From the NCBI GenBank assembly GCA_021299715.1, contig JAJTEL010000001.1, positions 271,171 to 335,170 on the forward strand: a DNA stretch of 64,000 nt, given 5' to 3'. A program made the position numbers and the translations under genes. The number at the start of each line of letters is the position of its first letter. Within the stretch, counting starts at the first letter, position 1. This DNA comes from Ilumatobacteraceae bacterium (GTDB lineage: Bacteria > Actinomycetota > Acidimicrobiia > Acidimicrobiales > Ilumatobacteraceae). Positions 1 to 64,000 of the stretch are shown here, in pieces. The notes beneath the pieces were generated by a model. It was not told the origin of the DNA, ran no database searches, and was given only the letters and a program-made list of their open reading frames with translations.

Positions 1-190
1 GTGTGGTTGTGGTGGGTCGCACGGTTGTGGTTGTGGTGGGTCGTGTGGTTGTGGTTGGTTTAACTGTCGTTGGCGTAGCAGCTGGTAGTCCTGACGCCTC
101 GGCGCTCGAAACCATCGGAATAGTAAGAAGATTGAGTGATACGAGTACCAGAGATTGAACTGCTTTCACTTTCAATTGACATTTGTTCAT
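1..190 (-). CDS. Secreted Thr/Pro-rich protein, N-terminal fragment (runs off left edge)
   Basis: An open frame on the minus strand starts at ATG 190-188 and runs off position 1. It begins with Lys residues and a hydrophobic stretch (LVLVSLNLLTIPMV) ending in SSAEA, a normal signal peptide with an A-x-A-like cleavage site near residue 32. The rest is a low-complexity Pro/Thr stretch with repeats of the form RPTTTT(T)V. These repeats are what make the + strand look like simple GTGGTTGT DNA. In-frame TTG and GTG codons at 175 and 169 are alternative starts, and a TTG at 241 is a longer option. No catalytic domain is visible, so the function is unknown. A Thr/Pro linker after a signal peptide suggests an extracellular or cell-wall protein. 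Confidence 0.6.
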   Translation of the reverse strand, partial: MNKCQLKVKAVQSLVLVSLNLLTIPMVSSAEASGLPAATPTTVKPTTTTRPTTTTTVRPTTTT

Positions 191-374
191 TTTCAACTTC
201 GATTTCTTCAGAGAGGGATCAAATAGGTTGGTCGTTGCCAAAAAGTTAAATCATTAGGTCATTTACTCTTTGCTAGTTACTGTCACAGCCTAGTTATCTG
301 GGGTGAATTCTCGTTTCTTCGCAGATTTCTTGTGCCCTGCTGCAAAACCGGCCTCAATCAAATGCCAGCCAAAT

Positions 375-380
375 TAGGCT
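375..380 (+). promoter_or_regulatory. -10 box TAGGCT of leaderless glycosyltransferase gene
   Basis: TAGGCT is followed by six bases and then ATG 387, so transcription should begin at or next to the start codon. No convincing -35 or Shine-Dalgarno is seen. The rest of 191-386 is A/T-rich spacer between divergent genes, with nothing else I can name. Confidence 0.45.
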
Positions 381-386
381 TGCGCC

Positions 387-1343
387 ATGCCGTTGGTGAC
401 CATTGTGATGCGGACGTATGAGCGTCCGATCTTCTTGGCACGGGCGCTCGCCAGCGTCTGCAGGCAGACATTTTCTGACTGGGAACTCGTTGTTGTCAAC
501 AATGGCGGCGCGCCACAGCCAGTTGACCATCTCGTTCACATGGCGCGGCAATCACATCCGTCTGCTGATATTCGCGTTATTCATCTGTCAGATCGTGTTG
601 GCATGGAAGAGGCCTCCAATACTGCGCTTCGAAACTCGTCATCAGAGTTTTTCGTTATTCACGACGACGACGATTCGTGGAAGCCCGTCTTCTTGGAGAT
701 TGCTGTCGATGCTGTGCAACGACATGTATCCGCTAGTGCTGTGGTGACAGGCGTCGTTCGCGTGCATGAAACGTTCAGAAATGATCGTGTGTGGCCCGTG
801 GAAAATGAGATGTTCCCTCTTTCCCAAGAGAGGCTCACGCTTCCTGGAATGATTGGACGAAATACTTTCCCACCTATTGCTGCTGTGTTTCGTCGATCAG
901 TGTTGGACAAAGTGGGGATGTTCGATTCTTCACTACCGGTACTTGGCGATTGGGAATTCAATTTGCGTGCTCTCACGGTTGGAGAGTTTGTTTTTCTTCC
1001 CGAGCGACTTGCGAACTATCACACGCGAACATCAGACAGCGATGTTGCTGCAGGTAACTCAATCATTGTTGGGCAGAACCTGCATCACGAGGTGAAGAAG
1101 CAATTGCAGCAACGCTGGGACAGCGAACCATGGGAAGAGGGCATCTCTAAAGGGGAGAAGTCTCGACAGATGTTCGCCGCGATGGAAGCAGACGAAGCAA
1201 CTCAACAAGCACACGAACACGTGCGGTTGCGTCAACAGCGGACAGTGGGTGCGCGCGTTCGTCGCGCTGTGGGTGTCTTGGTGGCCCCTCGTCGTTTACT
1301 GCATGGCGTTGTACGGCGCGTTCGTCTCAGGGTGGGTCGCTAA
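387..1343 (+). CDS. Family 2 (GT-A) glycosyltransferase
   Basis: This 318-residue protein opens with the classic GT2 start (PLVTIVMRTYERP, then LASVCRQTFSDWELVVVNNGG), which forms the nucleotide-sugar binding fold. A DDDDS cluster near residue 93 fits the metal-binding DXD motif, and GDWEFNLR near residue 188 fits the acceptor/base region. No membrane segment is seen; the C-terminus is Arg-rich. It should transfer a sugar from an NDP-sugar onto a polysaccharide or glycolipid, but donor and acceptor cannot be read from sequence. The stop codon overlaps the next start (TAATG), so it is probably translationally coupled to the HAD-family gene behind it. The start is supported by the TAGGCT box six bases upstream. 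Confidence 0.85.
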   Translation: MPLVTIVMRTYERPIFLARALASVCRQTFSDWELVVVNNGGAPQPVDHLVHMARQSHPSADIRVIHLSDRVGMEEASNTALRNSSSEFFVIHDDDDSWKPVFLEIAVDAVQRHVSASAVVTGVVRVHETFRNDRVWPVENEMFPLSQERLTLPGMIGRNTFPPIAAVFRRSVLDKVGMFDSSLPVLGDWEFNLRALTVGEFVFLPERLANYHTRTSDSDVAAGNSIIVGQNLHHEVKKQLQQRWDSEPWEEGISKGEKSRQMFAAMEADEATQQAHEHVRLRQQRTVGARVRRAVGVLVAPRRLLHGVVRRVRLRVGR

Positions 1344-3325
1344 TGCAGGTACTGACCCCTAGTGAAGTCTTGAATGCACATCCACAGGCCACAGTGCTAT
1401 CGCTTGACTTTTTCGACACCTTGATTACGCGATCGGTCGCTCAGCCAACTCATGTGTTTGCCGAAGTGGAACGCCAACTCATCAACGAGTTTGGACGTGA
1501 ATGCATGGGGTATGCACGCTCTCGTATTCGATGTGAGCACGACGTGAGAGTGCGTGTAGCAGCAACAGGTTCATTACGCGACATCACTCATGACGAAATC
1601 ATGCAGGAAGTCCAACGCCACTATTCAGGCGCAGCTTTCATAGAGCGTGCAGGTCACATTGAAATTGATTCAGAGATTGCAATGGCCCAGGCGGTGCCAT
1701 TTGGCCAGCACCTAGCCGACGAAGCACGATCACGTGGTCTGCGAGTCGTCATTGTGAGCGACAACTACATGTCGGCACAGCATCTTGTGCGCATGGCGCA
1801 CGCAGCCGGAGTGACATGGGTTCAGGCCAGTGACATCTTCGTTAGCTGTGAGCATGACGCTATGAAACACAATGGCTCGCTGTGGAAGAAAGTCGTGCCT
1901 CAATTGGGAGTTCCGGCAAAAAACATTCTTCATGTTGGGGACCACACAATTCCCGATGAAACTGAGCCGAGCAAACTTGGAATTGCCTGCTACATCGATT
2001 CACGCAGTTCGCAGTGGCAGCGACACGCATTGAATGCAAACCCCAGCGTGTTGCCTTTGTCGCGCATTGAAGCATTTCAGCGGACTTCTGACTACGAGAC
2101 CTCTGAAGGAGTTGCACGCCACCTCGGCGGCGGGCTTGTGGCAATGATGGTGGCTGCACAATTGAAAGACTGCATTGCCGCTGTGCGCCAGCGAGATGTT
2201 GCAAGTCTTCACTTCGCAGCCCGTGATGGTTGGATGGCGCATAAGGCGTGGAATGAATTGCGGCAGTCATGGAGTGATTTGCCCAATGCGTCGTACCTAT
2301 CGTTCTCTCGCTCGGTTATCGGGCGCGCAAACATCACCGTGGTTGATGAAAAAGTGGCAATCAGATTTATTGATGAACACGAAAGGCTGACGCCGCAAAG
2401 ACTGTCTTCGCGATTTGGGTGCGACATCGTCTCGCCATATGCAGATGACGCCGAGCTAGACGCAGACACGGCCCGCACGCTCATCATGGACAACAGCGAC
2501 CGCATTGTGGATGCCTCACAACAATTACGTCAGCGACTCGTTGGATATTTGCGTCGAAGTGGAATTCTTGCGCCCGGTCACCACATAGTTGTGGACCTTG
2601 GTTGGCGCGGCGCCCCCATGGCCGACCTCGCTGACATTGTTGCCGCAGAAACTGACGGAGCCGCAACCATTGAGGGACGGTTCCTGGGGTTGTACTGGGA
2701 CGCCACCATGAATCGTGTTCGTTTGCCTTTACATGGTTTTGCCATGGACGACCTTGGTCCGTTGAACGACAACATTCGACTTCTTGGAGCTGTTCGTTTG
2801 CTTGAATTTGTGGTCACTGCACCACATGGCTCTGTTATTGATTTTTCTGGACCAGAAAAAAACTGTGAACCTGTGTACGCATCCATGGCTCACCAGTCGC
2901 GTCGTGAAGAAGAATTTGTTTCCGATGTTCTCGATTCTGCAGTGCGTGGTGCGCTTCAGATTGCGTTAGGAACACATCCGTCGGGCGTTGTCCTAGACGA
3001 CATCACTCCTGAATCGGTGTGGGCCGCCATGATGCAAGTGGCGCACACACCGCGCGCCGACGAATTAGACGCACTGCGTGAACACGTGCATGTTGCATCG
3101 GTCGATCACGCCGATGGCGGTATTCCACTCATCGCGCCTGCACCACGCTGGTCGTCCACACTTCCTGTTCAGTGGTACTCGCGTCTCTATGACGACACGA
3201 TGAAAACACGTTGGTTTCAGGGGTCGCTTCGTGAGTGGGAACGTCATGACTCGTCACGAGATTTCGCTGAAGGCATCATGCGGCTGTGGCCTTTTATGGG
3301 CCCCGTGTGGTGCGATGCACCGTAG
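1343..3325 (+). CDS. HAD-superfamily protein of the COG5610 type, polysaccharide-cluster associated
   Basis: This is a 660-residue protein. Near residue 20 it carries LDFFDTLITR, the motif I form (D-x-F-D-T-L-x-x-R) typical of the COG5610 predicted hydrolases. Motif II-like VIVSDNYMS and the motif III/IV region HVGDHTIPDETEP follow within the first 220 residues. The remaining two thirds have no domain I can name, but proteins of this type often sit beside glycosyltransferases in surface-polysaccharide clusters. That matches its one-base overlap with the GT2 gene. The likely role is in surface glycan assembly or modification; phosphatase activity is inferred from motif I only. Confidence 0.7.
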   Translation: MQVLTPSEVLNAHPQATVLSLDFFDTLITRSVAQPTHVFAEVERQLINEFGRECMGYARSRIRCEHDVRVRVAATGSLRDITHDEIMQEVQRHYSGAAFIERAGHIEIDSEIAMAQAVPFGQHLADEARSRGLRVVIVSDNYMSAQHLVRMAHAAGVTWVQASDIFVSCEHDAMKHNGSLWKKVVPQLGVPAKNILHVGDHTIPDETEPSKLGIACYIDSRSSQWQRHALNANPSVLPLSRIEAFQRTSDYETSEGVARHLGGGLVAMMVAAQLKDCIAAVRQRDVASLHFAARDGWMAHKAWNELRQSWSDLPNASYLSFSRSVIGRANITVVDEKVAIRFIDEHERLTPQRLSSRFGCDIVSPYADDAELDADTARTLIMDNSDRIVDASQQLRQRLVGYLRRSGILAPGHHIVVDLGWRGAPMADLADIVAAETDGAATIEGRFLGLYWDATMNRVRLPLHGFAMDDLGPLNDNIRLLGAVRLLEFVVTAPHGSVIDFSGPEKNCEPVYASMAHQSRREEEFVSDVLDSAVRGALQIALGTHPSGVVLDDITPESVWAAMMQVAHTPRADELDALREHVHVASVDHADGGIPLIAPAPRWSSTLPVQWYSRLYDDTMKTRWFQGSLREWERHDSSRDFAEGIMRLWPFMGPVWCDAP

Positions 3326-3334
3326 GGTTCTTGT

Positions 3335-4123
3335 GTGATTATCGACATTCAGTTCAACCAAGGCTCGGCATCGTGGCCCGCGTTGCGCGACGGAGTGCTG
3401 ACCGCCGAGGCGGCCGGATTTTCCACTGTATGGAACTTGGATCATTTTTCCGGTGCCATGTTCAATAGCGACTCCATGATGGAGTGTTTCACCAGTCTCA
3501 CCGCGTGGGCCACGGTGACATCGCGCATCAAAGTGGGCACGTTGGTGACGAATATCAATAATCGTCACCCAGGGTTGCTGGCCAACATTGTCAGTTCGTT
3601 GCAAGACATTTCCGGCGGGCGACTCATGTTGGGCGTCGGTGCGGGTACATCACCCAATAGCCCGTACGGTGCTGAACAACGCGCGTTGAACATGGACGTT
3701 CTCACGCCAATGTCTGCACGTCATCAAAAACTTCTGGAGAACATCACCACAATGCGATCCATCTGGGCTCATGATCGAGATGCATTGTTTGAAGGGTTTC
3801 CACGCCCAGCAACAGTTCCGCCCATCATCGTTGGTGTGAACAGTGTTGGTTTGGCGAAGCTTGCCGGACAGCATCTCGATGGAGTGAACACACGCTTCAA
3901 TCACCCCGATCGCGCATCACTCATTCGCGCAGCGCTCACGGCACGCGGAAACACCCCTGGATTTGACGTCTCGGTGTGGTCGCCGTTTGTTCCAGAGTAT
4001 GCAGACCCAGATCATCCGTTCCATAAGGAATTAGTGGCCGATGGCGTTACTCGTCTCATTATGTTTGATCTGGGCGCTCCGCATCTTGAGACCATCCAGA
4101 AAACTGCGCGCTATTTAGCCTGA
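3335..4123 (+). CDS. LLM-class (luciferase-like) flavin/F420-dependent oxidoreductase
   Basis: This 262-residue TIM-barrel protein of the bacterial luciferase-like family has WNLDHF near the start, SRIKVGTLVTNINNRHP, and SGGRLMLGVGAGT. These are the usual conserved strands and the glycine-rich cofactor loop. It is somewhat shorter than the usual 300-350 residues. Such enzymes use FMN or coenzyme F420; F420 is plausible because fbiC is in this window. The start is GTG 3335, with TAGGG eight bases upstream. Its 3' end overlaps the convergent PQ-loop gene by 13 bases. The substrate is unknown. Confidence 0.8.
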   Translation: MIIDIQFNQGSASWPALRDGVLTAEAAGFSTVWNLDHFSGAMFNSDSMMECFTSLTAWATVTSRIKVGTLVTNINNRHPGLLANIVSSLQDISGGRLMLGVGAGTSPNSPYGAEQRALNMDVLTPMSARHQKLLENITTMRSIWAHDRDALFEGFPRPATVPPIIVGVNSVGLAKLAGQHLDGVNTRFNHPDRASLIRAALTARGNTPGFDVSVWSPFVPEYADPDHPFHKELVADGVTRLIMFDLGAPHLETIQKTARYLA

Positions 4124-4713
4124 ACGAAGAGCGGTTCGCCTGCTGCAATTCGCCAACGAATTGCTTTCGACAAGATGAAAATCATCATTGGAATGGTGAA
4201 GTAGTTGATGACCGACATGACGATGTCATTCAACATCCACCCGTAGATCATCCACGACGCTGACGACACGATGGTCATCATCCAACTCATCACAGAGATG
4301 CCATGAAGGTTTTCCGTTTTGATGACGTGTGCGACTTGTGGCATCAGAGAGGTGACGCTGACTGTGGTTGCCATCCAGCCCACCACCGACGGAGACACGG
4401 GCACGGCAATGAGAAGAAGCGCTGCAAGCGCTGCTGCAAATTTCAGTAGAAGCGCAATGGGCATGCTGCCGTGTTTGTACAAGACACTGATGATGATGAG
4501 TTGTGCCGTAATGAATGAGCCATTTGAAAACCAAATGGCTTCGCGCCCCATGGAGACGCCATAGGTAAACCACAAGGCCGAACCCACCAGGCCGTGCGCA
4601 ACGCTAAATGGAGAGATGCCATGGGACGTGTCTCGTCTGACCATTCGCCACACTTGCGGCCAAATAAAGATGAGGCTGGTGAAGGTGCACCAGACACCCA
4701 TAGCGGCATTCAT
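4111..4713 (-). CDS. PQ-loop repeat (SWEET/SemiSWEET-like) membrane protein
   Basis: This 200-residue, very hydrophobic protein has about seven membrane segments and two PQ-loop motifs. WPQVWRM follows the first helix and MPQVAHV sits in the second half, so it is an internally duplicated three-helix bundle like eukaryotic SWEET and PQ-loop transporters. The family moves sugars or amino acids; the substrate cannot be told. The start codon overlaps the leuS stop (TAATG), so it is probably co-transcribed with and coupled to leuS. Its stop lies inside the end of the convergent LLM gene. Confidence 0.75.
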   Translation of the reverse strand: MNAAMGVWCTFTSLIFIWPQVWRMVRRDTSHGISPFSVAHGLVGSALWFTYGVSMGREAIWFSNGSFITAQLIIISVLYKHGSMPIALLLKFAAALAALLLIAVPVSPSVVGWMATTVSVTSLMPQVAHVIKTENLHGISVMSWMMTIVSSASWMIYGWMLNDIVMSVINYFTIPMMIFILSKAIRWRIAAGEPLFVQAK

Positions 4714-7577
4714 TACTTAACGACGATATTCACAGTGCGTCCGCGCACCACAATGGTCTTGACGGGAGTCTTGCCTTCAAGTGCTGCTACCACGTTGTCT
4801 AGTGCCATAGCTGCCGCGATGTGTTCATCGTCGTTGGCATCTGGTGCAACAGAGATACGGCCACGAACTTTTCCGTTGACTTGAACAGGAACCTCAATGA
4901 CATCTTCTACCAGCAACGCAGGATCTGCTTGTGGGAAGGGCACGTAGGTCACTGTGGTGGAATGACCGAGGCGACTCCACAGTTCTTCGGCAAGGTGTGG
5001 GCACAACGGCGACAACATCTGCACTAACGGTTCCACCACAGCGCGTGGAGATGTTCCGAGAGCAGAGGTGTGCTGAGTGAGGGCATTGTTGAACTCGATG
5101 AGCTTGGCAATAACGGTATTGAAGCGAAGACCATCCATGTCTGCTTCAACACCAGCAATGGTGCGGTGCAGATGACGCAACAATTCTTCTGGTGGGGCAT
5201 CGTTGGTGACAACAAGCTCTCCCGTGTCTTCATCAACCACGTTGCGCCACAGGCGTTGAAGAAAACGTTGCATGCCCACAACATCTCGCGTGTTCCACGG
5301 ACGGCTTGCATCGAGCGGGCCCATAGCCATCTCGTACAAACGGAACGTGTCGGCGCCGAACTCTTCGTACATTTCATCGGGCGTAACGATGTTCTTCAGG
5401 CTCTTGCCCATCTTGCCGTATTCACGTGACACCGTCTCGCCGTTCCACGTGTATGTTCCGTTGTCTTCCACTACCTCTGCGGCGGGGACTGTTTGACCAC
5501 GGGCGTCGCGATATGCGTAGGCCTGAATGTATCCCTGGTTGAACAAACGATGGAATGGTTCTTCGCTGCTGACATGACCGAGGTCGTGCAGAACTTTGTG
5601 CCAGAAGCGTGCGTACAGCAAGTGAAGAACAGCGTGTTCAACGCCGCCCACATACAAGTCGACGCCGCCGGTATGGCCTTCACCTTGTGGTCCCATCCAG
5701 TAGCGCTCCACTTCGGAGTCAATGAAAGTGTCTGCATTGGTGGGGTCGAGATAGCGCATTTCGTACCAGCACGAACCCGCCCATTGCGGCATCACATTCA
5801 CTTCGCGCTTGTATTCGCGTGGTCCATCTCCAAGGTCGAGCGAGACGGTGGTCCATTCCTTCACTCGTGCAAGAGGGGGAATGGGGTCACTGTCTGCATC
5901 ATTGGGATCGAGTGCTGTTGGCTTGAAGTCGGCAAGTTCTGGCAGCAAGACAGGCAGTGCAGATTCGGGAACTGCGTGTGCATTGCCATGTTCGTCGTAC
6001 ACGATGGGGAATGGTTCGCCCCAATAGCGCTGACGAGAGAACAACCAATCGCGCAGGCGATAAGTGGTGGTGGCTTCGCCGTGCCCATTGCTTTCTAGCC
6101 ATGTATTCATGCGCGTCTTCGCCTCACTAATGGAGGTCAGTCCGTTCAAACTGAGCGAGTCGTTTGCTGAATCGATGTATTCACCGTCACCAACGAACGC
6201 TTCTGGCCATGTTGAGCAATCGCTGCTTGGCGCAATGTTGCGCTGGTCAAACCACGACTGTGGGGGCATTTGCGTTGCAACGATGGGCAAGTTGTAGGTG
6301 CGCGCAAAGTCGAAGTCGCGTTGGTCGCCGCTTGGTACTGCCATGATGGCGCCAGTTCCGTATCCCATCAGCACATAGTCGGCGATGAAAATAGGAACGT
6401 CTTTGCCAGTGACAGGGTTTGTTGCGTACGCGCCCGTAAAGACGCCGGTCTTTACTTTGGAGTCGTCTTGACGTTCGTCGTCGGCCTTTGCGGCTGCTTC
6501 GGCGACATATGCGGCAACTGCGCTGGCCGCATCGGGAGACGTCACTGCAGAAACGAGAGGATGTTCTGGTGACAACACCAAGAAGGTGGCACCAAACAAC
6601 GTGTCGGGTCGAGTGGTGAACACTTCAATTGCGCCCGCAGAAGACGTAAACGAGACACGAGCGCCTTCGCTTTTCCCTATCCAATTGCGCTGCATCAACT
6701 TGATGGGCTCTGGCCAGTCCAACCGGTCGAGGTCATCAATAAGGCGATCTGCATACGCAGTGATACGCATCATCCACTGGCGCATGTTTCGCTTGAACAC
6801 GGGGTAGTTGCCAATGTCGCTGCGGCCATCGGCGGTGACTTCTTCGTTCGCCAGAATTGTTCCGAGACCAGGGCACCAGTTCACGGGTGCATCGGTGAGA
6901 TACGCCAAACGATGTGAGTCGATGTAGTCGTGCTTTTCTTGTGCGGTGAAGTCTGCCCATGCACGATTTCCGGGAAGTTGGTGAGTTCCCGATTCGCACT
7001 CCGCCACCAATTCGTTAATGCGTCGAGCACGGTTTTGTGTGGTGTCGTACCACGCACCGTGAACTTGCAAGAAAATCCACTGTGTCCATTTGTAGAACTC
7101 TTCATCGGTGGTGCTGACGCTGCGGCGCGCATCGTGGCCAAGCCCAAGTCGACGCAACTGACGACGCATATTCGCAATGTTTGATTCGGTGTTGATGCGC
7201 GGATGAATGCCGGTGGTGATGGCGTGCTGTTCTGCGGGCAAACCAAAACTGTCGTAGCCCAAAGCATGAAGAACGTTGTAACCCTTCATTCGCTTGAACC
7301 GGGCGTACACATCTGTACCGATATAGCCAAGTGGGTGACCTACGTGAAGACCAGCACCAGAGGGATACGGGAACATGTCCAGAATGAAGGCCTTCGGTTT
7401 TCCGGCCAAACGCTCAAGATCCTTCAGTGGGCCGGCGGGGTTTGGTGCGTTGTACGTACCTTCGGCATCCCAGGTGTCTTGCCAGCGTGACTCAATATCT
7501 GCTGCAAGGCGTGCCGAATAACGAAAGGGAGGAAATTTTGTCGCTCCAGCGGAGGAGGGCATCGCCGAGTCAGTCAT
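4713..7577 (-). CDS. leuS: Leucine--tRNA ligase
   Basis: This class I synthetase of 954 residues charges tRNA-Leu. It carries the HIGH-type signature in [18 protein letters not shown] near residue 70, the CP1 editing domain in the middle, and the KMSKS-type loop as KMGKSLKN near residue 724, followed by the anticodon-binding C-terminal domain. It is somewhat longer than many bacterial LeuRS proteins, with extra residues in the catalytic half. A strong -10 hexamer TAGAAT (7587-7592) lies nine bases before ATG 7577, so the mRNA leader should be very short. ATG 7562 is an alternative start. It is divergent from rbfA. Confidence 0.97.
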
Positions 7578-7598
7578 GGTTGTGCCATTCTAGATGCC

Positions 7599-8024
7599 GT
7601 GTCCAAACAACGCCCAAGGTCGGGTCGCCGTCAGCCGAAGGGCGGTTCCTCTCACGGGTACCCCCGCACTGCGCGACTATCGGAAGTTCTTCGCGAAGTC
7701 ATCGCCGACGAACTCACTCGCATCGATGATGAACGGCTTGATTTGGTGACCGTCACTGCAATCGATGTGGACCCAGAGATGAATCGCGCCATCGTCTACT
7801 TCGACTCCATGTTTGGTGAAGAGGGCGACGAAGGTGTCATTGAGGCCATGAACGAACATCGTGCCCGCATTCAGGCATCCATTAATCGGCAGATGCATGC
7901 GCGCAAGACTCCCATTCTCAGTTTCAAACCAGACGAAGTCATTCGCAGTGCGGCTCGAATTGAAGAACTGCTGCGTCGCCAACCCGACACATCTCCCATC
8001 GTTCCCGACGACGACACGCAGTAG
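7599..8024 (+). CDS. rbfA: 30S ribosome-binding factor A
   Basis: RbfA is a small KH-like factor that binds immature 30S subunits and helps mature the 16S rRNA 5' end. The 141-residue product shows the family pattern: RLSEVLREVIADELTRIDDERL, VTAIDVDPEMNRAIVYFD, then a C-terminal helix with RIEELLRR. A basic N-terminal extension and an acidic tail are present. The start is GTG 7599. truB follows after three bases, the standard rbfA-truB order. Confidence 0.93.
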   Translation: MSKQRPRSGRRQPKGGSSHGYPRTARLSEVLREVIADELTRIDDERLDLVTVTAIDVDPEMNRAIVYFDSMFGEEGDEGVIEAMNEHRARIQASINRQMHARKTPILSFKPDEVIRSAARIEELLRRQPDTSPIVPDDDTQ

Positions 8025-8027
8025 TAC

Positions 8028-8900
8028 ATGGCCAGGCGTCGACCGCCCACTGTTCACGGTCTCGTTCTCGTAGACAAACCCGCAGGCATGACAAGCCACG
8101 ATGTTGTGTACAAGCTTCGGAAACATTTTGGTGAAAAACGAATTGGTCACGCGGGAACCCTTGATCCTGATGCCACTGGTTTATTGGTGGTGGGCGTCGG
8201 CAATGCAACACGACTTATTCGTTTCATGGGTGATATGGACAAAACGTATTCGTGCGAGATTGTCTTCGGGTCTGAGACCGACACCTTGGACGATTCAGGA
8301 ACTGTCACCCATACTCACGACATGACGCCGCCACACATTGATGATGTGCGGCGCACTATTGCAGAGAAGTTTGTGGGAAATATTCTGCAAGTGCCACCCA
8401 TGGTGTCCGCGCTGAAAGTAGATGGAGTGCGATTACACCAACTGGCGCGCGAGGGAATTGAAGTGGAACGCCAAGCCCGACCCATCGCCGTGTATTCATT
8501 TGATGTGGAGCCCACAGAGAACCCCATGATCATTCGTGCCATGGTTCGTTGTGGTGGCGGCACATACATTCGTTCTTTGGGCGCAGACCTTGGCACTGCA
8601 TTAGGTGGCGGTGCGCACATTCGCACCCTGCGACGTCACACCACTGGTCCGTATTCCATAGAAGAAGCCTGCACGCTTGAACAACCAGTTTTGTTGCCCG
8701 TGCGTGACGCGGTGCGAGCGTTGACAACTCATCAACTCACTTCAGAAGAAATTGACGATGTGTTATTCGGCAGAGTTCGCGAAGCTTGGGATGGTGATGG
8801 TCCGTGGGCGGCGGTGGACTCGCATGGTGAACTTGTTGCGGTCTTCGAACTGTGGAAAGACCGTATTGCCAAACCGACGGTGGTGTTTGGGGGCAGATAG
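8028..8900 (+). CDS. truB: tRNA pseudouridine(55) synthase
   Basis: TruB converts U55 of the T-loop in nearly all tRNAs to pseudouridine. This 290-residue protein opens with the typical GLVLVDKPAGMTSHDVV and carries the catalytic motif HAGTLDPDATG, with the nucleophilic Asp near residue 46. Further conserved blocks are PMVSALKVDGVRLHQLAR and GTYIRSLGADLG. The C-terminal part fits an actinobacterial TruB-C domain. It lies in the rbfA-truB-ribF run. Confidence 0.96.
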   Translation: MARRRPPTVHGLVLVDKPAGMTSHDVVYKLRKHFGEKRIGHAGTLDPDATGLLVVGVGNATRLIRFMGDMDKTYSCEIVFGSETDTLDDSGTVTHTHDMTPPHIDDVRRTIAEKFVGNILQVPPMVSALKVDGVRLHQLAREGIEVERQARPIAVYSFDVEPTENPMIIRAMVRCGGGTYIRSLGADLGTALGGGAHIRTLRRHTTGPYSIEEACTLEQPVLLPVRDAVRALTTHQLTSEEIDDVLFGRVREAWDGDGPWAAVDSHGELVAVFELWKDRIAKPTVVFGGR

Positions 8901-8902
8901 CG

Positions 8903-9868
8903 TTGCCACTCGTGCGCGTCATCACCGACCTCTCCGCCAGTCCGTGGCCAGATCAACGGGCCGTTGTCACCATTGGTGCCTACGACGGTGTGCATCTTGG
9001 ACATCGGGCGGTCATTCGACAAGTTCAGGCTCGCGCTCACGAACTTGGCGCTCTCAGCGTGGTGGTCACGTTCGACCGTCACCCCGCCAGCATTGTGCGC
9101 CCAGATGCTGCGCCGCGTTTGTTGACAACCGTTGAACAAAAGATTGAACTTTTAGAGAGCACGGGAGTTGACGCCGTTGTTGTCGTTCCGTTTGACCCTG
9201 AACAAGCTCGTGAGACTCCGGTTGATTTTGTTACTCGAGTCTTGGTCAATGTGTTGCGAACACAGGCCGTCATTGTTGGATCAGATTTTCACTTCGGACA
9301 CATGCGTCAAGGAAACGTGACCTTGTTACGTGAAATGGGGGAACGCCATGACTTCACGTGTGAGCCCATTGTTCTCATCCCGCGTGCCGACGGAGTGAAC
9401 GAGCCCGTCAGTTCAACAGCAATTCGTCGTGCATTGGCTGGCGGCGAAATAGATAGCGCCACACGCATGTTGGGTCGTGCGCACGAAGTGCGCGGCACGG
9501 TGGTGGCAGGCGACCAACGCGGTCGCACCATTGGTTTCCCCACCGCAAACGTTCACATTCCGTCTGGCATGTGCTTGCCAGCCGATGGCGTGTATGCCGG
9601 TGTTTATCGACGCCCCGACGGCAGTGAGCATTCGTGCGCTATCAACTTGGGTCGCCGTCCAACGTTCTATGCCAATCAGGACTACTCCTTGTTAGAGGCG
9701 TACTTACTCGATTTCACTGGCGATCTGTACGGAGAAGATGCCGCAGTTCAGTTCGTTGCGTTTTTGCGTAGTGAAAAACAGTTCGGTGGTATCGACGAGT
9801 TGAAACAACAACTTGTCAAAGACATCGAGAACGCGCGGTCAGCGGTTCTTGCGCGCCACAGCGCTTAG
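8903..9868 (+). CDS. ribF: Bifunctional riboflavin kinase/FAD synthetase
   Basis: RibF phosphorylates riboflavin to FMN and adenylates FMN to FAD. The N-terminal nucleotidyltransferase half has GAYDGVHLGHRAVI and the STAIRRAL region. The C-terminal flavokinase half begins with GDQRGRTIGFPTANV and ends with FLRSEKQFGGIDELKQQL. I chose TTG 8903, just after the truB stop and about ten bases after GGGG. GTG 8912 is also possible. ATG 8852 would overlap truB and adds residues the family does not have. The end overlaps convergent fbiC by four bases. Confidence 0.93.
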   Translation: MPLVRVITDLSASPWPDQRAVVTIGAYDGVHLGHRAVIRQVQARAHELGALSVVVTFDRHPASIVRPDAAPRLLTTVEQKIELLESTGVDAVVVVPFDPEQARETPVDFVTRVLVNVLRTQAVIVGSDFHFGHMRQGNVTLLREMGERHDFTCEPIVLIPRADGVNEPVSSTAIRRALAGGEIDSATRMLGRAHEVRGTVVAGDQRGRTIGFPTANVHIPSGMCLPADGVYAGVYRRPDGSEHSCAINLGRRPTFYANQDYSLLEAYLLDFTGDLYGEDAAVQFVAFLRSEKQFGGIDELKQQLVKDIENARSAVLARHSA

Positions 9869-12378
9869 CTGCCAACTGATGGCGACAAATGCTTGTACGC
9901 CGTGTTGCGTTGCGTCAGAACTCGACGCAACGGCGCAACAATTTCGCCGAAGCGACCTTCTGTCATTGCTTGGCCATGATTGGCGCCTGCAGCACGAGAG
10001 ATGTTTTCGTCCATAAGGGTTCCACCTAGGTCGTTACAACCTGATTGCAACAACTGCGCCGCACCGTGAGTGCCAATCTTTACCCAGCTTGCCTGCACGT
10101 TGTCGATAAGGCCGTCATAAAAGATGCGTCCAATCGCGTGCATCAGAATTGTCTCGCGGAATGTTGGACCGCGGCGAGATTTCTTTTGCAAATAAATGGG
10201 TGACGCCATGTGCACGAATGGCAATGGAATGAACTCGGTGAACCCACCTGTTTCTTTTTGCAGCTCGCGAGTGACCACCATGTGATTGGCCCATGAATCG
10301 GGATGTTCAACACTGCCGTACATGATGGTGATGTTTGAATGAAGGCCAACGGAGTGTGCTTGCCTATGGCACTCCAGCCATTCTTCAGTATTCACTTTGT
10401 CGGAACAGATAATGGCGCGAATCTTGTCGTCCAAGATTTCTGCGGCTGTTCCGGGAAGAGATGCAAGGCCTGCGTCTTTCAAACGCACCAGGTAATCACG
10501 CAACGATTCGCCGTTGCGATGTGCGCCTTCAGTGACCTCAAGAGCAGTAAAACCGTGAACATGCATGTCGGGAACAGCAGACTTCACGGCACGTGTGACA
10601 TCGATGTAGTAGTCGCCGTCGAAGTCGGGGTGAATACCACCTTGGAGTGTTACTTCTGTTGCACCCATGTCCCATGCTTCGCGGGCACGATCTGCAATGT
10701 CATCCAATGTGAGTAGGTACGGAGTGCCTCGAAGGTTTAGCGAAAGGGGACCCTTGGAGAACCCACAGAACTTGCACTTGTACGTGCACACATTGGTGTA
10801 GTTGATGTTTCTGTTGTGCACCCAAGTGACGGTGTTGCCCACTGCGTTGAAACGCAGTTCGTCTGCGTAGTCGGCAATGAGTCCCACCTCTGGTCCACGC
10901 GCACGAAAGAGATCAATGATCTCTTGTTCACCGAGTTCTTGGCCGTTTCGGTGACCGTCAATAATTTCTGCAACGCGACCACGCGCAAAGGGTCGTGGAT
11001 GTGGCACCAATGTCATGGGCTTCACGTTTGACCCTGAATACCACTGCGTTGATTTGTGGCCGACAAGAACAACTTCGGCACCGTCGTGCACAACATCTGC
11101 TGCTGTGACTTTCTCTGGCCAGATTGCACCTGGATCGTCGCGGCCAAGACCTTCAGCATCGGTGCGGTCCAAGACGGGGAAATGCAACGAAGAGTCGAGC
11201 CACTTGTCTGGTGCAGTTGCGAACTCTGGATAAATGGTGAGGCGTGGCGCTAATGCAAAGCCACGATCTTCGGTGACATCACGCAATCTGTCTAGTGCGG
11301 GCCATGGGCGTTCGGGGTTGACGTGATCTGCGGTGACAGGGGAGACGCCACCCCAATCGTCAATTCCCGCATCAAGCAACACACCGAAGTCGTCAGACAA
11401 ATTGGGTGGAGCTTGTAAGTGGATGCTGGGCGGAAGGATCAGTCGTGCAACAGCAATTGACCACAAGTACTCATCTTCTGGGCATGGCTTGGCTTTGTGC
11501 ATTGCTGTGCCGGCTTTTGGCAGGAAGTTCTGCACGATGACTTCTTGAACGTGTCCGTACGTTTGGTGAGCAGCAGCGAGGAGTGCGAGGGCGTCAATGC
11601 GATCTCGACGATCTTCGCCAATACCCACCAAGATTCCCGATGTAAACGGAATGGCTAGTTCGCCCGCAAGACACAAGGTGTCAATGCGTCGTTGCGGTTC
11701 TTTGTCTGGTGCACCGCGGTGACACTCAAGGTCATCTCGCAACGACTCCAACATCATTCCTTGAGACGGTGACACTGCGCGCAACAGTGCAAGTTCCTCT
11801 TCGTACAACGCACCTGCATTGGCATGCGGCAACAAACCAGTTTCGTTCAACACCAGTTGCGCCATGTCGTGCAGGTAATGAATGGTGGAGTCGTACCCGT
11901 TGTCGCGAAGCCACTGCGCAGCAACGTCGTAACGAAGTTCGGGCCGCTCACCCAATGTGAAGAGGGCTTCGTGGCATCCTTGGCGCGCACCTTGTCGCGC
12001 GATGGTCAAAATGTCATCGGCGGTGAGATAGGGCTTTTCTAGTCGTGCCGGCGGTTGAGCAAATGTGCAGTAGCCACACTTGTCGCGACACAACATGGTG
12101 AGCGGAATGAACACCTTCGGCGAAAACGTGATGCGTGTGCCGTGGGCAGCATCGCGAACGTCGCGCGCACGAGACATGAGATCGTCGAGCGACGCACTCA
12201 TGAGGTCGTCAATGAATGACTGTTGAATGGGATGCGAGGACATGAGGTCATCGCGGGAGAACTGACGCAACAAGGCAGCACCTTTCAGGTGGACACAGCG
12301 GATGGGTTTTGTCAGTGCTGGTCGACTGCCTGAAAGCGAGTTAGAAAGTGCCTCCACGCGGTCGTGATGACCGAGCAA
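9865..12378 (-). CDS. fbiC: F0 synthase (7,8-didemethyl-8-hydroxy-5-deazariboflavin synthase), CofG-CofH fusion
   Basis: This 837-residue double radical-SAM enzyme makes F0, the chromophore of coenzyme F420, from L-tyrosine and 5-amino-6-ribitylaminouracil. The N-terminal CofG half has Cys97/101/104 in CRDKCGYC. The C-terminal CofH half has CTYKCKFC near residue 531. Blocks such as GVSPVTADHVNPERPWPAL and GGTLMDENISR match known FbiC. The length matches mycobacterial FbiC (about 850). The start is TTG 12378, with GTG 12357 as an alternative; upstream of the first radical-SAM domain the family is poorly conserved. That segment holds three DDLMS copies (residues 43-69). It is last in the operon ribE-aroQ/VOC-fbiC. 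Confidence 0.95.
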   Translation of the reverse strand: MLGHHDRVEALSNSLSGSRPALTKPIRCVHLKGAALLRQFSRDDLMSSHPIQQSFIDDLMSASLDDLMSRARDVRDAAHGTRITFSPKVFIPLTMLCRDKCGYCTFAQPPARLEKPYLTADDILTIARQGARQGCHEALFTLGERPELRYDVAAQWLRDNGYDSTIHYLHDMAQLVLNETGLLPHANAGALYEEELALLRAVSPSQGMMLESLRDDLECHRGAPDKEPQRRIDTLCLAGELAIPFTSGILVGIGEDRRDRIDALALLAAAHQTYGHVQEVIVQNFLPKAGTAMHKAKPCPEDEYLWSIAVARLILPPSIHLQAPPNLSDDFGVLLDAGIDDWGGVSPVTADHVNPERPWPALDRLRDVTEDRGFALAPRLTIYPEFATAPDKWLDSSLHFPVLDRTDAEGLGRDDPGAIWPEKVTAADVVHDGAEVVLVGHKSTQWYSGSNVKPMTLVPHPRPFARGRVAEIIDGHRNGQELGEQEIIDLFRARGPEVGLIADYADELRFNAVGNTVTWVHNRNINYTNVCTYKCKFCGFSKGPLSLNLRGTPYLLTLDDIADRAREAWDMGATEVTLQGGIHPDFDGDYYIDVTRAVKSAVPDMHVHGFTALEVTEGAHRNGESLRDYLVRLKDAGLASLPGTAAEILDDKIRAIICSDKVNTEEWLECHRQAHSVGLHSNITIMYGSVEHPDSWANHMVVTRELQKETGGFTEFIPLPFVHMASPIYLQKKSRRGPTFRETILMHAIGRIFYDGLIDNVQASWVKIGTHGAAQLLQSGCNDLGGTLMDENISRAAGANHGQAMTEGRFGEIVAPLRRVLTQRNTAYKHLSPSVGS

Positions 12379-12394
12379 CTACAGCGTAGACGGA

Positions 12395-13174
12395 TTATTG
12401 GTCTGTGTCAGCGTTGGAGATGGCTTCAAACATGGCAGACACGTTGTGGCTGGTCATGGGGACTCTGTGCCCTGTGCGGCTGATGAAGCTCAATTGCACT
12501 CCCGTGGCGGGGTCGAGGGCGGCAAAGACTTGTTCGTGTCCTTCGCTGTCCACCACGATGTCGGTCAGGCGGGGAATGCCGGCCGAATCGAGGGCGTCGC
12601 GAGTGACGCCAGCATTGAACACTTCGATGGCGATGTGCTGGACTCCCGACCCGTGCTCGGAGAGCCGACGATGGACCGCGGGGTTGTGGTTGGGTCCCAC
12701 CAGAACAACGTTCACGCCACCAGCAACAGCATTCACCACCGCGGGATCGTCGGTGCTGTTGGTGCGGAAACCAATTTCGTCGAAGAATTTCCGAGCAGCA
12801 TCAAGATCGGCCACCGCAACAACAACGTGGTCGATACGAACAGCAACGGTGTCTAGTTGGCTACGTGAATGCGCACCCGCATCTTTTTCAGGAGTTGGTT
12901 CTTCGCGACTCTCGGCCGCTTCTATGCGGTGAGTCTCGGACAACAATGTGCGAAACAACTGCTCGGCAAAGTCGGCGTCAACTCCGGCATCGATGGCCCA
13001 CTGACGACGAGACATCAATACGTCGCGCACACGATCTGGTTGAATAATTGCATCTCCAGAGTTGCCCTTTGTTTCTGCAACTTCACGAACAATGTTGATG
13101 CGTTGGGCAAGAAGTTGCACCAACGTTGCATCTAATTCGTCGATACGCGCACGAAGTTGAGAAAGGTCGGCCAT
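12395..13174 (-). CDS. Chorismate mutase (AroQ)-VOC domain fusion
   Basis: This is a 259-residue two-domain protein. Residues 1-90 form an AroQ-type helical chorismate mutase (LRARIDELDATLVQLLAQR, Lys in ETKG, then QPDRV and AEQLFRTLL). The site usually filled by Glu in PxRE is Val (DRV), as in PchB-type enzymes. Residues 112-245 form a glyoxalase/VOC domain (RIDHVVVAVADLDAARKFF, GSGVQHIAIEV) like methylmalonyl-CoA epimerase or the N-terminal half of 4-hydroxyphenylpyruvate dioxygenase. The joint reaction is unknown. The gene is two bases from ribE and 16 from fbiC, so it is certainly in that operon. Supplying aromatic precursor for F0 synthesis is an inference. Confidence 0.8.
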   Translation of the reverse strand: MADLSQLRARIDELDATLVQLLAQRINIVREVAETKGNSGDAIIQPDRVRDVLMSRRQWAIDAGVDADFAEQLFRTLLSETHRIEAAESREEPTPEKDAGAHSRSQLDTVAVRIDHVVVAVADLDAARKFFDEIGFRTNSTDDPAVVNAVAGGVNVVLVGPNHNPAVHRRLSEHGSGVQHIAIEVFNAGVTRDALDSAGIPRLTDIVVDSEGHEQVFAALDPATGVQLSFISRTGHRVPMTSHNVSAMFEAISNADTDQ

Positions 13175-13176
13175 GG

Positions 13177-13743
13177 TTATTTGTCTGCGTTCACGAGTCG
13201 TTCAACGTGTTTTGCCAGCACATCAATCTCAATGTTGACAGCGTCGCCCACCGCACGGTGACCAAGAGTGGTCACGTCGGCGGTGTGTGGAATGACGGCG
13301 ACTTCAAAAGTGTCGTCAGTGAGATTGAACACAGTGAGGCTGATGCCGTCGACAGTGCAGCTTCCTTTTTCCACTACATATTTCATTAACTCGCGTGGAA
13401 TGCGCACCACAAGTTGCGGAACAGGGGAGACAATTTCGCCCACTGCATCAACGTGACCAAGCACAATGTGGCCACCGAAACGACCGTTTGCCTGCATGGG
13501 TCGCTCGAGGTTGACGGGATCGCCAGGTTGCAAGTGGCCGAGGTTGGTACGCGAGTAGGTTTCGTCGGACACGTCGGCCACCCACCAGTTGGGGCCCTTG
13601 TCCACCAGTGTCAGGCAGCAACCGTTCACAGCAATAGAGGCTCCGATTCCTGAGTCTTCAAGGACAAGAGCAGCCGAAATGGTCAATTTGGCTCCCTCTC
13701 GGGCGGCAATGGTGCCTTTTTCTTCGACAATTCCGGTGAACAC
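13177..13743 (-). CDS. ribE: Riboflavin synthase alpha chain
   Basis: The enzyme dismutates two 6,7-dimethyl-8-ribityllumazine molecules to riboflavin. The product has two lumazine-synthase-like beta-barrel repeats: one starts [10 protein letters not shown], and the other carries [13 protein letters not shown] followed by [13 protein letters not shown] place the start at GTG 13743, giving 188 residues close to the family norm, because VFTGIVE is the invariant N-terminus. The frame is open upstream to 13911, but those residues are not family-like. A TAGTCT box seven bases upstream supports this start. The FMN riboswitch pattern was looked for in 13744-13891 and not found. Confidence 0.93.
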
Positions 13744-13750
13744 ACTGTGG

Positions 13751-13756
13751 AGACTA
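13751..13756 (-). promoter_or_regulatory. -10 box TAGTCT of ribE operon
   Basis: On the minus strand, TAGTCT plus seven bases precedes GTG 13743. It supports a leaderless ribE-aroQ/VOC-fbiC message and the short start choice. Confidence 0.4.
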
Positions 13757-13891
13757 ATAGCCAGATGGGGTTGTAGGCACTGGGGAATGGCTCCTAGCCT
13801 TGAAGAGTCTCCGTGGGCTCCGGCGCGCGGACGATGTTTTTCCCAAAGGTTGGGACAAACGCCCTCTCTCACAAAAGGAACAGAGGCCATC

Positions 13892-14146
13892 ATGTCGAAG
13901 AACGACACCATTGCTACGTACCGTCAGCACGGCACCGACACAGGTTCCCCCGATGTGCAAATTGCGCTCCTTACCGATCGCATTAACCACCTCACCGCGC
14001 ACCTGCAGACACACCCTAAAGATCACCACAGCCGCCGTGGCTTGTTGATGTTGGTGGGTCGCCGTCGTCGCATGCTCGACTACGTTCGCGATCGCGACAT
14101 TGCTCGCTACCGCGATCTCGTCGCAAAGCTCGGCCTTCGCCGCTAA
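13892..14146 (+). CDS. rpsO: 30S ribosomal protein S15
   Basis: S15 binds the central domain of 16S rRNA early in 30S assembly. The 84-residue product matches the family throughout: [44 protein letters not shown] and [13 protein letters not shown]. It is a few residues shorter than the usual 89. The start is ATG 13892, with AGAGG 13882-13886 upstream. It sits in front of pnp, the arrangement found in most bacteria. Confidence 0.96.
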
Positions 14147-14150
14147 ATCA

Positions 14151-14263
14151 CTTTCCCGCCAACAGTTTCAATTTGTTGTCGGTTGTCAGTCGAGAGTTCC
14201 GCGCCACCCATAGGTGTTGGCGGCGGGGTTGACGACTGGGAACCGGCGTTTGTTGGCGGAAAG
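14151..14263 (+). promoter_or_regulatory. Structured rpsO-pnp leader with two alternative long-range stems
   Basis: CCGCCAACA (14156-14164) is exactly complementary to TGTTGGCGG at 14215-14223 and again at 14251-14259. The outer pairing extends through CTTT (14151-14154) with AAAG (14260-14263) across one bulged C, giving about 13 pairs. Further complementary pieces inside (CAGTCG with CGACTG, GTTCC with GGAAC) add structure. PNPase genes elsewhere are autoregulated through a cleaved hairpin in this position. A similar role here is inference. The pnp ribosome site (AAAAGGGAG, from 14275) lies just after the structure. Confidence 0.5.
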
Positions 14264-14288
14264 CACAACAACATAAAAGGGAGTTCCC

Positions 14289-16754
14289 ATGGCTGACGCA
14301 ATTCGCGTATCTGCACCTGTATCGGGTTCAGAAAAGACCATTTCGTTCGAAACCGGAAAGCTTGCGACGCAGTCGCAAGGTGCGGTCATAGCAACAATCG
14401 GTGGTACCACCGTTCTTGCCACTGCAAACGCTGCTCGTGGCGTTCGCGATGGCATTGACTTTTTCCCGCTGACAGTCGACGTTGAAGAACGCGCCTACGC
14501 AGCAGGAAAAATTCCAGGCGCATTCTTCCGTCGTGAAGGTCGCCCCTCCGAGCAGGCAATTCTTACCTGCCGCCTTATCGACCGTCCTTTGCGTCCTGCA
14601 TTCCCCGACGGCTACCGCAACGAGACACAAGTAGTCATCACCGTTGTTGGCGTCGACATGGAAAACCCACACGACGTCATTGCAATTAACGCATCGTCTG
14701 CAGCGCTCATGATCAGTGGAATTCCATTCGAAGGCCCCATTGGTGCTGTTCGTATGGCGTTCTCACAAGACGGTGAATGGATTCCTCACCCCACCTATGC
14801 AGAAGGCAACAACGGCACATTCGAAATTGTGGTTGCTGGTCGCGAACTCGACAACGGAGACGTCGCCATCATGATGGTGGAAGCAGGCGGCACCGAGAAG
14901 GCGTTTGAGTTCTACGCAGAAGGCGCACCAAAGGTGTCCGAACAAGTCATTGCCGATGGTCTTGAAGCATCGAAGCAGTGGATTAAAGAGTCCATTGGTT
15001 TGCAGCGCCAACTTGTTGCCAGCGTTATTGCAACAAGCGGACCAATTGCAGCACTGGAATACACACCAGTGCTCGACTACACCGACGAAATCTTTGCTGC
15101 AGTAGAAAAAGTGGCAACGTCAAAGTTGGCAACAGCTGTCACCATCGCACTGAAAGCCGACCGCAACGCTGCAACAGACGCAGCCGCTGCAGAAACTGTT
15201 GCTGAACTGTGTGGCGAAGGCGGAGCGTTCGCAGGCCAAGAAAAGGCAGTGAAAGAAGCAGTTCGCAGCCTCACCAAGAAGCTTGTTCGTAAGCGCGTTG
15301 TAGAAGACGGCATTCGTATCGACGGCCGCGGTCCACGCGATCTTCGGCCATTGTCAAGCGAAGTCGGAATCTTGCCTGCAGCGCACGGAACCGGATTGTT
15401 CCAGCGCGGCGAAACACAAGTTCTCAACGTGTGCACCTTGGCAATGCCTCGCATGAACCAAATGCTCGACACTTTGGGTCCAGACAACGAGAAGCGCTAC
15501 ATCCACCACTACAACATGGCTCCATGGGCAAATGGTGAGACAGGTCGCGTGGGTTCACCAAAGCGTCGCGAAATTGGCCACGGTGCTCTTGCCGAGCGTG
15601 CACTTCTTCCCGTTATTCCAAGCCAAGAAGAATTCGCATACGCCATTCGTTTGGTGTCTGAAGTTCTCTCTTCAAACGGTTCCACCTCAATGGCATCGGT
15701 GTGTTCATCAAGCTTGTCGCTTATGGATGCTGGTGTGCCCATTAAGGCTCCCGTCTCCGGCATTGCAATGGGTCTCATTTATGCAGAGGGTAAGTACCTC
15801 GCACTCACCGACATTCTCGGTGCAGAAGACGCATTCGGCGATATGGACTTCAAGGTTGCTGGTACAGAAGACGCAGTCACTGCATTGCAGCTCGACACCA
15901 AGATTGACGGTATTCCTGCCGACGTTCTTGCGTCAGCACTTCAGCAAGCACGCGATGCACGTATGGCAATTCTTCAGTCAATGAACACAGCATTGTCTGC
16001 ACCTCGTTCCGAAGTCGGCGCAACTGCTCCGAAGATTGTTTCGTTCAACATCCCAATGGACAAGATTGGCGAAGTCATCGGACCAAAGGGCAAGGTCATC
16101 AACACCATTCAGCAAGAGACTGGTGCCGACATTGCAGTAGACGACGACGGCGCAGTCGGAATTGTCACCATTGGTTCACCAGACAGCTTCCGCGTAGAAG
16201 AGGCACGCGATCGCATCCTTGCAATCGTCGATCCTCCAACTGCAGAGTTGAACGCCATCTACAACGGTCGCGTTGTCAGCACCACCAAGTTCGGCGCATT
16301 CGTCAACATCCTTCCTGGACGTGACGGACTTGTTCACATCTCAAAGCTCGGTAATGGCCAGCGCGTGAACAATGTGGAAGATGTCTTGAACCTTGGCGAT
16401 GTCATCCGCGTGCGCGTTGACGACGTTGACGACAAGGGCAAGGTCAGCCTCACTCCCGTTGACGAAGACGGCAACGACATCCCAGGCGGTGGCGGTGGTG
16501 GCGGTGAACGCCGCGAGCGTCGTGACGACCGTGGTGGACGTGACCGTGACGACCGTGGTGGACGTGACCGTGGAGGTCGTGGTGGACGTGATCGTGACGA
16601 CCGTGGTCCACGTGAACCACGCGAGCCACGCGGCGATGCACCAAAGGAAGTCTCGTTTGAAGACGAATTCGAAAACGAACTTCGTTCCGAACTTGGAGAC
16701 CTTGGCCCCGACACCCGTGGAGATCGCGGCGACCGTAATCGTCGCCGTCGATAA
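14289..16754 (+). CDS. pnp: Polyribonucleotide nucleotidyltransferase (PNPase)
   Basis: PNPase is a trimeric 3'-5' phosphorolytic exoribonuclease of RNA turnover. The 821-residue protein has two RNase PH cores (the second with GETQVLNVCTLAMP and GSTSMASVCSSSLSLMDAGVP), a KH domain (KIGEVIGPKGKVINTIQQETGADI) and an S1 domain (GRVVSTTKFGAFVNILPGRDGLVHISKL). It is roughly 80-100 residues longer than typical because of a glycine/arginine/aspartate tail (about residue 735 onward) encoded by tandem 24-bp DNA units. The start is ATG 14289, with AAAAGGGAG upstream. The tail may bind RNA or partners in the degradosome; this is inferred from its RGG-like content. Confidence 0.97.
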   Translation: MADAIRVSAPVSGSEKTISFETGKLATQSQGAVIATIGGTTVLATANAARGVRDGIDFFPLTVDVEERAYAAGKIPGAFFRREGRPSEQAILTCRLIDRPLRPAFPDGYRNETQVVITVVGVDMENPHDVIAINASSAALMISGIPFEGPIGAVRMAFSQDGEWIPHPTYAEGNNGTFEIVVAGRELDNGDVAIMMVEAGGTEKAFEFYAEGAPKVSEQVIADGLEASKQWIKESIGLQRQLVASVIATSGPIAALEYTPVLDYTDEIFAAVEKVATSKLATAVTIALKADRNAATDAAAAETVAELCGEGGAFAGQEKAVKEAVRSLTKKLVRKRVVEDGIRIDGRGPRDLRPLSSEVGILPAAHGTGLFQRGETQVLNVCTLAMPRMNQMLDTLGPDNEKRYIHHYNMAPWANGETGRVGSPKRREIGHGALAERALLPVIPSQEEFAYAIRLVSEVLSSNGSTSMASVCSSSLSLMDAGVPIKAPVSGIAMGLIYAEGKYLALTDILGAEDAFGDMDFKVAGTEDAVTALQLDTKIDGIPADVLASALQQARDARMAILQSMNTALSAPRSEVGATAPKIVSFNIPMDKIGEVIGPKGKVINTIQQETGADIAVDDDGAVGIVTIGSPDSFRVEEARDRILAIVDPPTAELNAIYNGRVVSTTKFGAFVNILPGRDGLVHISKLGNGQRVNNVEDVLNLGDVIRVRVDDVDDKGKVSLTPVDEDGNDIPGGGGGGGERRERRDDRGGRDRDDRGGRDRGGRGGRDRDDRGPREPREPRGDAPKEVSFEDEFENELRSELGDLGPDTRGDRGDRNRRRR
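16521..16616 (+). repeat. Four tandem 24-bp units encoding the PNPase RGG/RD-rich tail
   Basis: The first two units (16521-16544 and 16545-16568) are identical. The third and fourth differ at a few bases. Each encodes RDDRGGRD or a close variant (RGGRGGRD, RDDRGPRE), so copy number can change without a frameshift. Confidence 0.8.
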
Positions 16755-16781
16755 CACGCTCTAACGACTACGGTGACTCCC

Positions 16782-17543
16782 ATGATTCGTGTGGGAGTTG
16801 TCGGAGCCGCTGGGCGTATGGGATCCACTGTCTGTAACGCAGTTACAGACGCTGAAGGACTACAACTTGCTGCCGCTGTCGACGTTGTCGGCGGCGGCGG
16901 TGTTCTTCATGGCCTCACAATTGCATCAGACCTGAAGGCCTTGGCAGATGCCAAGTGCGACGTGGTGGTCGACTTCACCGTTGCAGACGCTGCACGAAAG
17001 ACGCTTCCGTGGTTGGCATTGCATGGCATGCACGCCGTTGTTGGAACAACCGGATTCTCCGACGACGACATTGCGTCGTTTGGCAAAGCATTCACCGGCA
17101 GTAATTGCTTAATTGCTGCCAACTTTGCCATTGGCGCAGTTCTCATGATGAAGTTTGCAGAACAGGCCGCACCGTATTTTGAAACTGCTGAAATCATCGA
17201 GTTTCATCACAATGCAAAAGCCGATGCACCAAGTGGAACCGCAATGGCCACAGCACAACGCATGGCAGCAGCAAGTTCTGAATGGGCTGCAGACCCCACA
17301 AAACATGAAGTGGTTCCCGGCGCGCGTGGAGGAATGGGGCCTGGTGGCATTCGCGTGCATGGTGTGCGCATGGTGGGAATGACTGCATCACAAGAAGTCA
17401 TTTTGGGAACCGCTGGTCAAACGTTGGTTATTCGCCACGACAGCAACGACCGCGTCAGCTTTATGCCCGGCGTGGTTCTTGCATGTCGCAAGGTGGCAGA
17501 CCTTGGCAATCGCCTCACCATGGGAATCGATTCTCTTCTATAA
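16782..17543 (+). CDS. dapB: 4-hydroxy-tetrahydrodipicolinate reductase
   Basis: DapB reduces the DapA product on the lysine/diaminopimelate pathway. This is the usual length (about 253 residues). It has the N-terminal dinucleotide fold (IRVGVVGAAGRMGS), the catalytic block EIIEFHHNAKADAPSGTA and GGIRVHGVRMVG. I chose ATG 16782, with GGTGA five bases before it, over the in-frame GTG 16773. It follows pnp by 27 bases and is probably in the same unit. dapA lies about 9 kb downstream. Confidence 0.95.
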   Translation: MIRVGVVGAAGRMGSTVCNAVTDAEGLQLAAAVDVVGGGGVLHGLTIASDLKALADAKCDVVVDFTVADAARKTLPWLALHGMHAVVGTTGFSDDDIASFGKAFTGSNCLIAANFAIGAVLMMKFAEQAAPYFETAEIIEFHHNAKADAPSGTAMATAQRMAAASSEWAADPTKHEVVPGARGGMGPGGIRVHGVRMVGMTASQEVILGTAGQTLVIRHDSNDRVSFMPGVVLACRKVADLGNRLTMGIDSLL

Positions 17544-17546
17544 ACA

Positions 17547-17582
17547 AAAGAGCCTGTCCTGCCGAAGCAGAACAGGCTCTTT
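17547..17582. terminator. Bidirectional intrinsic terminator between dapB and tpx
   Basis: AAAGAGCCTGT and ACAGGCTCTTT form a stem, extended by CTGC/GCAG around a CGAA loop with one mismatch. A-rich and T-rich flanks serve both convergent genes. Confidence 0.8.
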
Positions 17583-17598
17583 CTAAAAATGGTGAGTG

Positions 17599-18096
17599 TT
17601 ACTTCAACGCGTTGATGGCTGCGTCGTAGTTGGGCTCGTTGGCAATGTCGGAGACAAGTTCTGTGTGAAGAACATTGCCTTTTTCGTCTGCCACAACAAC
17701 AGCGCGTGCAAGAAGGCCATTGAATGCACCTTCGTTCAGCAAGACGCCGAATGCGTTGCCGAAGCCACCGCGGAATCCGGAAGCATTCTGCACGTTGCCA
17801 AGACCTTCTGAGCCGCAGAAGCGACCTTGTGCGAATGGAAGGTCGTTCGATACGCAATACACAACTGTGTTGTCGAGAGACGACGCAATTTCATTGAAAC
17901 GGCGAACGCTTTGTGCACACGTTGGTGTGTCGACGCTGGGGAAGATGTTGAACACCACGCGCTTGCCAGCGAGGTCTGCATTGCTGAAGTCCTGCAGGTT
18001 TGCTGCGGTGAGGGTGAATGAGGGAAGCGATGCGCCCGGTGCGGGAAGATCGCCAACGGTGTTGACGGGTGTGCCGCCGAATGATGTTTGTGCCAT
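17599..18096 (-). CDS. tpx: Thiol peroxidase (Tpx-type peroxiredoxin)
   Basis: Tpx reduces hydrogen and alkyl peroxides using an atypical two-cysteine mechanism. In 165 residues (the family length) it has FPSVDTPTCAQSVRRFNE, with the peroxidatic Cys near residue 60, and DLPFAQGRFCGSEG, with the resolving Cys near residue 94. No signal peptide is present, so it is cytoplasmic. The start is ATG 18096, with a TAGGCT box seven bases upstream. It ends at a shared terminator with dapB. Confidence 0.95.
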   Translation of the reverse strand: MAQTSFGGTPVNTVGDLPAPGASLPSFTLTAANLQDFSNADLAGKRVVFNIFPSVDTPTCAQSVRRFNEIASSLDNTVVYCVSNDLPFAQGRFCGSEGLGNVQNASGFRGGFGNAFGVLLNEGAFNGLLARAVVVADEKGNVLHTELVSDIANEPNYDAAINALK

Positions 18097-18103
18097 GGGG
18101 CAG

Positions 18104-18109
18104 AGCCTA
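18104..18109 (-). promoter_or_regulatory. -10 box TAGGCT of leaderless tpx
   Basis: TAGGCT plus seven bases precedes ATG 18096 on the minus strand. The hexamer is identical to that of the GT2 gene. Confidence 0.45.
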
Positions 18110-18123
18110 CGCCCGCAAGTGGC

Positions 18124-18720
18124 TCATGCTTCGGGGGCGCCAGGGGACTTTCGGCGAGAGGTCTGAAAGAACGTGATGGCAAATAGGGCGCCAACAATAC
18201 ACCATTGGTATTGGTCAATCCAGTCCAGGGCGGCACGAATCTGGTCTTCGAAGGCTTTCCCGCCGTACCACAGCACCGTGAGGCGGAAAATGATTCCGGC
18301 AATGACCGACGCAAAGAACTTTTTGGGAGCCATCTTCAGGTGTCCCACCAGGAGGCACACGATGTTTGACCCCGGCATGAGGAACACTGCAAGCCAACCA
18401 GCACGAATAGTGGCCGCTTCTGTCCATCGGTAAATGCGTGGCATTTCGCCCACTTGCGATTCGGTCCATCGCAGGGCGCGTTCACCGAACAACCGCCCCA
18501 CGTAGAACAGTGCAGTGGCCGCAACAAGTAATCGAATGAAACCAATGAGGAAGAAGGGAAGTGGATCTATGTAGGGAACAGAGCCGAACAAGTTTCGGTT
18601 ACGCGAACTGAGCATCAAGATGAGTGCCGGGCGGTCATCGACCAGGGCGGGCCCAATGTTTGTGCCAATGGTGCCGATGGCAAACAGAAAAGACGTAAAG
18701 ACCACTAGCAACTTGCGCAT
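18124..18720 (-). CDS. DedA/VTT-like integral membrane protein
   Basis: This 198-residue protein has about five hydrophobic segments. The stretch MPGSNIVCLLVGHLKMAPKKFFASVIAGIIFR resembles the core of the SNARE-associated/DedA (VTT) family, where a re-entrant loop and Arg are conserved. DedA proteins act in lipid or undecaprenyl-phosphate flipping. The overall match is weaker than for the clear DedA at 55538-56146, so the assignment is moderate. The start is ATG 18720, with TACCGT seven bases upstream. Confidence 0.6.
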   Translation of the reverse strand: MRKLLVVFTSFLFAIGTIGTNIGPALVDDRPALILMLSSRNRNLFGSVPYIDPLPFFLIGFIRLLVAATALFYVGRLFGERALRWTESQVGEMPRIYRWTEAATIRAGWLAVFLMPGSNIVCLLVGHLKMAPKKFFASVIAGIIFRLTVLWYGGKAFEDQIRAALDWIDQYQWCIVGALFAITFFQTSRRKSPGAPEA

Positions 18721-18727
18721 TCAGAGA

Positions 18728-18733
18728 ACGGTA
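18728..18733 (-). promoter_or_regulatory. -10 box TACCGT of leaderless DedA-like gene
   Basis: TACCGT plus seven bases precedes ATG 18720 on the minus strand. The divergent acyl-CoA synthetase gene starts at 18818 and has its own ribosome site. Confidence 0.4.
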
Positions 18734-18817
18734 TCGGCTTCAGCCTTCCAAGTGACGGCAGGTACTTGCTACGGTTTGCCACGTGGCAGCAACGCCACCA
18801 AACCGAAGGGGAACACT

Positions 18818-20449
18818 ATGAAGGGCTTGATGCAGCCAACCCAGTTGACCATCAACTACTTGTTCGATCGTGCCGAGAAGTACCACCCAGAGAAGAACAT
18901 TGTGACCGCGACGGCAACGGGAATAGAGCGCACTACCTATGGCGTGTGGGCAGACCGCACTCGACGCCTCGCCACAGTGTTAGATCAGTTGGGTATCTCC
19001 AAACATGGCCGCGTGGGAACGTTCGCGTGGAACACACAGCGTCACCTTGAGTTGTATTTCGCTGCGCCATGTAGTGGTCGTATTGCGCACACCCTGAACA
19101 TTCGTTTGTTCCCCGAACAACTTACCTACATCGTGAATCACGCCGAAGACGAAGTCATCTTCATTGACACCTCTATCTATCCGTTAATTGAGCCACTGCT
19201 GTCCACGTTCACCACGGTGAAGCACTTGGTGTTTATGTATGACGGCAAAGGCGAAGTACCAACATCGGTTCCTGGTTACACGGTTCACGAATACGAAGCG
19301 CTTCTTGCAAACGCCAAGCCGGCGCAATGGCCTACCGACATTGATGAAAACCAGGCTGCGGCAATGTGTTACACATCGGGCACCACGGGAAATCCGAAGG
19401 GTGTGGTGTACAGCCACCGCAGCACCTACTTGCACACAATGGGAACAATGATCGCCGACTCTGTTGGTGTCTGTGAGTCCGACATTCTTTTGCCTGTCGT
19501 TCCCATGTTCCATGCAAACACATGGGGACTTGCGCACGCAGGAGTTGCAACTGGCGCCGACCTCATCATGCCTGGCCCCGATTTGTCTGGGCCTGCAGTT
19601 GCAAAGTTGATCGTGGAAGAGAAAGTCACAGTTGCTGCTGGCGTTCCCACCATCTGGATGGCTGTGCTTCCTGAATTGAAGGGCAAAGACACTTCGTCAC
19701 TTCGATGCATACCGTGCGGCGGATCTGCAGTGCCAAAGGCACTTAGTGAGGCGTACCGCGAACAAACTGGCTTGCCTATTTTGCAGGCATGGGGCATGAC
19801 CGAAACAAGCCCAATTGCAGCAGTGTGCACACTGTCAAAGGCTGACCGCTTGCTTCCACAAGAAGAACAAGCTGAGTTGCGTACCACAGTTGGTCTCATC
19901 GCATTTGGCGTAGAGATGCGCGTAGTAGAACCAGGAACAACAACTCCGTTGCCATGGGATGGCGAATCAAGCGGTGAATTGCAGTGTGCTGGTCCGTGGA
20001 TTGCTTCGAACTATTACAACGACCCACGTTCTGGTGAAAGTTTCACTGCCGATGGTTGGTTGCGCACCGGCGACGTTGCAGTTGTTGACGCAAAGGGCCG
20101 CATTCGGTTGGTGGACCGCACAAAAGACCTCATTAAGTCTGGTGGCGAATGGATTTCGTCGGTCGATGTGGAGAACGAACTCATGTCGCATCCAAAGATT
20201 GCCGAAGCAGCCGTTATTGGAGTGCCGCACCCCAAGTGGAGCGAACGCCCGCTTGCGTGCGTTGTGGTGAAGCCAGGAGAGACTCTCACCAAAGAAGACG
20301 TCATCGAACATTTGGTTCCGCGTCTTGCAAAGTGGCAGTTACCAGACGACGTGGTGTTCATTCCTGAAGTGCCAAAGACTTCGGTGGGTAAGTTCTCGAA
20401 GAAGACTCTTCGTGACCAGTTCTCCGATTACGTGTTGCCCGACGCGTAG
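18818..20449 (+). CDS. Long/medium-chain fatty-acid--CoA ligase
   Basis: This acyl-adenylate-forming enzyme of 543 residues activates fatty acids with ATP and CoA. It contains the P-loop-like motif YTSGTTGNPKGVVYSH, the A5 motif AWGMTETSP, the A7 motif DGWLRTGDVAVVD, and the A8-A10 region RTKDLIKSGGEWISS with the catalytic Lys in KTSVGKFSKKTLRD. The start is ATG 18818 with GAAGGGGA upstream; the frame is open to 18620, but those residues are not family-like. Its stop codon forms the left edge of the 38-bp repeat that brackets the DUF262 islet. Confidence 0.92.
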   Translation: MKGLMQPTQLTINYLFDRAEKYHPEKNIVTATATGIERTTYGVWADRTRRLATVLDQLGISKHGRVGTFAWNTQRHLELYFAAPCSGRIAHTLNIRLFPEQLTYIVNHAEDEVIFIDTSIYPLIEPLLSTFTTVKHLVFMYDGKGEVPTSVPGYTVHEYEALLANAKPAQWPTDIDENQAAAMCYTSGTTGNPKGVVYSHRSTYLHTMGTMIADSVGVCESDILLPVVPMFHANTWGLAHAGVATGADLIMPGPDLSGPAVAKLIVEEKVTVAAGVPTIWMAVLPELKGKDTSSLRCIPCGGSAVPKALSEAYREQTGLPILQAWGMTETSPIAAVCTLSKADRLLPQEEQAELRTTVGLIAFGVEMRVVEPGTTTPLPWDGESSGELQCAGPWIASNYYNDPRSGESFTADGWLRTGDVAVVDAKGRIRLVDRTKDLIKSGGEWISSVDVENELMSHPKIAEAAVIGVPHPKWSERPLACVVVKPGETLTKEDVIEHLVPRLAKWQLPDDVVFIPEVPKTSVGKFSKKTLRDQFSDYVLPDA

Positions 20450-20483
20450 TCGCGTTTACAAACGGCCCGAAGCGATGATTCGC
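20446..20483. repeat. Left 38-bp direct repeat of the DUF262 islet (R1)
   Basis: This matches 22503-22540 at 37 of 38 positions. It starts inside the synthetase stop codon. Read on the minus strand, it encodes the last nine residues and stop of the ABC ATPase (RIIASGRL plus stop). The one mismatch is a silent third-base change in the Ala codon. Upstream of the repeat the reading frame is unrelated to the ATPase. Confidence 0.85.
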
Positions 20484-20582
20484 AACAGTGCTGGAAGCTC
20501 AAAAGATAAGACCAGACAGAGCGGATTTTGTGATGTCATTCGCGGGATTGATCTTTGTGCAATTTGAGACTTGAGAGGTGAG

Positions 20583-20684
20583 ATGACAGCACCAAAGCCC
20601 GAAATTCTCCGCGTCACAAGTGTTAGTTTTCAATCACTGACCGCATTCGGTCGGTACCTGAAAACTCGTGTCGTCCAAATGTGA
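20583..20684 (+). CDS. Possible 33-residue ORF upstream of DUF262 gene
   Basis: ATG 20583 follows GAGAGGTGAG, a strong match to a ribosome-binding site, and the frame closes at TGA 20684, 12 bases before the DUF262 start. The short product begins MTAPKPEILRV and has no recognised domain. It may be a leader peptide, a small partner protein or a relic of an older gene. Evidence is limited to the ribosome site and spacing. Confidence 0.3.
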   Translation: MTAPKPEILRVTSVSFQSLTAFGRYLKTRVVQM

Positions 20685-20696
20685 AAGCAAATCCCT

Positions 20697-22454
20697 ATGC
20701 CGCCGTATCAGAAAATAGATCTTCAATTGCAGGATGCCGTCACAGACATCAAGGCTGGAGTATTGCAACTACCTGAATTTCAACGAAAATTTCGGTGGAA
20801 ACCATCTGAGCAGACCTCGTTGCTGGCGAGTATTCAAAGGAACTACCCAGTGGGCTCAATCCTATTGCTCGAAATTGCCGCGACAGGAGACTTGCCCTTT
20901 GCCATTCGGCCCTTTACCGGCGTATCTCCATCTTCGGTCGGTCGGCCCAAGTACTTGGTACTGGATGGACAACAGAGGCTCACCACGTGCTTTCAAGCAA
21001 TGGCAGGAGTTGGTGCCAAGCGAGCTGTCATCGATTTAGAGAAACTATTCGAAGCCGCAAATGAAAATCATCCAGGTCAGGTTATTGACTTTGAAGAACT
21101 GATTCGCTTTGAACGGGCACCGAACCATCTTGACCAATTACTGATGAACAAGAATTGCTTACCATTTCAATTCATCCTTGATCGAGCAAGTTTGAGAGCT
21201 AACTTGCGTACTTATCGAGACGGTCTTTTGAACAATCCAGAGACAGAAGAACTTGGCAAGTTTGTTGACAATGATCTCGAGATGTATCTGGATGTTTTCT
21301 TCGAGTATTTGTTTCCCGCCGTTGTTTTGCCGTCAAATTTGGAACTTGAGGCAATCGCCAATGTGTTTACAAAAATCAATACCACCGGTCTGAGGCTGTC
21401 TGCTTTTGATCTCTGTGTGGCGGCTCTCTTTCCAAAAGACATCAGCCTCAGATCAATGTGGGAATTGGCCGTGGAGAGCGACAAAATAAATCGTTTCGGT
21501 GACGATGGAACAGAGATACTGCAGGCAATAGCTCTTTCAAATAATCTCAATTCAAGAAAAGCCACTCTGTTCAGCATCTTGAGGGACCATCACATTAATG
21601 GGACATGGGCAGACGCTGTCAATGCTTACAAGTCGGTTGCGGACTCTATGGAATTAGTAGGAATTTCGGGGGCAAAGACCCTTCCATACTCTGGAGCTTT
21701 GCCGGTTTTGATTGCGGCTACCTTGAAAGTTCCTGTGGGTAACCAGCCACCAGATAAAACTGCTCGGCAAAACAGAATCGCAAAGTATCTTTTCCACACG
21801 GCATTCTCTCTTCGTTACACCGAGGGTTTGGATTCCAAACGTGAGGAAGATTTTGTTGACCTCCTTGAGTTCTTCAGAAATGGAAACACCCCAAGATTCA
21901 TGAGCAATGCCATCCCATGGGACACCGAGACTGTGATTCGTCTCGGTCGAGGTGGCGCCAGAAGCACTGCAGTCATGGCTCTTCTCAATCGTCAACGCCC
22001 ATATGACTTGATTAATCATGATCAGCAGGTTGGTATAAATCGAGCCGACTGTTTGTCGGCAGAGGTCCATCACATCTTTCCTAGGGCCTATCTATCAACG
22101 GTTGGTAGGGCAGACGATGCCGATCGTGCCATGAACTTCACACTTCTGACACGTGAGTCAAACAACTTCATTAGTGACCGAAAACCGTCTACATACATCG
22201 CCGAGGTTCTTCAGTCGATTTCTGACGAGAATGGTTTAAATCAAGAGGCCTCTCGTGCAAAGCTTCTCGACATACTTAAGAGCCACTTTCTAGATGAAGC
22301 GTGTCTTAATGCGCTGCTCATTGACGACTATGACGCATTCTTGAATGCACGCAGTGAATGTGTGCGCGGGCAAGTGGAAGCTATCGGGATTGAATGTTTT
22401 AAACCGGTAGAAAGCGAAGTTGGCGACCTCGATGAAGACGAGGAGTTGGAGTAG
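20697..22454 (+). CDS. DUF262 domain protein with C-terminal HNH nuclease (GmrSD-like)
   Basis: This is a 585-residue protein. The N-terminal DUF262 (ParB/Srx-like) fold shows LPEFQRKFRWKPSEQ (residues 25-39), the DGQQRLTT motif (90-97) expected to bind or split nucleotide, and FTKINTTGLRLS near residue 223. The C-terminal part has a His-Asn-His-type nuclease pattern: EVHHIFPRAYL near residue 456, then NFTLLTRESNNFISDRKP. This resembles the GmrS-GmrD pair that restricts modified phage DNA, fused in one chain. No methyltransferase or other defence gene is adjacent. Start ATG 20697 lacks a strong ribosome site. It lies in the repeat-bracketed islet. Confidence 0.85.
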   Translation: MPPYQKIDLQLQDAVTDIKAGVLQLPEFQRKFRWKPSEQTSLLASIQRNYPVGSILLLEIAATGDLPFAIRPFTGVSPSSVGRPKYLVLDGQQRLTTCFQAMAGVGAKRAVIDLEKLFEAANENHPGQVIDFEELIRFERAPNHLDQLLMNKNCLPFQFILDRASLRANLRTYRDGLLNNPETEELGKFVDNDLEMYLDVFFEYLFPAVVLPSNLELEAIANVFTKINTTGLRLSAFDLCVAALFPKDISLRSMWELAVESDKINRFGDDGTEILQAIALSNNLNSRKATLFSILRDHHINGTWADAVNAYKSVADSMELVGISGAKTLPYSGALPVLIAATLKVPVGNQPPDKTARQNRIAKYLFHTAFSLRYTEGLDSKREEDFVDLLEFFRNGNTPRFMSNAIPWDTETVIRLGRGGARSTAVMALLNRQRPYDLINHDQQVGINRADCLSAEVHHIFPRAYLSTVGRADDADRAMNFTLLTRESNNFISDRKPSTYIAEVLQSISDENGLNQEASRAKLLDILKSHFLDEACLNALLIDDYDAFLNARSECVRGQVEAIGIECFKPVESEVGDLDEDEELE

Positions 22455-22502
22455 TCGTCAATGTGGGTTGATTACTACCGGCCGAGTTTCATTCTCGATT
22501 TA

Positions 22503-22540
22503 GTAGTCGCGTTTACAAACGGCCCGACGCGATGATTCGC
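22503..22540. repeat. Right 38-bp direct repeat of the DUF262 islet (R2)
   Basis: This copy contains the functional 3' end and stop of the ABC ATPase gene (22513 is the last base of the stop on the minus strand). It matches 20446-20483 except for one base. Two short inverted repeats lie inside: CGTTT-AC-AAACG and GCGA-TGAT-TCGC. Confidence 0.85.
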
Positions 22541-23253
22541 TGAAGGAACAATTGCGCGCGCTCCGATTGCGGTGCGGTGAACACTTGAGATGGCGGACCT
22601 TGTTCAATAATGCGTCCACCGTCTAGAACACACACCAGGTCGCTGGTGTCGCGCGCAAATCCCATTTCGTGTGTTGCCAACACAATGGTCATGCCCGTTG
22701 ATTTCAGTTCGCGCACAACATCAAGAACTTCGCTAACAAGTTCGGGGTCAAGAGAACTGGTGATTTCGTCTAGCAACAACACTTCTGGCTCCACCGCTAG
22801 TGCTCGCACAATGGCGACACGTTGTTGCTGTCCACCAGACAACTGATCGGGGTATGCGCCAGCTTTATCGGCCAGACCGAACCGTTCAAGAAGCTCTAAT
22901 GCCTTCACACGTGCTGCTGCTTTTGCAACACCGCGCGTGCGTGTAGGGGACAAGATGATGTTCTCCATCACCGTCATGTGGGGAAACAGGTTGAAACTTT
23001 GGAACACCATGCCAACACGTTGGCGAATGGGATTGGCATCAAGACCGGGAAGCGAGATGTCTTCTCCGTCAAGGAACACTTCACCATCGTCGATGGGTTC
23101 CAACAAGTTCAAGCAACGCAAGAGCGTGCTCTTGCCAGAACCGCTGGGGCCAATGAGAGTCACCACGGTTCCTTCGGCGATTTCGAGAGAAATTCCATTA
23201 AGCACGGTGTGGTTCCCGTAGGACTTCACGAGGTTGCGCACTGACATCTTCAT
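22513..23253 (-). CDS. Polar amino-acid ABC transporter ATPase
   Basis: This 246-residue GlnQ/HisP-type ATPase powers amino-acid uptake. It has Walker A GPSGSGKST, Q-loop FQSFNLFPHMTVMENI, signature LSGGQQQRVAIVRAL, Walker B VLLLDEITSSLDPELV and H-loop ATHEMGFA, all intact. Its start overlaps the permease stop by four bases, so the three-gene importer (24118-24987, 23250-24089, this gene) is one operon. Its last codons are duplicated at 20446-20483. Confidence 0.95.
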   Translation of the reverse strand: MKMSVRNLVKSYGNHTVLNGISLEIAEGTVVTLIGPSGSGKSTLLRCLNLLEPIDDGEVFLDGEDISLPGLDANPIRQRVGMVFQSFNLFPHMTVMENIILSPTRTRGVAKAAARVKALELLERFGLADKAGAYPDQLSGGQQQRVAIVRALAVEPEVLLLDEITSSLDPELVSEVLDVVRELKSTGMTIVLATHEMGFARDTSDLVCVLDGGRIIEQGPPSQVFTAPQSERAQLFLQRIIASGRL

Positions 23254-24089
23254 GAGCGCACTCGAGTTCCGGTTGTGCGACGACGTTCGCGTTCAAGCAA
23301 ATAGTCGGTGGTGCGTGTGAGCGGAATGGTGATGCACAAGAAGATGACTGCTGCAGCGACATACGGAGTGAAGTTGGCAAACTTCGACTTGTCCACTCCT
23401 GCGCGGCGAAGAATTTCAATAGGGCCAATCAGGCTGACCAAAGCGACATCTTTTTGTAACGAGACCATGTCGTTCATTAGTGGTGGCACAACGCGACGAA
23501 TGGCTTGTGGAATAACCACGTGACGCATCGTTTGCCAATGGGTCAATCCAAGAGAACGTGCTGCTGCACGTTGAGATTCGTGAATGCTTTCTATTCCGGC
23601 ACGAAACACTTCGGCTACATAAGAGGCGTAAGTGAGGACAAGCGCTACAGAGCCCCACAAAAGCGGGCTATTCCACGGACGTTCTAAACCTAGGCCGGGA
23701 ACTCCAAAACCAATGAGGTAAATCCAGAGCAGCACTGGCACGCCACGCATGATGTCGGTGTAGGCAATGGTGAAAACGCGAACGGGGAAGAGGGCAGGCG
23801 AGCGAGAGTTTCGTGCCATTGCTACAAGCATGGCCAGAACCAAAATTGCTGGCGCACTCCACAGGAAAATCTTTACGTCAAGAACGAAGGCGTCAAGAAG
23901 GCGAGGAAAGGAATCACGGAAGACCTCGCCGTTAAAGAACGATGTGCGCACGCGATCCCATCGCGGCATTTGGGGCACCAAAATCACAATCGCGGCCACC
24001 ACAATCAGCGAACTGATTGCGGCGACCGCGATGCTGCGACGTTTACGAGTTTTCTCGTATGCGGCACGACGACTTGTGGTTGTCACCAT
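23250..24089 (-). CDS. Polar amino-acid ABC transporter permease
   Basis: This 279-residue HisM/GlnP-type permease has several membrane segments. Its EAA loop reads AAARSLGLTHWQTMRHVVIPQAIRRVVPP, the docking site for the ATPase. An Arg/Lys-rich N-terminus precedes the first helix. It overlaps the ATPase gene by four bases and follows the binding-protein gene by 28 bases. Only one permease is present, so it should form a homodimer. Confidence 0.93.
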   Translation of the reverse strand: MVTTTSRRAAYEKTRKRRSIAVAAISSLIVVAAIVILVPQMPRWDRVRTSFFNGEVFRDSFPRLLDAFVLDVKIFLWSAPAILVLAMLVAMARNSRSPALFPVRVFTIAYTDIMRGVPVLLWIYLIGFGVPGLGLERPWNSPLLWGSVALVLTYASYVAEVFRAGIESIHESQRAAARSLGLTHWQTMRHVVIPQAIRRVVPPLMNDMVSLQKDVALVSLIGPIEILRRAGVDKSKFANFTPYVAAAVIFLCITIPLTRTTDYLLERERRRTTGTRVRS

Positions 24090-24117
24090 GGTGTTGTCGT
24101 ACCGCTTCGTTTAGTTG

Positions 24118-24987
24118 TTATTTGATAACTGGAATGTTGGTGCTGGTGGACAACCACTGTGCCGTAATGCTGGCAAGTGTTCCGTTGTCCTTCAATGTTG
24201 CAAGTGCCGTGTTGACACATGTTGCAAGAGCGTTGTCCTTGTCAAACACAAGACCAAACTCGTCGGCAACTGCACCATCTTGCGCTGGGAACTGACCAAG
24301 AACTGCTGAACCTTCAATTTCAACAGCCGAGACATACAAGGCGGTGGGCAAGTCGAACACTGCTGCGTCGATCTGCTTGGCCTCAAGTGCAGCCTTCGCG
24401 CCTGCATTGTCGTCATACACGTATGGTTCGGTGTCTGGCTGAATGACATCGGTGATGTAGGTGAGGCTGGTTGTTCCGGCCTGTGCACCAAGCTTCAACT
24501 TCTTAATGTCAGCAAGAGTGGCTGCACCCTTTGCTGGCGAATCGTTGAGTCCGACAATTGCTTGGTTAGTGGTGTAGTAACCATCGCTGAAAGTCACAGT
24601 TTGCTTGCGCTCTTCGGTGATGGAGTACTGCTGCAAGTTGAAGTCGAAGTTCTTTGTTCCTGGCTGGATTGCTTCGTCGAACGTTGTGCGAACCCACTTG
24701 ACGCTTGCATCTTCGAATCCAAGTTCGGTAGCAACTGCGTATGCAACAGCAGCTTCAAATCCTTCTTTGGACTCTGGCTTGTCGTTCAAGACCCATGGTG
24801 AATAGGCAGGGTCGCCCGTACCAATGGTGAGAACGCCTTCTTCAAGCGTCTTGCCAGTTGCACACTCTGCAGCGGACTGTGCTGCATCGCCTGCTGGTGA
24901 TGTGGTGTCTGATGATGAATCGCTGCCACCGCACGCTGCAACAAGCAACGAGCCGGCGACGGCAAAGGAGAGCGCGAGTTTGCGCAT
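24118..24987 (-). CDS. Amino-acid ABC transporter substrate-binding lipoprotein
   Basis: This family 3 periplasmic-type binding protein of about 289 residues has a lipoprotein signal with lipobox VAAC near residue 19, followed by a Ser/Thr/Asp-rich linker. Core blocks include LTIGTGDPAYSPWV, TFDEAIQPGTKNFDFNLQQYSITEERKQTVTFSDGYY and KLGAQAGTTS. It delivers an amino acid to the permease. The start ATG 24987 has AAAGGA upstream; the frame is open to 25344, but that part is not family-like. It is first in the importer operon. Confidence 0.93.
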   Translation of the reverse strand: MRKLALSFAVAGSLLVAACGGSDSSSDTTSPAGDAAQSAAECATGKTLEEGVLTIGTGDPAYSPWVLNDKPESKEGFEAAVAYAVATELGFEDASVKWVRTTFDEAIQPGTKNFDFNLQQYSITEERKQTVTFSDGYYTTNQAIVGLNDSPAKGAATLADIKKLKLGAQAGTTSLTYITDVIQPDTEPYVYDDNAGAKAALEAKQIDAAVFDLPTALYVSAVEIEGSAVLGQFPAQDGAVADEFGLVFDKDNALATCVNTALATLKDNGTLASITAQWLSTSTNIPVIK

Positions 24988-25069
24988 GGGTTGGGTCCTT
25001 TCAGAGGGAATAGGGCAACGAGATACTAACGGCAGTAATTCCCGACCCAACAAGTCGGATTTCAGCATC

Positions 25070-25102
25070 TTGACTTGAGACACTTTGAGTCGTACTGTCT
25101 CA
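25070..25102 (+). promoter_or_regulatory. tetR promoter with embedded palindromic operator
   Basis: TTGACT (25070-25075) and TACTGT (25093-25098) are 17 bases apart, an ideal sigma-70-type promoter. It would start transcription at GTG 25105. TGAGACA (25076-25082) and TGTCTCA (25096-25102) form a perfect inverted repeat across the spacer and -10 box. Binding of the TetR protein there would block RNA polymerase. Confidence 0.65.
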
Positions 25103-25107
25103 CAGTG

Positions 25108-25698
25108 ATGGGCGTCACACCTGCAGTCACTCTCTATGGCGAGGCCGAATGTGCGGTGCTCGATGCCACCCGCGAGTGCGTAGAACGGTTCGGATTTCAG
25201 AAAGTCACCATGGATGACATCTGCGTGGCAGCAAAAGTGTCGCGCGCAACGGTGTATCGCATGTTTCCCGGCGGTCGCGACGTGTTGTTCGAAGCAGTTC
25301 GCGAACGATCTCTGGCCGACTTTTTTACTGTCGTTCGTGCCCATGTGGAAGGCGCAGATTCTTTAGAAGAAGTTTTGGTGCGCTGCGTCACGGTCGCACA
25401 CGCAGAGCTCATGGGTGACCAGCACTTGGCAACCATGCTGGCCACTGAGCCGGGTGAAACCTTGGGCGATCTCACCGTGAACGGCGTGTCGCGCATTGTG
25501 CGCGTCGCAGCTGAATTCATGTCACCGCTTCTGCATTCATTTGTTGAAGAAGCACGGGCACAAGAGATTGTGGAAATCATGTGCCGACTTGTTATCTCGG
25601 CGTTCTTAGCGCCCTCTCCGTTACTCGATTTTTCAAACGAAGCAATGGTGCGACGTCTTGTGCGCACCTACCTCGTAGCACCACTCTCTACCCATTAA
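25108..25698 (+). CDS. TetR/AcrR-family transcriptional regulator
   Basis: This 196-residue regulator has an N-terminal helix-turn-helix: ERFGFQKVTMDDICVAAKVSRATVYRMFPGGRDVLFEAV, about residues 20-58. The C-terminal ligand domain is unrecognised. GTG 25105 or ATG 25108 is the start, both at the predicted transcription start, so the mRNA is leaderless. The frame is open back to TTG 25075, which lies in the promoter and is rejected. It is followed after 21 bases by the diiron protein gene, probably its target and co-transcribed. Confidence 0.88.
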   Translation: MGVTPAVTLYGEAECAVLDATRECVERFGFQKVTMDDICVAAKVSRATVYRMFPGGRDVLFEAVRERSLADFFTVVRAHVEGADSLEEVLVRCVTVAHAELMGDQHLATMLATEPGETLGDLTVNGVSRIVRVAAEFMSPLLHSFVEEARAQEIVEIMCRLVISAFLAPSPLLDFSNEAMVRRLVRTYLVAPLSTH

Positions 25699-25719
25699 CC
25701 ACTCACAAAGGAACCACAC

Positions 25720-26853
25720 ATGAGCATTGATGAAAAGAGCAACTCAGAACTCATCGGTCGCGATGAGCTGAACGACATTGAAGCAATCCTTGCCATCACT
25801 AACACTGATGTCGACGAGGTGGAGCACATTGTGAAGAACAATGCCGACAGCATCTTCACCTGGGACTACACCTTGGCCCGTCCGGCGTTGCGCAAGTTGT
25901 ATGAAAAGGCAAAGACCGGTCAGTGGAACGGTGCAACAGACCTCGAATGGGACACCGATGTCGACGTTGAGAAGTCTGTTTTTGAAGACAGCCAAATCTT
26001 GGGAAGTGGAATGGAGCAGGCGTTGTACGCCGACACATCGCTTGGCAAGTGGGGCGACAAGGAATGGCTGGAGTTCGGCATTGAAGGTCGCAAGTGGCAG
26101 CTCAGCCAGTTCCTTCATGGTGAACAGGGTGCTCTCATTTGCACCGCAAAAATTACAGAGACCGTGCCCTGGTACGACGCAAAGTTGTACGCAAGCACTC
26201 AGGTTGTCGACGAAGCACGCCACGTTGAAGTCTTCGCGCGTTACTTGGAAGAAAAGATGGGTGGCGGCTATCAGGTCAATACTCACCTTCGTCTTCTGTT
26301 AGACGACATCATCAACGACAGCCGTTGGGACATGACGTACTTGGGAATGCAAATCATGGTGGAAGGTCTTGCTCTCGCCGCATTCGGATTCCTTCATGCA
26401 ACAACAAACGAACCACTTCTGAAGAAGTTGCTTCGCTATGTCATGAGCGACGAAGCACGCCACGTGGCATTTGGCGTTCTCAGCCTTCAAGAGGTCTACA
26501 AGGAAATGTCCGACAAGGAAATGAAGGACCGCCAAGAGTTTGCCTACGAAGCAAGTGTGCGTATGCGCGACCGCTTCTTGCAGCAAGAAGTGTGGGACCG
26601 CATGGGTGTCAACACAAAAGAAATTGCTCCCGCAATGTTGCAAGACCCATCACGTCAGTTGTTCCAACAGATGCTGTTCTCGAAGATTGTGCCGAACTGC
26701 AAGAAGTTGGGCCTTCTCGACCGCAACGACAAGTGGCTGCGCCACAAGTTTGAGGAAATGGGTGTTATCCAGTTCGAAGATTGGCAAGACACAGGCGAAG
26801 AATTCACCGAATTTGAATTGGGAAAGGAAATGCCCGCCCTCGGCCAGCAGTAA
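25720..26853 (+). CDS. Ferritin-like diiron-binding oxygenase-type protein
   Basis: This 377-residue protein has the four-helix diiron pattern: FLHGEQGALICTAKI, DEARHVEVF, MVEGLALAAFGF and DEARHVAFG. That is two E-x-x-H-type pairs plus bridging Glu residues, as in ribonucleotide reductase R2-like and AurF-like oxygenases. The substrate is unknown. N-oxygenase, R2-like ligand-binding oxidase and fatty-acid oxidation roles are all possible. AAAGGA upstream of ATG 25720 supports the start. The pair with a TetR regulator suggests inducible expression. A terminator follows. Confidence 0.8.
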   Translation: MSIDEKSNSELIGRDELNDIEAILAITNTDVDEVEHIVKNNADSIFTWDYTLARPALRKLYEKAKTGQWNGATDLEWDTDVDVEKSVFEDSQILGSGMEQALYADTSLGKWGDKEWLEFGIEGRKWQLSQFLHGEQGALICTAKITETVPWYDAKLYASTQVVDEARHVEVFARYLEEKMGGGYQVNTHLRLLLDDIINDSRWDMTYLGMQIMVEGLALAAFGFLHATTNEPLLKKLLRYVMSDEARHVAFGVLSLQEVYKEMSDKEMKDRQEFAYEASVRMRDRFLQQEVWDRMGVNTKEIAPAMLQDPSRQLFQQMLFSKIVPNCKKLGLLDRNDKWLRHKFEEMGVIQFEDWQDTGEEFTEFELGKEMPALGQQ

Positions 26854-26869
26854 AAACAACACCGTCTCG

Positions 26870-26900
26870 GAGCCCGTTCCCTTTTGGGGGCGGGCTCTTT
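26870..26900 (+). terminator. Intrinsic terminator after the diiron protein gene
   Basis: GAGCCCG and CGGGCTC form the stem, followed by TTT. It separates this unit from dapA. Confidence 0.75.
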
Positions 26901-26909
26901 GGCTGTGAT

Positions 26910-26925
26910 GGGTCATAATTGACCC
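26910..26925 (+). promoter_or_regulatory. dapA -10 region inside a palindrome abutting the start codon
   Basis: GGGTCA-TAAT-TGACCC ends at the base before ATG 26926. The -10-like CATAAT (26914-26919) is six bases before the ATG, so a leaderless message and a repressor site over the -10 are both suggested. No good -35 is present. Confidence 0.45.
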
Positions 26926-27828
26926 ATGGCCCTTTTCGGACAAGTTCTCACGGCAATGATCACGCCGTTCGATGACAACGGTGCATTGAACATTGACGAA
27001 GCAGTCCGCCTTGCCAAATGGCTGCAAGACAACGGAAACGATGGTCTCGTGGTGTCTGGCACCACTGGTGAATCGTCCACATTGACCGACCAAGAGAAAC
27101 TCGATCTGTGGGACGCAGTCATCAAGGCGGTCACCATTCCTGTTATCGCCGGGTCTGGTTCAAACGACACTGCACACTCGGTTCACCTCACCAAAGAAGT
27201 CACCAAGATGGGTGCTGCCGGAATTCTTGCGGTGGGTCCGTATTACAACCGTCCGCCACAATCTGGTTTAGAAGCTCACATCACCGCCATGGCCAACGCA
27301 ACCTCGTTGCCGGTTGTTGTGTACGACATTCCCGTGCGCACCGGACGCAAGATCAACACCGACACTCTGGCTCGGCTGGCAAACAACGTAAAGAACATCA
27401 AGGCGTTGAAAGATGCAGCAGGTAATCCAGCAGAAACCGCAAACCTGATGGCGCAAGTTCCAAAAGATTTCGAGTTGTACTCTGGAGACGACGGCCTCAC
27501 GCTTGCATTTCTTGCCTACGGCGGTGTGGGTGTCATTGGTGTAGCCACACATTGGAGTGCGCCAGAACATCAACTCATGATTAATGCGTTCAAGAACGGC
27601 GACGTTGCAACAGCGCGCGCCATGAACGACATTCTTCTCGAAAGCTACGCATTCGAAACTGGTGATGCGAATCCGAACCCCATTCCATCAAAGGTCATGA
27701 TGAACACTCTTGGCTTCTCGGTAGGCGAGTGTCGCTTGCCAATGGGTCCGCCCCCTGCAGGTCTCGACAACCGCGCACGACAGGTGCATGCGAATCTTGA
27801 GAAAGCACGCGCTGGGTTGCGCGGCTAA
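26926..27828 (+). CDS. dapA: 4-hydroxy-tetrahydrodipicolinate synthase
   Basis: DapA condenses pyruvate with aspartate semialdehyde at the head of the lysine/diaminopimelate branch. The 300-residue aldolase barrel has SGTTGESSTLTDQEK, the Tyr in VVVYDIPVRTG and the Schiff-base Lys in ALKDAAGN. The start is ATG 26926 with no Shine-Dalgarno and a -10-like box six bases away. rnj follows after five bases, an order common in actinobacteria. Confidence 0.96.
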   Translation: MALFGQVLTAMITPFDDNGALNIDEAVRLAKWLQDNGNDGLVVSGTTGESSTLTDQEKLDLWDAVIKAVTIPVIAGSGSNDTAHSVHLTKEVTKMGAAGILAVGPYYNRPPQSGLEAHITAMANATSLPVVVYDIPVRTGRKINTDTLARLANNVKNIKALKDAAGNPAETANLMAQVPKDFELYSGDDGLTLAFLAYGGVGVIGVATHWSAPEHQLMINAFKNGDVATARAMNDILLESYAFETGDANPNPIPSKVMMNTLGFSVGECRLPMGPPPAGLDNRARQVHANLEKARAGLRG

Positions 27829-27833
27829 CACTC

Positions 27834-29495
27834 ATGGCTTCTTCTATTCGAATTTATTTTCTTGGCGGTCTCGGCGAAATTGGCCGTAACTGCATGGTGT
27901 TAGAGCAAGACGACAAGTTGTTGCTCATTGACTGCGGTCTCATGTTTCCCGATGCAGACATGCACGGCATCGATCTAGTTCTTCCCGACTTCACATTCCT
28001 TATAGAAAACAAAGACCGCATTGTTGGCTGTGTTGCAACACACGGTCACGAAGACCATGTGGGTGGGCTTCAGTTCTTGCTTCGCGAATTGGAATTTCCT
28101 ATTTATGGTTCTGCAGTAACGCTCGGTCTTGCTCGCAATCGCATTGAAGAAGCAGGACTTCTGAAGAACACCGACTTGGTGGTTGTTCGCGACGGAGAAC
28201 GAATTGCTATTGGTCCGTTCGATGTTGAGTTCCTGCCCGTTACTCACTCTGTTCCTCATGCGCACGCCATCATCGTGCATACACCGCAGGGTGTCATTGT
28301 GCATTCGGGTGACTTCAAGTTGGATCTCACGCCCGTTGATAATCGCCGCACCGACTTGGCGCGCCTTGGCGAACTTGCCGCAACGGTGGGAATTCGTTTG
28401 TTGATGTGCGACAGCACCAATGCAGAAGAACACGGACATGCACCTAGTGAAAAGAGTGTGGGTGCTGTGTTGCGTCAGTTGTTCTGGGAACACAGAGATC
28501 GTCGCATCATTACCGCATCTTTTGCCAGCCATATTCACCGTGTGCAACAAGTAATTGAGGCTGCGCGAGACCACGGTCGAAAAGTGTGCCTCATGGGTCG
28601 TTCAATGCAGAAGAACATTGCATTGGCCATCGATCTGAAATTAATTGACGTTCCAGCAAGCGTTTTCATAGATGTTGAAAATGTGCACGACTATGCGCCA
28701 GAAGATGTGTGCATTATCTCTACGGGTTCACAAGGTGAACCAATGTCTGCGTTGTCTTTATTGTCGCGCGGTGAGAGTAAGTGGTTCACAGTAGGTGAGC
28801 ACGACACAATCATTTTGTCCAGCCACGCAATTCCTGGCAACGAAGGAAATGTGAATCGCGTGATTGATGGTCTCATGCGCGCCGGTGCAAAAGTGGTGCA
28901 CAGTGGAATTGCCGATGTACATGCAACGGGTCATGCCCAGGCCGACGAATTAAAGACGTATCACTCCATTCTTCGTCCGGAATGGTTTGTACCCGTGCAC
29001 GGCGAGTTCCGCCACATGCGCGCCCATGCCGAACTTGCTGTTGTCATGGGTGCAGATCCGGCAAAGGTGTTGCAGGCAACTGACGGCGACGTTCTGGAAC
29101 TCTCCGACGAGGGTCTTGTGTTCAGCGGGAAAGTTCCTGCCAACTATCTGTATGTAGACGGAATAGTTGGCGACGTTGGCCAAGGTGTTCTTCGTGATCG
29201 TCGAGTCCTCGCCGAAGAAGGTGTTGTGGTCATCGTGGCCACTGTCGATGCGCAGAATCATCGCGTCATCACTGGGCCGGAAATCATCACACGTGGCTGG
29301 GTATATGCGCCCGAAGCAGATGATTTGTTGGATGAGGCAGAGGCCCACGTGGAGCGAGCGTTAGTGAAGGCGCTGGACGAAGGGGTGTCTGACATTGACG
29401 CGCTCGAGAGGGAAGTGCGTCGCGCTGCAGGCAAATTCGTGAATGAGCGCACCAAACGCCGACCCATGATTGTGCCCGTCGTAATGACCGCCTAA
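27834..29495 (+). CDS. rnj: Ribonuclease J
   Basis: RNase J is a beta-lactamase-fold/beta-CASP ribonuclease with 5'-3' exonuclease and endonuclease activity. The 553-residue protein has GGLGEIGRNCMVLE, the zinc motif HGHEDHVGG and the later SGDFKLDLTPVD. It also has the beta-CASP portion with SGHAQADELK-like VHATGHAQADELK, and a C-terminal domain. It is five bases behind dapA and likely in the same message. With PNPase it forms the RNA decay set seen in this window. Confidence 0.96.
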   Translation: MASSIRIYFLGGLGEIGRNCMVLEQDDKLLLIDCGLMFPDADMHGIDLVLPDFTFLIENKDRIVGCVATHGHEDHVGGLQFLLRELEFPIYGSAVTLGLARNRIEEAGLLKNTDLVVVRDGERIAIGPFDVEFLPVTHSVPHAHAIIVHTPQGVIVHSGDFKLDLTPVDNRRTDLARLGELAATVGIRLLMCDSTNAEEHGHAPSEKSVGAVLRQLFWEHRDRRIITASFASHIHRVQQVIEAARDHGRKVCLMGRSMQKNIALAIDLKLIDVPASVFIDVENVHDYAPEDVCIISTGSQGEPMSALSLLSRGESKWFTVGEHDTIILSSHAIPGNEGNVNRVIDGLMRAGAKVVHSGIADVHATGHAQADELKTYHSILRPEWFVPVHGEFRHMRAHAELAVVMGADPAKVLQATDGDVLELSDEGLVFSGKVPANYLYVDGIVGDVGQGVLRDRRVLAEEGVVVIVATVDAQNHRVITGPEIITRGWVYAPEADDLLDEAEAHVERALVKALDEGVSDIDALEREVRRAAGKFVNERTKRRPMIVPVVMTA

Positions 29496-29550
29496 GGGCG
29501 GGAAAGCCTTTCTGGGCGGGGGTATCCCGAACACCCGTTCACCCCAGGAG

Positions 29551-29556
29551 TACCTT
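29551..29556 (+). promoter_or_regulatory. -10 box TACCTT of ftsK
   Basis: TACCTT plus seven bases precedes ATG 29564. CAGGAG at 29545-29550 is too far from the ATG to act as a ribosome site and would lie upstream of the predicted transcript. Confidence 0.35.
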
Positions 29557-29563
29557 TTTATTC

Positions 29564-31981
29564 ATGTCTGGCAAGGGTTCTCGTTCGTCATCTGGCGGCT
29601 CAAAGGGGTCGGGTGGCTCTCGTGGTGGGGTAAAGACCCCGCCAAAGGGCAATAAGCGCCCTTCAGGAAAGTCCACCGCAAAGTCCGAAGAGTCGGCCGG
29701 CGAGTCGGTGCGCAATGTGGTTCGCGGTCGTGAAGTCGAGTTCTGGGGCATCGGCCTCATCAGCACGGGCATCGTTCTGGTGTTGTCCATGTATTTACAT
29801 ATGGCTGGACCATTGGGCAGTGGTATCGACACCATGTTTGGTTGGCTGCTCGGCCTCGGGCGTTTCGCACTTCCTGTCGTTGTTGTCGGAGTAGGCGTTG
29901 CAATGGTGCGCCGCCGCAGTGTTGAACATCGTGTGCGATTGGCAATTGGTTGGACAGTTGTTGTTCTTGCTGTCCTCGGTCTCTTGCATGTTGTAAACGG
30001 TGCAGACAAAATCGTTGCCGATGTCGACGCAATGTCGCAGGCCGGCGGTTGGTTTGGTGCAATTATCGGCGAGCCACTTCGTTCAACGCTGAGCTGGGCA
30101 GGTGCACTTGTTGTGTTGTTCGCAATTGGTCTTGCTGGTGCCATGTTGGTCACCGACACAACTGTTCCTGAACTAGTTGCACTCATTCGAACATGGTCAA
30201 ACAAAGCAAGCGACAAAGCGGCAACGGCTGCACGCACGGCAACAACCAATCGTGAACGCGGTTCTTATGACGATCTCGTAGAAGTTCCCGGCGAAGAGAA
30301 TCGCCCGTCGCGTCCAGCGCAGAAGAAACCAAGTATTTACGACGCAGCCGATGATGAAGACTTGGCACCAGAAAAGCCAAAGCCATCCCGCAGGCCACGC
30401 AGTACACCGGGTGAAGCGAAGACGCCAGAGTTCGTGGGCAAGCCAGGTACCAAGCCAACCAATTCATCTTCTGAGAGCACATCGCCAGCAGTGTCGTCAA
30501 CACCTGGTTCGTGGACACTTCCACCGACCGATGTGCTTGGGTTAACTGAAGTGTTTCAAGTAGACAAAGCACGTGTTGCCGAACGTGGGCGTTTGCTCGA
30601 GGAATCACTCGCATCACACGGCGTGGAAACACGTCTCGTCGGAATGACAGTTGGGCCTACTGTTACCCGTTTCGAACTTGAACTTGGTTCGGGTGTAAAG
30701 GTTGCAAAGGTCACCAGTTTGAACCGCGACATTGCGTACTCAATGGCTGCAACCGATGTTCGTATCCTGGCTCCAATTCCGGGCAAGTCTGCTGTTGGTG
30801 TCGAAGTGCCAAACGAATCGCGTCAGTTGGTGTCGTTGGGCGACCTTATGGTCAGTGCCGAAGCTCGCGCAGCAACACACCCGTTAGATGTTGCTGTTGG
30901 TAAAGACATCGCAGGTCGCGCAGTGTTCGTCAACTTGGCGAGCACGCCACACATGCTTATTGCAGGTGCAACAGGTGCTGGTAAGTCAAGTGGAATCAAC
31001 TCCATCCTTACGTCGCTGTTAATGCGCAGTACGCCAGACCAAGTGCGTCTTATCCTCATCGACCCGAAGCAAGTAGAAATGGGCCAGTACGCGCGTTTGC
31101 CACACCTGTTAACTGCACCGGTCACCAACCCGAAGAAAGCAGCAAACGCTCTCGGATGGGCTGTCAAAGAAATGGAACGTCGTTACGACTTGTTGGTCGA
31201 AGTGGGCTTCCGAGACATTGGTGGTTACAACGCCGCATTCGACAAGGGTGAGATCAACGATCCGAATGCCGAAGAGGGCACCAAGAAGTACGAGCGTCTG
31301 CCGTTCATTGTTGTGGTGGTCGACGAATTAAACGACCTCATGATGGTTGCTGCACGTGACGTTGAAGAATGCATTACTCGTATTGCGCAGAAAGCACGCG
31401 CCGTGGGTATTCACCTCATCGTGGCTACACAGCGTCCGTCGGTCAATGTCATTACTGGCGTTATCAAGGCAAACATTCCTGCGCGTATGGCGTTTGCGGT
31501 CAGCAGCCTGACCGACAGCCGAGTCATTCTCGATCAACCCGGCGCAGAGAAACTTGTTGGTAAAGGCGACATGTTGCTCATGCCGGGCAACACAAATGTT
31601 CCTCAACGTATTCAGGGTTCGTGGGTAGACGAAGAAGAAGTGCGCAAAGTAGTTGCACACTGGCGTCGTCAATCTCCCGAAGTTGTATACGTCTCAGGTA
31701 TCGAAGGTGAAGAGGGTGGCGGGTCGTCATCGTCTGGAAATGGTCCACTGTTCGGCGGGGGCGGAAGCGAAGACGACCTCGTTCGTCAAGCCATCGATGT
31801 TGTGGTGCGATCTGGTCTTGGTTCCACGTCTATGTTGCAGCGCAAGCTGAAGGTGGGCTTTGCCCGTGCAGGAAGAATTATGGATGAACTGGAAGAGCGG
31901 GGCATTGTTGGTCCAGCGCAAGGTTCTAAGCCGCGAGATGTTCTAATGACTGTTGAGGAACTGGAAGCAACGGAGGGCTGA
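29564..31981 (+). CDS. ftsK: DNA translocase FtsK
   Basis: FtsK/SpoIIIE pumps chromosome termini through the division septum. The 805-residue protein has a Ser/Gly/Lys-rich start and about four membrane segments (residues 60-210). A charged linker, an alpha domain, and a RecA-like motor with Walker A GATGAGKSSG and Walker B VVVDELNDLMM follow. IVATQRPSVNVITG and the C-terminal winged-helix gamma domain (DLVRQAIDVVVRSGLGSTSMLQRKLKVG) that reads KOPS-like sites complete it. The linker is short compared with E. coli FtsK. Confidence 0.96.
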   Translation: MSGKGSRSSSGGSKGSGGSRGGVKTPPKGNKRPSGKSTAKSEESAGESVRNVVRGREVEFWGIGLISTGIVLVLSMYLHMAGPLGSGIDTMFGWLLGLGRFALPVVVVGVGVAMVRRRSVEHRVRLAIGWTVVVLAVLGLLHVVNGADKIVADVDAMSQAGGWFGAIIGEPLRSTLSWAGALVVLFAIGLAGAMLVTDTTVPELVALIRTWSNKASDKAATAARTATTNRERGSYDDLVEVPGEENRPSRPAQKKPSIYDAADDEDLAPEKPKPSRRPRSTPGEAKTPEFVGKPGTKPTNSSSESTSPAVSSTPGSWTLPPTDVLGLTEVFQVDKARVAERGRLLEESLASHGVETRLVGMTVGPTVTRFELELGSGVKVAKVTSLNRDIAYSMAATDVRILAPIPGKSAVGVEVPNESRQLVSLGDLMVSAEARAATHPLDVAVGKDIAGRAVFVNLASTPHMLIAGATGAGKSSGINSILTSLLMRSTPDQVRLILIDPKQVEMGQYARLPHLLTAPVTNPKKAANALGWAVKEMERRYDLLVEVGFRDIGGYNAAFDKGEINDPNAEEGTKKYERLPFIVVVVDELNDLMMVAARDVEECITRIAQKARAVGIHLIVATQRPSVNVITGVIKANIPARMAFAVSSLTDSRVILDQPGAEKLVGKGDMLLMPGNTNVPQRIQGSWVDEEEVRKVVAHWRRQSPEVVYVSGIEGEEGGGSSSSGNGPLFGGGGSEDDLVRQAIDVVVRSGLGSTSMLQRKLKVGFARAGRIMDELEERGIVGPAQGSKPRDVLMTVEELEATEG

Positions 31982-31982
31982 C

Positions 31983-32903
31983 ATGGCCGCAACGGCATTC
32001 ACACAGGTATGTGACGGATTGTTTTTTCCTGAAGGGCCTGTGGCAATGCCAGATGGCTCTGTCATTGTCACCGAGATGTTTGGGTCAAAACTCACACGAG
32101 TTCAGCCCGATGGTTCAAAGTCAACTGTTGCCACCATCAACGGATTGCCGAATGGTCTCGCGTTGGGCCCAGGTGGGTTTTTGTACCTGTGCAACAACGG
32201 CGGTGCTTTCACGCCAATGGAACTGGGTGGGCTTGTGTACCCAGGAGAATTTGATCCGGCGAAATACATTGGCGGTCGCATTCAAAAGGTGAATATCGAG
32301 ACTGGCGAAGTCGCCGACCTGTATACGCACTGCGGTGATATTCCGTTGCGCGCACCAAACGACTTAGTGTTCGACGAACACGGTGGGTTCTGGTTTACCG
32401 ATCACGGCATTCGCCATCATCGCAACGCAGATCGCACGGGTATCTACTACGCAAAGGCAGACGGCTCGTTCATTGAAGAAGTCGTGTTTCCAGTTGATTC
32501 CCCGAACGGCATTGGTTTGTCTCCCGCAGGCGACCGTGTGTACTGGGCAGAAACTCATACGGGTCGCGTCTATCAGCGAGAAGTTGTGGCACCTGGCAAA
32601 GTTGCACCCATCGGAGCAGAGGTGCCCACCATGTTGTGCGGCTTGCCCGGATATCAGTTATTCGACTCGCTTGCGGTTGACGGTGACGGAAACATTTGTG
32701 TGGCCACATTGGTGAATGGGGGAATCACCGTCATCTCGCCAACTGGGGATGTCATCTTGTTTGTTGAAGTTGACGACCGCATCACCACCAATATCTGTTT
32801 TGGCGGACCAAACTACGAAACGGCCTATATCACGGCGTCTAGTACAGGCCGCTTGCTTGCAATGGATTGGCCATACAAGGGGCTGAAACTTCACTGGCAG
32901 TAG
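31983..32903 (+). CDS. SMP-30/gluconolactonase-type beta-propeller protein
   Basis: This is a six-bladed propeller of 306 residues with FFPEGPVAMPDGSVIVTEMF, then PNGLALGPGGFLYLCNNGG. APNDLVFDEHGGFWFTDHG and SPNGIGLSPAGDRVYWAET supply the metal-binding Glu/Asn/Asp pattern of SMP-30 lactonases. A sugar lactone is a likely substrate but unproven. The start is ATG 31983, with GGAGGG 31972-31977 inside the ftsK end, so it is coupled to ftsK. Confidence 0.85.
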   Translation: MAATAFTQVCDGLFFPEGPVAMPDGSVIVTEMFGSKLTRVQPDGSKSTVATINGLPNGLALGPGGFLYLCNNGGAFTPMELGGLVYPGEFDPAKYIGGRIQKVNIETGEVADLYTHCGDIPLRAPNDLVFDEHGGFWFTDHGIRHHRNADRTGIYYAKADGSFIEEVVFPVDSPNGIGLSPAGDRVYWAETHTGRVYQREVVAPGKVAPIGAEVPTMLCGLPGYQLFDSLAVDGDGNICVATLVNGGITVISPTGDVILFVEVDDRITTNICFGGPNYETAYITASSTGRLLAMDWPYKGLKLHWQ

Positions 32904-32914
32904 GCTCTACCCCA

Positions 32915-34192
32915 ATGGGGCAGCGCTTTTACATTGAAACCTTGGGATGCCCCAAGAACCAAGTCGACTCAGAAAAGATTGTTGGCACTTTGTTGGCCGA
33001 TGGCCTGACGCCCACCGACGATCCATCGAAAGCCGATGTAGTGGTGGTGAACACGTGTGCATTCATTGAAGATGCGCGCAAGGAAAGCATCGACACGCTT
33101 CTCGCTTTAGACGATCAACGCAAGCGCTCATCTCGATTGGTGGTCACAGGGTGCATGGCAGAGCGCTATGGCGACGAACTTGCCGAAGCATTGCCAGAGG
33201 CCGACCAAGTGGCTGGCTTTGGTGTACCCATACAGTTGGGTCGAAAACCCATCGCGGTCACGGGCGATATTCCCACGTTTGATCTTCTCAATCTTCCGCG
33301 CCCGAAATCGTCTGCTCCATGGGCATATATAAAGATTGCAGAAGGATGCGATCGCAGTTGTGGCTTCTGTGCCATTCCATCGTTTCGGGGTCCTCAACGC
33401 AGTCGAGATGTGTCGTCCATTTTGAATGAAGTTGAACAAGTTGACGTGCGCGAAGTTGTGCTTGTTGCACAAGACCTTGCTAGCTACGGAAAAGATCGCC
33501 CAGAAGAACTAGGCGCTGGTTCCATCGTTCAATTGGTGCGCGACGTTTCGTCAATGGTGGATTGGGTTCGTCTTTTGTACCTGTATCCAAGCGACCTGTC
33601 CGATGATCTCATCGATGCCATCTTGTCAACGGGTGTTCCGTATTTCGACTTGTCTCTACAACATGTCAGCAAAGAGCACCTTCGACGCATGCGTCGATGG
33701 GGCGACAAAGATCGTTTCTTAGAACGCATTCAGCGCATTCGTTCGTTGGCTCCCGACGCAACGTTCCGCAGCAACTTCATTGTTGGATACCCCGGCGAAA
33801 CCGAAGACGACCACGACCAATTGCTCGACTTTGTTCGCGAAGCGGAATTGGATTGGTGTGGCTTTTTCACGTTTAGCCCCGAAGAAGGAACTCACGCGCT
33901 CAGCCTGCCCAACCATGTAGACGAAGCATTAATGAACGAACGCATTGCTGAACTGCGAGAAATTCAGGACAACATCACCGCCGAACGCCGTGATGCACTT
34001 TTGGACACCACCATCACAGTGTTAGTTGATGAGCCTGGCATTGCGCGCTCGTTCCGCGAAGCACCAGAAATTGATGGTGTTGTTCAAGTGCCCGAGTCTC
34101 TTGAGGTGGGGCGATTCCATACTGTGCATGTTGAGCAGGTGTTTGGTCCAGACCTCATTGCGGTTCCCGTGGAGAACGCCGATGGCCGTTGA
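32915..34192 (+). CDS. rimO: Ribosomal protein S12 methylthiotransferase
   Basis: RimO adds a methylthio group to Asp88 of S12. The 425-residue protein has the UPF0004 domain (FYIETLGCPKNQVDSEKI, NTCAFIEDARKES, TGCMAERYG), the radical-SAM triad CDRSCGFC near residue 149 and a C-terminal TRAM domain. The start is ATG 32915; the open frame from 32867 is inside the preceding gene. TAGGCT (32901-32906), overlapping the previous stop codon, is eight bases upstream and may be a promoter. pgsA overlaps by 11 bases. Confidence 0.95.
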   Translation: MGQRFYIETLGCPKNQVDSEKIVGTLLADGLTPTDDPSKADVVVVNTCAFIEDARKESIDTLLALDDQRKRSSRLVVTGCMAERYGDELAEALPEADQVAGFGVPIQLGRKPIAVTGDIPTFDLLNLPRPKSSAPWAYIKIAEGCDRSCGFCAIPSFRGPQRSRDVSSILNEVEQVDVREVVLVAQDLASYGKDRPEELGAGSIVQLVRDVSSMVDWVRLLYLYPSDLSDDLIDAILSTGVPYFDLSLQHVSKEHLRRMRRWGDKDRFLERIQRIRSLAPDATFRSNFIVGYPGETEDDHDQLLDFVREAELDWCGFFTFSPEEGTHALSLPNHVDEALMNERIAELREIQDNITAERRDALLDTTITVLVDEPGIARSFREAPEIDGVVQVPESLEVGRFHTVHVEQVFGPDLIAVPVENADGR

Positions 34193-34727
34193 CGAAACCG
34201 CCATCGTGACATGGGCCAACATGGTCACAGTGGGGCGAGTTCTCGCATCACCATTTTTGTTCGCAATGATTCCTGCCGAGCGAGTGGGGTCGTGGGCGGC
34301 ACTCATTGTGTGGATTGTGTTGTGTAGCAGCGATGGCTTCGATGGTTATCTCGCGCGCAAACACGGAATTACTCGTAGCGGCGCATTCCTAGACCCACTT
34401 GCCGACAAAATTCTCGTCCTCGGTGCAATGTTCACCCTTGTCAATCGCGGTGTGCTGTGGCTGTTGCCCGTTGTCATCATCGCCGCACGCGAAATCATTG
34501 TCAGTTTGTATCGCGTTTTTGTTGGTTCAAAAGGCGTGTCTATGCCAGCTAGCAAATTGGCCAAAGTGAAAACGTTTAGTCAGCAATTGGCTGTGGGATT
34601 TGCTCTTGCACCGTTCTCAATTAACGATGCCACGTGGACGTTCGTGGTGTGTTTGTGGATTGCGGTAGCTCTTACGTTGTTAAGTGCGGCGCAGTATGCG
34701 TGGCGTGCCACGGTTGCCTCACGATGA
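34182..34727 (+). CDS. pgsA: CDP-diacylglycerol--glycerol-3-phosphate 3-phosphatidyltransferase-type enzyme
   Basis: This CDP-alcohol phosphatidyltransferase of 181 residues has four to six membrane helices. The full metal motif DGFDGYLARKHGITRSGAFLDPLADK (D-G-x2-A-R-x8-G-x3-D-x3-D) is present. It probably makes phosphatidylglycerolphosphate. The start ATG 34182 lies within rimO. The next start overlaps its stop as ATGA. The rimO-pgsA-cinA order is common in actinobacteria, which favours PgsA over cardiolipin or inositol variants. Confidence 0.9.
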   Translation: MAVDETAIVTWANMVTVGRVLASPFLFAMIPAERVGSWAALIVWIVLCSSDGFDGYLARKHGITRSGAFLDPLADKILVLGAMFTLVNRGVLWLLPVVIIAAREIIVSLYRVFVGSKGVSMPASKLAKVKTFSQQLAVGFALAPFSINDATWTFVVCLWIAVALTLLSAAQYAWRATVASR

Positions 34728-35986
34728 CCGCAACGTATAGCGCTGACCAAATTGCAGAAATTCAGCGCCGTACCCTGCGCACACTCACGCTTGGACAAAT
34801 TGTGGGCTCTGCAGCATTGGCTGCATCGGTCACGGTGGGCGCATTTGTTATTCAGGAAATCTTGGGCAGCAAAACGCCCTGGGGTGGTTTAGCAACGGCA
34901 ACAACCACAACGGGTACCGCGGTGATGTCGCAGGTGTTGTCTCGTTATATGACCCGCAAAGGTCGTCGCCCAGGACTACGTAACGGTTATGCATTAGGAA
35001 CCATTGGTGCATTGCTGGCCGCAGTCGGGGCAGAACAATACAACCTTGTCATTTTCTTGGTTGGTCTGTTTCTCTTCGGCAATGGTCAAGCAGCAAATTT
35101 GCTGGCGCGGTACACAGCAACAGACTTGGCTGTTCCCGAAGAGCGCGGTCGTGCAATGTCGCGCATTGTGTTTGCGTCCACCTTTGGTGCCGTTTTTGCG
35201 CCATTGCTTATTGGGCCAGCCGAAGCGGCGGGGCAAGAGTGGTTTGGGTTGCACAAATACACCGGCCCGTGGTTGTTATCGGCATGCGTTCTGTTTCTTG
35301 CCTTTTGCAACATTTCGCTACAACTGCGTCCCGACCCTTTAGTTGTTGCGGGAGGAATTCGCGAACGATCCGATGCAAAGTTGCCCAGCATCTCCGAAGC
35401 AATCGCGGTCATTCTTTCAACGCAGCGCGGACGTCTCGCGTTGTCCAGCATGGTTATCTCGCAAGTGGCAATGGTGGCTGTGATGACTATGACTCCCGTT
35501 CACATGAAACTGCATGGTCACGAAAGTGTGAGTCAATATGTGGTCTCGCTGCATATTGCTGGCATGTATGCCTTCAGCCCGTTTGTAGGCAAGTACGCCG
35601 ATCGCAAGGGAACAGTTCACGCCGTCATCTTTGGTGCCGTATTACTCGTGGCTTCTGGGGTCTTGTCTGCGGTCAGTGGGGAATCGTGGCCAATTCTGTT
35701 TCCCGCCCTCTGGCTATTGGGTATCGGGTGGAATTTTGGCCTTATTGGCGGATCATCAATGTTGATTGAATCGGTTCCCATCGATAAGCGAGTCACCGTA
35801 CAAGGTTCTGCAGATCTCATGATGAGTTTTTGTGGTGGTATGGCCGGGTTGTCATCTGGCTTCATTCGCCGAGCGGTTGGGTATCACCTGCTGTCGGTGT
35901 TTGCGCTGCTGCTCTGCGGTCTTCTCCTCGCCTTTGCGGTGTATGTACGTACTAGTGAGCACTCACGGGAGACTGTTGCAGTATGA
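34724..35986 (+). CDS. Major facilitator superfamily transporter
   Basis: This 420-residue protein has about twelve hydrophobic segments in two halves. The cytoplasmic loop motif is present as SRYMTRKGRRPGLRNGY in the first half and VGKYADRKGTVHAV in the second. The substrate is unknown; the overall look is of an efflux-type MFS protein. It overlaps pgsA (ATGA) and cinA (ATGA), so it is translationally coupled inside a housekeeping run where a transporter is not usually found. Confidence 0.85.
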   Translation: MTATYSADQIAEIQRRTLRTLTLGQIVGSAALAASVTVGAFVIQEILGSKTPWGGLATATTTTGTAVMSQVLSRYMTRKGRRPGLRNGYALGTIGALLAAVGAEQYNLVIFLVGLFLFGNGQAANLLARYTATDLAVPEERGRAMSRIVFASTFGAVFAPLLIGPAEAAGQEWFGLHKYTGPWLLSACVLFLAFCNISLQLRPDPLVVAGGIRERSDAKLPSISEAIAVILSTQRGRLALSSMVISQVAMVAVMTMTPVHMKLHGHESVSQYVVSLHIAGMYAFSPFVGKYADRKGTVHAVIFGAVLLVASGVLSAVSGESWPILFPALWLLGIGWNFGLIGGSSMLIESVPIDKRVTVQGSADLMMSFCGGMAGLSSGFIRRAVGYHLLSVFALLLCGLLLAFAVYVRTSEHSRETVAV

Positions 35987-37227
35987 AATGCAATGTTGTC
36001 GCGGTGGGTACCGAGTTGCTGTTAGGTCAAATCATTGACACCAACTCGTCCTACATTGGTGAGCAATTGGCGGCTGTCGGCATCGCATCACACTTGCAAC
36101 TGAAGGTGGGGGACAACCTTGAACGCGTGGTGGAAGCGTTTCGATTGGCACTTGCCGATGCTGACGCAATCATTGTGTGTGGTGGATTAGGGCCAACTCA
36201 TGACGACCTCACGCGAGATGCAATTGCGAACATCATGGGTGTCACGCTTGAGCACAATGCGGACGTTGCGGTTGTTATTGAAGAGATGTTCGCCCGGCGT
36301 CAACGCCGTATGTCTGCGAATAACTTGCGACAAGCACTGGTCCCAGTGGGTGCAACGGTTATTCCGCAAACGCGCGGTACCGCACCAGGACTTATTTGTC
36401 CCGTCGGACACAAGGTCATCTATGCGATGCCTGGTGTTCCGCACGAAATGCACGACATGTTGTCTCGTGCGGTCTTGCCCGATCTGTTAGCGCGAAGCGG
36501 CGAGAAGGCCGTGATTGCAAGTCGCGTGTTGCGTACCTGGGGTGAAGCAGAATCGGCATTGAACGAACGCCTCGACCCAGTAATCGCAGAGCTTGACACT
36601 GTGGGTAATCCCACACTCGCTTTTCTTGCGAGTGGCTGGGAGGGAATCAAGGTTCGTCTCACCGCAAAAGCATCGTCAGAAGGTGAAGCGAACCAACTTC
36701 TCGACGTGTGGGAACACAAAGTTCGTGGCCACGTGGGAGATGTGGTCTTTGGCGTTGACACCGACACTATGGAGTCAGTGGTGTTGCAATTACTGCGGGA
36801 ACGTGGCTCTACATTTGCCGTTGCCGAATCTGTCACTGGTGGACTCGTTGGCGGACGCATCACAAATGTGCCTGGCTCTTCTGATGTGTTTCGTGGTGGC
36901 GTCATTAGTTATGCAAGCGACGTGAAGTTCGATGTCTTGGGGGTGACGCCAGGACCTGTTGTGTCGGAAGCTGCTGCAATAGAGATGGCTAGCGGTGTGC
37001 GACGCGTTGTGGGTAGTTCAGTAGCACTGGCGCTTACAGGAGTTGCTGGCCCCGACGAACAAGACGGCAAGCCAGTTGGCACCTTGTGTATTGGCGTGGT
37101 GTTGGAAGACGGTTCCACACATTCCACCACCAGCGTGTTGCCCGGCCAAAGAGATCAGATGCGCCAATTCAGTGTCATTACGGCGTTGTCGTTTCTTCGC
37201 TCACTTCTGCTGAAAACTCCTCGGTAG
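35983..37227 (+). CDS. cinA: CinA-family protein (competence/damage-inducible; NMN amidohydrolase domain)
   Basis: This 414-residue protein has an N-terminal molybdopterin-binding-like (COG1058) domain: VAVGTELLLGQIIDTNSSYIGEQLA, GGLGPTHDDLTRDA. A C-terminal PncC-type amidase domain follows: AVAESVTGGLVGGRITNVPGSSDVFRGGVISYA, LTGVAGPDEQDGKPVGT. CinA recycles NMN or hydrolyses ADP-ribose. recA, its usual neighbour, does not follow; tRNA-Arg and the propeller-gene islet do. Confidence 0.94.
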   Translation: MKCNVVAVGTELLLGQIIDTNSSYIGEQLAAVGIASHLQLKVGDNLERVVEAFRLALADADAIIVCGGLGPTHDDLTRDAIANIMGVTLEHNADVAVVIEEMFARRQRRMSANNLRQALVPVGATVIPQTRGTAPGLICPVGHKVIYAMPGVPHEMHDMLSRAVLPDLLARSGEKAVIASRVLRTWGEAESALNERLDPVIAELDTVGNPTLAFLASGWEGIKVRLTAKASSEGEANQLLDVWEHKVRGHVGDVVFGVDTDTMESVVLQLLRERGSTFAVAESVTGGLVGGRITNVPGSSDVFRGGVISYASDVKFDVLGVTPGPVVSEAAAIEMASGVRRVVGSSVALALTGVAGPDEQDGKPVGTLCIGVVLEDGSTHSTTSVLPGQRDQMRQFSVITALSFLRSLLLKTPR

Positions 37228-37239
37228 AGTGTCCGTATT

Positions 37240-37316
37240 GCCTCCGTAGCTCAGTTGGATAGAGCATCGGACTTCTAATCCGCAGGTCGCAGGTTCGATT
37301 CCTGCCGGGGGCGCCA
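37240..37316 (+). tRNA. tRNA-Arg (anticodon UCU), CCA encoded
   Basis: A full cloverleaf is seen. The acceptor GCCTCCG pairs with CGGGGGC. The D arm is GCTCAGTTGGATAGAGC, the anticodon loop ACTTCTAATCC gives TCT, and the T arm is CAGGTTCGATTCCTG. Discriminator G and CCA follow (mature body 37240-37313). Its 3' end is repeated at 40319-40330. Confidence 0.95.
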
Positions 37317-37317
37317 C
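37306..37317. repeat. Left copy of 12-bp tRNA-3'-end repeat
   Basis: CGGGGGCGCCAC spans the acceptor 3' strand, the CCA end and one further base. An identical copy lies at 40319-40330. With one base skipped, the match extends to the preceding CTG. Confidence 0.7.
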
Positions 37318-37339
37318 AGAGTGATATTTTTCGATCATC

Positions 37340-40306
37340 ATGGAGTCTTCAAAGTCCCTGCCAGCGCGTCACACGTTTGTGTGGATGTTTGTAATCGCTC
37401 TACTTTGCTCGTGTTTAGTCCCTGCAAACTCGCGGAAGGTAGCTGCTGTTGTTGATCCTCGTTATGGGGGTACGTTGACCGTAGCTGACTTCAATCGTTA
37501 TCCCGGATTTTGTATTGGTAGCAATCCTGATAGCTCGGCGGTCGGAATGTTCCGCGCGATTTATGACACTTTGGTGGAGCGCAATGCCGACGATGGTTTT
37601 ACACCATTTCTGGCTGATTCAGTGACTCCAAGTAATGGAAACCTCACATGGACGATTCGGCTCCGCTCAGGCGTCAAATTTCACGATGGTACGACACTTG
37701 ATGCGAGCGTTCTTAAATTGAATTTGGATTCATTGCGAGGAGTGGCTTCAACCAATGTGCCACTAAGCAGAGTCGTAGGAATCATCAACATTGGGCTGAC
37801 AAACATCATGAGTGTTACTGCTGTTGATTCACTCACTGTTGAAGTAGGGCTTGAACTTCCGCAGATTGATTTTGTGGAGACCTTGTACATGGGTGGCAGG
37901 GGATTCATCCGGGCAGAGGCGCAATTGACGTCATCGGCCTGCAGTACCACACCCATCGGAACGGGACCGTTCAAGAAGACTTCATTCAGCGCTGATGGCG
38001 TTTCTTTAGTGAGAAACGATGACTATTGGCGAATTGATCCGGTATCGGGGAATCAACTTCCGTATTTAAATCAATTGAATTTTGTTGCAGTTACCGATCC
38101 AGCTGGGCTAAAGAATGCGGTCACGGGAACAGATAGTTCAGCACCGTGGGCTGACATCTCGATGTTTACCTCAATCAATCACGCTCAAGAGATAACTGAA
38201 CTTAGAAATATGACGACAACTTTGCGGGAGTACACAAGTCGTAATGACGCAGTCTTGACCATCTATCTAAATGCTGGCAAGAACGGCTCGCCGCTTCGAA
38301 GTAGAAATGCGCGCCTCGCACTAGCTCACGCAACCAATCACCAGCGTTTCAGAGATGTCAAGTTTCTCGGATTGGGAGACATTCCGCAAAGTCTCATTCC
38401 TCGACGATCAGAGATGTTCACTAGTGAGGGTTTCCCTGCCTACAATCTCGAGTTAGCTCGACAGTATGTCTCTGCATATAAGGCTGAAACTGGGGCGACA
38501 AGTCTTGCAATCACGATTCCTTCTTCTCTAAACGCACGAGATATCGAGACATGGTCACTATTGAGCACGATGTGGGCAGAAGCCGGTATCACCTTGAACG
38601 TTGCAGTTGAAGAGCAGGCCGTCATTATCGCTAAAGCTGTCAATGCAAGTCGGACAGGGGCTGAGCAGAATGCCTACGACCTCGTTCCATTGACTATGTC
38701 ATTTGGGTCTGAGACAGGGTACAACTCGCAGTTCTATCGAGCAGACGCTTACAACCCCAATACGACAAATCCAGAGTTTCCTTCAAGTTCGTCCCTACGG
38801 CAGAAGCTGAGCACAATCTTGAACTTCTCGCATCAGCCAGAGACTACGATGGATGAGAAGTTGCTGCTTGCACATTCTCAATCAACGCTAAAGCTTTCAG
38901 CCGAGAAATTTCGAGAAGCAATGGCTCACTACCAGAATCAAGCGTATGCAATTCCCGTGGTCAATGGTTTTCTGTCAGTTTTTACATCTCCTCGGATTGG
39001 GGGAATCGGCACTAGTTATCTTGCGCCTGGAGTTCCAGAAAAATATATGACGTCGGGCGGTCCGAACTGGGCAGTTCTGTTCAAATCCATGACAGACCAA
39101 CCATTGCGAAATACAGGCGTGTCAGTTGGTCTCCGCAACGAAATCTGGACTGGTGCCCATCCTCAAGGTGTTGTGAACATCAGTGCTGGAGTTGCCTATG
39201 TTGCGCGTACAGACGAGGGGGAGATTTGTCAGGTCTCCCTTACAACCGGTGTACTTTCGTCGTGTGTCTCTGTAGGCGGAGCCCCAGTAGGTCTAATCAG
39301 AGATCGTCAGGCATTGAATGGTTATTTCATTGACTCTGCCTCCAGAAAACTACGCAAGTTTGTTTTCTCAACTGGAGCATTTTCCGACATCGTTACCCTT
39401 CCGTCACGCCCAAATGCAGTAGCTGTCAATTCAGTGTCCAGTCACGCCTTTGTTTCAAGCTCGGTTGGGAACGCGGTGTATCGAATAAGACTCTCTGATG
39501 GACAGCTGGTCGATTCGGTTTCTGTGTCTGGTGGACCTACGGGAGTCGCAATCGAAAATGGGGGTCAAGCGTTATGGGTAGCGCAGTCAATTGCTGACAA
39601 GGTGATTCGAGTAGCTCTGGGGTCGTCGTCGGTTGCTCATTCCGTAGCAGCTTTGATTGCACAGTCCCGTGAACAATCAGTGATTTCTTCCTCGATTAAC
39701 TCAATCAATGTGGGGAGTCGTCCTGCCGGTCTAAAAATGTCGGCGGACGGAAGATTTCTCTTTGTTGTTAATGAAAATGATGACACGATGACAAAAATCG
39801 ACATTGGTTCATCTGGAGAAACATGGACGTTTCGGATCTCTAATCAGCCTCGAGAATTGTCACTTGATGAAACAGCAAACCGAATTTATATCTCTGGAAT
39901 TTTCTCAAACTCAATTGCCGTGGTTCAGATTCCTGAAACTGTGGTTCCCGCTCCCGTTGCGAATCTGCCAATTCCCGTGGAAGTTTCCCCTCCTGCGGTT
40001 GGTACACCAAGTCCGTCCGTGCAGAGTCCAACGTCAGGCTCAAGCCAGACCACTGTCGTGATTTCTCCTCAAGTAAAAATCGGCCGCACAATTAGCTCCA
40101 AATCCCTCGTCGGCGTTGCCAAGATTCCGCTCAAAGCCGGGTCAACTATTCGGCTCCGAGTGATGCAATCGTCCGCAAAGTTCTGCAAAGTGACAGGTTC
40201 GTCGCTTCGAGGAATGAAGGCCGGGACGTGCAAGGTCGCTGTAACTGTTACCCCAAAAAAGGGGAGAACTACATCTAAGACCGTCACAGTGAGGGTTCTG
40301 AAGTAA
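37340..40306 (+). CDS. Exported family-5 solute-binding protein fused to a YVTN-like beta-propeller
   Basis: This is a 988-residue protein. A membrane/signal segment (FVWMFVIALLCSCLVPAN) occurs at residues 12-30. A peptide/nickel-type SBP_bac_5 domain spans about 45-590 (YGGTLTVADFNRYPGF, LTWTIRLRSGVKFHDGTTLDASVLKLNLDSL). Blades with YVTN-like repeats span about 595-860 (VNISAGVAYVARTDEGE, PAGLKMSADGRFLFVVNENDDTM). A Pro/Ser-rich linker leads to a C-terminal Lys/Cys-containing beta domain common in actinobacterial surface proteins. No transporter permease or ATPase is adjacent, so it may be a surface binding or sensory protein. TATTTT (37325-37330) lies nine bases before ATG 37340. Confidence 0.8.
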   Translation: MESSKSLPARHTFVWMFVIALLCSCLVPANSRKVAAVVDPRYGGTLTVADFNRYPGFCIGSNPDSSAVGMFRAIYDTLVERNADDGFTPFLADSVTPSNGNLTWTIRLRSGVKFHDGTTLDASVLKLNLDSLRGVASTNVPLSRVVGIINIGLTNIMSVTAVDSLTVEVGLELPQIDFVETLYMGGRGFIRAEAQLTSSACSTTPIGTGPFKKTSFSADGVSLVRNDDYWRIDPVSGNQLPYLNQLNFVAVTDPAGLKNAVTGTDSSAPWADISMFTSINHAQEITELRNMTTTLREYTSRNDAVLTIYLNAGKNGSPLRSRNARLALAHATNHQRFRDVKFLGLGDIPQSLIPRRSEMFTSEGFPAYNLELARQYVSAYKAETGATSLAITIPSSLNARDIETWSLLSTMWAEAGITLNVAVEEQAVIIAKAVNASRTGAEQNAYDLVPLTMSFGSETGYNSQFYRADAYNPNTTNPEFPSSSSLRQKLSTILNFSHQPETTMDEKLLLAHSQSTLKLSAEKFREAMAHYQNQAYAIPVVNGFLSVFTSPRIGGIGTSYLAPGVPEKYMTSGGPNWAVLFKSMTDQPLRNTGVSVGLRNEIWTGAHPQGVVNISAGVAYVARTDEGEICQVSLTTGVLSSCVSVGGAPVGLIRDRQALNGYFIDSASRKLRKFVFSTGAFSDIVTLPSRPNAVAVNSVSSHAFVSSSVGNAVYRIRLSDGQLVDSVSVSGGPTGVAIENGGQALWVAQSIADKVIRVALGSSSVAHSVAALIAQSREQSVISSSINSINVGSRPAGLKMSADGRFLFVVNENDDTMTKIDIGSSGETWTFRISNQPRELSLDETANRIYISGIFSNSIAVVQIPETVVPAPVANLPIPVEVSPPAVGTPSPSVQSPTSGSSQTTVVISPQVKIGRTISSKSLVGVAKIPLKAGSTIRLRVMQSSAKFCKVTGSSLRGMKAGTCKVAVTVTPKKGRTTSKTVTVRVLK

Positions 40307-40318
40307 GCACCTTTTCTG

Positions 40319-40330
40319 CGGGGGCGCCAC
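40319..40330. repeat. Right copy of 12-bp tRNA-3'-end repeat
   Basis: This is identical to 37306-37317. It is followed directly by the perfect palindrome TGGCGCGCCA (40331-40340). The remainder of 40341-40499 is leader DNA for the rhodopsin gene and shows no gene. Confidence 0.7.
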
Positions 40331-40499
40331 TGGCGCGCCATGGCGTCACCACGCCTCATCGGAAGTGATGGCTATATGTACCATGCGTCTAATGGGGGAT
40401 GGTTCACAAATTCTCATGTTGGTGTTACTGTCCGAACAGGGGGACATGACTTCCACTCTGGGCGTCATTATTCCTTGCATAGAAAGGTAAGGGCTTGTA

Positions 40500-41201
40500 A
40501 TGGTCTTTAAGGATGCAGATTTAAATCAATTGGTATATAACGCCTTGTCATTCGGCACAGCCGTCATGTTGGGCGCATTCGTTTACTTCCTCACACAGAT
40601 CAAGAGTGTGGCAAAGCAATTCCAAAGTGGAGTGGCAGTTTCGGCTGTCGTCGTTGGAATCGCCGGTTACCACTACTTCAGAATGTGGAGCGATTGGGGT
40701 AAGGGAACTGTTAACGAAGGGTACCGCTACGCCGACTGGCTCATTACGGTTCCATTGTTGGTCATCGAACTCTTAATTGTTCTCGGTGTGACAGCAGAGC
40801 GTCGCAAGAAACTGATGTTCTCTCTGGTTCCCGCAACAGTGCTCATGATTGCATTGGGTTATCCAGGCGAAATTTCGTCAGACGATGGAACAAAGTGGCT
40901 GTACTGGATTCTCGCAATGTTGCCATTCATCTACATTCTCTGGATTCTCGCCGGGGAATTGAAGGCTGCTGGAACCCGCGAAACCGGCGCTGTCAGCAAA
41001 GCAATCAAGAATGCAACGACGGTTCTGTTAGTCACATGGATGGTGTACCCAATCGCGTACCTGTTCCCAGTGATCTTCGATGCAACTAATGAAGGTGCAG
41101 AAACAGCCCGTCAAATTGGCTACACGTTGGCCGACATCACCGCTAAAGGTTTGTACGGCCTCATGATCCTCAGCATCGCCAAAGCGCGATCTGCGGATTA
41201 G
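40500..41201 (+). CDS. Proton-pumping microbial rhodopsin (green-absorbing type)
   Basis: This is a 233-residue, seven-helix light-driven pump. Helix C (RYADWLITVPLLVIE) gives Asp79 (proton acceptor), Thr83 and Glu90 (donor), the DTE pattern of outward H+ pumps. Leu87 at the tuning site predicts green absorption. His58 matches the proteorhodopsin His75. Helix G has Asp212 as second counterion and Lys216, the retinal Schiff-base lysine. AAAGG (40483-40487) lies upstream of ATG 40500. A strong terminator follows, so it is a single-gene unit. Retinal synthesis genes are not in the window. Confidence 0.95.
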   Translation: MVFKDADLNQLVYNALSFGTAVMLGAFVYFLTQIKSVAKQFQSGVAVSAVVVGIAGYHYFRMWSDWGKGTVNEGYRYADWLITVPLLVIELLIVLGVTAERRKKLMFSLVPATVLMIALGYPGEISSDDGTKWLYWILAMLPFIYILWILAGELKAAGTRETGAVSKAIKNATTVLLVTWMVYPIAYLFPVIFDATNEGAETARQIGYTLADITAKGLYGLMILSIAKARSAD

Positions 41202-41231
41202 TGCTAGTCGTCAACTAACTACGCAACGTAG

Positions 41232-41279
41232 AAAGAGTTGTGCGTAAGTTTTCTTGCGCACAACTCTTTTGTTGTTTAA
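41232..41279 (+). terminator. Strong intrinsic terminator after the rhodopsin gene
   Basis: A 13-bp perfect stem, AAAGAGTTGTGCG with CGCACAACTCTTT, is followed by a T-rich run. The stretch 41281-41413 before carD has no gene I can support. Confidence 0.9.
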
Positions 41280-41413
41280 GGGCCGAAATTCCACGGATGT
41301 GGCCCTGTTCAGAGAGTGCATGCAGCCCCGTTTCAGGTGGATGAAATGGCTGGCGAGATGGTCTACATCTGGGCTGAAAACGGTGGAATCGTGGGATTGA
41401 CCCTCCCAACCCT

Positions 41414-41419
41414 TACAAT
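41414..41419 (+). promoter_or_regulatory. -10 box TACAAT of leaderless carD
   Basis: TACAAT plus six bases precedes GTG 41426. It is close to the consensus TATAAT. The TTGACC at 41397 is only 11 bases away and is not a usable -35. Confidence 0.55.
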
Positions 41420-41425
41420 TGCAGG

Positions 41426-42010
41426 GTGGATTTTAAGAAAGATGACATCGTCATCTACCCCCAGCACGGTGCCTGCAAAGTAAAGGGCACGAAGAAGCAA
41501 GACTTCTTCGGAACGGGGAAGAAAGAGGAGTACCTCATCCTCGAAACCATCATCAACGAGATGACCCTTCGCGTTCCCCTTGCCAAGCTCGACGAAGTCG
41601 GTGTGCGCCCACCAGTCTCGCCTGACGAACTGGAAGACCTGGTGGCCGTGCTTTCCAAAGCCGACCCGCGTGTTCCGTCCAACTGGTCGCGTCGATTCAA
41701 GAACCACCAAGAGAAGTTGAAGAGTGGCGACGTGTACCAGGTTGCCGAAGTGGTTCGTAACCTTGCCGCGCGTAACCGCGACGCATCGTTGTCTGCCGCA
41801 GAGCGCACCATGTACGAGCGCGCACGCACCAACCTCATCTCCGAAATTCAGCCTGCGCTCAAGGTCACCAAAGAAGAGGCCGAAGAGTTCTTGAACAAGG
41901 CTCTCGAAAAAGGTGTTCTGAAGCCCGCCAAGGTTGCGAAGAAGAAAGTCGAAGCCGAGAAGAAGGTTGTCGACGAAGACGACGACGCCAATCTCGACGA
42001 CGACATTTAG
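41426..42010 (+). CDS. carD: CarD-family RNA polymerase-binding transcription regulator
   Basis: CarD binds the RNA polymerase beta subunit and stabilises open complexes, notably at rRNA promoters. The 194-residue protein starts FKKDDIVIYPQHGACKVKGTKK, the Tudor-like RNA polymerase-interaction domain. It continues with the helical DNA-binding domain (FKNHQEKLKSGDVYQVAEVVRNLAARNRDASLSAAERTMYERA). The C-terminal extension is Lys-rich then acidic. The GTG start is fixed by the TACAAT box six bases upstream. Confidence 0.94.
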   Translation: MDFKKDDIVIYPQHGACKVKGTKKQDFFGTGKKEEYLILETIINEMTLRVPLAKLDEVGVRPPVSPDELEDLVAVLSKADPRVPSNWSRRFKNHQEKLKSGDVYQVAEVVRNLAARNRDASLSAAERTMYERARTNLISEIQPALKVTKEEAEEFLNKALEKGVLKPAKVAKKKVEAEKKVVDEDDDANLDDDI

Positions 42011-42014
42011 TCAC

Positions 42015-42881
42015 ATGGCCCGCGTTGGGTTTTGCGGTCTCGGAGTCATGGGTGCGCCCATGGCCGGACATCTCGCTTCTGCTGGTCACAGCGTGTCGGT
42101 GTACAACCGCACCCCGTCACGCGCACTTGAATGGGTAGCAGCGCACGGACATCAGGCGTTCCCCACGCCAGCTGAAGTTGCCACTGACAGCGACGTTGTT
42201 TTCTTGTGTGTCGGAAACGATGACGATGTTCGTCAAGTCATGTTGGGCGAACATGGAATTCTCGATGGTGCTCACGATGGTCTCATCGTTGTTGACCACA
42301 CCACAACATCGGCAACACTCGCACGCGATATGTATGAAAGTTGTGCCGCACACGGAGTTGTTTTCTTGGATGCACCAGTGTCGGGTGGTCAAGCAGGCGC
42401 TGAAGGCGGAACACTCACCGTGATGTGTGGGTCTGTTGGGGTTGAAGAGTTCGATGCAGTGGCATCAATCATTTCGGCGTACTCGCGGTCGTGTGTTCGG
42501 CTTGGTGGCATCGGTTCTGGTCAACTCACCAAAATGGTGAACCAAATCTGTATTGCTGGCTTAGTGCAGGCATTGTCCGAAGGCTTGGCATTTGCAGAAC
42601 ATGCTGGGTTAGATGCTCACGCGGTCATCGACGTTATTTCGCAAGGTGCTGCGCAAAGTTGGCAGATGCAGAATCGCGGCCACACCATGGTGGACGGTCA
42701 ATTCGACTTCGGGTTTGCTGTTGAGTGGATGGTGAAAGACCTGAAGTATGTGGTGGAAGAAGCGCGACGCAACGGATCCACTATCCCCGTGACGCAAACA
42801 GTTCTTGGATTCTACGAAGAGCTGGTGCAAGACGGCGATGCCCGCAAAGACACCAGCAGCCTTATTCGCCGCTTGATCTAA
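42015..42881 (+). CDS. 3-hydroxyisobutyrate dehydrogenase-family NAD(P)-dependent oxidoreductase
   Basis: This 288-residue beta-hydroxyacid dehydrogenase opens with VGFCGLGVMGAPMAGHLASAGH (Rossmann plus the G-x-M-G-x-x-M-A signature). It has the substrate block FLDAPVSGGQAGAEGGTLTVMCGS and the catalytic Lys in GSGQLTKMVNQI. The substrate could be 3-hydroxyisobutyrate (valine breakdown) or tartronate/succinic semialdehyde. ATG 42015 is four bases after carD; the upstream open frame is inside carD. Confidence 0.9.
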   Translation: MARVGFCGLGVMGAPMAGHLASAGHSVSVYNRTPSRALEWVAAHGHQAFPTPAEVATDSDVVFLCVGNDDDVRQVMLGEHGILDGAHDGLIVVDHTTTSATLARDMYESCAAHGVVFLDAPVSGGQAGAEGGTLTVMCGSVGVEEFDAVASIISAYSRSCVRLGGIGSGQLTKMVNQICIAGLVQALSEGLAFAEHAGLDAHAVIDVISQGAAQSWQMQNRGHTMVDGQFDFGFAVEWMVKDLKYVVEEARRNGSTIPVTQTVLGFYEELVQDGDARKDTSSLIRRLI

Positions 42882-44096
42882 TTAACCCGCCTGCACCACG
42901 CTGGCGAACACATCGAGAACGGTATTGAGTTCATCGTCGGTAATCACTAGTGGTGGGCAGAACGCAATAACACCGGGAATTGCACGCGCGATGACTCCAC
43001 GCTTAATCATGGTGTCGCGAACTACCGTGGCATCCATTCCGTCGGGAAGTTTGCCGGCCCAAATTGCGCCAGCACCGCGATAGCCCGTCAGAGTTCCATC
43101 GTTAGTGAGGGCGCGAAGGCCGTCTTCAATTCGAGTCCCAACGTGAGTGGCGCGGTCTAACAAGTTCTCGCGTTCCATAATTTCTAAATTCTTCAATGCT
43201 GCGGCGCACACGGTGGCATGTCCCGAATATGTGTAGCCAGTACGTAAGAAGAACGCGGGGTCAGAGAGCAGCGCGTCGTTGACCACACCATTGGTGATTA
43301 CTCCACCTAACGGTTGGTATCCGCTGGTGACGCCTTTTGCGAACGTAATCATGTCGGGCGTAACGCCGTAGTACTGGGCGCCAAACCATGTGCCAAGACG
43401 TCCGAAGCCGGTGATGACTTCGTCAAAAATGAGATACGCGCCGTTGTCGTCACAGATGCGACGCAGTTGCGCAAGATATTCCGACGACGATGGCCACACA
43501 CCGCCTGCACCTTGAATGGGCTCGGCAATGATGGCGGCGAGTTTTCCTTTGTTTTCTTCAACGGCTCGCGCCATGTCTTCAATGTTGTCGGCATCTACTT
43601 GAATGACGCCTTCTAGCAACGTGCCATAGCCCACTTTGTTCAGGGGGAGACCTTGGGCACTGGTGCCGCCGTAGTTGGTCCCGTGGTAGCCGCGATCGCG
43701 CGTGATGATGACAGTGCGTTCTGGGTGGCCCGCTTGTATTTGTGCGACTCGCGCAAGTTTCATTGCAGTGTCAATTGATTCAGAACCGCTACCACACAAG
43801 AACACGCGAGCATTCGCCAAAGGTGACAGCGAAGAAATTTTCTCGGCTACCGCGTCGGCTAATGGGTTGGTGAAAGGGTCAAATGTGGAGTACGTCTCGA
43901 GAGTGGACACTTGAGCAGCAATGGCATCGGCCATTTCGCGACGACCATGCCCAATTTGGCAGTACCACAAGCTTCCGATGGCGTCGATGTAATCGTGACC
44001 GGCGTCGTCCCACAGGCGCGCCATATCGCCTCGAACAATGTTGATGAAGGACTCTGACGACGGCTTTGCAAACGAGTGCAGGAAACGACCAGGCAT
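42882..44096 (-). CDS. Class III (omega-amino acid/beta-alanine-type) aminotransferase
   Basis: This 404-residue PLP enzyme has the FLCGSGSESIDTAMKLAR phosphate-binding block, the IFDEVITGFGRLG Asp and the Schiff-base Lys in TFAKGVTSGYQPLGG. RTGYTYSGHATVCAAAL is also typical. It moves an amino group from an omega-amino acid or diamine to pyruvate or 2-oxoglutarate; the donor is not readable. I chose ATG 44096 because TACAGT lies exactly six bases upstream. ATG 44114 would put that box inside the gene. The neighbouring dehydrogenase and thiolase fit a carbon/nitrogen catabolic role. Confidence 0.9.
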   Translation of the reverse strand: MPGRFLHSFAKPSSESFINIVRGDMARLWDDAGHDYIDAIGSLWYCQIGHGRREMADAIAAQVSTLETYSTFDPFTNPLADAVAEKISSLSPLANARVFLCGSGSESIDTAMKLARVAQIQAGHPERTVIITRDRGYHGTNYGGTSAQGLPLNKVGYGTLLEGVIQVDADNIEDMARAVEENKGKLAAIIAEPIQGAGGVWPSSSEYLAQLRRICDDNGAYLIFDEVITGFGRLGTWFGAQYYGVTPDMITFAKGVTSGYQPLGGVITNGVVNDALLSDPAFFLRTGYTYSGHATVCAAALKNLEIMERENLLDRATHVGTRIEDGLRALTNDGTLTGYRGAGAIWAGKLPDGMDATVVRDTMIKRGVIARAIPGVIAFCPPLVITDDELNTVLDVFASVVQAG

Positions 44097-44102
44097 GATG
44101 TA

Positions 44103-44108
44103 ACTGTA
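44103..44108 (-). promoter_or_regulatory. -10 box TACAGT deciding the aminotransferase start
   Basis: TACAGT plus six bases precedes ATG 44096 on the minus strand, in the gap behind the thiolase gene. Confidence 0.5.
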
Positions 44109-44132
44109 CGCCACCGCCGAAACGGTTGCCGA

Positions 44133-45362
44133 TTAGATACGTTCGATAATGGTGGCGGTACCCATTCCGCCGCCGGTGCACATGGTGATGAGACCCGTTG
44201 TTTTGTCTTGACGTTCCAGCTCGTCAATAAGGGTTCCAATCAGCATGGAGCCGGTTGCGCCAATGGGGTGGCCTAAGGCCATTGCTCCGCCATTTACGTT
44301 CACCTTGCTGGGGTCAACGCCGGTGTCCTTAAAGAATTTCAGCACAACTGCGGCAAACGCTTCATTCACTTCAAAAAGGTCAATGTCGTTGAATGTCATT
44401 CCCGCTTTTTGCACCACGCGTTGTGCAGCTGGCCCAGGTGCGGTCAACATGATGACGGGTTCGGTACCGGCAACGGCAGTCATAATGATGCGCGCGCGTG
44501 GCTTGAGGCCGTGAGCTTTTGCGTACTCGGGTGATGTCACCAGCACTGCACCAGCACCGTCTACAACGCCACTTGAGTTTCCGCCGTGGTGCACGTGATT
44601 AATTCCCGACAACTGTGGGTACGCCTTCAACGCTGTTTCGTCAATTGAGAGTCCGTTCGGATCTTTCTTGTACGCACCCATCTGTTCAAAGCTGGGGTTC
44701 AACTTGGCAAGGTCTGCCATAGTGGTGCCGGCGCGCGGGTGTTCATCAACGGCGAGAGCAAGAGTTCCGTCATCATGGAAGATGGGAATGAGTGAGCGCT
44801 CAAAACGTCCTTCTGTAATTGCAACTGCAGCACGTCGCTGGCTTTCCACCGCCAACGCGTCGCACTCTTCACGTGAGAAACCTTCCAACGTTGCAATGAG
44901 GTCGGCTGAAATGCCCTGTGGAACCATGTCGAACTGTTCACGGAGGTGAGCGTTGTTGGCAGTGAAGCCATCAACATGCATAGGAGATGGCCGAGACATT
45001 GATTCAATTCCGCCAGCAACCACCATGTCTTGCATGCCAGATAACACGCCCATGGCTGCGAAGTTCACCGCTTGTTGTCCTGAACCACAAAAGCGATTCA
45101 AGGTAACTCCTGGAGCATCGAGCGACCAGCCAGCGTCTAGTGCTGCCATACGAGCGATGTCCATCGAATGGTCGCCGCTTCCTGCTCCACATCCCATGAC
45201 TACGTCGTCAACATCGGCAGTGTCGAACCCCACGCGATCGCGAAGTCCGTTCAGAACCTGGGCCAAGATGCGCTGAGGGTGAACGTTGTGTAGGGCACCT
45301 GTGTCTTTCCCTTTGCCTCGAGGGGAGCGGACGGCGTCAATAATCCAGGCTTCGCGTTCCAT
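44133..45362 (-). CDS. Acetyl-CoA acetyltransferase (thiolase II)-type enzyme
   Basis: This 409-residue thiolase has the acylated Cys in NRFCGSGQQAVNFA near residue 89, the NVNGGAMALGHPIGATGS His block and the C-terminal CTGGGMGTA Cys. It splits or forms 3-ketoacyl-CoA. The start is ATG 45362 with GGAGGAAC seven bases upstream; the frame is open to 45398, but that part is not family-like. It is divergent from the enoyl-CoA hydratase gene, so the two may share a control region. Confidence 0.93.
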   Translation of the reverse strand: MEREAWIIDAVRSPRGKGKDTGALHNVHPQRILAQVLNGLRDRVGFDTADVDDVVMGCGAGSGDHSMDIARMAALDAGWSLDAPGVTLNRFCGSGQQAVNFAAMGVLSGMQDMVVAGGIESMSRPSPMHVDGFTANNAHLREQFDMVPQGISADLIATLEGFSREECDALAVESQRRAAVAITEGRFERSLIPIFHDDGTLALAVDEHPRAGTTMADLAKLNPSFEQMGAYKKDPNGLSIDETALKAYPQLSGINHVHHGGNSSGVVDGAGAVLVTSPEYAKAHGLKPRARIIMTAVAGTEPVIMLTAPGPAAQRVVQKAGMTFNDIDLFEVNEAFAAVVLKFFKDTGVDPSKVNVNGGAMALGHPIGATGSMLIGTLIDELERQDKTTGLITMCTGGGMGTATIIERI

Positions 45363-45457
45363 GATGTTCCTCCAATTGTGTGTGGCTACTGCAGCCAACC
45401 TCCACGTGGACTAAACCTTATGGCACGGCATTTGGGCCGAAATCATTGGGGATGCAC

Positions 45458-46240
45458 ATGAGCCAGTTCGAGACCCTTGACGTATCGGTTTCTGGGGAAA
45501 TTGGAGCGCTTGAACTCAACCGTCCGGCGCAATTGAACGCCTTGTCCCGACAGACCTTGCAGGACTTGGCCGCTGCCGCTCGGTGGTTTGACAGCCAACA
45601 ACAGGTGAAAGTTGTGGTGGTGTCTGGCCAGGGTCGCTCGTTCTGTGCGGGGTTTGACTTGAACACTTTTTCCACGCCCGATCCGAACTATTCAACCCGT
45701 GACATCGCAGACATTGGACGTGTCATGGCCGAAGCCATCTTTGGAATGAATGCGCTGACTATTGCTGCGATTCAAGGAAACTGCATTGGTGGCGGATTAG
45801 TTCTAGCAAACAGTTGTGACTTACGAATTGCCGAACACGACGTGCGTTTTGTGATTCCCGAAGTAGACCTTGGCATTCCGTTGACGTGGAGTGGAATCCC
45901 GCGTCTTGTGCGTGAAATTGGGCCTGCAGCAACAAAGGAATTGGTGCTGACATGTCGTCCGTTTGGTGCAGACGAAGCGAAGTCATTGGGATTCATTAAC
46001 ACCGTCGTTCCAAACGGCACAGTCATGACAGCGGCACAAGAATTGGCCGAACACCTTGCGTCAAAATCCGCCTACGCATTGCGTACAACAAAACAACAAG
46101 TTAATGCAGCACTAGAAGAGATGGTTCACAGTCGTGACTACACATCGGACGCCGACATTTTTGCTTTTGCAGTCCACGACCCAGAGAGCCGCGCAGTGGG
46201 CGAACAGTATTTGCAGTCAAAAAGAAAAGAGAAAAAATGA
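45458..46240 (+). CDS. Enoyl-CoA hydratase/isomerase-family protein
   Basis: This 260-residue crotonase-fold protein has LNRPAQLNALSRQTL, the oxyanion-hole segment GQGRSFCAGFDLN and the second one IQGNCIGGGLVLANSCDLRIA. The Glu pair of true hydratases is not obvious, so another crotonase reaction is possible. ATG 45458 has GGGGA upstream; ATG 45452 is the alternative. It overlaps the hydrolase gene by four bases. Confidence 0.88.
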   Translation: MSQFETLDVSVSGEIGALELNRPAQLNALSRQTLQDLAAAARWFDSQQQVKVVVVSGQGRSFCAGFDLNTFSTPDPNYSTRDIADIGRVMAEAIFGMNALTIAAIQGNCIGGGLVLANSCDLRIAEHDVRFVIPEVDLGIPLTWSGIPRLVREIGPAATKELVLTCRPFGADEAKSLGFINTVVPNGTVMTAAQELAEHLASKSAYALRTTKQQVNAALEEMVHSRDYTSDADIFAFAVHDPESRAVGEQYLQSKRKEKK

Positions 46241-46986
46241 CAAAGGTTTTTGTGCATGGCAATCCGGAGAGCGCAGACATCTGGACGCCACTTTTAGAAT
46301 TGTTGGCAGAACGACGCATCACCGATGTGGTGTGTTTGTCTCCGCCTGGGTTTGGTGCGCCTGTTCCAAAAGGGTTCACTGCAACGCGTCGTGAATATGT
46401 CCAATGGTTGGGGAGCGAACTAAAGGCAATCGGTGGTGACATTGACTTAGTCGGCCACGACTGGGGAGCAGGTCATGTGTTTGGTGTGCTTGCCGAATAC
46501 CCAGGCATAGTTCGCACGTGGGCTGCCGACTGCATGGGCTTACTGCACCACGACTATGTCTGGCACGATGCAGCGCAAGGATGGCAGACGCCAGAACTTG
46601 GTGAGCAAATGATGAAGGGACTCGTTGACCTTGATGTTGATTCGTTCATCGCAGTCTTCGGGGCTTTGGGTATTACTGATTCGGTTGCCCGTGCGATGAA
46701 ACCCCACATCAACGATGAGATGGCCGACAGCGTGGTCCGCTTGTATCGGGATGCCGCACAGCCCGCAATGCGTCACCTGGGAGAGAAATTTGTCAATCAG
46801 AAACCCAAACGAGGGCTTGTGATCATCGCTGAGAACGACCACTATGCCGGCCCACACGAGACCCATGAACAGATGGCATCCGCCGTTGGGGCAAAGGTTG
46901 CGCGCCTAGAGGGGTGCGGTCACTGGTGGATGATTGAAAAACCACAAGAGGCAGCACGCATGCTTGCGTCGCATTGGATTCGTTAG
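46237..46986 (+). CDS. Alpha/beta hydrolase with Asp nucleophile (haloalkane dehalogenase/epoxide hydrolase-like)
   Basis: This 249-residue hydrolase starts VFVHGNPESADIW (oxyanion HGNP). The nucleophile elbow GHDWGAG carries Asp, not Ser, and the catalytic His is in GCGHWW near the end. An Asp nucleophile is typical of dehalogenases and epoxide hydrolases. It is coupled to the crotonase gene by an ATGA overlap and overlaps the convergent LLM gene by four bases. Confidence 0.85.
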   Translation: MTKVFVHGNPESADIWTPLLELLAERRITDVVCLSPPGFGAPVPKGFTATRREYVQWLGSELKAIGGDIDLVGHDWGAGHVFGVLAEYPGIVRTWAADCMGLLHHDYVWHDAAQGWQTPELGEQMMKGLVDLDVDSFIAVFGALGITDSVARAMKPHINDEMADSVVRLYRDAAQPAMRHLGEKFVNQKPKRGLVIIAENDHYAGPHETHEQMASAVGAKVARLEGCGHWWMIEKPQEAARMLASHWIR

Positions 46987-48029
46987 TTCGTAGACGACGC
47001 GAATTTCAACACAATGGGTTCAAGTTCTGCTGGCGTTGCGCCGTGCATAATCACGCCGTCACAACCAAGAGAAAATTGATTCTGAATTGCGGCAACACAT
47101 TGTTCGGGGGACCCCTGAGCTGACGGCGCTAACCATTCTTCGGGGATGAGTGGAGCTACGCGCTCAAGGTCTTGTGTTGTTCCCTTTGCATCGAGTGCGC
47201 CAGGGAATGTGCGAACAAACTCATCGTCTCTAAATCGCTTCAGGACCGCGGGATCCCACTGATTGGTGGTCACCATGAGATCGCCGTATGCCTGCAGGTA
47301 TGTAGCGAGACGTCCCACCGTTTTCTTCAAACGCAGTTCAGGTGCAATGTGATCGCCGATTGTGGCGAAACATGACCACACCTTGACATCATCTGGGTTG
47401 CGCCCTGCTTTTTCTGCGGACGCCTTCACGGTTTTTACTGCACGCTCAGTTGTCTCGTCGGTGAAGAACGTATGGAGAATGACATTGTCATACGCACGCC
47501 CAGCCATTTCTAAAGTTTTCTGACCGAACACTGTAATGCTGAGTGGAATTTCTAATCTGAAGGCTGGGTCTAGACGTAACACGGGGTAGTTGCCCGTCAT
47601 GTCTGACCAATTCATAACGGTTTCACCATTCCATAAGCGACGCATGAGATGAGCAAACTCTTCCAACGATGATGTTGTTGCCATGGGCATTCCGTATGCC
47701 TTGAACATTGCTTCAATTCCACGACCAAGGCCAAGGCTGAAACGCCCTTCCGACAGCAGATGAAGAGTGCTGGCCCACGATGCAGTAACTAGCGGGTGAC
47801 GTGTTGTGTGGTTGGTGGCAGCCGTGATGATGTTTAGAGACGTCGTTGCGGCAACGGCGGCGCCAGTGAGTGCCCCTGCTTCCTTGATGTTGAAGCGCTC
47901 CGAGATGAACGCGGTACCAAGCCCTAGACGTTCTGCGTGAGCTAGTTCATCCAGCATGTCCCGTGGCGATTGAGGGGCGCCAGCCAATGTGTAGAAGCCA
48001 AGGGTGGGGTGAGCAGGTGCTGGTGCCAT
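46983..48029 (-). CDS. LLM-class flavin/F420-dependent oxidoreductase
   Basis: This 348-residue luciferase-like barrel has LGFYTLAGAPQSPRDMLDELAHAERLGLGTAFISERFN, then HPLVTASWASTLHLLSEGRFSLGLGRGIE, the usual cofactor loop. The substrate is unknown; F420 use is likely given fbiC but unproven. The start ATG 48029 is set by TACTCT six bases upstream, against in-frame starts at 48044 and 48077. It is divergent from the DinB-like gene. Confidence 0.88.
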   Translation of the reverse strand: MAPAPAHPTLGFYTLAGAPQSPRDMLDELAHAERLGLGTAFISERFNIKEAGALTGAAVAATTSLNIITAATNHTTRHPLVTASWASTLHLLSEGRFSLGLGRGIEAMFKAYGMPMATTSSLEEFAHLMRRLWNGETVMNWSDMTGNYPVLRLDPAFRLEIPLSITVFGQKTLEMAGRAYDNVILHTFFTDETTERAVKTVKASAEKAGRNPDDVKVWSCFATIGDHIAPELRLKKTVGRLATYLQAYGDLMVTTNQWDPAVLKRFRDDEFVRTFPGALDAKGTTQDLERVAPLIPEEWLAPSAQGSPEQCVAAIQNQFSLGCDGVIMHGATPAELEPIVLKFASSTN

Positions 48030-48035
48030 GGTGTG

Positions 48036-48041
48036 AGAGTA
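48036..48041 (-). promoter_or_regulatory. -10 box TACTCT deciding the LLM gene start
   Basis: TACTCT plus six bases precedes ATG 48029 on the minus strand. Confidence 0.5.
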
Positions 48042-48095
48042 CATCGCCTGGTTTCGGCGTGGCAGACTCGTACGCACATCAGAAGCGGGAGAGAC

Positions 48096-48632
48096 ATGAA
48101 TCGCATTGAGATTGAAAAGAAACTGAATGAAGATCGCGCGTGGTTGCTTGAGACCTATTCACAGTTATCCGATGAGCAGTTATTCGGAGATCTCACGCCC
48201 AGCGAGCACGACCCTTCAAATTTCTGGTCAGCGCTCGACCATTTGGCTCATCTCGCACTCATCGAAAGAAATTTCGCTGCCATGATTCGCCGACATTTTT
48301 CGGGTCACAAGAACCCGGTTGGTCTGGCAACTGATGACTCTGGTACGCCTCGTACACGCGAGCAAATAATGGCATCCGTTCATGCAATGACAGAAGAATG
48401 GCAAATTCAACACCACGGCAAATCACTCAGCGAGGTTGTGGCGTTGGGTGCCAGTGCGCGCGCAGTGTCGCTTCAACTGCTGAGTGAATTAAGTGATGAA
48501 CAGTTGGAAGAAGTGTTACCTGGTGCGCCGTGGGCAGACGGAACAGTGGGTGGGGTTATTGCAGCAAACGCTGATCATGGTCGCATGCATTGGAAGTGGG
48601 CGAAAGACGCCGGCGTGCTTGACCACCACTGA
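48096..48632 (+). CDS. DinB-like four-helix protein
   Basis: This 178-residue helical protein starts MNRIEIEKKLNEDRAWLLETYSQLSDEQL. It has LDHLAHLALIERNF and a late DHGRMHWKWAK, giving the three His positions that bind a metal in DinB/YfiT-like proteins, some of which are thiol-dependent S-transferases. ATG 48096 has GGGAGAG upstream. Its role is unknown; it is followed by a nitroreductase gene after 17 bases. Confidence 0.7.
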   Translation: MNRIEIEKKLNEDRAWLLETYSQLSDEQLFGDLTPSEHDPSNFWSALDHLAHLALIERNFAAMIRRHFSGHKNPVGLATDDSGTPRTREQIMASVHAMTEEWQIQHHGKSLSEVVALGASARAVSLQLLSELSDEQLEEVLPGAPWADGTVGGVIAANADHGRMHWKWAKDAGVLDHH

Positions 48633-48649
48633 TAGGAACAAGAAGCCTT

Positions 48650-49369
48650 ATGTCTGACAACAACTCAACACCCGACCCGAACGACATTGGGCTACTCGAA
48701 GGAATTCACACGACGCGCGCCATCCGCAGGTATCTGCCTGAACCCATTCCTGAAGAACATCTTCGAGACATCATGTTTGCGGCCACTCGCGCGCCGAGTG
48801 GTTCAAACAGGCAGCCGTTTCGCTTCATGGTGTTCACAGATTCGGATCGTTCGAAAGAAGTAAAGCGTCTCATTGCGCGCGGTGCTCAAACGTTGTGGAA
48901 CGAGAAGCGAAAGACAGATGGATATGAGGGAGCAACTGCAACCGATGATGTGTCTCCGAAGGCGCGCATGGCACGTACCATGCAGCACTATGTAGACAAT
49001 TTTGCCGATGTTCCTGCGCTCATCCTTGCGTTCTTGGTTCGATATCGGCAACCAACACCTACCGAAGGTGCATCGGTATATCCCGCATGTCAGAACATTC
49101 TGTTGGCAGCACGTGCATTGGGATACGGGGGAGTGCTCACCGGATTTCACGGTTTTGTTGAAGATGAACTTCGTTCGCTTTTGAACATTCCAGAAAACAC
49201 TCTCATTGCTGCAACCATCTCGCTAGGAAAGCCAGCAGGTAGCCACGGCCCAGTGCGACGTGTTCCCATGAGTGATGTGGTTTTCGCCGACCAGTGGGGT
49301 GAAGGGGCATCGTGGGCTATCGACCCGCCAGGAACAGCCACCCTTTCTCGTGGCGGGTTTTCCTCGTAA
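48650..49369 (+). CDS. Nitroreductase-family FMN oxidoreductase
   Basis: This 239-residue protein has the FMN-binding start THTTRAIRRYLPEPIPEEHL, FAATRAPSGSNRQPFRFMVF and the later YPACQNILLAARALGYGGVLTGF with LGKPAG. It reduces nitro compounds or quinones with NAD(P)H; the physiological substrate is unknown. AGGAAC lies upstream of ATG 48650. Its last codons are partly repeated just downstream (49374-49398). Confidence 0.88.
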   Translation: MSDNNSTPDPNDIGLLEGIHTTRAIRRYLPEPIPEEHLRDIMFAATRAPSGSNRQPFRFMVFTDSDRSKEVKRLIARGAQTLWNEKRKTDGYEGATATDDVSPKARMARTMQHYVDNFADVPALILAFLVRYRQPTPTEGASVYPACQNILLAARALGYGGVLTGFHGFVEDELRSLLNIPENTLIAATISLGKPAGSHGPVRRVPMSDVVFADQWGEGASWAIDPPGTATLSRGGFSS

Positions 49370-49398
49370 CGACTTCTCGGTGGCGGGTTTTCTCTCGT
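49345..49398. repeat. Imperfect tandem copy of the nitroreductase gene 3' end
   Basis: 49345-49366 (end of the gene) and 49374-49397 share TTCTCG, TGGCGGGTTTTC and CTCG with one or two single-base insertions. The second copy is non-coding. Confidence 0.6.
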
Positions 49399-49444
49399 TC
49401 TGACCTAATGTCGTGCTCGCAATCGCTACGACGTGGAGGACACA

Positions 49445-50260
49445 ATGGCGCACGACATGACACTTCAGAACCTTTTCTCAGTCAAGGGGAAAGTCGCTCT
49501 TGTAACGGGCGGGTCTCGCGGTATTGGCGAGATGATCGCAGCCGGGCTTCTTGCAAACGGCGCAAAGGTGTATATCTCGTCACGCAAAGCTCAGCAATGC
49601 GACGAAGCTGCACAGCGTTTAATGCAGAACTACGGCGGAGAGTGCATTTCAATTCCTGCAAACGTTGCCGACATTGACGGTATCGACGCTTTGGTTGCCG
49701 AGATTTCCAAGCGCGAAAAGTACGTTGACATTCTCATCAACAATGCTGGCGTTTCATGGGGCGCCCCAATCGATGAGTTCCCCGAAGTGGGTTGGGACAA
49801 AGTGATGGATACCAATGTGAAGGGCGTGTTCTTCCTGACTCAGCGCCTGTTGCCACTCCTCACAGCTCGTTCAACAACCGATGACCCGTCACGGGTGGTC
49901 AACATTGGTTCTATCGATGGCATCGGAACCCCATCGTTTGAGACCTATTCATATGGTCCGTCAAAAGCGGCAGTTCATGCACTCACCAAGACACTTGCGT
50001 TGAAGTTGCGTTCGCGCAACATCATTGTGAATGCAATTGCTCCCGGCCCATTCCCAACCTGGATGCTGTCCACCGGAGTTGGTACCGGCGGCGACGTAGA
50101 GGGAACAGACTGGAACGCAGTGGGTGGGTTGAATCCCAGCAAGCGCGTCGGCACCCCTGAGGACATCGCAGGTCTTGCTATTTACTTGTGCTCGCGTGCA
50201 GGTGCATTCACCGTTGGTGAAGTCATCACCTGTGACGGCGGATCTCTGCTTGGTCGTTAA
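49445..50260 (+). CDS. Short-chain dehydrogenase/reductase
   Basis: This 271-residue SDR has the cofactor motif TGGSRGIG near residue 25, NNAG and the catalytic Tyr/Lys in YSYGPSKAA. The C-terminal CDGGSLLG is typical of FabG-like classical SDRs. The substrate is unknown. ATG 49445 has GGAGG seven bases upstream; the GTG at 49433 overlaps that site and is rejected. A -10-like TAATGT is at 49406-49411. Confidence 0.92.
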   Translation: MAHDMTLQNLFSVKGKVALVTGGSRGIGEMIAAGLLANGAKVYISSRKAQQCDEAAQRLMQNYGGECISIPANVADIDGIDALVAEISKREKYVDILINNAGVSWGAPIDEFPEVGWDKVMDTNVKGVFFLTQRLLPLLTARSTTDDPSRVVNIGSIDGIGTPSFETYSYGPSKAAVHALTKTLALKLRSRNIIVNAIAPGPFPTWMLSTGVGTGGDVEGTDWNAVGGLNPSKRVGTPEDIAGLAIYLCSRAGAFTVGEVITCDGGSLLGR

Positions 50261-51832
50261 CTAGTTAACGCGTCGTTCGCGGCCTGCCCAGTACGGTTCA
50301 CGAAGGTCTTTCTTTAAGACCTTGCCGCTTGGGTTGCGTGGCAACATGTCAATCCATTGCACTTGAGTTGGGCACTTAAAGCGTGCCAAGCGCTCGCGTG
50401 AGAAGTCGATGATGTCTTGTTCTGTTACGTCAGAGTCTGGCGCTTTCACCACAACGGCCAGCGCCGTCTCGCCCCACTTTTCGTGTGGAATTCCAATGAC
50501 GGCAACATCGGCGATGCCAGGGTGAGACATGAGAACGTTCTCGACTTCGGCAGGGTAGACGTTCTCGCCACCAGAGACAATCATGTCTTTCACGCGGTCG
50601 TGAATGTAGACATACCCATCTGCGTCGATGTAACCAGCATCGCCTGTCTTGAACCACTTATCGGGAGTAATAGCTTTCGCAGTGTCTTCTGGGCGTTTCC
50701 AATAGCCCAACATGACTTGCTCTGAACGACACCAAATTTCGCCTACTTCGCCCACTTCGCAATCACGGTTGTTGTCGTTGTCGACAATGCGAACTTCAAC
50801 TCCAGGACCAGGAATGCCGCAACTACGAAGACGATGCTTATTGGTGCCATTCGGATCATGATCTGCGGGAGGCAAGTTGATAACACCACCTGTTGTTTCA
50901 GTTAATCCGTATGCCTGCCAGAACTTGCACTTCAAGAGTTGAACGCTCTTTGTGAGAACGTCTTCACTAATGGGAGATGCACCGTATGCCATGACTTCCA
51001 GGCTGGAGAAGTCTGCATTTTCAACACCAGGAACCATGTTCATAAAAGCAAGCACGGCTGGAACAAGGAATGCGTGAGTGATGCGCTTTTCTTCAATGAG
51101 TTTCACAAGCGCAACCGGGTCCATGGCGCGCAAAACAATGGTGCTGCATCCCATGTACATTCCGGCCATTGCCCATCCGCCACCGCCAATGTGGAACAAC
51201 GGCATTGCAGCAAGATTGACAGAGTTTTCTTTGATCTCCCAGATTTGTTCAATCATTGGCGCAATCGCAAGGAAGTTGTTGTTTGACAACATGACTCCCT
51301 TGGGAAGTCCGGTCGTGCCGCTTGAGTACAGCTGAAACGCGACGTCTTCACGTGCGCTGGGCACATGAGGGTCTCCGCTTGGCTGTCGTGCCACCCATGA
51401 GTTCCAGTCTTCGTACTGACCATGTCCGCCAACAACCAAAATCAACTTGGTGTGTTCTAATTTGTCGGCGATTGCGTCAAGAATTCCAACGAACTCTGCG
51501 CCTACAACAAGCACCTTCGCTTCTGCGTTGTTGACAATGTATTCAACTTCGGGAGCTGCAAGTCGCCAGTTCACGTCAACACTGACTGCGTTCACCAGCG
51601 CGGCGCCGAAGGCGATTTCGAAGTGGGGAATACCGTTCATGTCCAGCAGTGCCACGCGGTCGCCGCTACCTACTCCGGCTGCAGAGAATCCTTGTGCAAC
51701 TTGTTGGGATAGTTGGTACATCTCGGCCCAGTTCAACGACCGATTGCCCTCGGTGATGCACGGGTGATTGGGTCGACCCACGCCATGGGTACGGACAATG
51801 TCGCCAATTGATGAAATAGATGCAGTAGACAT
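50261..51832 (-). CDS. AMP-dependent acyl-CoA synthetase/ligase
   Basis: This 523-residue adenylate-forming enzyme has QLYSSGTTGLPKGVMLSN, the AYGLTETTG block, WFKTGDAGYID, DRVKDMIVSGGENVYPAEVE and the catalytic Lys in NPSGKVLKKDLRE. It activates a carboxylic acid as its CoA ester, with unknown specificity (fatty or aromatic acid). It abuts the convergent SDR gene with no gap. The start is ATG 51832, with TACCAT seven bases upstream. Confidence 0.92.
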   Translation of the reverse strand: MSTASISSIGDIVRTHGVGRPNHPCITEGNRSLNWAEMYQLSQQVAQGFSAAGVGSGDRVALLDMNGIPHFEIAFGAALVNAVSVDVNWRLAAPEVEYIVNNAEAKVLVVGAEFVGILDAIADKLEHTKLILVVGGHGQYEDWNSWVARQPSGDPHVPSAREDVAFQLYSSGTTGLPKGVMLSNNNFLAIAPMIEQIWEIKENSVNLAAMPLFHIGGGGWAMAGMYMGCSTIVLRAMDPVALVKLIEEKRITHAFLVPAVLAFMNMVPGVENADFSSLEVMAYGASPISEDVLTKSVQLLKCKFWQAYGLTETTGGVINLPPADHDPNGTNKHRLRSCGIPGPGVEVRIVDNDNNRDCEVGEVGEIWCRSEQVMLGYWKRPEDTAKAITPDKWFKTGDAGYIDADGYVYIHDRVKDMIVSGGENVYPAEVENVLMSHPGIADVAVIGIPHEKWGETALAVVVKAPDSDVTEQDIIDFSRERLARFKCPTQVQWIDMLPRNPSGKVLKKDLREPYWAGRERRVN

Positions 51833-51839
51833 GGGCGAA

Positions 51840-51845
51840 ATGGTA
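51840..51845 (-). promoter_or_regulatory. -10 box TACCAT of leaderless ligase gene
   Basis: TACCAT plus seven bases precedes ATG 51832 on the minus strand. Confidence 0.45.
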
Positions 51846-51918
51846 GACGACCCACAGGGGGTAAGTGTTCTGCGCCCCCCGCCGTGCGATTAGATTGTGG
51901 ACAACCGAGGGGGAATTT

Positions 51919-53235
51919 ATGATTCAGCGTTTGCGTTGGGCCGCGTATAGCTCTCTCGGCACGGGCCTCATACACGGAATTGCTGTGGGGCTCCATTCCG
52001 AACATGCGTCCGCTGCTCGGTCGTTCTTATTGCTGTCTGTCCTGCAGTTGGGCTGGGGAATTGCATGTCTATCCACCTCACGATGGCAGGTGCGGCTTTT
52101 GGGGCTCGGAATCCATGGGGCCGCCATTGGGGGCTGGATTCTCACGCGAACATCGGGTATCGCATTCATTGACGGCCTACAAATTCCCGAAGACCCGCAG
52201 GCCGCTGACTCGTTGAGTGCTGTGTTGTCGCTGGTGGCTGTGGTGGCTATTGCGTGGGCCACACAACGTGGCGACGCACCCGTTCATCAGACCACCGCAA
52301 TGAACGCTGGGTATTTGTGTGCTGTCGTGGGGCTTCTTGGTGCATGGACCGCTACAGGTTCGGTTCATGTCCACGGAGAGGTGCAACTAGTGGATGGTGG
52401 GCTTGCCATCACCGCAGACGGTGTCATTGTGACGCCAGGTTTGCCAACAGACTCCACAAGTGACGACGCCGTCACCACAACCTCGGTAACGGCGACATCT
52501 GTGGTGCGCAATGGCTCGTCTCAGTCAACGAAGAAAACAACCACCACGTCTACATCAACGACATCAACCACTCTTCACGGCCACGTTCAAACGTCTGATC
52601 AAGCAAATGCCGCGGCATCTGGTTGGCCCAGGGCCTACGATCCGTCACAGCCAGTGAATTTGATTGGTATCGAAGGTTTCACGCCTGAACAGGGTCAACG
52701 CGCGCTCGCTCTGTTGGAAAACACCAAACGTGATTTGCCCACCTATGCCAATTACGCAACTGCGATTGCTGCTGGGTATGTCTCAATAGGAGACGAATCA
52801 TCAGGACATGAACATCTCATCAAGTATTCGCTGTTAAACGACAATCGATTTCTCGACACCACAGCGCCGGAGTCACTTGTCTACAAGGTGGTGGGCACTA
52901 CACGAATTTTGGTCTCAGCCATGTATATCGCTCCACCTGGTACGGCCATTAACGACACAACGCTGGTGAATTACGGAGGTGGACTGCTGCAGTGGCATGT
53001 TCACGACAACTTGTGTTGGAGAAATGTGAACGGAATTCCGAAAGTCATTGGTGCGCTCGATGCGAACGGAAATTGCCCACCAAATTCAGTTCTGCAACGC
53101 GGAGGTGCACCCATGGTGCATGTGTGGATTGCTGCACACGCATGTGGTCCGTTTGCCGCTCTTGAAGGAGTTGGTGCTGGTCTTGCTAGCGAGCCAGACA
53201 ACGTTCGCGTCGACAAGTGCAACGCTGCTCATTAG
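51919..53235 (+). CDS. Membrane-anchored protein with His/Cys-rich C-terminal domain, function unknown
   Basis: I do not recognise this 438-residue protein as a whole. Residues 1-170 hold about five hydrophobic segments. Residues 190-235 are a Ser/Thr linker (KKTTTTSTSTTSTT). The C-terminal 200 residues form a compact domain with GDESSGHEHLIKYSLLND, GGLLQWHVHDNLCW and HVWIAAHACGPFA, a His/Cys/Glu set suited to binding metal. The domain is probably outside the membrane. GAGGGGGAA upstream of ATG 51919 supports the start. A GNAT gene follows after three bases. Confidence 0.7.
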   Translation: MIQRLRWAAYSSLGTGLIHGIAVGLHSEHASAARSFLLLSVLQLGWGIACLSTSRWQVRLLGLGIHGAAIGGWILTRTSGIAFIDGLQIPEDPQAADSLSAVLSLVAVVAIAWATQRGDAPVHQTTAMNAGYLCAVVGLLGAWTATGSVHVHGEVQLVDGGLAITADGVIVTPGLPTDSTSDDAVTTTSVTATSVVRNGSSQSTKKTTTTSTSTTSTTLHGHVQTSDQANAAASGWPRAYDPSQPVNLIGIEGFTPEQGQRALALLENTKRDLPTYANYATAIAAGYVSIGDESSGHEHLIKYSLLNDNRFLDTTAPESLVYKVVGTTRILVSAMYIAPPGTAINDTTLVNYGGGLLQWHVHDNLCWRNVNGIPKVIGALDANGNCPPNSVLQRGGAPMVHVWIAAHACGPFAALEGVGAGLASEPDNVRVDKCNAAH

Positions 53236-53238
53236 TAC

Positions 53239-53811
53239 GTGGTGTTGTACTCAGACGACGTAGAGCAAGTCATTCGCTGTGGGCGGGTAGATCTGCATCA
53301 TTTGTCGGCGCGACGATTAATGGCGTTGCACGAAGGGGCAGAGCAGGAACTTGTTTTCGCGGGACGTGGTTACACGAACCCCTACGGAATCTTGTCGGAT
53401 CAAGACCCCCCCGTGCGTTGGCGCGCGCCACAGGTACAGAAAGACCCTGCTACCAATAAGTGGTTTATTCGATGGATTGTGTTGCGCAGCACGTCGGAGG
53501 TGATTGGAAGCACCAGTTTTCATGCCCCTCCCGATGAGCGCGGCATGTTGGAAATTGGGCTTGGTCTGCATGAACAATTCCATCGGCAGGGGTATGGGTA
53601 TGAAACCTTGATGGGAATGTGGTTGTGGGCTGCAGCGCAACCCGGAGTACGCATCTTTCGTTACACCGTGAGCCCAGAGAATGTGGCGTCTGTGGGTCTC
53701 GTTCAGAAGTTCGGGTTTCACCATGTGGGTCAACAGATAGATCTTGACGATGGCCCCGAAGACATCTACGAGATGTCCGTTGAAGAGTTTCTCTCTGCAC
53801 ACTCGCAGTAA
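53239..53811 (+). CDS. GNAT-family N-acetyltransferase
   Basis: This 190-residue protein has VLRSTSEVIGSTSFHAPPDERGMLEIGLGLHEQFHRQGYGYETLMGM. It contains the acetyl-CoA loop (R-Q-G-Y-G-Y) and the RimJ/RimL-like VSPENVASVGLVQKFGFHHVG ending. It may acetylate an amino terminus or a small amine. The start is GTG 53239 (GTG 53242 possible). It follows the His/Cys-rich membrane protein by three bases, so the two are probably one operon. Confidence 0.82.
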   Translation: MVLYSDDVEQVIRCGRVDLHHLSARRLMALHEGAEQELVFAGRGYTNPYGILSDQDPPVRWRAPQVQKDPATNKWFIRWIVLRSTSEVIGSTSFHAPPDERGMLEIGLGLHEQFHRQGYGYETLMGMWLWAAAQPGVRIFRYTVSPENVASVGLVQKFGFHHVGQQIDLDDGPEDIYEMSVEEFLSAHSQ

Positions 53812-53826
53812 GCGTCTAGTTGCGAA

Positions 53827-54309
53827 TTAGTGCGACGTGCGTTGAAGCACGACGCGAATTCCGCCCATGTCGGGTCGAGTCCAAATCATGTGGCCGTCGT
53901 CGTCTAACCATCGGCGAACTTCTATGCCAGGTAGTCCAACGGGTCGCAAGACAAAGACCTTGTCTTCGTACGAAGCGACAACATGAATAGGTGTTGTGAA
54001 GTCAAACACCGACACATCGTGCACGCCATTTTCTTCGGTTCCGTCTGCTCGTGCATCTGCAATGGTGCCACCACCGCAATCAACAATTCGATTTCCGCAC
54101 TGTTCAATTCGCTCTGTGTATGACAACAGGCGATCATCGGGTGCTACCGGTTCTCCAGCGCGAGTTGCGCTAATTGCCTTCCACACTCCGCGCAGATCGG
54201 GTGCGCCTTCTACGAGTGGTTCGGTGCATTCGCCAAGAATGAGCGGTGGAAACTCTGCGCCATAGCCACCTGGTGGCGTATGCGCAACGGGAATATGGTC
54301 GGCCTTCAT
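53827..54309 (-). CDS. Conserved hypothetical protein, possible lipocalin-like fold
   Basis: This 160-residue soluble protein has DLRGVWKAIS, ERIEQCGNRIVDCGGGTIADARADGT, VVASYEDKVFVLRPVG and WLDDDGHMIWTRPDMGG. The strand-rich layout with a G-x-W near the start is reminiscent of lipocalin-like small-ligand proteins, but I cannot name a family. It overlaps the desaturase stop by four bases (ATGA), so it is co-translated with that enzyme and may serve it or lipid handling. Confidence 0.65.
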   Translation of the reverse strand: MKADHIPVAHTPPGGYGAEFPPLILGECTEPLVEGAPDLRGVWKAISATRAGEPVAPDDRLLSYTERIEQCGNRIVDCGGGTIADARADGTEENGVHDVSVFDFTTPIHVVASYEDKVFVLRPVGLPGIEVRRWLDDDGHMIWTRPDMGGIRVVLQRTSH

Positions 54310-55355
54310 GTGTTGCCTCCAAGGGGCAATGTTGGAATGAGATGAAATGTTGCGTCATTTCGTTGACGACGCAGGGCAGGGAGAATGTCTCGATATGCAG
54401 ATCTCATGTTGGGATATGGCGTGGGTAAATCATGTGCAAGAAGTTCATGCAGCTTTGGAAGTGCGTGATAGGGAACTGCCGGGTACATGTGATGTTCTAA
54501 GTGGTAGTTCATATTGAGATACAAGAAGCGCAGCACCGGCCCCATCAGAACGGTTCGAGTGTTGAGTCGGTGATCAAGAACATCTTCTGCCATTGCTGCG
54601 TGCTGAGTGGTGCCAAACACCACCAACAACCATCGGCCGTACATGGATGGCAGGCCAAACAACATGAGTGGCAAGAATGAACGCATTGCAACGGACCACG
54701 CAAGAACGCCAGCAAACAATGCACAGTGAATACGTCCCCATCGAATTGCTGCGTCTGCTTCACGCGGCGGAACGTAGGTGCTTTCGTCTGGCGACAATCG
54801 CCCCATGATGTTGTGTCCGTATTTGCGAAACTCTGCGGCTGTGCTGAATACGCCAAACATGTCGGCAACTATTCGCCAATAGGGAGTTGGACGTGGATAG
54901 GCAATTTCTGGATCTCGTCCAACAATCAACGTGTCGGCGTGATGTCGGTTATGGCTCCATCGCCACGACACCGGCTCGCGAATGTCCATGAAAGAGGCGA
55001 TGAGATAGATGACATCGTTCGCTTTCTTCGATGCAAAAGCAGTTCGGTGTCCACATTCATGCCACCTGGCGTCAGAAGCAGATCCGTACAACGTTCCGTA
55101 CACAAAGGCCGCGGGGACAGACCACCAGCTGAGCCAGGTGACCCACAGCCACGCGCCCGACGCAACAAGGAGGACAAGCCACAACGCGGTGTGGAACGCA
55201 GCGGGGTTGTTCCGACGCTTCATGAGTGCAAGCAAATGTTCGCGCTGAACAGGGCTGAGTCGCCACGTTGCACCTGCAAGACCTTTGGTGATGGCTTCGA
55301 GTGATTCGGTGCCACGAAGCCCGTAGTCACGATGATGTCGCTGAGCCCCCGCCAT
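54306..55355 (-). CDS. Membrane fatty-acid desaturase
   Basis: This 349-residue desaturase has the three His boxes that bind the diiron centre: HECGH near residue 97, HNRHH near 135 and HLEHH near 288, with hydrophobic segments between. The family introduces double bonds into acyl chains or hydroxylates lipids or carotenoids. The start ATG 55355 has TAATCT six bases upstream, set between the gene and tRNA-Gly. Confidence 0.9.
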   Translation of the reverse strand: MAGAQRHHRDYGLRGTESLEAITKGLAGATWRLSPVQREHLLALMKRRNNPAAFHTALWLVLLVASGAWLWVTWLSWWSVPAAFVYGTLYGSASDARWHECGHRTAFASKKANDVIYLIASFMDIREPVSWRWSHNRHHADTLIVGRDPEIAYPRPTPYWRIVADMFGVFSTAAEFRKYGHNIMGRLSPDESTYVPPREADAAIRWGRIHCALFAGVLAWSVAMRSFLPLMLFGLPSMYGRWLLVVFGTTQHAAMAEDVLDHRLNTRTVLMGPVLRFLYLNMNYHLEHHMYPAVPYHALPKLHELLAHDLPTPYPNMRSAYRDILPALRRQRNDATFHLIPTLPLGGNT

Positions 55356-55361
55356 GAGCGC

Positions 55362-55367
55362 AGATTA
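55362..55367 (-). promoter_or_regulatory. -10 box TAATCT of leaderless desaturase gene
   Basis: TAATCT plus six bases precedes ATG 55355 on the minus strand. The hexamer is identical to that of the BVMO-type gene at 60333. Confidence 0.5.
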
Positions 55368-55394
55368 GTGCTGAGACGGGTGGGATGATTCGAA

Positions 55395-55469
<75 letters not shown>

Positions 55470-55537
55470 GTATGGTGAGCCCCAATTGTACCTAGGGACC
55501 CCTCTCGGCGCACCTTTTGCGCCCTGATGACGTTGGT

Positions 55538-56146
55538 TTATGCGGGTGAATTCTTGCGTCGAGCACGCACGATGATGACCACGAGACCAACGGCAACTGC
55601 TGCAACGACCACGTATTGCAGGTAGTCGCCCCACTTGCCGGCTTTTTCCCATTGGTCACCCAAGCCCCAACCCACGGCGACCCAGATGGTGTTCCACACC
55701 AATGAGCCTGCGGCGGTGAGAAGGGTGAATTTTGCAAGCGGCATCTTGTCGCCACCGGCAGGTATGGAAACCACAGATCGCACAACGGGAATGAGCCTGC
55801 CAAATAACACAACTTTGTTTCCGTGTTTTTCGAACCAGACGAATCCCTTGTGTACGTCCGATTGTTTGAGGCCAACAAACTTGCCAACCGTGGCCAAAAA
55901 TTTTTCCATTCGTACGTCATCAAGAAGGCGCCCAACGGCATACAAGAAATATGCGCCAACAACCGAGCCGATGGTGGCAGCGATAATTCCGCTCACAACA
56001 TCGAAGCGACCTTCGCTGACGTTAAAGCCAGTGAGAAGCAAGATGAGTTCAGATGGAATTGGTGGAAAGATATTTTCCAAAGCGACAAGTACGGCAACAC
56101 CGACTAGTCCGATGGAGTCAATTACGTTGGCGGCCCAATCAATCAC
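55538..56146 (-). CDS. DedA-family membrane protein
   Basis: This 202-residue protein starts with a helix and then ENIFPPIPSELILLLTGF. It carries GRLIPVVRSVVSIPAGGDKMPLAKFTLLTAAGSLVWNTIW, the core DedA/VTT block with conserved Arg and Gly. DedA proteins recycle undecaprenyl phosphate or flip lipids. The start is GTG 56146, with TAGTAT seven bases upstream. Unlike the more divergent relative at 18124, this is a clear member. Confidence 0.93.
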   Translation of the reverse strand: MIDWAANVIDSIGLVGVAVLVALENIFPPIPSELILLLTGFNVSEGRFDVVSGIIAATIGSVVGAYFLYAVGRLLDDVRMEKFLATVGKFVGLKQSDVHKGFVWFEKHGNKVVLFGRLIPVVRSVVSIPAGGDKMPLAKFTLLTAAGSLVWNTIWVAVGWGLGDQWEKAGKWGDYLQYVVVAAVAVGLVVIIVRARRKNSPA

Positions 56147-56153
56147 GGTGTCG

Positions 56154-56159
56154 ATACTA
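56154..56159 (-). promoter_or_regulatory. -10 box TAGTAT of leaderless dedA gene
   Basis: TAGTAT plus seven bases precedes GTG 56146 on the minus strand. Confidence 0.45.
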
Positions 56160-56206
56160 GGTGTCGGCCAGGTGTGCTGCGTTGACTACCACACGTCATA
56201 CAACAG

Positions 56207-56641
56207 TTAATGCGAGATCTTCTCCAGAAAAACAATGGGGATCTCTCGGTCTGTGCGCTGTTGATAGCCCGCATAGCCTTTGTATTTCGCGGTGATTTGT
56301 GGCCATAACTCTGCACGCTCTTCGCTCGTGCCAAGTCGCGCATGGCGTTGATGTTTCGGTTGACCTTGGGCCTCTACCCACACTGTTGGGTTGTCACGAA
56401 GATTGAGGAACCACGCTGGGTGAAAGTCGTCGCCCCCGCGAGAAGCGACGATGACAAAGGTGTCGCCATCTACAACCGGACATGTCAACATGCTCTCGCG
56501 TTCAACCCCTGACTTTCGGCCCGTGGTGTACAGCTTGATGGCGGGCATACCAGCTGGATTCCAGCCCCATTTCCCGAAAGTGACTGCAAGTCCGGCTTTA
56601 TGGACGGCATTCATTGTTTTCAGTACGAAGTTGCTAGGCAT
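56207..56641 (-). CDS. Deazaflavin (F420)-dependent nitroreductase-family protein (Ddn-like)
   Basis: This 144-residue split-barrel protein has KLYTTGRKSGVERESMLTCPVVDGDTFVIVASRGGDDFHPAWFLNLRDNP. That is the family pattern of mycobacterial Ddn (deazaflavin-dependent nitroreductase) and related F420 quinone reductases. It fits with fbiC in this window. The substrate is unknown. ATG 56641 has TATGGT six bases upstream. Confidence 0.9.
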   Translation of the reverse strand: MPSNFVLKTMNAVHKAGLAVTFGKWGWNPAGMPAIKLYTTGRKSGVERESMLTCPVVDGDTFVIVASRGGDDFHPAWFLNLRDNPTVWVEAQGQPKHQRHARLGTSEERAELWPQITAKYKGYAGYQQRTDREIPIVFLEKISH

Positions 56642-56647
56642 ATGGCG

Positions 56648-56653
56648 ACCATA
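56648..56653 (-). promoter_or_regulatory. -10 box TATGGT of leaderless Ddn-like gene
   Basis: TATGGT plus six bases precedes ATG 56641 on the minus strand. Confidence 0.5.
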
Positions 56654-56724
56654 GTGCCTGCGGCGGACCGCGCAGAGTGTTCATCTAGGCCTTCTGAAAG
56701 GCAGGGGAGTACTGTGGAATCCTC

Positions 56725-58464
56725 ATGTTGAAGCGCCTGTTGTCCACTGTCCTCACGCGGTACAGAGGGCTCTTGTGGCTGGTGATTGGCTTTCAGTTTG
56801 TCCAGGCCATGGCGGGGCTGTTCCTTCCCACGCTGAACTCCGACATCATTAATAAAGGTGTGGTCAAGAACGATGTGGGCTACATCTGGCGAATGGGCGG
56901 CATCATGTTGCTGGTCACCCTTGCCCAGGTCGTCTTCTCGGTGGCGGCTGTCTACGTGGGCTCGAAGGTGGCAATGGGGTTTGGTCGAGACGTTCGAAAG
57001 AATCTGTTCCACCAGGTCAACACCTTTTCGGCACGCGAGGTAGCTCAGTTCGGAGCACCATCTTTAATTACCCGCATCACGAACGACGTTCAGCAGGTGC
57101 AGATGCTGGTGCTGATGACGTGCACACTCATTCTGGGCGCCCCATTCACCGCAATTGGTGGAGTGGCCATGGCCATGCATCAAGACCTTGGTCTGTCCCG
57201 AATCCTCATGGTGTCTATTCCTATTTTGACCGTTCTACTTGCGGTCATTATCTCCAGCATGGTGCCCACGTTTCGTCGAATGCAGGAACGCATTGACCGC
57301 ATTAATGAAATTATGCGTGAACAACTCACGGGTATTCGGGTTGTTCGCGCATTTGCTCGCGAACCAGAAGAAGCAAGTCGATTCGCCGATGCAAATACGG
57401 CTCTCACCGACACGGCACTTCGTGGTGGGCGTCTACAAGCATTGATGTTTCCTACCGCAACACTCATCGTCAACTTTTCCAGTGTTGCAGTGGTCTGGTT
57501 TGGCTCCGATCGAATTAGCGATGGTCTCATGCGTCCCGGTGCACTCATTGCATTCCTCACGTACCTCACACAAATTCTCATGTCGGTCATGATGACCACA
57601 TGGATGGCCGCGCTCATTCCACGATCTGCTGTTAGTGCCGAACGAATCATGGAAGTTGTATCCACTCCCACGTCTGTTGTCATCTCCGATTCGCCCGTCA
57701 CCGACATCTCTGCCACAACGCAACTGACGTTTGACGATGTCAGCTTCCGCTATCCCGGTGCAGAATCACCTGTCTTAAGCCATGTGTCGGTCACGGTCAA
57801 TGCCGGAGAAACTCTTGCAGTTGTGGGAAGTACCGGTTCAGGAAAAACCACGTTCGTGAACCTGGTTGCACGAATGTTTGATGCCACTGACGGTGTTGTA
57901 TCTCTCGATGGAGTGAATGTTCGTGACTTGGCTCCCGAAGCATTGTGGTCACGCGTAGGCATGGTGCCGCAGAAGCCGTATTTGTTCTCTGGAACCGTTG
58001 CCAGCAACTTGCGATATGGCAAAGAAGATGCCACCGATGAAGAAATGTGGGAAGCACTGCGAATTGCACAAGCGGAAGATTTCGTTCGTGAGATGCCAGG
58101 CGGTTTAGAGGCCGCCATCGCACAAGGTGGCACCAACGTGTCGGGCGGGCAACGTCAGCGCTTGGCAATTGCCCGAGCTCTTATTCGGAAACCAGAGATT
58201 TATTTGTTTGACGACTCATTTTCTGCACTTGACCTGGCAACCGACGCACGTTTGCGTGCTGCGCTTGAGCCACACGTTCGAGACGCAGTTGTGGTTGTAG
58301 TGGCACAACGTGTGTCAACTATTCGGCGCGCGAACACAATTCTGGTCTTAGAAGACGGCGAGTGTGTAGGGCTGGGAACTCACGACGAGTTACTTGCAAC
58401 ATGCGAGACCTATCAAGAAATTGTCTCCTCGCAAGCCACCTCCAATGAGGAGGAAATGGCATGA
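56725..58464 (+). CDS. ABC exporter half-transporter, degenerate ATP site subunit
   Basis: This 579-residue protein has a six-helix membrane domain followed by an ATPase domain with Walker A GSTGSGKTT and signature VSGGQRQRLAIARAL. Walker B reads YLFDDSFSALD, with Asp in place of the catalytic Glu, and the switch loop reads AQRVST, with Gln instead of His. Those losses mark it as the degenerate-site half of a heterodimeric exporter. TACTGT (56710-56715) lies nine bases before ATG 56725. It overlaps the partner gene by ATGA. The cargo (lipid, drug or peptide) is unknown. Confidence 0.93.
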   Translation: MLKRLLSTVLTRYRGLLWLVIGFQFVQAMAGLFLPTLNSDIINKGVVKNDVGYIWRMGGIMLLVTLAQVVFSVAAVYVGSKVAMGFGRDVRKNLFHQVNTFSAREVAQFGAPSLITRITNDVQQVQMLVLMTCTLILGAPFTAIGGVAMAMHQDLGLSRILMVSIPILTVLLAVIISSMVPTFRRMQERIDRINEIMREQLTGIRVVRAFAREPEEASRFADANTALTDTALRGGRLQALMFPTATLIVNFSSVAVVWFGSDRISDGLMRPGALIAFLTYLTQILMSVMMTTWMAALIPRSAVSAERIMEVVSTPTSVVISDSPVTDISATTQLTFDDVSFRYPGAESPVLSHVSVTVNAGETLAVVGSTGSGKTTFVNLVARMFDATDGVVSLDGVNVRDLAPEALWSRVGMVPQKPYLFSGTVASNLRYGKEDATDEEMWEALRIAQAEDFVREMPGGLEAAIAQGGTNVSGGQRQRLAIARALIRKPEIYLFDDSFSALDLATDARLRAALEPHVRDAVVVVVAQRVSTIRRANTILVLEDGECVGLGTHDELLATCETYQEIVSSQATSNEEEMA

Positions 58465-60323
58465 CCGAGAAGAAGAAACCCCAACACATGCCGGGTTCCG
58501 AACTACGGAACAGTCGAATGCATGTTGTGGGAATGCCAGTGGAGAAGTCAGAGAACTTCTCAGCCACCGCGCGTCGTCTTATGGGACTCATGGCAGGGGA
58601 GAAGTATCTCGTTGCGTTCATCATGACGCTGGCAGTTCTCAGCGTTGCGTTGGTGGTGTCTGGTCCGCGAGTTCTTGGCCACGCAACCGACATTTTGTTT
58701 AACGGACTCACCGGGCGAGATGGAAACGACGGTGTCAATTTTGCAGCGCTTCACCGCACGTTGTGGTGGGCAGTTGCGGTGTACGCATTGTCTTTCTTGC
58801 TTGCGTATGGCCAAACCTATTTATTGGCCGGTGTGGTGCAGCGCACCATGTATGCGTTGCGCTCGAACATTGAGGCGAAGATTCATCGCCTTCCGTTGTC
58901 GTACATCGATCAGCACTCTCGCGGCGACCTCCTCAGCCGTGTCACCAACGACATTGACAACATCTCGCAAAGTCTTCAGCAATCGCTCAGCCAACTCATC
59001 ACGTCGCTGCTCACCATTATTGGCGTGCTTGTGATGATGCTTTCCGTCTCCCCATTACTGGCGCTCATTGCCATTGTGACCGTGCCGCTTTCGGTGCTGT
59101 CCATGAAGCAAATCGCTAATAGATCGAAGAAGCGATTCATTGCGCAGTGGTCTCATACAGGTGCATTGAACGGACTCATTGAAGAGACCTTTACCGGCCA
59201 CGCCATCGTCAAAACATTCGGCAAGCAGGCTGAAGTAGAAGAGCGTTTTGCTGTCACTAATGAAAAACTCTTTGAAGCAGGTTTTGGTGCTCAGTTCATG
59301 TCGGGTTCCATTCAGCCCGCCATGATGTTTGTGGGCAACATCAACTATGTACTCATTGCTCTCGTCGGCGGCTTGCGCGTCGCGTCGGGCTCTATGGGGC
59401 TGGGAGATGTTCAGGCCTTTATCCAGTATTCTCGCCAATTCACGCAGCCACTCACTCAAACAGCATCCATGATGAACGTGTTGCAGTCTGGTGTTGCGTC
59501 GGCAGAGAGGGTGTTTGAAGTTCTCGATACGGAAGAAGAAAGCATCGAACCGCCATCACGACTCACCGGTGAAGTGAAGGGTCGCATCGCTTTTGAAAAT
59601 GTCCACTTCGCTTATGACCCCGAACGACCACTCATTGAAGATCTGTCGCTCGTTGCTGAACCCGGCACCACCGTCGCCATCGTCGGACCCACCGGAGCCG
59701 GCAAGACCACGTTGGTGAACTTGGTGATGCGTTTCTACGACCTTCAATCTGGTCGCATCACGCTTGATGGCATCGACATTGCATCCATTCCTCGTCGAGA
59801 ACTTCGACAAAACATCGGAATGGTTCTGCAAGACACTTGGCTGTTCGGCGGAACCATTCGTCAAAACATTGCCTACGGCAACCCATCTGCCACTGAAGAA
59901 CAAATTCGTGCAGCGGCGAAAGCTGCGTATGTCGATCGTTTCGTGCACTCTCTTCCAAAGGGGTACGACACGGTGTTGGACAACGAAGGTGGTGCGGTGA
60001 GTGCTGGCGAAAAGCAGTTGCTCACCATCGCTCGTGCTTTCCTGGCCGACCCCAGCATTCTCATTTTGGATGAAGCAACAAGTTCGGTCGACACACGCAC
60101 CGAAGTTCTCATCCAAAAAGCCATGGTGGCGTTGCGTAGTCAACGGACAAGTTTTGTGATTGCTCACCGATTGTCCACCATTCGTGACGCTCACGTCATT
60201 TTGGTTATGGAATCTGGCCGCATTGTTGAGCAAGGAAATCACGAGGACCTCATCGCGGCCAAGGGAGCGTACTACAGGCTGTACCAATCGCAGTTCTCGG
60301 GCGCCGCTACCGACTTGGCATAA
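58461..60323 (+). CDS. ABC exporter half-transporter, canonical catalytic subunit
   Basis: This is the 620-residue partner of the preceding gene. It has an N-terminal cytoplasmic stretch, a six-helix membrane domain and an ATPase domain with Walker A GPTGAGKTT, Walker B LILDEATSSVD (catalytic Glu present) and switch AHRLST. Its signature is altered (AVSAGEKQLLTIARA), which places the weak signature in the same composite site as the partner's degenerate Walker B. The start overlaps the previous stop (ATGA). Confidence 0.93.
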   Translation: MTEKKKPQHMPGSELRNSRMHVVGMPVEKSENFSATARRLMGLMAGEKYLVAFIMTLAVLSVALVVSGPRVLGHATDILFNGLTGRDGNDGVNFAALHRTLWWAVAVYALSFLLAYGQTYLLAGVVQRTMYALRSNIEAKIHRLPLSYIDQHSRGDLLSRVTNDIDNISQSLQQSLSQLITSLLTIIGVLVMMLSVSPLLALIAIVTVPLSVLSMKQIANRSKKRFIAQWSHTGALNGLIEETFTGHAIVKTFGKQAEVEERFAVTNEKLFEAGFGAQFMSGSIQPAMMFVGNINYVLIALVGGLRVASGSMGLGDVQAFIQYSRQFTQPLTQTASMMNVLQSGVASAERVFEVLDTEEESIEPPSRLTGEVKGRIAFENVHFAYDPERPLIEDLSLVAEPGTTVAIVGPTGAGKTTLVNLVMRFYDLQSGRITLDGIDIASIPRRELRQNIGMVLQDTWLFGGTIRQNIAYGNPSATEEQIRAAAKAAYVDRFVHSLPKGYDTVLDNEGGAVSAGEKQLLTIARAFLADPSILILDEATSSVDTRTEVLIQKAMVALRSQRTSFVIAHRLSTIRDAHVILVMESGRIVEQGNHEDLIAAKGAYYRLYQSQFSGAATDLA

Positions 60324-60326
60324 TCT
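60321..60326 (+). promoter_or_regulatory. -10 box TAATCT overlapping the ABC gene stop codon
   Basis: TAATCT contains the TAA stop of the exporter gene and lies six bases before ATG 60333, so the monooxygenase gene likely has its own leaderless promoter. Confidence 0.5.
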
Positions 60327-60332
60327 CGCAGT

Positions 60333-61805
60333 ATGGAACATTTTGACGTCGTTGTTGTTGGCGCTGGAATCTCTGGAATTGGCGCTGGTTACTTCCTGCA
60401 ACGCGAGTGTCCGAATGCGACCTTTGCGATTATTGAAGGCAGAGAAGCCCTCGGTGGAACATGGGACCTGTTTCGTTACCCCGGCGTTCGCTCCGACAGT
60501 GATATGCACACGCTTGGCTACAGCTTTAAGCCATGGACAGCAGACAAATCAATTGCGGACGGCCCGTCAATTCTTTCGTACCTGAACGAAACCGTTGATC
60601 AGTTTGGGCTGCGTGACAAGATTCGATTCAACACCTTGGTGACAAGTGCTTCGTGGTCAACCGATGATGCGAAGTGGACCCTTACTGCGTCGAATGCAAA
60701 AACTGGCGAGCAACTGACGTATTCATGCAATTTTCTCTACATGTGTTCGGGCTACTACTCCTACAAGAGTGGGTACACGCCAGAGTTCCCCGGTATTGAA
60801 TCGTTTACGGGGACCGTGGTTCACCCGCAGAAATGGCCGGAGTCATTGGACTACGCAGGTAAGCGAGTAGTCGTTATTGGTTCGGGCGCAACCGCCATGA
60901 CTTTGGTGCCAGCAATGGCAGCAACCGCTGCTCATGTCACTATGTTGCAGCGTTCCCCTACATATGTAGTGGCACGACCCGACAGCGACAGCATTGCAAT
61001 TACGTTGCGTAAGTTCTTGCCTCAGTCGTGGGCCTATGGCATTACACGCTGGAAGAACACCACGATGCAGCAGTTCGTGTACAAGAGAACTCGCACAAAG
61101 CCAGAACAAGTGAAAGACGCTCTGCTGAAAGGTGTGCGTGACGCGTTAGGTGAGGACTACGACGTAGAGACCCACTTCACGCCTTCGTACAACCCGTGGG
61201 ACCAGCGCCTGTGCCTTGTGCCAAATGGCGACTTGTTCACATCCATTAAAGAGGGAAGTTCGTCAGTAGTCACCGATCACATAGAACGAATTGACGCAAC
61301 GGGTATTCAGTTGGCATCTGGTGGCCGAATTGACTGCGACATCATTGTTACGGCGACTGGTCTCAACTTGGTCACATTGGGCGAGATGAGTTTCTCTATT
61401 GACGGAGAAGCGGTCGATTTTTCTCGTACCTGGTCTTATAAGGGCTGCGCATACTCTGGTGTTCCTAACCTGGCATCAAGTTTCGGGTACATCAACGCCT
61501 CGTGGACCTTGCGAGCCGACCTCACATGTGAATATGTCTGTCGCCTCATTAACCACATGAGAAAGACGCGCACTTCTATCTGTACGCCCACCTTGCGCGA
61601 ATCCGATGCCAACATGCCTGAACGCCCCTGGATTGACAATTTCTCTGCAGGGTATATGGAGCGCGTCATGCATCAGTTTCCACGTCAAGGGGACAAAGAA
61701 CCCTGGATTAATCCGCAGAACTACAAGCGCGACAAGAAGATGTTCCGAGAGTCGCCCATTGACGACGGCGTGATGATTTTCTCTGCAGCGCGCGAACGCG
61801 TTTAG
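60333..61805 (+). CDS. Flavin-containing monooxygenase, Baeyer-Villiger type
   Basis: This is a 490-residue FAD/NADPH enzyme. It has an N-terminal FAD fold VVVVGAGISGIGAGYFL, then GGTWDLFRYPGVRSDSDM. The Baeyer-Villiger fingerprint F-x-G-x3-H-x3-W is present as FTGTVVHPQKW near residue 154, and the NADP fold as VVVIGSGATAMTLVPAM. It converts ketones to esters or hydroxylates lipophilic substrates. Similar mycobacterial proteins are EthA-like. It is 9 bases behind the exporter but with its own -10 box. Confidence 0.92.
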   Translation: MEHFDVVVVGAGISGIGAGYFLQRECPNATFAIIEGREALGGTWDLFRYPGVRSDSDMHTLGYSFKPWTADKSIADGPSILSYLNETVDQFGLRDKIRFNTLVTSASWSTDDAKWTLTASNAKTGEQLTYSCNFLYMCSGYYSYKSGYTPEFPGIESFTGTVVHPQKWPESLDYAGKRVVVIGSGATAMTLVPAMAATAAHVTMLQRSPTYVVARPDSDSIAITLRKFLPQSWAYGITRWKNTTMQQFVYKRTRTKPEQVKDALLKGVRDALGEDYDVETHFTPSYNPWDQRLCLVPNGDLFTSIKEGSSSVVTDHIERIDATGIQLASGGRIDCDIIVTATGLNLVTLGEMSFSIDGEAVDFSRTWSYKGCAYSGVPNLASSFGYINASWTLRADLTCEYVCRLINHMRKTRTSICTPTLRESDANMPERPWIDNFSAGYMERVMHQFPRQGDKEPWINPQNYKRDKKMFRESPIDDGVMIFSAARERV

Positions 61806-61828
61806 GGCGAAATTTCATACAAAACGGT

Positions 61829-62500
61829 TTACGTAGGGCCGACCAGTCGAAATGTGGTGCCAACGGCCACAAATTCTTCACCGTAACGCGCCGGGTCTAC
61901 GGCGTGCAGAAGAACAGTGTGTAATCCCTCGCCTTGTGCGGTGGGCGGAGTGAATGCAACGTCATGATTGATGCAAAGTTCAGTCCATCGAGTGGAACTC
62001 GCTTGTGGGTCAATCACTGCGACTTCGTAGCCAACAATTGCCTGTGCAACCGATGATTCGCGTCGTTCTTTCCACTTTTTTCCTGCCCATGGCCATTCGC
62101 CGGGTAGGTCCGTTTGATCAATTGAAACAAGGGTTCCTGACGTGTCGCGCGGGTGCATGTGGTGACCACGAATTCCGGGAACGGAACCTTCCCACACAAA
62201 TCGAACTCCGTTGTTCTTTGCATGAGCAACTAACTCGTCAACGTTGTCGGTGTCGTAAATGGCCATGTATCCACCGTCGCCACCACGTTTTTCTAGAAGT
62301 CGTCCAGCGGTGGTGTTAGTGCGAATGGGGGAGACAATCTCGATGAACTGATCTCCAATGCAGAACAAGGCATTGTGAAGACCGAACTCGGCCACCCCTG
62401 GGTCTTGGAAAATCACATCGGTATCAAGAGCCGTTGAGAGCTCGGAAATGGCGGCGTCAAGGTCGGCTGCCACGAGAGCAATTTGTCGAATTCTGATCAT
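61829..62500 (-). CDS. VOC-family (glyoxalase-like) protein
   Basis: This 223-residue protein has an N-terminal VOC module (IRQIALVAADLDAAISELSTAL, then GDQFIEIVSP, GGYMAIYDTDNVDELVAHAKNNGV). A second, more diverged half is organised similarly and is preceded by HMHPRDTSGTLVSID. Metal-binding His and Glu are plausible. The function is unknown. I chose ATG 62500 because TAGGGT lies exactly six bases upstream. The in-frame GTG 62506 would abut that box. Confidence 0.75.
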   Translation of the reverse strand: MIRIRQIALVAADLDAAISELSTALDTDVIFQDPGVAEFGLHNALFCIGDQFIEIVSPIRTNTTAGRLLEKRGGDGGYMAIYDTDNVDELVAHAKNNGVRFVWEGSVPGIRGHHMHPRDTSGTLVSIDQTDLPGEWPWAGKKWKERRESSVAQAIVGYEVAVIDPQASSTRWTELCINHDVAFTPPTAQGEGLHTVLLHAVDPARYGEEFVAVGTTFRLVGPT

Positions 62501-62506
62501 TTCCAC

Positions 62507-62512
62507 ACCCTA
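62507..62512 (-). promoter_or_regulatory. -10 box TAGGGT deciding the VOC gene start
   Basis: TAGGGT plus six bases precedes ATG 62500 on the minus strand. Confidence 0.5.
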
Positions 62513-62554
62513 GACCCTGGGAAACCCTTACAAATCAACGGGTTCAGAAAGCCT

Positions 62555-62590
62555 GTGGATATCCACCACTTCTGTGTGACATTCGTTACA
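62555..62590. promoter_or_regulatory. Two palindromes upstream of the small membrane protein gene
   Basis: GTGGATATCCAC (62555-62566) is a perfect 12-bp palindrome and, with its flanking T, resembles a DnaA box (TGTGGATAT). TGTGAC-ATTC-GTTACA (62575-62590) is a near-perfect dyad. Both lie in the 129-base gap between the divergent VOC and membrane-protein genes. Confidence 0.35.
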
Positions 62591-62629
62591 TTTCCTTTGG
62601 GCGGGGGCTTACTCGAAAGAGGTATCCCT

Positions 62630-62950
62630 ATGTACACACTTGGCTCACTCATCTTGTTGGCCATCCTCCTCGGCGCTGTCATGCCTGTGTTCCACAGCAT
62701 CACCAGCACCGTCAAGTTGGATGCAATCATCAACCGCTTGCCCGTTATCAAGGATCACATCACTCTTGCAGTGAGCATTCTTCTTGTCTGGGCTCTTGAC
62801 ATCAGCATCGTTTCCACAATGACCGGCTCCATGCGCGAATCATGGATGACCATCGTCGTTGACGGATGCATCGTGTACGGAATGGTTCCTGTGAAGGATG
62901 CCATCGTGCAATTCATCAGCCGCGGTCTTACCAACCTTCGCGCTGCTTAA
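62630..62950 (+). CDS. Small integral membrane protein, function unknown
   Basis: This 106-residue hydrophobic protein starts MYTLGSLILLAILLGAVMPV. A loop with LDAIINRLPVIKDH follows, then a second helix ITLAVSILLVWALDISIV and a third TIVVDGCIVYGMVPVKDAIV. No family is recognised. The start is ATG 62630 with AAAGAGG seven bases upstream; the frame is open to 62483, but that part lies in the control region. A strong terminator follows at once, so it is a monocistronic, probably well-expressed gene. Confidence 0.7.
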   Translation: MYTLGSLILLAILLGAVMPVFHSITSTVKLDAIINRLPVIKDHITLAVSILLVWALDISIVSTMTGSMRESWMTIVVDGCIVYGMVPVKDAIVQFISRGLTNLRAA

Positions 62951-62976
62951 CAGTTACTCAACAACCTCCAAAGTGG

Positions 62977-63011
62977 AAGAGCCACCGCGAAAGCGGTGGC
63001 TCTTCTTTTTT
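62977..63011. terminator. Strong intrinsic terminator
   Basis: A 12-bp perfect stem, AAGAGCCACCGC-GAAA-GCGGTGGCTCTT, is followed by CTTTTTTC. It also lies behind the convergent acyl-CoA dehydrogenase gene. Confidence 0.92.
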
Positions 63012-63025
63012 CGTACTGGTACGCG

Positions 63026-64000
63026 TTAGCTACGTGGAACTTTGCTCCATGCAATGTCTTTGTCGACACGTGGTTCTCCGGGCAAACCAAGCACTTGTTC
63101 ACCAAGAATGTTGCGCATGATTTCGCTAGTGCCGCCTTCAATGGAGTTCGCACGCACTCGCAAGAATGCATGACGAACACCGCCTTCAGATCCGTCCACT
63201 GACAATGAATCGGGGCGACGGAACGAGAAGTCGTAACCGACCATGCCATCAGCACCCATGAGTTCAATACTGAATTCTGTGACTTTCTTGTTGAAGTCGG
63301 CCAACATCAATTTTGAAATAGAGCCTTCAGGTCCGGGGTTTCCGGCCTTCGCAGCTTGCGCAGCACGCATGTTGGTGAGGCGCAACGCTTCGCTCTTGCA
63401 GAACAAACGCATCAATTGGTCTTTGTGTCCCTCACTACGTGCCTCTGCTGGTTTGCTGTTCCAAATCTTGATGGCTTCGTCAATGGGGCCGCGGCGTTTT
63501 GCGTTTCCGCCACCACCGCCACCAATTGCGGTGCGCTCGTTCATCAATGTTGTCAATGCGGCGCGCCACCCTTCACCAACTTCGCCAATGCGATGAGCAT
63601 CTGGCACGCGAGCGTCGGTCATATAGACCTCGTTGAATTCTGCTTCGCCTGTGATTTGACGTAGTGGTCGAACTTCAACACCTGGTGCTTTCATGTCGAG
63701 TGCGAAGTAGGTCATGCCTTTGTGTTTTGGTGCATCGGGGTCTGTGCGCGTGACCAACATTCCCCAGTCGGCAAGGTGGGCGAGTGTGTTCCACACTTTT
63801 TGTCCGTTGATGATCCATTCATCACCGTCGCGTACCGCTTTCGTGCCGAGTCCCGCAAAGTCGCTGCCAGCACCGGGTTCTGAAAACAACTGGCACCACA
63901 ATTCTTCGCCAGTAAACATTGGGCGTAAGAAACGCTTCTTCACATCGTCGCTTCCGTGCGTGACGATGGTGGGGCCAGCAAGCGCCATGAAAAAACTGGC
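63026..64000 (-). CDS. Acyl-CoA dehydrogenase, C-terminal part (start beyond right edge)
   Basis: About 324 residues are visible; the frame is still open at base 64000, so roughly 80 N-terminal residues are missing. FSEPGAGSDFAGLGTKAVRDGDEWIINGQKVW is the FAD/substrate region and MTYFALDMKAPGVEVRPLRQITGEAEFNEVYMTDARVP the middle beta domain. The C-terminal helical domain ends with RANSIEGGTSEIMRNILGEQVLGLP. Such enzymes oxidise acyl-CoA in fatty-acid or steroid breakdown. An ATG at 63988 exists but is internal. Confidence 0.93.
   Translation of the reverse strand, partial: ASFFMALAGPTIVTHGSDDVKKRFLRPMFTGEELWCQLFSEPGAGSDFAGLGTKAVRDGDEWIINGQKVWNTLAHLADWGMLVTRTDPDAPKHKGMTYFALDMKAPGVEVRPLRQITGEAEFNEVYMTDARVPDAHRIGEVGEGWRAALTTLMNERTAIGGGGGGNAKRRGPIDEAIKIWNSKPAEARSEGHKDQLMRLFCKSEALRLTNMRAAQAAKAGNPGPEGSISKLMLADFNKKVTEFSIELMGADGMVGYDFSFRRPDSLSVDGSEGGVRHAFLRVRANSIEGGTSEIMRNILGEQVLGLPGEPRVDKDIAWSKVPRS

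Follow-up and report, generated by a model that had tools for sequence, protein, structure and literature searches.

Recent insertion of a DUF262-HNH gene, with a 38-bp target duplication, between two convergent genes of an Ilumatobacteraceae bacterium

In the genome of an Ilumatobacteraceae bacterium, a gene for a DUF262 protein lies between the converging 3' ends of an acyl-CoA synthetase gene and an ABC transporter ATPase gene, raising the question of how a single gene entered this junction and left both neighbors intact. In the 64,000-nt stretch of DNA analyzed here (hereinafter referred to as the window), the gene was found between two copies of a 38-nt direct repeat (Table 1). As an earlier note on this DNA had described, the copies were identical at 37 of 38 positions, with a spacing of 2057 nt, and the right copy was the true end of the ATPase gene. 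The repeat had been taken for a copy of the ABC gene 3' end, which was correct for the last 28 nt of that gene but incomplete. Both copies contained these 28 nt together with the 6 nt separating the two stop codons, and the first 4 nt of the left copy were the final bases of the synthetase gene, including its stop codon. Since the repeat spans the ends of both genes, the 3' ends of both were regenerated.

Table 1. Features of the synthetase/ABC junction, in positions of the window.
Feature	Position	Strand	Remarks
Acyl-CoA synthetase (AMP-binding) gene	18818..20449	+	Intact, 543 aa
Left 38-nt repeat copy	20446..20483		Holds the base common to sister genome G007 at the sole mismatch
Inserted segment	20484..22502		2019 bp, 46.8% G+C
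DUF262 / GmrSD_N protein gene with C-terminal HNH-like motifs	20697..22454	+	585 aa; assigned by Pfam, PADLOC, and motifs
Right 38-nt repeat copy	22503..22540		Genuine 3' terminus of the ABC gene; the mismatch is synonymous (Ala, GCT to GCG)
ABC transporter ATPase gene	22513..23253	-	Intact, 246 aa

The window was searched for repeats with a 16-nt exact seed and copies at most 15 kb apart, and the 38-nt pair was the sole non-tandem direct repeat of at least 24 nt. When offsets from 100 to 14,999 were scanned in the window, only 2057 gave at least 29 of 38 matches. The pair scored 35 when 455 kb of its contig was examined, and the scores in a single shuffled copy stayed below 18. A chance origin of the repeat was ruled out by these three results. 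Further repeat pairs were present on the source contig (184 nt at 79%; 27 and 44 nt; and two of 27 nt), and a 33-nt pair, 14.2 kb apart, was rejected as lying inside long reading frames.

The inserted segment contained one long reading frame with a family match (overlapping shadow frames of 101-139 aa were set aside). Neither reading frames nor family searches revealed integration or transfer genes in its 2,019 bp, and the earlier statement that a recombinase is lacking was confirmed for the insert. Its G+C content lay below the 51-55% of the eight other genes in the window, and the DUF262 gene itself (46.9% G+C) had a codon fit below that of each of these eight genes. The protein matched Pfam GmrSD_N (PF03235) with 104.3 bits (cut-off, 33.2), and its top PADLOC model was PDC-M55C, a candidate family (residues 11-560, E 1.9e-20). 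A weak match, covering 65 residues (E 1.3e-4), was obtained to structure 7p9k, a DUF262 structure which we take to be BrxU; a structure predicted without an alignment had a mean pLDDT of 35.4. A DGQQR motif was located at residue 90, so that the protein combines the PF03235 domain and the DGQQR motif of the GmrSD family, and the C-terminal part contained the HNH-region motifs HHIFP, NFTLL, and NNFIS. Compared by eye, these motifs resemble those in the available excerpts of the GmrSD description (PMC4619093). The protein is like the GmrSD / DUF262-DUF1524 type IV enzymes, as far as those excerpts describe them, in its N-terminal PF03235 domain, DGQQR, and C-terminal HNH-like motifs, but differs from them in giving no PF07510 match (E up to 10) and in having a candidate family as its top PADLOC model. 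Judging from its family, the gene probably encodes a type IV restriction-like protein that would degrade incoming modified phage DNA.

No close relatives of the protein were found in the related-locus search. Remote relatives were present in 12 of 394 other genomes of the class, the best long match being 30% identical, as well as in 4 phage records and 59 plasmid records, none of the latter reaching 60% identity. Repeats flanking the relatives' DUF262 genes did not exceed shuffles at any of 13 loci, with some flanks uncovered and L043, L051, and L052 left out; the three highest repeat scores among the relatives' loci were self-overlaps of short loci.

An empty site with one repeat copy, as predicted in the earlier note, was present in G007, whose ATPase was the most similar among those of 60 relatives (97% identical) and whose DNA was 89-91% identical. 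G007 carried a single 38-nt copy, and the flanks from the window, joined at the repeat, aligned to it without gaps (580 of 637 positions identical). Its 38 nt matched the left copy at 35 positions and the right copy at 34; the left-copy base is therefore probably ancestral, placing the synonymous change in the functional right copy. The insert DNA was found only in the source genome among 32 genomes of the genus (0 of 31 others), and at E 1e-10 the DUF262 protein was found in 1 of 61 genomes, the source genome itself. A PF03235 scan gave matches in 2 of 32 genus genomes, of which the second, in G018, was short (42 bits). Conservation of the repeats in relatives without the insert had been named beforehand as evidence against an insertion, and the repeats were not conserved in relatives. 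A recent insertion of 2,019 bp with a 38-bp target duplication is thus well supported. The segment was inserted after the split from G007, between nearly abutting convergent 3' ends, and both neighboring genes stayed intact because the 38 bp including both stop codons now stand on each side. Precise loss in G007 is disfavored as the alternative to gain, since it would require losses throughout the genus.

The same junction was surveyed in 117 other genomes of the family, of which 20 belonged to the same genus and 97 came from the 101 further genomes in which the ATPase was matched; 4 genomes with less than 0.9 kb of contig beyond the ATPase gene were left out. At a synthetase placement threshold of 55% identity and 150 bits, both genes were placed in 74 of the 117 genomes, where they overlapped or had fewer than 100 nt between them in 50 and were separated by 0.75-4.8 kb in 24. 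The synthetase was not found within reach in the remaining 43. Within the genus, the two genes were less than 100 nt apart in 14 of the 20 other genomes, and a reading frame of 276-308 aa was present at the junction in 6 (with a further gene in one). These frames, which by reading of their sequence encode membrane proteins, had no flanking long repeats.

A long second copy of the ABC gene end was detected in only one of the 117 genomes, G489 of genus g4 (L146; score 39, next best 15). There, a perfect 39-nt repeat (719-757 and 2600-2638 of L146) spanned both stop codons and enclosed a single gene with a PF00144 domain, no PADLOC match, and no recombinase. In the best ungapped register, this repeat matched the source 38-nt repeat at 14 positions, a value equalled in 412 of 1000 shuffles, and the two are therefore unrelated. 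G489 carries an independent insert at the synthetase/ABC junction, in another genus and with different cargo, which is newly described here; other cargo at this site had been suggested as something to look for. The G489 insert was also present in G448, where 5.7 kb comprising insert and flank matched at 88% and the repeat had decayed. Two of 29 genus genomes had relatives of the cargo (68% identical) in a different gene neighborhood, and the cargo thus looks like an ordinary gene. Among 15 other g4 genomes, the genes overlapped in 7 (computed gap, -18 nt), had a gap of -4 to 0 in 7, and were unplaced in 1. Overlap was thus seen in 7 of the 17 surveyed g4 genomes, in which an insert without duplication would damage one gene. 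As the survey was centered on this junction, a second case there is weak evidence for a hot spot.

The background of repeat-flanked DNA was assessed in seven contigs from seven genomes (1.25 Mb in total), where direct repeats scoring at least 21 and 0.5-12 kb apart were confined to two genomes, G000 with 6 pairs and G002 with 7. At a like threshold, 0.54 Mb of family stretches contained 16 pairs, in L106, L112, L146, L160, and L169; those in L106, L112, L160, and L169 look like gene-family repeats. The 3' end of a tRNA-editing-domain gene in G002 recurred as a 167-nt copy (88%) starting 4.86 kb downstream; a partial copy lay in between, and the repeats enclosed DUF3800, DUF5122, TetR, and MerR genes. 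No integrase match was found in this insert, the two integrase-family matches of that genome being elsewhere and in the Xer score range. Eight of the 12 lowest-scoring integrase matches in the genus (<110 bits) were also inspected, and long repeats were found at two: G001, with 47-nt repeats at a tRNA-Arg, and G014 (L079), with an 8.5-kb element encoding an integrase, a C5 methylase, and a type II restriction enzyme. The 83-nt repeats of the G014 element (79 of 83 identical) lay within one gene and copied the 3' end of a coding gene, an acyl-CoA dehydrogenase gene by reading of its sequence. Repeat-flanked integration at a coding-gene 3' end with defense cargo thus has a precedent in the genus, and together with G002 it demonstrates that coding-gene 3' ends bear repeat-flanked inserts there. 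The view that a protein-coding gene is an unusual target was accordingly too strong.

The source genome (92.8% complete) had two matches to tyrosine recombinases (PF00589), both on another contig than the insert. Both proteins had like-scoring counterparts in most genus genomes and were Xer-like by their neighbors; we take Xer to be the appropriate name for them. Neither a resolvase-type recombinase (PF00239) nor Ku was matched in this 92.8% complete genome. When two integrase queries were compared with the junction stretches of the 117 other genomes, a single match was obtained (L159, 44 bits). This match, near the ABC gene of G549, was rejected as an insert, being a 346-aa Xer-like gene in its usual neighborhood without repeats. 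A second integration of the segment was not found, and the full 38-nt pattern had no matches among the genome contigs searched. The 20-nt right half of the site occurred in no viral contig. A phage carrying the att core was also rejected as a candidate, as the 18-nt core occurred in one viral contig, in unrelated context and at about chance expectation by estimate.

Of the mechanisms considered, we favor integration mediated by a presumed recombinase, supplied in trans or since lost, and give it about an even chance. The segment would have arrived as a circle and been joined to the chromosome by a tyrosine-type site-specific enzyme, the 38-nt repeats would represent attL and attR, and the product would be a small non-autonomous or cis-mobilizable element with the defense gene as cargo. 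The precedents of G014 and G002 and the position of the repeats at a gene end count for this reading; the sole mismatch, synonymous and in the functional copy, also fits a gene end supplied by the element, weakly and at one site. It is opposed by the lack of a recombinase in the insert and the presence of only the two Xer-like proteins in the genome, and by the missing second integration and viral carrier of the right half. The earlier interpretation as a site-specific insertion regenerating a gene end is supported with respect to insertion and regeneration, with site-specific recombination being presumptive. The G489 event used an unrelated repeat, which argues against one recombinase recognizing this site. 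Moreover, the identity spans the ends of both genes, more than would be required of an attP adapted to one of them.

A close rival, to which we give somewhat less than an even chance, is a duplicative insertion independent of any recombinase, with both repeats being copies of the target. Replication could have switched template into incoming DNA and returned 38 bp upstream, or the DNA could have been captured at a staggered break that was filled in on both sides; at compact convergent genes, events would then persist only if the duplicated stretch included both stop codons. Two independent single-gene inserts with unrelated cargo and no recombinase in either, and duplications of 38 and 39 nt, unrelated in sequence, each covering both stops of the same gene pair, are what such a process would leave. 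The gene overlap in g4, which makes duplication-free insertion damaging, and the ordinary look of the G489 cargo point the same way. Template-switch joining without RecA has been proposed for E. coli in the accessible part of one study (PMC5350276), which also counts for duplicative insertion. Conversely, Ku-type end joining is unsupported in a genome without a Ku match, no bacterial capture of a foreign gene with such a duplication appeared in the excerpts returned by a literature search, and the near-equal repeat lengths (38 and 39; n = 2) could reflect the action of a defined enzyme. It is also proposed, as an unlikely generalization, that the family's compact genomes gain single foreign genes by a recombinase-free process copying about 38-39 bp of target, and that the acs/ABC junction has repeatedly received such genes, in two genera or more.

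Such a defined enzyme, transposase-like or Cas1-like, might cut with a 38-39-bp stagger and insert a whole gene with a fixed-length target duplication. Repeat lengths of 38 and 39 in two unrelated events agree with this, but with n = 2, no such enzyme in the insert, and neither terminal inverted repeats at the insert ends nor a transposase seen, the features of a DDE transposon are missing and we consider it very improbable. Least credible, to the point of being almost negligible, is an ancestral or chance repeat around a DUF262 gene that was always there and was lost in relatives: recombination between direct repeats would likewise leave a clean empty site, but the close spacing in 50 of the 74 placed genomes, the absence of the insert DNA from the 31 other genus genomes, and its foreign composition all oppose it.

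The insert looks like, and may work like, known islands without an integration module. The 15 ssrA islands of Dehalococcoides, called possible cis-mobilizable elements in the available portion of their description (PMC3146451), share with it flanking repeats that copy a gene 3' end, acquired cargo, and no recombinase on the element. According to the same portion, these islands have integrase-bearing relatives at the same site, of which none was found for the DUF262 insert; the latter also differs in its one-gene cargo and in a repeat over the ends of two convergent genes. With respect to the CIME definition, as excerpted from PMC5704250, the insert has attL/attR-like repeats, an empty site in a relative, and neither integration nor transfer genes; repeated use of one site sequence was not observed, the second insertion at the junction having an unrelated repeat. 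The H47 island of E. coli is likewise repeat-flanked without encoding a recombinase and is mobile, but, in the part of its description available (PMC5426353), it is 13 kb long with extensive imperfect repeats and its excision was seen by PCR, whereas the DUF262 insert is known from sequence alone. The G014 element is similar in regenerating a coding-gene 3' end and carrying defense cargo, in its case restriction-modification, and differs in its size, its own integrase, and a longer repeat inside one gene.

The locus provides a clean before/after pair in which a compact genome gained one defense gene while its tightly packed neighbors remained undamaged. Together with G489, it raises the question of whether integrase-less single-gene inserts are the work of recombinases supplied in trans or of a duplicative process that yields att-like repeats.

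At the convergent 3' ends of the acyl-CoA synthetase and ABC transporter ATPase genes, a genome of another genus (G489; stretch L146) carried a single inserted gene, encoding a PF00144 hydrolase, and the 39-nt duplication took in the stop codons of both junction genes. This insertion is an event independent of that in the window. The same duplication was present in decayed form in its sister genome G448 (L148).

Coordinates of inserted elements and associated features
Feature	Stretch	Position	Remark
39-nt direct repeat	L146 (G489:C136)	719-757 and 2600-2638	perfect copies
Integrase element, 8.5 kb	L079 (G014:C32)	3219-11827	bounded by 83-nt repeats
Insert(s)	L190-L191 (G002:C1)	about 55.3-60.6 kb	bounded by copies of a tRNA-editing-domain gene's 3' end
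33-codon reading frame	Window	20583-20684	inside the insert, immediately upstream of the DUF262 gene

Within the genus of the window genome, the integrase element of G014 carried a type II restriction-modification pair, and its repeats duplicated the 3'-terminal part of a protein-coding gene, interpreted as an acyl-CoA dehydrogenase gene. The G002 region, perhaps two inserts in tandem, contained DUF3800, TetR, and MerR genes, and no integrase match was found there.

By eye, the final 15-20 nt of the synthetase gene seemed to be tandemly duplicated at the synthetase/ATPase junction of genomes G017 (L007) and G010 (L008). The second copy in G010 formed part of the end of the adjoining reading frame, which may be what is left of an earlier insertion event of this type. 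In the window itself, the 33-codon frame, preceded by the ribosome-site-like sequence GAGGTGAG, may be a remnant or a leader.
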